A stretch of 17,998 nt of DNA from Eimeria necatrix (lineage: Eukaryota > Apicomplexa > Conoidasida > Eucoccidiorida > Eimeriidae): the NCBI RefSeq assembly GCF_000499385.1, contig NW_013654610.1:1-17998 (forward strand), written 5' to 3'. Positions 1 through 17,998 of the stretch are shown in pieces. Under the pieces are notes generated by a model that was not told where the DNA came from, made no database searches, and saw only the letters and a list, made by a program, of their open reading frames with translations. Numbering within the stretch: position 1 is the first letter of the stretch; each line of letters begins with the position of its first letter. Position numbers and translations under genes: made by a program.

Positions 1-30
1 GAAGTAGCATGGCCGGATTTACTTTGTGGG

Positions 31-77
31 GTTTTTTCAGTACGGGACTCTGCACTCCCGCTTTAAAGGATTCAAAT
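31..77 (+). other. Strong isolated acceptor with possible 37-nt exon
   Basis: The run gttttttcag (31-40) is the best polypyrimidine-AG in the window. No donor follows at 3 nt; the next GT donor is GTGTTT after 37 nt (exon 41-77). The stretch is open in the TAC GGG ACT frame. It lies only 150 bases before the first triplet site, so it may be chance or a longer exon upstream of the series. Confidence 0.2.
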
Positions 78-191
78 GTGTTTGGTGATGTGTTGGTCAT
101 ATTAAATGCATCCTGAAGACTGTAGCTTTAGTTTCAGAGCAGCGTATTTTATAGAAACTGTGCATAGTCTTTGATATACATGAATTCCTAG

Positions 192-194
192 ACG
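192..194 (+). other. Candidate 3-nt exon, ACG (Thr)
   Basis: Acceptor gaattcctag, triplet ACG, donor GTGCGG. It is the first triplet site in the window. The donor departs from GTGCGY at the last base. Confidence 0.35.
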
Positions 195-3100
195 GTGCGG
201 TGACTCACTATCCTGCTGGGAATGTGCAGATTACTGCATAACGATCTGACGAAAGACATTTGCAGAGTATGCTAGCCTGAGCGGGTGGAATGCTCTTCTG
301 TGGAAAGATTCATGCGCAAACCCAGCATTAGGGAAGTTGTTGGGCAATTGCCCTTGCAAATTTCAGCTTTTGCGAAGGCTTGTGCAGAAGAGTAAAAATG
401 GAAACGATGCAGTTTACACGTCATGACCGTGCATATTTTGAACACGAGATCACAGATTGTGGGTTGGACAGATAAAATATGCTTGATTCGGACGGACCCT
501 GTTGCACGTCTTTGAACAGCGCCTCAATCGGAACGTAAACATCAAACATATACAATATTGAGAGAGTTTCTTGCGACGCGGACTGCGAAGAGTACTGTGT
601 ACCTGCTCCATGACAAGGCAGGCCTCACTATCCATAACGAGCCTTGAAGCGTCAAGACAGCATCGAACTGCGCTTGCAACAGGATGTACACGCAGCTCTG
701 TTGGGACTTCAAGGCCAATTTTGGACGCGAGGGCGATTCGAGTCAAATGTGCTGCGGGCTAGGCGGATGCTTTTGGCCTTCTATGCGGGCTTTAAAAAAC
801 AGTAGAGTGATGTGCTGCATCAAGCCAACACATTTATATAAAGTAGACGCTTCCTAGAAAGTGTGTTTGATGAGCACGCTCGTGAGCACCAGTGCTCAGG
901 CGTTCGCCTGTTTTTATGCGTTATGGATGTGAGGTATCGGTGAAAATAGTGGACAGCTTGCAGGGAAAAGCTGCGGCTTGCGTACGCTAAGGCTGTTAAT
1001 GTTTATCCTCCTGATGTCATGTTGGCGGATCGACATATCTAAAAAATAGCTGAATGCCCATGCAATATACGCACAACTATATGCGTGTGCGTGCATTGCC
1101 GTATTCATAAGAGTAGAGCCACATGAAATCTGTTTGTGTGCATATTTTGTTGGGCGTCATGCTGTGCGAAAGCACCAAATTGGAACTGGAGGCCTTCCAG
1201 AAAGTCAGTTGGTTGAGGATACCGCCTACGATTGGAGACGTCTGATTATTGTTGAGCGCCTCTAGGCATTGCGTTCAAAACGATTGAAAGAAGCACCAGA
1301 ATTACTGGGGCAGAAGTGAGCAGCGAAGTGTTTTCGTGTTGGTATCAAATGAGATCAGCGCTGCCAGGAATTCTTGATTTTCGCATTACTGCTGCGTGCC
1401 AAGGTCTAACGGCCGGTAATTTGCTCTTCAAGTAGACTAAAAAGGTTAGACGCTACTGCAGACTTTTCAAGAGATAAACTAGAAAGCAATATACGTCGCC
1501 TTGTCACCCTGTTCCACGCTCCCTCTTGGTGACTTCACGGTTCACAGGAAGTGAGCTGATTGAATGGAAATTCTGGGCTTGCATGCAAGCAAATACTATT
1601 TTGATTGGAAACCAATAGCCCTACAGAGGGAATGCACCCTGCTTTGATTCCTGGAAAGGCGCGGTATGCGTGTAACGCCAGTAGTAGTACCGGCCTGGAA
1701 ACGCATTATTTCTGACTGTTCCCAAAAGAGCCTGATACAACTGTCAAGACAATTTATACTCGTGGGAATTCTTTTAAACAAACATTATATGAAAGAGGCA
1801 CAGATATAGAGCATGATATAGAGGAGCGCCTCAGGATAAGACAACAACTTTCCAGGTGGTGCGCTTAATCAAAGAAGAGCTTTCTGGGATGTTGATTTGA
1901 ACCTTGAACTGGGCAGCTTTGAGTTGGTCGGCTCTTTTAGAGACTCCAAACGTATTTTTCTCGTCTACGTGTTCTTTCACAAGGTTCCCTGGCTAATATG
2001 ACAAAGGCGCGCGATTCCTAGGATTTCAGGGTCATTCAGATTTAATATGAACATGAAAGATATGTACACAAGCCGTTTATGGAACAAAGACAACTTCACA
2101 TTTTAGGAAGTATGTTAGATGAGGATATTGCCAGGGACTCGGACTGGGAGTACTAGTGTGCTTGCTCGCATGTACTTTATGTGAGAGGCCAGTAGCCATA
2201 CGTAGTCAATTCGAGATGCCAACGGTGCAACTACCTCCCTGTGATTCAAACGTTTACACGGCCATTTTAGACAAAGTATGGCGGATGTGACAAAGGAGCT
2301 GGATTTGCAATTGAGTTGCATCGAAGCTCCAAAAGTAACTTGCCAGGATGTCCAAACCCAGCGTAGGCGTCAACGAGCCCCCAGGAAGGCCTGAAATTTC
2401 GGTGCAGCATGGTGTGTGGGAAAGAAACAAAGGCCAAATATCATCTAATCCACCGAGAGTCGACTTAGTCATGCCGCTTTGCCGACTGGGCTACCAGGAG
2501 GTGAGCTGAATATTCACGCTGTCTGGGCTGATGCGCAGATGTGCTATGCGACGTGCGAATAGTGCGCCGAGAAGTTATTGAGTTAACGACACCGGAACTC
2601 GCATCATTCTTCCAAGACGTATACCAGCTTTGTGCGCTCGGCAGATTGGCAGTACTCATGAAGCAAAGGCAAATAACGCAGGTGGTATGTTTGAAGGGCA
2701 TGCTGATGAGAAGGCGGACTCAGTGCTCACCTTCGTCATTTGGGCTGCTGCATTTGTTGCATTCAAGTCGCAAAGTAAGTCACGGAGGCGTTACACAGGC
2801 CGAGAAGATACGTTTTGAGTCAGCGCTGCTACAGAAGCGCCGCTTTTGCAAACTCACCGTCCTTAATGTCCTGGCTGAATCAGTTTGCTCATATACAGGC
2901 TCTCCGCACTACCTGTGCACTGTCGAAAACGGTGCTGTACCTAATTACACAAAATAAGCGATATATGCTTCTGTGAAGGCGTACTTGAACCTGCGATGAG
3001 GCTCGCGTTAGCAAGTGCGTCGGGTTGCTGACACATTCATTTTCCAAAAGCAGATGTTTCAGAAGTGCAAAAATGGCAGACGAGGCAGCTGAGACTCAAA

Positions 3101-6100
3101 TGCTTTTGTTCTTGTCTAGACAGCAGTTTTGTTTGTAGACCGAGTTTTGGACAAAAGCAGCACGTACAAGGTATTGACTTGCATTTGAGGAGCTTGGCTT
3201 TAGCGGGGCAAATTGACATGTTGCGAGCTAAAATTTGACTGAAATGAATTTGTGAAAATTTTTGATGGCAACGAACCTCAACATTTCGTGTGGTGAGAAA
3301 ATCTTCACTGGTTTGTGTAGTATTTTAGAAGTTCTTGAAGTTATCCAGATGACCTGCCTCCTAGAGAGTGCGTTCGTGGTGCAGACTGTCGAGCATAATG
3401 AGTGGCATCTCACAGGTTTGCCATTCGATGACATTAAAGCAGATTACGCCGCTTGAAATCACGCCAGTATTCTGCTGTTGCACATGAATTTCGCATTAGT
3501 TGCGTTTGCGAGGCTGCCAGGATCTGGAGTTCTTGAATTGGAGATGCCACAAGCACCTCTAAAGCGGTCTTGGAAAACAGCATATGCCATGCATGGTTGC
3601 TCTTTGGTCATGGTGAAACCGTTGCGTCTGACTGTTTCAATGTGTGAGGTAGGGTAAAACTGTTCAGTCTCGGTGCTTCAGGGTTAAGCCGAATGAGCTC
3701 CCAGAAGGTGCGTTGAACGCGCTTGCCTTCCCAGGTGTGGCTTCGTAGCGGCGTTACGTACAAAGAAATTTGCTTCTAGACGGCACCAGAAGCGGCGGCA
3801 TCTGCAGCACAAGCTACTACCATGTACCTTACCGTGTATGCATGATTTGCTGTATCATTGCACACAATGTGCTTGAACAGAAGTGCACTGCACGCAACTG
3901 GTGCCCCAGCAGGTTAATCATGCAGAAAGTAGAGGCAGGGCGCCACATTGGGGCACTGATGCCATGCAGCTAGGTGGTTTCTCAGCGAGTAAGCTAAAAA
4001 ATGGTCGGGACAGCAATTGAGCGTATTGTGTCCTGCCTATGGACATCATTTTTGTGGTGCGCTGACAGAAAACCTGGGCAGAAGGCACTTGCTACTGCTG
4101 AACTTTCCTTCACGAAGTTTATTTCTGATGGCGAAGCATAATTAATTGGCCTAGATGCATCGCTAGTTGCTTTCTAGGGATTTTCAGGCTCGCCTTTGTC
4201 TTTGGCAGACCCTTTCCCGAGTCATTGACAGTGTTTCACGTTCTGTGCAGCAGTGCATGCCTCAAAAGCAGTTTTAAATAGTCAAACATTTCATATTACT
4301 CTTGTGGGTAGAATGGGATTGTTTGCAGAGTGTGCGTCAGCGGTGAAGTACACACACTGGAAGTGCGACGAGGGAGCGCGGAGCGCGTGCATTTGACTGC
4401 ACACCATGCAATACACATCCTCAAGGTTCAGCTTCATGTAAAAGATACCAAGCGAAGGTTCCTATCGTGAAGTGCCTAACGTGTGCAGTAACTTTACGAC
4501 GTTTGGGCGCTATGCGTGCTGGATCAAAGGGGAGACGAGTGCCGCAGCATTTTTCAAAGCTTACTTTTGACGCTGGCGTGCTCGTATGTTACTGCTTCGC
4601 AGAATCTGAAGTCAGCGGCAGCTTGCGTAGGGTAGGCAAAAAAAGCTGGTTGCTGCGTCTGCACTCAATCGTTACCACACAGCAAGTGCGTCAGCTGAGT
4701 AGATACCTTAGGATGCGAAATATTAGACCCGTCTCGTGCTCGGTTTTGGTGATATGTGAACTACAGAGCTGTATCGCGTGTCTACTATGCTGTTATGATG
4801 TCTACAAAACGCAAGCTTCCGGGATTGTAGGATTCTGCATGTTGTGCTATATTGAACACCAAATATGCACACATGAAATATTAGAGCCCTGGGACAAAAT
4901 GAAGAGTCTCGCCGGCCACGACTTCTCGCGGAAAATTGGGTTCGTGTGCTGCAAAGCAATAAATTGCGTTGAAACCTGGTAGAAGTGGGAAAGCAAGTGA
5001 TTCACTTGACGCTCCACCACTTGACCACTGACGGTCTGTAGCGCGTGCGTTTGAGTGCACACCATGTAATACACATCGTCAAGGTTTAGCTTCATGTAAA
5101 AGATATGAAACAAAGGTTCCTATCGTGAAATGCTTAACGTATGCCGTAACTTTACGACGTTTGGGCGCTATGCGTGTTGGATGTGCCGCAGCGTTTTCAA
5201 AACTTATTTTTGGCGCTTGCGCGCTCGTGAGAGAGTTCAGAAAGTGCGTTAAGGGATAGCCTGCTGAAGGCGTGGGCAGAGGATGCCATCATACTGTCTT
5301 GTCAACTGACAAGGCCTTTTGTGCAGCAGGAACCCTTCAGTCGGAAGCATGCGCCTGTTGCAATCGAGCAACTGAAAGCTGCTGTGGCAGCGGAAGAGGT
5401 CGCCAGTAGTGATACAATTCTTACACTATTATTTGTTGCTCCTTAGGAACATCCAAATGCAGCGTTACCTACTCTCCGGATGTGTGAACTAGAGGCTGCA
5501 ACGTACCTAAAACATTTTCTGTGCATCACTGAGAGCAATGTGCATCTTGTTGAAAGAGATGGTCCCCAGCATGTGAGTTATATGAGTCGGATGTTGAAAA
5601 TTCTTTCTAACATGCAGCAGTTTCTTGATGTATCTCTCCTTTGCGGAAACTACGGTCTTGCATGTTGTGCTACTTTAAGCACCAAACATTCACACATGAA
5701 ATATTAGAGCCCTGGGACATTATGAAGAGTCTCGCCGGCCACGACTTCTCGCGGAAAATTGGGTTCGTGTGCTGCAAAGCAATAAATTGCGTTGAAACCT
5801 GGTAGGAGTGGGAAAGCAAGTGATTCACATGACGCTTCAACATTTGACCACTGACGGTCTGTAGCGCGTGCGTTTGAGTGCACACCATGCAATACACATC
5901 GTCAAGGTTTAGCTTCATATAAAAGATACCAAGCGAAGGTTCCTATTGTGGAATGCCTAACGTGTGCCGTAATTTTACGACGTTTGGGCGCTGTGCTTGC
6001 TGGATCAAAGGGGAGACGAGTGCCGCAGCATTTTTCAAAGCTTACTTTTGACGCTGGCGTGCTCGTATGTTACTGCTTCGCAGAATCTGAAGTCAGCGGC

Positions 6101-9100
6101 AGCTTGCGTAGGGTAGGCAAAAAAAGCTGGTTGCTGCGTCTGCACTCAATCGTGACCACACAGCAAGTGCGTCAGCTGAGTAGATCCCTTAGGATGCGAA
6201 ATATTAGACCCGTCTCGTGCTCGGTTTTGGTGATATGTGAACTACAGAGCTGTATCGCGTGTCTACCAGGCCGTCATGACGCCTACAAAACGCAAAGGCT
6301 TGGACAAGCTTCCGGGACAGTCGACTTGTTGTTAGCACTGTAAGAAACTGTTTTGCATGTGCTAAATTTTACTGCAGGTCTCATACAGCATATGCAGACC
6401 TAAAACGATTCGACCTTGCTTGAGTGCATGCAGGATTTCAGTAAGGGAGGCATTTTAGAGAGTGAGCGCAAGCGGCTGGGCGACCACGGGCAAAACGCTG
6501 CTGCAGGAATGACAGCATTCTTCAGCACATCCCTGTAGCTCATTCATCATGTTCCTATGCATTTTGTACGTGTGCCCCGTTTAAATGTGGCCGCTGACGC
6601 GTTCCTGAGGAGTGCGAGCCAGGGGTCAAAGCTGATGAATGCGAAAATTTTAGTGTAAAGCAGTCCAGAAGTTTTTAATAAAGAGTGTGCGTGGCATTTA
6701 GACACGATGACGCCCAGCAATGTGGCTGGTTCTGCAGGAAGCTACAAATGCTGCCACGGAAAGTCACGACGCTCGCCTAGGGTTTGGGTTTATAAATACT
6801 CACTAAAGTGTTAAGAGGTCCTTGATGTGGTTTGTAAGACGTCTTTAAAGTGAGCTGTGCATTTGCTGCACTGGCCAGAAAGTCATTCATCGAATGCTGT
6901 TTGTTCCAGCGTGCGGACTGCGGTTTCGTCGGACTGTTTAGGGCCCAGTGCGGACCCTTGGGACTTATTAAGTAGCTGTAGTGATATCGCTGAATGCGGC
7001 TTCAGCAGCATTTCTTAATGGAGAAAACAGTCTGCGAGCTGGGTGCTTGACGAGCATGAATTCTAGGCAAGATGGGTTGCAGCGAGTATGCTTCGTACAG
7101 GGGCCATCTAGGAGGCTGTCCCTCAGCTCCATTAGCGCGTTGTTTTAAAGTGTGTCCAGCAGGCACCAACATGTTTCATGGACACTGTTACTACAGAGTT
7201 CTTTTGCACATTATAGACCAGCATAGGCACGCAAACGTAGCTTCGAGGGGCTTTATAGAGCTAAAAGAAAGAGAACAGTAGCCACCTGGCTGGCACATTA
7301 TATATGTAGTGCCACGCTGGAGATAATTATTGCTTCTTGTTTATCAACCACGTGAAAAAAATTCTGACGAGCCGTATTTTAGCAAGTGTGTCAGATAGAT
7401 TTCCTACAATTAAGACTAGAGGCGCCTTCTCCCTTTGGTAAACGCGTTGACTATGTATTTTTGTGGCATCAGTGCAAAGCTTTGGTAGCTTTGTGCCCAT
7501 GCGATGTTGGCCGAGCCGAATTTGCTTGTGTACACTTCAGGCTTGAGGCTTCGTGGCTTCGGTGCAGTGCACTAGTCCAGGACAGTGCGCCCCTAATTGA
7601 GTTTTTTTGCGGCTAATGGTGTTTAACTGGACAGCGTTCGTATTTAGGACTGTGCGTGCAATTCAGTTAAGATGATCATAAGAGCGTGCGTTGGATGAGC
7701 AGTCTATGAAGGGTGACGATTACGCATGCAGCGGTGCGCCACTGGCTTTGGTTTTGGGAGCCAGTGCAGGCGGCCTTAGATGTGGTTCAGTGTTTGCAAC
7801 ACACTCGCTAAGCTCGCAAGGTTGCTGCAGATGCAACCCGCCGATGCCTAGGGTCTTGTTCTGCAACGATGCACCGTTGACTGTGTCTAGCATCGATTTA
7901 GCCTGGCGTGCCTTGTTGTATCGTGGTGTGCATCCCACTTGAGCAGAAGTCCTTCCAGCTTGTATGTCGACTGATGGTTCTTCGAAGCGAGTGCTGAGAA
8001 CGCAGCTGTATACCACTAGAAGCCATTCGTTCTGGCTTGAACCAAAGCATAGTTTGAATTGCCGTTTTGCGTTGTGCGCTAACAAACTGCTTGTGGCATT
8101 CAAAACTGCCTGAACAAAGACACGCTGCGGTACAGGAGGATGAGGGGTTTCGCGTTGAGCGCTTAGCGTTCGTTGTGCTCAGCCGCAAAAAGACTAAAAG
8201 ATCGCATGCTCAAAGGTAAGTCGAAAAATTGCACAGCAAGTGCGCTGCGCGACATGGCGATCGAAAACATAGACCGAAAACATCCCCACACGTGAATGAA
8301 AGCATCTCGTGGAGGAAAGCAGTTGATTAGCCAACCAGCACATATGAACTGTTACAGACGAATGAAAACTACAAATAAGTGCCCTGCCGCATTTTATTTT
8401 GGCGTACAGCGCTGCTGGCTTGAATCTAGCAGCAACAGATATCACAATGAATTCCAGCAAATAAGCTTTCCTAATTTGCACGATTTTGAGAAAAACTGGG
8501 CTGCAGGATGTGCGTTTTATAAATGGGCCTACACTGTTGTCGACCGAAACTGGGCTATATCTTCATTATTTTGCTTCAGTGAGGCAAGAGCTGACAAACG
8601 TCTTATGCTTCGAACCTTTTACAAATTCTTTGCCCTTGCGCGTCAGGAGGAAGCCATGCCTGCGTTGTGCAGTTGTTACACTTAGAAGAAGGGTTCGATA
8701 TGTCGGAGGTTCCCCTCATGCTCCTAATGCGCTGCCGGCGCTAAGCAGCTGGCTTATCAGCAGTGTGAGTGAAACCAAAAGGCGACGGTCTTAAGGAAGT
8801 GCGTTAAAATGGCAGGCGGCCTTGAATACTGACTAGCAATGAAACCGCGTAATCCTGGAAAACCATCTTGGTCACAGAGTTTGTACTCTGGCATTGACAG
8901 TGCTAGCAATGCTAGCAATGTAAGGCGCAATTTATCCCCATGATATCCACCTTTATAGCATGCAGCAAAGTGCATCGACCACTGCTTGCGAAACGCGACC
9001 GTGGAAACACAAGAATTTGTCGGTAGGAATGTGGACGAAATGCAGTCCTAGCACGGGCTTTAAAAGACTCTACAGCAGGCTGTTGGCGAGCTGAACACGT

Positions 9101-12100
9101 GACTAACTGAAGCTGGACGTGGAGCTAAGACAAGAGTGAACCTTTAGGTGGTGCGTTTGGCTGACCACGCGACCAAGGGGAGCGGTTTTGCCTCAAGCTG
9201 CCAGTTGCTTCCTTCCCTGCAGAGCAGAGGGTTACTTGCTTACGGGGTCTTGCCAAGAAATGCAAGGCGCTTGTGCTTGATCGCCGTAAAATTTCTTGAA
9301 AAGAACTTCGTCATGAGCGGAACGTGCATTTCTAAGCATGACTAGACAAACTACAACTGCTGCAACCTTTGTGTTCGGCAAATATTCCAGGCAGGGAAGC
9401 TACTTGCAAATTTATACAGTTGTGGGGGCTTGTATGCGCCAAACAAACTCCACGTGGATCGAGAGTGAACCTTGAATGCGATTTTCCAGGCAGTAGGTTG
9501 AGTTGCGATCACAGAAAGTGTAAACATGAAATGCTATTCCGTGCGCTTGTAAGCTGTTTTTGTGCAATGGCCTAAGAGTGTTTTCATACAGCTATTTCAA
9601 CCGGTGTATGAGAGTTCACCATGCGCCTGTCGTAACAACGTACTGTTTAGCGTATTCCCAGAGGAATCCAGAAACACGTGCTGCTGCATAGAAAGTGCCT
9701 ATGGTGCATTTGCAACAGAATCTGTCATGCCTTCGCGTTGACGTACTTCTGTGCAGATAGTGCGTCACATGCGTAGCCTGTCTAAGGGTTGAGCCGTTGC
9801 TTTCGACTGTCGCTTTTGTGGGGCATGAGTGGATGAGGTTCTGCATTGTGGCGTGGGCATTTATTTCAATATAATTCAACTGCGATTCCCCACGTGCATG
9901 CTTTTAAGAAGACCAGAACAGTTGCAAGTGGCATCAGTCAGCCTCGTGGACCCTGTGAGAGTTCACAAAACTTACTGAGGTCTTGGCAATGCGTGACAAA
10001 ACAGCTAGGCCTTGTTGCAGCAGTCCGCGCATACAAAAGGAGAAAGCCAAATTGCCGTATCTGGACTGGATGCTTGCAAACAATTGAGACGCGGGTCTCC
10101 AGGAAGTGCGTTCGACAGGAGCTGCATCAAAGTTGATGGTGGCGTTTCGTTGGATGCTGACTTCGCTACGCAAAAGAAGCGCCAGTAGATGACATGTGAT
10201 TAAAGCTTGCAACGGAAACTCTCGAAATGCTCCGGGCATCGTCCGTTAATTTGGCTGTGACCCAGAGGAAACAGTGCACTTTATTGAAACGATCAAGGCC
10301 TACTGCGCATGGTAAGTTTAGGGCATAAACTCCAGAGCTTAGGGCGTCCGGTTTAGGGCTCACCTCGTGGAATGTGGTACACAATTTAGTTGTCGCTTGA
10401 TTACGTCTTGCAGGGCATTCATAAAGATCGGTTGACCCACGCGGCACGGAGCGTTTCTACGCATGAGATGGATCCCAGAAAGTGCGCTAAATGATTTTCA
10501 TGCTGAGGATGCCAGCTGGCAATGCAGCTGTTTGCTGCTTGAATGCGAGTTGAGTAAAGATGGGTCACTTGACTCAGGATTTTGCGTTTCTCATTGTGCA
10601 AGCCACGATTGGATATGTAGAGGTCTCAACTTTGATCACAGGGCGAAGCGCCTTGGATATCGGCGAGTAAAACCTTCCGAATTTTTCATTGAATAAAGTG
10701 CACCCACAGCATCTCACTTGAGTAAGTTTTTGGGACTCTGGGACAAGCTTCTTCGTCGATGACATGAATTCTGTGAAGGAGGTAATGCTCTAAGAGAGTG
10801 TGTTGGATAAACAGCGTACTATTGATACTGAAAGACCGTGCAAGCGTGTTTTGTGCATCGAAAACTGCGAATTGACTCGCCATGCTCCATCTAATGACAA
10901 ACGTAGAGATGCATACTGCTCCTGCGTCGTTGGCCTGAGATATTTCCAGCCCATAAGGCCGGCGCCAAAAGGCGCTTCACGCGGCTAGAAGGGTGCTCAG
11001 GCCTGGCGTGGTCGTCGAACAGGTCCTTTACAAAAGTTTACCGTGGGTGTTGGAGCTTTCCTGAATAGGTGGAAGTGTTTTTGGTGTAATGGAGGCTGTT
11101 AACGTTGCTGAGACGGGGATACTCACAGGAGGTGCGTAGAGCTTGTTGGCTTTGCAGAATGCAAAGCTTGGGACGGCTGATTGTGGCATGATACGGGTAA
11201 AGGTAGATAATCATTATGCCGAAACCTGCATTGAATGACACAGAGCTCCAACTGTCGTTTCCTCGCAAGAAAGGTGACTGGTACACAACATGTGCTTTGC
11301 GGGTTTGCTAGGCCAATTCACGATGCCGTTTGAATTATTGACAGTTTCGCCTTCGAGTTCCAAATTCAATGCAGTGTAGTCTTAGGGGGAGCCAATTGTT
11401 GCATAAATAAGCACGTTACTTTGATAATAACTTAATCTCAGAACGTGCGCTCTAAAACAAAACCGCGGTTTCTTGTCATTACGTTTAAGCCTTCCAATTA
11501 GTTTTACGAAACTTGCACGAAGCGTGAACAAGCAAACAAACCCTTGATATCGCAATGTGCAAGACAGGCAGCTGCTAGCTGTTTCGAAACAAGCCTTTGC
11601 AAGAAGCCAAATAGAGTGTCGTACTATAGAGAGCCGACGAGGTGCTGGAGGATGATTGGACAAAATGTTGCTTAACTGGTACCTTCGCGTAGGATTGAAC
11701 AGTTGGCGAACGTACTCCACAACAGAACATGCACACAAGTATGTCTTTGAAACCTCAGCGTATCAAATAGATTTTGTACGAACAGCTTTTCAACGACAAG
11801 AGTCTCCTGCTGCATAGAAGCGAGACACACGCGATCTTCAGAGAGTTCGCCAAGATCTACAGATATATCGTCAAAATTGATTGCATGCTGCACTCCTGAA
11901 ACTGCCCTTCCACCTTATTTGCCGTGTTAAATTATCCAATTGTGCATCTTAAGGGGAGCTGCCATATGGAAATATCGAATGTGTCCATTGCAGTGACAAT
12001 AAAACAATACGTTTTGCGCGTAGATACATGAAAGCAGGCTACTGCGCTTTGTCTTGGCAATACGGGTACCTGAGCAGGCCATTTCCACATTTCAGCAGAG

Positions 12101-15100
12101 CTTTCTGGTTCACCTTGAAATGTTTTGCCCGAGGGAGGATGAATGCATACGCTGAGCTACAAAGTGAATAAATCTTTGCTGGGGATATGGTGTGAGCGTT
12201 CGACGAAAGCATGTTGATGCTGGCGCAGTGTCGTCTTTTATTGCTGTATGTGCTGCTGTGTGTTTTGCTTTGGAAGTGAAGGCTGACGGACGGCTGTGGG
12301 AATTGTGGTCACTTACGTTTGGAAGTACAAATTCACTCCTTGATTTGATATCCGAATAAGTGCACGACCATGAAACAAACCAAGCTGTATGAGCCCGAAT
12401 CTGAGTATAGCATCAGATATCGACAGTTAAAGTCCATTTTTGGAGACCTTTAGGTTGTGCGTTAATTTCACGTCGGCGCAAAAGCTAATGTAAGGGTAGA
12501 TACACCTGCACTGGTGCATGACGCAAATTCTGCATGGTTCAAAGCAGTTGAGCTCCTTCGGTAGACCGCTCTTTTTCGGGTTAATAGGGTGAACTGATGA
12601 GGATGATGAGGATCGTCCAATGTGTCATATTCTGGTTTAATACGATGTAGACCGCCACACAAGTTCGCTGGGCGAACTTGCGTGGCTTACACACTTTCAC
12701 AGGTGAACTGCGGGGAATAAGCGTTTTTACATTGAAATGAGTGCGCTCTAAAGACGGCTGTGCCAGTTCATGACATTTGCGTAAACGTGTGATGCGAAGT
12801 GACGCAGTGGAAGGACAGTAAAGCATTAGCAGTCTCATCGGTGGAGAAAATACACCTGCTGCTTATGCTTTCTAGCTCTAGAGAGCTACGTCTAGCATAT
12901 AAAATAGTTACCTCTAAGTTGCCTCTACTTTTGAAAACGCAAACACTCACAGAGAAAATTGCATACATGTCCAGGCGGTTATCATAATGTGCCTTTCGAG
13001 GCAGGCGTATTGTTTTCTACCAGAAGAAGTTTGTTTGTGTGCATTCAGATTGATTACAGACGCACAGTAGAGAACCGGTTATATATCGCAAGCTGCTGGC
13101 AGTGCAGCTCCACGACAAACTGGAGCAGCTTTTATGTGACGGTGTTGCAGGTTCGCGGCCACATTAACGCGTGAGCACGATCAATTGTGACTCTTTGCGT
13201 AGCATTTTGACAGTATTAAATTACGGCGGAGGTAGGCGGTTGTCTCGGCCAAGCATTACATTCTTGGAGAGGTTCATTACATCAGCTGGCTGTGACATGC
13301 TTTTCCGGTGCGTGGTGCCCACATAGAACTATAGGAGAGCCAGAACAGAAACGACGCAGCTTGACAGTTGCTTTTGAATCTGTTCAGACTGTGCGCCGCT
13401 TCTTTATGCGCTAGCATGCATGTTATTCTCCCGTCACATTGCTTTGTTTACTGGGGTTCTGATGGCAAAAGCCTTACAGGTTCTTCAATAAGCCTGCCAC
13501 GGCTGTTGCTGTAAGTTATATTGTCTGTTTTGGTAGCGTCTAGACCGGTTGCAGCATTCAAGCGTTAGCGCAAAAGAGTGGCCTGGAGGTTCTGAAAAAA
13601 GTCGCTGCGCTTCCTATGGGCATGAGTTTTCAGAATACTGTGGGACGCTTTTAGTGAGTCGATGAAGCTTACATTTGTAAATTTGGCGTCGCAGTAGTCT
13701 TGTCGATGATCATAGCTCTCCTGACACTCCAATATCTTGAAGTGTGGCACAACCTGCCGATTGGCTGCGGATTGGCTTGCAATCACTTAAACCGTGACGC
13801 TAACGCGTACGAGCGAATAATGACTTGAGCGAAACAAGCCAAATCTACGAAGGCTGGTGTAGCTTGGAGACCAGAAGCATGAATTGGTGAGCAGGCCTGC
13901 GTGACGACTTGCTGAACATTGCTAGTGCACTACAAGCTGTCGAACTGCCAGCTTTGGCTTGCGCCTGTGTATTTGTGAAGGCAGCGCCGGAAAGGCAAAC
14001 AGCAATTCTTCAGCGTAACATGTAAAGCCTGGTATCAGCACAGAAAAATGAATTTTCGGAGAGGTTTACCAACTAACCCTGTGTAGTTTGGAGGCGTGAA
14101 AGCATGCGAAATCAGTCATTTGCTACTGGGGCCTTACAGGACGTAAGTGAAGAAATCCGGAAGGCGCCTTAGGCTTCCCTTGAGTTTCAATTATAGCTCA
14201 AGGGTTCTGCACAGCAAACGTTCATGGAAACGCCTATCAAGACGACGGCATTGTGAACGGCGAAGTTGCAACTTTGTTCCTCTTTAAGTGCAGAGGGATT
14301 TACTTCACCAGCCGGTTTGATGTGCAGGGAATTTGAGCAGTACAATGCGACTTCAACCTGGCGGCAGCAAGCAGTCTGCCGTTTGAGCGACGCCGTTTAT
14401 CGCGATGACAGTGACTCCGAATTGCGGCTTTAATTGTTTATGGTGATGGCCAAACAGTTCGTGCGTTCGTTTTACGAGAAAATGCAGTTCGATGCCTTTT
14501 GGTGTGGTTTGGATAAAGACAGAATAAAGCTCACATGCAGTTGCAGAGTGAAGCCAGATACGACTTCATGAGAGCAGTCCAGTGCCAAAAGAATGAAGTC
14601 GCCCTCGCGTATACCTGGCGCATATTGGTGGACAGAGTGAGAGCACGCGTGGAGAATTACCTCAGATGTGCAAAAGCTGGCTGCGGTTGTTTCGAAATGC
14701 AATTTTCGACTAACTGCGTGGAGGAGCGTGTAAAATGCTTTCCGTGACCAGCATTTTGCGTGAGAGTGCGGTGAAAATATAGCACGAGAATCCTTTTAAT
14801 TTGCATGAGACAATGAAACTGTACAATCCACTCTACGTAAGCCTCCGAGAAAGGTGTACACTGTATCAAGTGTGCACAAGCTGTTCAAGGGCGTTTTATG
14901 AATGACTGTTACCCTTCAAATGTGATTCGTCCATGCCAAGCAGCTCAAGCAGCATCACTTACGTATGAACGTGAGACCACAATATGTCATAGCTCAGGTT
15001 GCCAATGGCAACACAAAGTGATTTTGAGACACAAAAATTTAGTTTTTAAGTTATTTTCCGTCGGTTTGATTATCAGTGCGCGAAACAGAATCAAAGGAGC

Positions 15101-17835
15101 CAATCGCGGCTTTTCAGCTGTGAAAAGGTATTGAAGCAGTGCTATGCGCTCAGAGGTATCAGAACTTCCAAGGAGAAATGCCTGGAGACGCCACAAAGTT
15201 AATCGAAACCAAAAGATGGCCTTTGCAACTTAAGAGCAGGAGCAGCGCGAAAGAGAAGGCGTACAGCTGTCATGAATAAGGAATGAAGTACAACCGGTTT
15301 TGACGCTTCAAGAGCCAAGAAAGAATATGTAGATAGCCTAGGAAGGGTCGCCCGAAGTAATTTGCGCTCTCTGTTATACGCAAGAAATAGTCTAATTGGT
15401 GGATTTTCTAAAATTGCGGCTTTTGGCACTTGTTTGGGTGATTTGACAGTTAGTATGTTGTTTTCTGGAGATGCCTCGCTGAGAATGAGAATGCTAAGGC
15501 GGATTGGAGAGCGCTTGAGGCCTCAAAAAAAGTGCTTCTTTCCCCCTTGCAGTTTTTTGTGCACGGTCCCTTGTGATTCAGTTGAGGGTTCATCTGCAAG
15601 CAGTTGCAGAACGAAGCTAGATATGATTGGGCGGAGTAGCTCTAATGCGCCCCAGAAGCTCGTTACGAGCGGGTTCTGAAATGTCATAGGAACGTTGGCA
15701 TGCTAGGAAAAGCATTGCTACGGTTTTCTGTCCAAGTGCTGCTGATGCGTATGAGCGGCAGCTCGTTGATTGCATAGTGCAGACTTTGCAGCCATCTTGG
15801 ACCTATGTTCTGATTTAGAGACATGATCTGCTTCCCGCAGCAAAGGCGGTTTATCGCTAATGTAAATATGTTCGAGAAACCAAACAAAATACGTCGTGGA
15901 AGAGCTTGTCAACCAAAACAAATGCTGTACTTCAAGTTCAGGAGCCTAGCTCTTTAATTCCGTTCTCATGATTATTTGAGAAGTGAGAGCGGCAGCTTCA
16001 AGCCGCCGTTGAAGAACACGTGCCCAACGGCATTGTGTTCAGGTCGCAGAAAAACGATGTGCGCGGAAACGCAGCATCGCTTTGGCTGGAAAACAACCTG
16101 TACGCGTACGGAAATGAAGCGAAGACAAAAGACGGCTTTTTGCGCCTTGCAGGCTGAACTTGCATGAGAATGAAATCGCACAAACCATCGAGGATACGAT
16201 GTGAAAGACTGCCAGTAGCTGCGGCGTTTTTGACATTGGGTAAGAATATCAAGGTGATGTTAAAGGTTTGGCGTGAAGCAGTTGGCATGTTGCTTTCCAG
16301 TGAATTCTAGCGTTGATTATTTTGCCTGGCCAATGTTGCGTGTAGAAGAAGCGGCTTTGAGTAGTTTTGGAGGTGATTCGACAGTTAGTAGGTTGCACAG
16401 GCAACGAATCCGTCAAAAGTCATCACAGTTCTAATAATTGAGCTTTTATGATAGCGGTTTCTTCGTTCATGGCTTTAGTACGCCCTTTCTAGTGATTTGG
16501 ATGAGAATAAATGGTGGTGGACTTGCGACGGTTGCACAACCAGCTTCACGAATGAGCTAGGTATGATCGTGAGGGGTTGTTATGGGGAGTGTGGTGCTTG
16601 ACTCGGTTGGCGCTAGGTCTAAAGTATTATTCGATTTGCTAGTATGCCAGAAAAAAGTTAGCATTCTTATACTGTAGCATTTTGGTACTTATGAGTCGTG
16701 TGAATATTGGCCCCGTGATTATGTGAAGCAAAGCTTGCGGTCTGCACCTCGAAAAATGAGCTGCAGGACAAAATGAGTCAACGTATTGCACTGAAAAGGT
16801 TTGGTTTCACTTGAGGTGTGCTTCAGAGCTGCGCAATTTACAGTAAGGGTAAATAGGCGTAATTTTATGGAAAACAAAGATGAGCCTTGCTCATCTTTGT
16901 TTTCCATGCGCAAGTTGATACTGGCAGATTGGGGATACGGGTCCCTCCGTGGACTTCACGTTACGCTGGCTAAACTAGACAAGCAGGTCAGAATGCAAAA
17001 TTCAAGGCGGATGAAGTTCCCGTTAGACTTCAATCACATCACTGCATATCTGAAATTTTGGAAACAGGCTAATGTGAGGATGCAATCCAGTTAAAAGCAA
17101 AAACATCCGAATGACTGCCTTGTGAAATCACGCCTGCTTTTAGAAACGAATGAGCGTTTGCCAAACGCTACGCATGCAAATGGATGTAACTGGTATTTGA
17201 GTGAACAAAGCTACCGTGCATGATTCGTCGCTAGCCAAGCGACTCCGTGCAAGCCGTAAGAGACAGATTGACAAAGCATTACTGCGGAAAAAAATCAGGT
17301 CGTGAGTCTACAAACAAGAGCACGTTGAGTGCACAGTCCTAATTTGAAGCTCTTCGTGACGTGGCCGCCACACCTGCATGCTTGGTTTAGTGCAGGCTCA
17401 GGAATCTTGGTGACTGAAAACGGAAATATTTGACTTTGCGCCACTATGTCAGCAGCTGGCCTTAATATTCTTCTCACGTGGAGGAAGGGAGACTAGAACT
17501 GCAATCTTGTAGGCAGACCACTCGCATTCTCACTCAAAGGAAACCAATTAACATTTAGTTTCGAGTGAAGTAATGCGCTTCGTTGCAATTTTCGTAAGAG
17601 GTTCCGTTAAAGTTCCATTCTTACGCAGTGCTGCCGCTGTTCTTGCGAAGTGATGTCGATTTGGCATTGTAGTGAGCACCTTGCGCGTTTGTGCAGATGA
17701 ATAGGGACTAAATATGGCGCACGAGCGCACTTTGAGTTCACATGCAGCTGCGCCGAATAAACATATAGAAGAAGGGCAATTCATGAAAAGCGTAGGACGC
17801 GTAAGGTGGCGTGGCTTGAGTAAATTGGCCAGGGA
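192..17835 (+). CDS. Candidate giant split gene made of micro-exons (mostly 3 nt), partial at both ends
   Basis: Seen: 46 sites of the form HAG-NNN-donor, plus 13 less certain sites with 6-21 nt between acceptor and donor, all on the + strand and spaced mostly 250-400 bases apart. The base before AG is C in 31, T in 11 and A in 4 of the 46. Donors are dominated by GTGCGT/GTGCGC, with GTGAGY, GTATGY, GTGTGT, GTAAGY and GTAGGT. Taking each triplet as a codon gives no stop; the two other phases hit stops (in the first codons and near codon 31). The first 38 codons are strongly polar (31 of 38), the later part is mixed. Known: HAG and GTR are spliceosomal intron ends. Inferred: the pieces are joined into one mRNA. 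No start, stop, promoter or poly(A) site is identified, and the protein family is not recognised. Alternatives are recursive splice points inside one long intron, or a non-splicing motif. Confidence 0.45.
456..458 (+). other. Candidate 3-nt exon, ATT (Ile)
   Basis: Acceptor gagatcacag, triplet ATT, donor GTGGGT. It is 264 bases after the previous site. The donor is a variant, but GTGGGN recurs at 13640. Confidence 0.3.
858..860 (+). other. Candidate 3-nt exon, AAA (Lys)
   Basis: Acceptor gcttcctag, triplet AAA, donor GTGTGT. The interval of 402 bases is at the long end of the range. Confidence 0.45.
883..910. repeat. Two overlapping small hairpins followed by a T run
   Basis: TGAGCAC/GTGCTCA (883-889 and 892-898) and CAGGCG/CGCCTG (897-902 and 905-910) are perfect inverted repeats with 2-nt loops. 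They share bases 897-898, so the two folds compete. TTTTT follows at 911-915. They lie just inside the intron that starts at 861. In bacteria the second hairpin would resemble an intrinsic terminator; here its role is unknown. Confidence 0.5.
1201..1203 (+). other. Candidate 3-nt exon, AAA (Lys)
   Basis: Acceptor ggccttccag with a short pyrimidine tract, triplet AAA, donor GTCAGT. C at +3 is unusual, but +4 to +6 match a classical donor. Interval 343. Confidence 0.4.
1548..1550 (+). other. Candidate 3-nt exon, GAA (Glu)
   Basis: Acceptor cggttcacag, triplet GAA, donor GTGAGC. A ctcttggtgac stretch upstream could hold a branch point. Interval 347. Confidence 0.5.
1856..1858 (+). other. Candidate 3-nt exon, GTG (Val)
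   Basis: Acceptor acaactttccag, triplet GTG, donor GTGCGC. The triplet resembles the donor, so CAG/GTGGTG (zero-length exon) is also possible. Interval 308. Confidence 0.5.
2107..2109 (+). other. Candidate 3-nt exon, GAA (Glu)
   Basis: Acceptor ttcacattttag with a good pyrimidine tract after gacaac, triplet GAA, donor GTATGT. Interval 251. Confidence 0.5.
2498..2500 (+). other. Candidate 3-nt exon, GAG (Glu)
   Basis: Acceptor actgggctaccag, triplet GAG, donor GTGAGC. GAG/GTGAGC is a classical donor context. Interval 391. Confidence 0.5.
2682..2684 (+). other. Candidate 3-nt exon, GTG (Val)
   Basis: Acceptor aaataacgcag with an AATAAC branch-like word close by, triplet GTG, donor GTATGT. 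At 184 bases the interval is one of the shortest in the series. Confidence 0.4.
3012..3014 (+). other. Candidate 3-nt exon, CAA (Gln)
   Basis: Acceptor gctcgcgttag, triplet CAA, donor GTGCGT. Interval 330. Confidence 0.5.
3365..3367 (+). other. Candidate 3-nt exon, AGA (Arg)
   Basis: Acceptor gacctgcctcctag has one of the best pyrimidine tracts, preceded by a TGAC branch-like word; triplet AGA, donor GTGCGT. Interval 353. Confidence 0.6.
3705..3707 (+). other. Candidate 3-nt exon, AAG (Lys)
   Basis: Acceptor gagctcccag, triplet AAG, donor GTGCGT. AAG/GTGCGT has the preferred G at -1. Interval 340. Confidence 0.6.
3986..3988 (+). other. Candidate 3-nt exon, CGA (Arg)
   Basis: Acceptor ggtggtttctcag, triplet CGA, donor GTAAGC. 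Interval 281. A weaker AAA/GTAGAG pair 60 bases upstream was set aside. Confidence 0.5.
4329..4331 (+). other. Candidate 3-nt exon, AGT (Ser)
   Basis: Acceptor gggattgtttgcag, triplet AGT, donor GTGCGT. Interval 343. It is the last site before the tandem duplication. Confidence 0.55.
4384..5041. repeat. Tandem duplication, copy A
   Basis: This is the first copy of a unit of about 658 bp. It starts at CGC-GTGCAT (4384), the decayed equivalent of the exon/donor at 5042 and 5865: the acceptor is GAG and the donor has lost its second G. Bases about 4560-4770 are nearly identical to copy C (about 6042-6252), so the duplication is recent. Differences in the shared ATG frame are mostly amino-acid changing, so the frame is not evidently under selection. 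The copy contains the CAA site at 4683. Confidence 0.85.
4683..4685 (+). other. Candidate 3-nt exon, CAA (Gln), copy A
   Basis: Acceptor cgttaccacacag, triplet CAA, donor GTGCGT. Acceptor, triplet and donor are unchanged in copy C at 6164. Interval 354. Confidence 0.55.
5042..5044 (+). other. Candidate 3-nt exon, CGC (Arg), start of copy B
   Basis: Acceptor actgacggtctgtag with a CTGAC branch-like word, triplet CGC, donor GTGCGT. It lies exactly at the junction between repeat copies A and B. Interval 359. Confidence 0.5.
5241..5243 (+). other. Candidate 3-nt exon, AAA (Lys)
   Basis: Acceptor cgtgagagagttcag (purine-rich, weak tract), triplet AAA, donor GTGCGT. It lies at the point where copy B stops matching copy A. 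Interval 199. Confidence 0.45.
5570..5572 (+). other. Candidate 3-nt exon, CAT (His)
   Basis: Acceptor agatggtccccag, triplet CAT, donor GTGAGT. Interval 329, within the B-specific middle. Confidence 0.5.
5865..5867 (+). other. Candidate 3-nt exon, CGC (Arg), start of copy C
   Basis: Acceptor actgacggtctgtag, triplet CGC, donor GTGCGT, identical to the site at 5042. It forms the B/C junction. Interval 295. Confidence 0.5.
6164..6166 (+). other. Candidate 3-nt exon, CAA (Gln), copy C
   Basis: Acceptor cgtgaccacacag, triplet CAA, donor GTGCGT, as in copy A. The upstream change GTTACC to GTGACC spares the splice signals. Interval 299. Confidence 0.55.
6459..6461 (+). other. Candidate 3-nt exon, AGA (Arg)
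   Basis: Acceptor gaggcattttag, triplet AGA, donor GTGAGC. Interval 295. Confidence 0.5.
6684..6686 (+). other. Candidate 3-nt exon, AGT (Ser)
   Basis: Acceptor gtttttaataaag uses AAG, which is less usual; triplet AGT, donor GTGCGT. Interval 225. The AATAAA word here is also a possible poly(A) signal, but nothing else supports that. Confidence 0.4.
7083..7085 (+). other. Candidate 3-nt exon, CGA (Arg)
   Basis: Acceptor agatgggttgcag, triplet CGA, donor GTATGC. Interval 399. Confidence 0.45.
7383..7385 (+). other. Candidate 3-nt exon, CAA (Gln)
   Basis: Acceptor gagccgtattttag with CTGAC 20 bases upstream, triplet CAA, donor GTGTGT. Interval 300. Confidence 0.5.
7683..7685 (+). other. Candidate 3-nt exon, AGC (Ser)
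   Basis: Acceptor agatgatcataag (AAG type), triplet AGC, donor GTGCGT. Interval 300. Confidence 0.45.
7959..7961 (+). other. Candidate 3-nt exon, CTT (Leu)
   Basis: Acceptor agaagtccttccag with a good pyrimidine tract, triplet CTT, donor GTATGT. Interval 276. It is one of the few hydrophobic codons in the first 12 kb. Confidence 0.5.
8237..8239 (+). other. Candidate 3-nt exon, CAA (Gln)
   Basis: Acceptor aaaaattgcacag, triplet CAA, donor GTGCGC. Interval 278. Confidence 0.5.
8507..8509 (+). other. Candidate 3-nt exon, GAT (Asp)
   Basis: Acceptor aactgggctgcag, triplet GAT, donor GTGCGT. Interval 270. Confidence 0.5.
8796..8798 (+). other. Candidate 3-nt exon, GAA (Glu)
   Basis: Acceptor cgacggtcttaag (AAG type), triplet GAA, donor GTGCGT. 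Interval 289. Confidence 0.45.
8902..8919. repeat. Two tandem copies of GCTAGCAAT
   Basis: A 9-bp word is repeated head to tail in the intron after the GAA site at 8796. It is a short local duplication with no evident role. Confidence 0.7.
9148..9150 (+). other. Candidate 3-nt exon, GTG (Val)
   Basis: Acceptor agtgaacctttag with a GTGAAC branch-like word, triplet GTG, donor GTGCGT. Interval 352. Confidence 0.55.
9490..9492 (+). other. Candidate 3-nt exon, GCA (Ala)
   Basis: Acceptor tgcgattttccag with a good tract, triplet GCA, donor GTAGGT. Interval 342. The same GTAGGT donor recurs at 16388. Confidence 0.45.
9757..9759 (+). other. Candidate 3-nt exon, ATA (Ile)
   Basis: Acceptor gtacttctgtgcag with GTTGAC upstream, triplet ATA, donor GTGCGT. 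Interval 267. Confidence 0.55.
10103..10105 (+). other. Candidate 3-nt exon, GAA (Glu)
   Basis: Acceptor gcgggtctccag, triplet GAA, donor GTGCGT. Interval 346. Confidence 0.55.
10479..10481 (+). other. Candidate 3-nt exon, AAA (Lys)
   Basis: Acceptor gagatggatcccag, triplet AAA, donor GTGCGC. Interval 376. Confidence 0.5.
10795..10797 (+). other. Candidate 3-nt exon, AGA (Arg)
   Basis: Acceptor ggtaatgctctaag (AAG type), triplet AGA, donor GTGTGT. Interval 316. Confidence 0.45.
11129..11131 (+). other. Candidate 3-nt exon, GAG (Glu)
   Basis: Acceptor gggatactcacag, triplet GAG, donor GTGCGT. Interval 334. Confidence 0.55.
11442..11444 (+). other. Candidate 3-nt exon, AAC (Asn)
   Basis: Acceptor ataacttaatctcag with branch-like ATAAC/TTAAT, triplet AAC, donor GTGCGC. 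Interval 313. Confidence 0.5.
11842..11844 (+). other. Candidate 3-nt exon, AGA (Arg)
   Basis: Acceptor acgcgatcttcag is good; triplet AGA, donor GTTCGC is weak (T at +3). Interval 400. It is accepted because it fills an otherwise long gap. Confidence 0.3.
12096..12107 (+). other. Candidate 12-nt exon (Gln-Ser-Phe-Leu)
   Basis: The pyrimidine-rich acceptor ttccacatttcag is followed after 12 nt by a weak donor, GTTCAC. The length is a multiple of three, and the position splits the 612-base gap between 11842 and 12454 into 254 and 347. It was chosen partly by position. Confidence 0.25.
12454..12456 (+). other. Candidate 3-nt exon, GTT (Val)
   Basis: Acceptor ttggagacctttag, triplet GTT, donor GTGCGT. 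Confidence 0.55.
12660..12680. repeat. Perfect 9-bp-arm hairpin, 3-nt loop
   Basis: CAAGTTCGC (12660-12668) and GCGAACTTG (12672-12680) are exact reverse complements around TGG. It lies in an intron interval and no T run follows. The role is unknown; it could be an RNA stem or a protein-binding palindrome. Confidence 0.6.
12767..12780 (+). other. Possible 14-nt exon
   Basis: Acceptor acggctgtgccag, donor GTAAAC after 14 nt, at the position expected from the spacing (313 after 12454). The length is not a multiple of three. Joined to the 7-nt candidate at 13060 it makes 21 nt, open as F-M-T-F-A-R-T. The pairing was found after the fact. Confidence 0.18.
13060..13066 (+). other. Possible 7-nt exon
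   Basis: Acceptor cagattgattacag, seven bases ACGCACA, donor GTAGAG. It lies near the expected position between 12767 and 13388 and restores phase with the 14-nt candidate. Confidence 0.15.
13286..13307 (+). other. Alternative 22-nt exon with a strong donor
   Basis: Acceptor cattacatcag, 22 open bases (L-A-V-T-C-F-S plus one base), donor GTGCGT. It is only about 80 bases before the ACT site at 13388, shorter than any other interval. Joined to the 14-nt candidate it gives a stop. It may be an alternative exon or chance. Confidence 0.15.
13388..13390 (+). other. Candidate 3-nt exon, ACT (Thr)
   Basis: Acceptor ttgaatctgttcag, triplet ACT, donor GTGCGC. Confidence 0.5.
13634..13639 (+). other. 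Candidate 6-nt exon, AATACT (Asn-Thr)
   Basis: Acceptor catgagttttcag, six bases, donor GTGGGA. It is 246 bases after 13388. Two codons long. A competing TGA triplet with donor GTCGAT lies at 13655. Confidence 0.25.
13875..13886 (+). other. Candidate 12-nt exon (Lys-His-Glu-Leu)
   Basis: Acceptor cttggagaccag (weak tract), 12 bases, donor GTGAGC preceded by TTG. The length is a multiple of three. The spacing is 241 from the previous and 265 to the next site. Confidence 0.3.
14140..14142 (+). other. Candidate 3-nt exon, GAC (Asp)
   Basis: Acceptor ctggggccttacag, triplet GAC, donor GTAAGT, the classical metazoan-type donor. Confidence 0.55.
14458..14460 (+). other. Candidate 3-nt exon, TTC (Phe)
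   Basis: Acceptor gatggccaaacag, triplet TTC, donor GTGCGT. Interval 318. Confidence 0.45.
14752..14759 (+). other. Candidate 8-nt exon, CATTTTGC
   Basis: Acceptor tttccgtgaccag, eight bases, donor GTGAGA. It is 294 bases after the TTC site. Joined to the 10-nt candidate at 15118 it makes 18 open bases, H-F-A-C-E-K. Confidence 0.3.
15118..15127 (+). other. Candidate 10-nt exon, CTGTGAAAAG
   Basis: Strong acceptor cgcggcttttcag, ten bases ending AAAAG, donor GTATTG. It sits where the ~320-base rhythm predicts and restores phase after the 8-nt candidate. A 2-nt exon with donor GTGAAA is the alternative. Confidence 0.3.
15416..15460 (+). repeat. 45-bp repeat, copy 1, around a TTA exon
   Basis: It matches 16351-16395 at about 35 of 45 positions without gaps. 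Both copies start with GCGGCTTT and end around gacagTTAgta. The shared part covers the acceptor region, the triplet and the donor. Confidence 0.6.
15450..15452 (+). other. Candidate 3-nt exon, TTA (Leu)
   Basis: Acceptor gggtgatttgacag, triplet TTA, donor GTATGT. Interval 332 from 15118. Confidence 0.45.
15762..15776 (+). other. Candidate 15-nt exon (Leu-Val-Asp-Cys-Ile)
   Basis: Acceptor gtatgagcggcag (weak tract), 15 open bases, donor GTGCAG. It starts 312 bases after the TTA site. An alternative is the triplet CTC with donor GTTGAT from the same acceptor. Confidence 0.3.
16050..16058 (+). other. Candidate 9-nt exon (Lys-Asn-Asp)
   Basis: Acceptor tgttcaggtcgcag, nine bases AAAAACGAT, donor GTGCGC. 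It places an otherwise unpaired GTGCGC into the series. Interval 288. Confidence 0.4.
16351..16395 (+). repeat. 45-bp repeat, copy 2, around a TTA exon
   Basis: Partner of 15416-15460, 935 bases apart. The donor changes from GTATGT to GTAGGT while acceptor and triplet are kept. Confidence 0.6.
16385..16387 (+). other. Candidate 3-nt exon, TTA (Leu)
   Basis: Acceptor aggtgattcgacag, triplet TTA, donor GTAGGT. It is the duplicate of the site at 15450. Confidence 0.4.
16678..16697 (+). other. Possible 20-nt exon
   Basis: Acceptor tcttatactgtag, 20 bases, donor GTGTGA. It pairs with the 16-nt candidate at 16827 to give 36 open bases. Other readings of the same spot exist (7 nt to GTACTT; 12 nt at 16662-16673), so this is uncertain. 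Confidence 0.15.
16827..16842 (+). other. Possible 16-nt exon
   Basis: Acceptor aggtgtgcttcag, 16 bases, donor GTAAGG, a good donor. The interval before it would be only 129 bases if the 16678 candidate is real, or about 440 if it is not. Confidence 0.22.
16867..16907. repeat. Perfect 18-bp-arm hairpin with 5-nt loop
   Basis: ATGGAAAACAAAGATGAG (16867-16884) is followed by CCTTG and its exact reverse complement (16890-16907). No mismatch in 18 pairs is far beyond chance in 18 kb. It lies 24 bases downstream of the candidate donor GTAAGG at 16843. It could be a recent snap-back duplication, a small-RNA precursor stem or a structural RNA element. Confidence 0.85.
17068..17073 (+). other. Candidate 6-nt exon, GCTAAT (Ala-Asn)
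   Basis: Acceptor attttggaaacag, six bases, donor GTGAGG. It is two codons long and 226 bases before the next site. Confidence 0.3.
17299..17301 (+). other. Candidate 3-nt exon, GTC (Val)
   Basis: Acceptor ggaaaaaaatcag (A-rich, no pyrimidine tract), triplet GTC, donor GTGAGT. Confidence 0.45.
17629..17649 (+). other. Candidate 21-nt exon, cysteine-rich
   Basis: Good acceptor ttccattcttacgcag, 21 open bases reading C-C-R-C-S-C-E, donor GTGATG. A 43-nt version ending at donor GTGAGC (17672) is also open. It is 328 bases after 17299. Confidence 0.25.
17833..17835 (+). other. Candidate 3-nt exon, GGA (Gly)
   Basis: Acceptor gtaaattggccag, triplet GGA, donor GTGCGT. It is the last site in the window and no terminal exon follows before the end. 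Confidence 0.45.
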
Positions 17836-17998
17836 GTGCGTATGGAGCAAGACGCATGTGTAACGCTTGGCTTTGCCCCGATAGTTTGCAGAGTGGCTGA
17901 AAAGAAAGGAATCCCGCATCATTTGGAAGTGGGAAAGTAGAGTTTAGACCAGTGGGCGTAGTCCTGGTCACTTCGCAGAGTGGCAACGGCACTTCGTC

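Follow-up and report, generated by a model that had tools for sequence, protein, structure and literature searches.

Recursive splice sites classically consist of an acceptor AG followed directly by a donor GT, with no gap, and are known as a few per long intron; the micro-exon genes (MEGs) of schistosomes are characterized by an N-terminal signal peptide and a secreted product. Schistosome MEG exons measure 6–81 bp in the article text (3–81 bp in the abstract), most of them 15 bp, with 10–20 per gene (PMC10526429). Single 3-nt exons occur inside ordinary genes, mouse Ncam and Drosophila troponin T (PMC8042270), and plants have 1-nt exons in APC11 and VPS55, each single and in an otherwise ordinary gene (PMC8831610). 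Both 3-nt exons in isolation and genes with serial micro-exons are thus already in print; our literature search found no run of one-codon exons.

In the window, the 17,998-nt stretch of DNA analysed here, we found 46 sites on the + strand at which an acceptor and a donor word are separated by exactly three bases (Table 1). Thirty-eight of them lie within 192–11844, the number given in a preliminary description. Sites were scored with a position weight matrix (PWM): a cut of 5.5 gave 47, from which one 4-base echo (1205) was removed, and a looser cut of 5 gave 50, adding the echoes 4687 and 6168 plus 9079. Between 192 and 11844, 37 of the 38 sites score at least 9, the exception being site 192 (6.3), and 33 of the 37 intervals measure 250–400 bases, in agreement with the spacing first described. 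The sites are more evenly spaced than random ones (coefficient of variation 0.35, computed with the echoes and 9079 included, versus a mean of 0.96 and a minimum of 0.62 in 2,000 trials). GTGCGY words number 38 on the + strand and 4 on the − strand, and HAG lies exactly 3 bases before 25 of the 38 (50 dinucleotide shuffles: mean 0.80, maximum 5); this reproduces the 25 words previously reported with AG five bases upstream, as well as the bases before that AG (C 16, T 6, A 3). The both-strand distance count proposed at that time also bore out the 3-nt peak, with HAG at 3 nt from 43 of 113 GTRNGY donors on the + strand (shuffles: mean 4.7, maximum 12) versus 2 of 56 on the − strand. Among HAG–donor distances of 0–30 on the + strand, 3 nt stood far above the rest, the runners-up being 16 and 23 with 12 each.

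Table 1. Putative one-codon exons (codon and predicted residue) and other candidate features of the window. Remarks refer to the second copy on contigs C779 and C206.
Feature	Position	Strand	PWM score	Remarks
ACG (Thr), weak donor GTGCGG	192..194	+	6.3	C779 counterpart ACG at 17852, score 8.5
ATT (Ile)	456..458	+	14.1	conserved in C779
AAA (Lys)	858..860	+	12.8	conserved in C779
AAA (Lys), donor GTCAGT	1201..1203	+	13.4	conserved in C779
GAA (Glu)	1548..1550	+	15.0	conserved in C779
GTG (Val)	1856..1858	+	15.4	conserved in C779
GAA (Glu)	2107..2109	+	11.9	conserved in C779
GAG (Glu); C779 GCG (Ala)	2498..2500	+	15.6	splice words conserved
GTG (Val)	2682..2684	+	12.9	codon same in C779, C779 donor GTATGC
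CAA (Gln)	3012..3014	+	10.3	conserved in C779
AGA (Arg); C779 AAA (Lys)	3365..3367	+	15.0	splice words conserved
AAG (Lys)	3705..3707	+	17.7	conserved in C779
CGA (Arg)	3986..3988	+	14.0	conserved in C779
AGT (Ser)	4329..4331	+	16.7	conserved in C779
Mosaic segmental duplication of whole intron plus one-codon-exon units	4382..6162	+		internal alignments
CAA (Gln), duplicated as 6164	4683..4685	+	15.1	second copy unassembled here
CGC (Arg), duplicated as 5865	5042..5044	+	15.6	second copy unassembled here
AAA (Lys)	5241..5243	+	16.7	second copy unassembled here
CAT (His)	5570..5572	+	15.4	second copy unassembled here
CGC (Arg), duplicate of 5042	5865..5867	+	15.6	second copy unassembled here
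CAA (Gln), duplicate of 4683	6164..6166	+	15.3	conserved in C206
AGA (Arg)	6459..6461	+	11.8	conserved in C206
AGT (Ser)	6684..6686	+	13.2	conserved in C206
CGA (Arg)	7083..7085	+	13.5	conserved in C206
CAA (Gln)	7383..7385	+	11.9	codon same in C206, C206 donor GTGCGT
AGC (Ser)	7683..7685	+	12.9	conserved in C206
CTT (Leu); C206 CTC (Leu)	7959..7961	+	13.9	splice words conserved
CAA (Gln)	8237..8239	+	13.5	codon same in C206, C206 donor GTGCGT
GAT (Asp)	8507..8509	+	16.9	conserved in C206
GAA (Glu)	8796..8798	+	14.0	conserved in C206
GTG (Val)	9148..9150	+	16.2	conserved in C206
GCA (Ala)	9490..9492	+	13.8	conserved in C206
ATA (Ile); C206 ACA (Thr)	9757..9759	+	15.1	splice words conserved
GAA (Glu)	10103..10105	+	17.9	conserved in C206
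AAA (Lys)	10479..10481	+	15.8	conserved in C206
AGA (Arg)	10795..10797	+	12.5	codon same in C206, C206 donor GTATGT
GAG (Glu); C206 GAA (Glu)	11129..11131	+	14.9	splice words conserved
AAC (Asn)	11442..11444	+	15.9	conserved in C206
AGA (Arg), donor GTTCGC	11842..11844	+	10.1	codon same in C206, C206 donor GTACGT
GTT (Val)	12454..12456	+	14.3	conserved in C206
ACT (Thr)	13388..13390	+	14.4	conserved in C206
Possible 12-nt exon (Lys-His-Glu-Leu), uncertain	13875..13886	+		acceptor plus donor score 12.4; letters identical in C206
GAC (Asp)	14140..14142	+	13.1	conserved in C206
TTC (Phe)	14458..14460	+	16.2	conserved in C206
TTA (Leu)	15450..15452	+	12.5	conserved in C206
TTA (Leu), close surroundings like 15450	16385..16387	+	11.3	conserved in C206
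GTC (Val)	17299..17301	+	13.0	conserved in C206
GGA (Gly)	17833..17835	+	11.6	conserved in C206

The array does not end at 11844, as had been thought: eight further sites follow up to 17833, from where it runs on into contig C206, and its start lies upstream of window base 1, in contig C779. These two contigs represent a second copy, 90–95% identical, and the composite array (window, C779 and C206) has 116 high-scoring sites over approximately 45 kb. The sites followed in C779 stop short of the 5′ end of the window's gene. Towards the other end, in the last part of C206, an acceptor is followed, by eye, by TGA, a possible end of the gene, yet one further site (CTT at 21140) comes after it.

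Judging from the letters, the + strand is very probably the sense strand of a gene with a phase-0 chain of one-codon exons. Its coding sequence would be split into exons of exactly one codon, with GT–AG introns of approximately 300 bases between them. At 40 sites aligned between copies (200 positions), AG changed in 0 of 80, GT in 0 of 80 and the G at +5 in 0 of 40 positions, versus 144 of 2,578 positions (5.6%) in the flanks of the same sites; the ends are held while the flanks vary, as in spliceosomal GT–AG introns. Relic arrays, that is, formerly coding one-codon-exon genes now without expression or translation, would fit the empty homologue searches and the local duplications and assembly gap in the array; however, with all 40 aligned sites keeping their splice words between copies approximately 5–7% apart and stops gained in 0 of 302 triplets, we consider decay very unlikely.

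Sites picked by regular expression alone also showed the AG exclusion zone that precedes used acceptors of spliceosomal introns: at −15 to −4, AG was found in 86 of 3,372 cases (2.55%) versus 4,246 of 67,200 (6.3%) at the remaining HAG of that strand (P = 4 × 10−23). The donor words were varied, led by GTGCGT (87), GTGAGT (30), GTGAGC (23) and GTACGT (19) among 302. A regulatory or structural DNA or RNA motif, YAG-N3-GTGCGY, without a role in splicing would account for the fixed spacing and the missing 6-nt class, as for a bipartite binding site, but it is highly improbable given a donor half as degenerate as splice donors are, an acceptor half with an exclusion zone and a codon-like middle. 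Apart from T at −5 we saw no polypyrimidine tract (T at −5 and Y at −3 were the sole informative columns), and no branch-point-like word was clearly enriched upstream of the acceptors; because strong tracts are missing from many protist introns, this weakens the case for the GT–AG class without deciding it. Two introns of the HSP90 gene in the same genome, with borders drawn by eye from protein continuity, resemble the array sites in their donors (GTGAGT and GTAAGC) and acceptors (GTGCAG and GTACAG), whereas exons of HSP90 measure hundreds of bases, not 3 as proposed for the array.

The inner triplets, previously described as freely variable, are not free: stops are absent, NAG codons scarce and triplets beginning with T few. 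Across eight array stretches, none of 302 phase-0 triplets is a stop (nor any of 360 at a PWM score of at least 5). By comparison, reading the same sites at 152 shifts of 15–90 bases gave a mean of 13.2 stops and a minimum of 5, and 153 of 3,541 other YAG-NNN on the array strands were stops; out of phase, stops are present in most arrays. The deficit arises in part because T is scarce as a first base, possibly an effect of acceptor preference: under within-column shuffling, the expectation for the eight stretches falls from 13 to approximately 6 stops, and by this control the deficit is significant in no single array. An NAG codon inside a site would create a NAGNAG acceptor, and such codons are avoided: NAA:NAG is 64:12, versus 33:26 in seven further pairs of codons ending in A or G (P = 4 × 10−4), 58:30 when three more such pairs are added (P = 0.011) and 37:25 at AG-NNN-GT on the opposite strand (P = 0.002). 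Between copies, two codon changes are synonymous and three are not, in 120 positions, too few for a test of coding constraint. The exons would qualify as microexons (≤30 nt) in length and kept frame, with phase 0 stop-free. The lack of stops, the AG exclusion, the NAG avoidance and the invariant AG, GT and +5G all come from tests independent of site finding, and support the one-codon exons first proposed.

Evenly spaced acceptor-then-donor sites on one strand are also what a chain of recursive splice sites would look like. These would be stepping stones in very long introns, their triplets discarded or kept by error and the protein encoded elsewhere, and the AG exclusion zone is predicted there too. 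However, distance 0 was not enriched (HAG at 0 in 18 of 771 donors on the array strands), discarded triplets need be neither stop-free nor NAG-poor, and 116 sites in approximately 45 kb are much denser than known recursive sites. We therefore regard recursive splicing as unlikely.

Putative one-codon arrays are not confined to the window. Six other contigs carry similar ones, ten comparison stretches (L019–L028) have 0–3 such sites per strand, and contig C14 (L018) falls in between, having 6 on one strand and 2 on the other. Across the arrays the 3-nt class dominates and a 6-nt class is absent. Genome-wide, CAG-N3-GTGCGT occurs 1,240 times, versus 361 (N2), 308 (N4), 390 (N6), 343 (N7) and 399 (N9), with 229–279 for each reversed control pattern. 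By extrapolation, the host genome, whose repeats resemble those of Eimeria, would hold approximately 4,000–5,000 one-codon exons, with several such arrays. The preliminary description had held that the same peak in neighbouring sequence would speak against such exons; the peak does recur elsewhere in the genome, but as one-strand arrays with the same marks.

Could the words and spacing be the remnant of diverged tandem repeats? Some units are indeed recent duplicates: 4382–6162 in the window (4382–4681 versus 5863–6162, 96%; 4836–5135 versus 5659–5958, 93%), the first 2.3 kb of C779 and one matching pair of introns in contig C3. The C206 introns preceding exons 15450 and 16385 form the top pair of that contig (score 35 versus a null 99th percentile of 26). 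Such duplicates aside, intron pair scores within five arrays were close to those of shuffled controls and to between-array scores, with no shared ancestry of units visible in sequence, which makes this origin extremely improbable.

If the chain of one-codon exons is transcribed as proposed, the spliceosome would remove its introns by intron definition or stepwise, adding one residue per step, because an acceptor and a donor 3 bases apart cannot be occupied simultaneously; intron definition is probably the mode. Exons of 3 nt are sterically difficult to splice, which counts against this explanation. We observe the sites with their codon-like content, conservation and acceptor marks; splicing of RNA at them, and its order, we infer, as we do a membrane anchor in the product. 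The predicted window peptide, TIKKEVEEVQRKRSQRKHRQRSRQSLQDEVAIEKRENRVTDFLLVG, would have a charged basic stretch followed by a hydrophobic, possibly membrane-anchoring segment, the remainder lying on the overlapping contig C206. The best hydrophobic 19-mer of the composite was reached in 6 of 20,000 order shuffles and equalled or exceeded in 2 of 152 shifted readings, and regional base composition may therefore account for part of it. Peptides from C37 and C57 showed no more helical periodicity than their shuffled versions. Homology searches with the assembled peptides found no database homologue, and of four peptides compared with Pfam, two had no match and two had matches below the cut-off only.

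For the lineage as a whole, the chances seem to us evenly balanced that codon equals exon, with genes of tens of kilobases, thousands of one-codon exons genome-wide and phase-0, residue-by-residue splicing. Any unit could then be duplicated, deleted or skipped with the frame intact, and proteins could vary by single amino acids through segmental duplication or alternative inclusion. Such genes would push exon recognition to a new limit and test directly how the splicing machinery recognizes a 3-base exon. Because exon definition is unworkable at 3 nt, long chains of these exons could naturally serve to test intron-defined or stepwise splicing, its accuracy (more than 100 joins for one short protein) and the origin of such genes. 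A whole gene class would be hard to see for gene finders and RNA aligners, and public annotations of related genomes may miss it.

Compared with known systems, the array resembles schistosome MEGs in its serial, mostly symmetric and very short exons with long introns between them, which here are read from DNA, and both are hard for annotation pipelines to see; unlike MEGs, it has exons of 3 nt, no 6-nt class and 116 sites per composite array. The Ncam and troponin T exons show that a 3-base exon can be spliced and add one residue, but they are single, whereas the array has dozens to more than 100 in a run. Plant 1-nt microexons are spliced although still smaller and are overlooked by reference annotations; unlike those lone microexons of APC11 and VPS55, the array would be a series of one-codon exons. 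If RNA confirms it, the one-codon array would be, to our knowledge, the most extreme exon subdivision known. With recursive splice sites the array shares an acceptor and then a donor close by, a natural route to stepwise removal; unlike them, with nothing between AG and GT, it always leaves three codon-like bases.

On the plus strand of the window, 25 of 38 GTGCGY words had HAG exactly three bases upstream, compared with a mean of 0.80 and a maximum of 5 in dinucleotide shuffles. For the broader donor class GTRNGY, HAG lay at 3 nt in 43 of 113 cases on the plus strand and 2 of 56 on the minus strand (shuffles: mean 4.7, maximum 12). These counts confirm the exact 3-nt peak behind the preliminary description, which had proposed 38 one-codon exons (acceptor AG, three bases, donor GT) at 192–11844, and its by-eye tally of the base preceding AG at the GTGCGY sites (C 16, T 6, A 3). 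A weight matrix trained on the sites (cut-off 5.5) likewise gave 38 sites in that interval, 33 of their 37 spacings being 250–400 bases, and 46 non-overlapping sites in the whole window. The window contained 40 ORFs of at least 70 amino acids, the longest of 171, and an Rfam scan of it returned no match at gathering scores.

The genome holding the window (44.0 Mb, 1,148 contigs, of which the window is one complete contig, C969) also carries what look like two pieces of one second copy of the array, either allele or paralogue: C779 17661–22224 aligned with window 1–4531, and C206 782–12556 with window 6070–17995, at 90–95% identity. By regular expression, C779 had 58 sites on the plus strand and 5 on the minus strand, and the first 21,000 bases of C206 had 49 and 5. 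A composite of C779, the middle of the window and C206 contained 116 sites scoring at least 9 in about 45 kb, a span that covers neither the 5′ end of the gene nor a settled 3′ end. Dense one-strand arrays were also found on C12, C57 and C64 (plus) and on C3, C37 and C70 (minus); C14 had fewer one-codon sites than these. The preliminary description had named the same peak in neighbouring genomic sequence as a refutation; the peak did recur elsewhere in the genome, but in one-strand arrays, and ten comparison stretches had 0–3 sites per strand. Stretches were fetched for their pattern matches or for comparison and do not sample the genome at random. The array counts draw on eight stretches (C779, C206, C3, C57, C64, C37, C70 and C12), with C14 excluded from most of them.

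Genome-wide, CAG-Nk-GTGCGT occurred 1,240 times at k = 3, compared with 361, 308, 390, 343 and 399 times at k = 2, 4, 6, 7 and 9, and reversed patterns occurred 229–279 times each. Because the k = 3 excess is about 850–900 and the CAG..GTGCGT form makes up 59 of 302 array sites, extrapolation from these hand-picked arrays suggests roughly 4,000–5,000 one-codon exons in the genome.

If the triplets are codons, stops should be missing from them. None of the 302 triplets was a stop, and none of 360 at a looser score of 5; the same sites shifted by 15–90 bases gave a mean of 13.2 stops and a minimum of 5 (152 shifts), and other YAG-NNN on the same strands gave 153 in 3,541. Shuffling bases column-wise, a more stringent control in which the composition at each of the three triplet positions is preserved, predicted about 6 stops across the eight stretches, and by this measure the absence of stops was significant in no array taken singly. 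Scarcity of T at the first base, itself possibly caused by acceptor preference, accounts for part of the effect. Joining the triplets in either other phase produced stops in most arrays. In order, the C206 triplets read F-L-L-V-G-R-I-G-L-A-M-L-V-V-V-A-A-V-G-Y-I-F-A-L-A-W-Y, and the hydrophobicity of the composite's most hydrophobic 19 residues (2.57) was reached by 6 of 20,000 order shuffles and by 2 of 152 shifted readings; because of the latter, regional composition may contribute. The C37 array opens with an exon candidate ending ATG CCG CCA AAG AGG, followed by a good donor, which we read as a putative M-P-P-K-R. Peptides from C37 and C57 showed no helical periodicity in excess of shuffles.

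Three marks of splice-site use played no part in finding the sites. First, AG was depleted at −15 to −4 upstream of the acceptors (86 of 3,372, 2.55%; 281 sites found by regular expression alone) relative to other HAG on the same strand (4,246 of 67,200, 6.3%; P = 4e-23); on the opposite strand, the frequency was 5.95% (242 of 4,068) for 339 HAG-NNN-GT sites and 7.2% (19 of 264) for 22 full-pattern sites. Second, GAA, AAA and CAA outnumbered GAG, AAG and CAG among one-codon exons by 64 to 12, compared with 33 A endings to 26 G endings in seven other codon pairs (58 to 30 with three more pairs) and 37 NAA to 25 NAG in opposite-strand AG-NNN-GT. HSP90 codons (29:168) are a poor control for NAG, with HSP90 favouring G endings generally (CTA 0, CTG 30). 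At these sites a NAG codon would turn the acceptor into a NAGNAG tandem at the cost of the exon, and splicing would therefore be expected to select against it. Third, AG, GT and the +5 G showed no change in 200 aligned positions between the window and its second copy, whereas the 30–35-base flanks differed by 5.4–5.7%; 45 window sites scoring at least 9 were compared, five of them falling in a gap of the second copy, which leaves 40. Donor words that differed between copies were still GTRNGY in the second copy, and the codons changed at five of 120 positions, two changes being silent.

These tests, which lay beyond the reach of the preliminary description, support its reading from the side of sequence. 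On the strength of the missing stops, the depletion of AG upstream of acceptors, the scarcity of NAG codons and the conservation between copies, we consider it very probable that the arrays are runs of one-codon exons. Two rivals were weighed: that the sites are recursive stepping stones whose triplets never enter the mRNA, which appears improbable, and that the arrays are relics of once-coding genes no longer expressed, which we regard as the least probable of the three.

The commonest donors in the 302 sites were GTGCGT (87), GTGAGT (30), GTGAGC (23), GTGCGC (19), GTACGT (19) and GTGTGT (19), and acceptors took the form TNYAG; a search of array introns revealed neither a clear pyrimidine tract nor a branch-point word. 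Two HSP90 introns of the same genome, with borders placed by eye, run GTGAGT..GTGCAG and GTAAGC..GTACAG, so no new class of splice site is needed. A second HSP90 gene lies on C14; the HSP90 homologue on C1062 (L040) has many CAG-coded Q/A/S runs and a TTTAGGG-rich stretch of intron-like appearance. Array introns had a median length of about 300 bases (158–680 by array), and 35% of lengths were divisible by three, near chance. Since an acceptor and a donor three bases apart would leave no room on the exon for U1 and the 3′ splice-site factors together, introns are likely to be removed by intron definition or one after another. Among five U1 snRNA matches, three above the Rfam cut-off, the C18 copy begins with the usual U1 5′ end, ACTTACCTG; the other four, two of them under the cut-off, begin with ACTTACTTG. 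The change lies at the base facing the last exon base and would work in favour of exons whose final base is A. The last base of one-codon exons was A in 126 of 302 and G in 48.

Because each exon would be one phase-0 codon, a copied intron–exon unit would add one residue and keep the frame. Such units were present in two places (see table). In the C779 mosaic, short direct repeats of 85–100% identity multiply one-codon exons of GTT and GTG as well as a candidate 12-nt exon, GTCGTTGAGGAA; this mosaic is recent array growth. A satellite origin was rejected after all-versus-all intron comparisons in five arrays, a between-array sample and shuffles, in which only local duplicates, chiefly on C779, stood out. 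Most introns within an array had no recognisable kinship, and the arrays may have grown either through duplication or through the gain of introns between codons. With strict splice scores, exons of 9 nt (14 versus 1) and 12 nt (9 versus 3) exceeded the other strand, and 6 nt showed no excess (0 versus 2); the former excesses are weak, because distances of 19, 23 and 27 likewise reach 11–12. A search for longer exons in the wide gaps of the window yielded a few candidates that are kept in C206. The C12 array, with 9-nt candidates beside 3-nt exons, is perhaps a gene with longer micro-exons.

Positions of exon candidates, repeats and snRNA matches
Feature	Contig (stretch)	Position	Remark
Longer exon candidate	Window	13875–13886	Uncertain; conserved in C206
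9-nt phase-0 exon candidates GACGAGGAC, ACTGAGGGG, ATTGAGAAG (twice)	C12 (L010)	6974, 7659, 7856, 8321	
Sites counted as one-codon	C779	410, 540, 8983, 10035	May be last codons of 12-nt exons
Copied intron–exon units	Window	4382–6162	
Copied intron–exon units	C779	First 2.3 kb	
Mosaic of direct repeats	C779 (L036)	1–2317	
Perfect inverted repeat	Window	16867–16907	19-base arms, 3-base loop; within array intron
Segment shared with C206 11429–11470	Window	17135–17176	42 bases alike at 95%, opposite orientation
Small inverted repeat (pair)	C206	11429–11470, 11695–11736	
U1 snRNA	C18 (L020)	1026–1186 of L020	
U1 snRNA	C912 (L042)		
U1 snRNA	C76 (L043)		
U1 snRNA	C655 (L044)		Minus strand
U1 snRNA	C1123 (L045)		
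U6 snRNA, two genes	C167	28423–28530, 29255–29362	Equal scores, same strand, ~830 bases apart

Homology searches with array peptides are weak tests, as residues may be missing; in two peptides X was added as padding to let longer relatives qualify. With Pfam (E up to 10), two of four peptides had no match and two matched 10 and 5 families, mostly of coiled-coil types, none reaching the cut-off. Two of the four, compared with the PDB by sequence, gave best E values of 0.01 (a short hit on designed barrels) and 0.39, and three protein-database searches with array peptides gave no hit among 9, 23 and 7 candidates.

The genome carries long CAG runs and TTTAGGG repeats, the most abundant repeat types described for the 43.7-Mb Eimeria falciformis assembly (PMC4287421). 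These repeats suggest a species of Eimeria or a near relative. CAG runs of five or more numbered zero in the fetched array regions and 9–44 in five comparison stretches. Genes in the E. tenella assembly are reported to average 6.34 exons, with a mean length of 350 for the exons (PMC8515493), and the accessible portion of an E. necatrix long-read paper makes no mention of such exons (PMC8474931). Among the papers listed for microexons in Eimeria or Toxoplasma and for one-codon or 3-nt exons, few of them from subscription journals, none had a title or displayed abstract describing runs of one-codon exons. Known systems include the schistosome micro-exon genes, with serial short symmetric exons of 6–81 bp, mostly 15 (PMC10526429). 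Ncam and troponin T each contain a single exon of 3 nt (PMC8042270), and exons of 1 nt are known from plants (PMC8831610).
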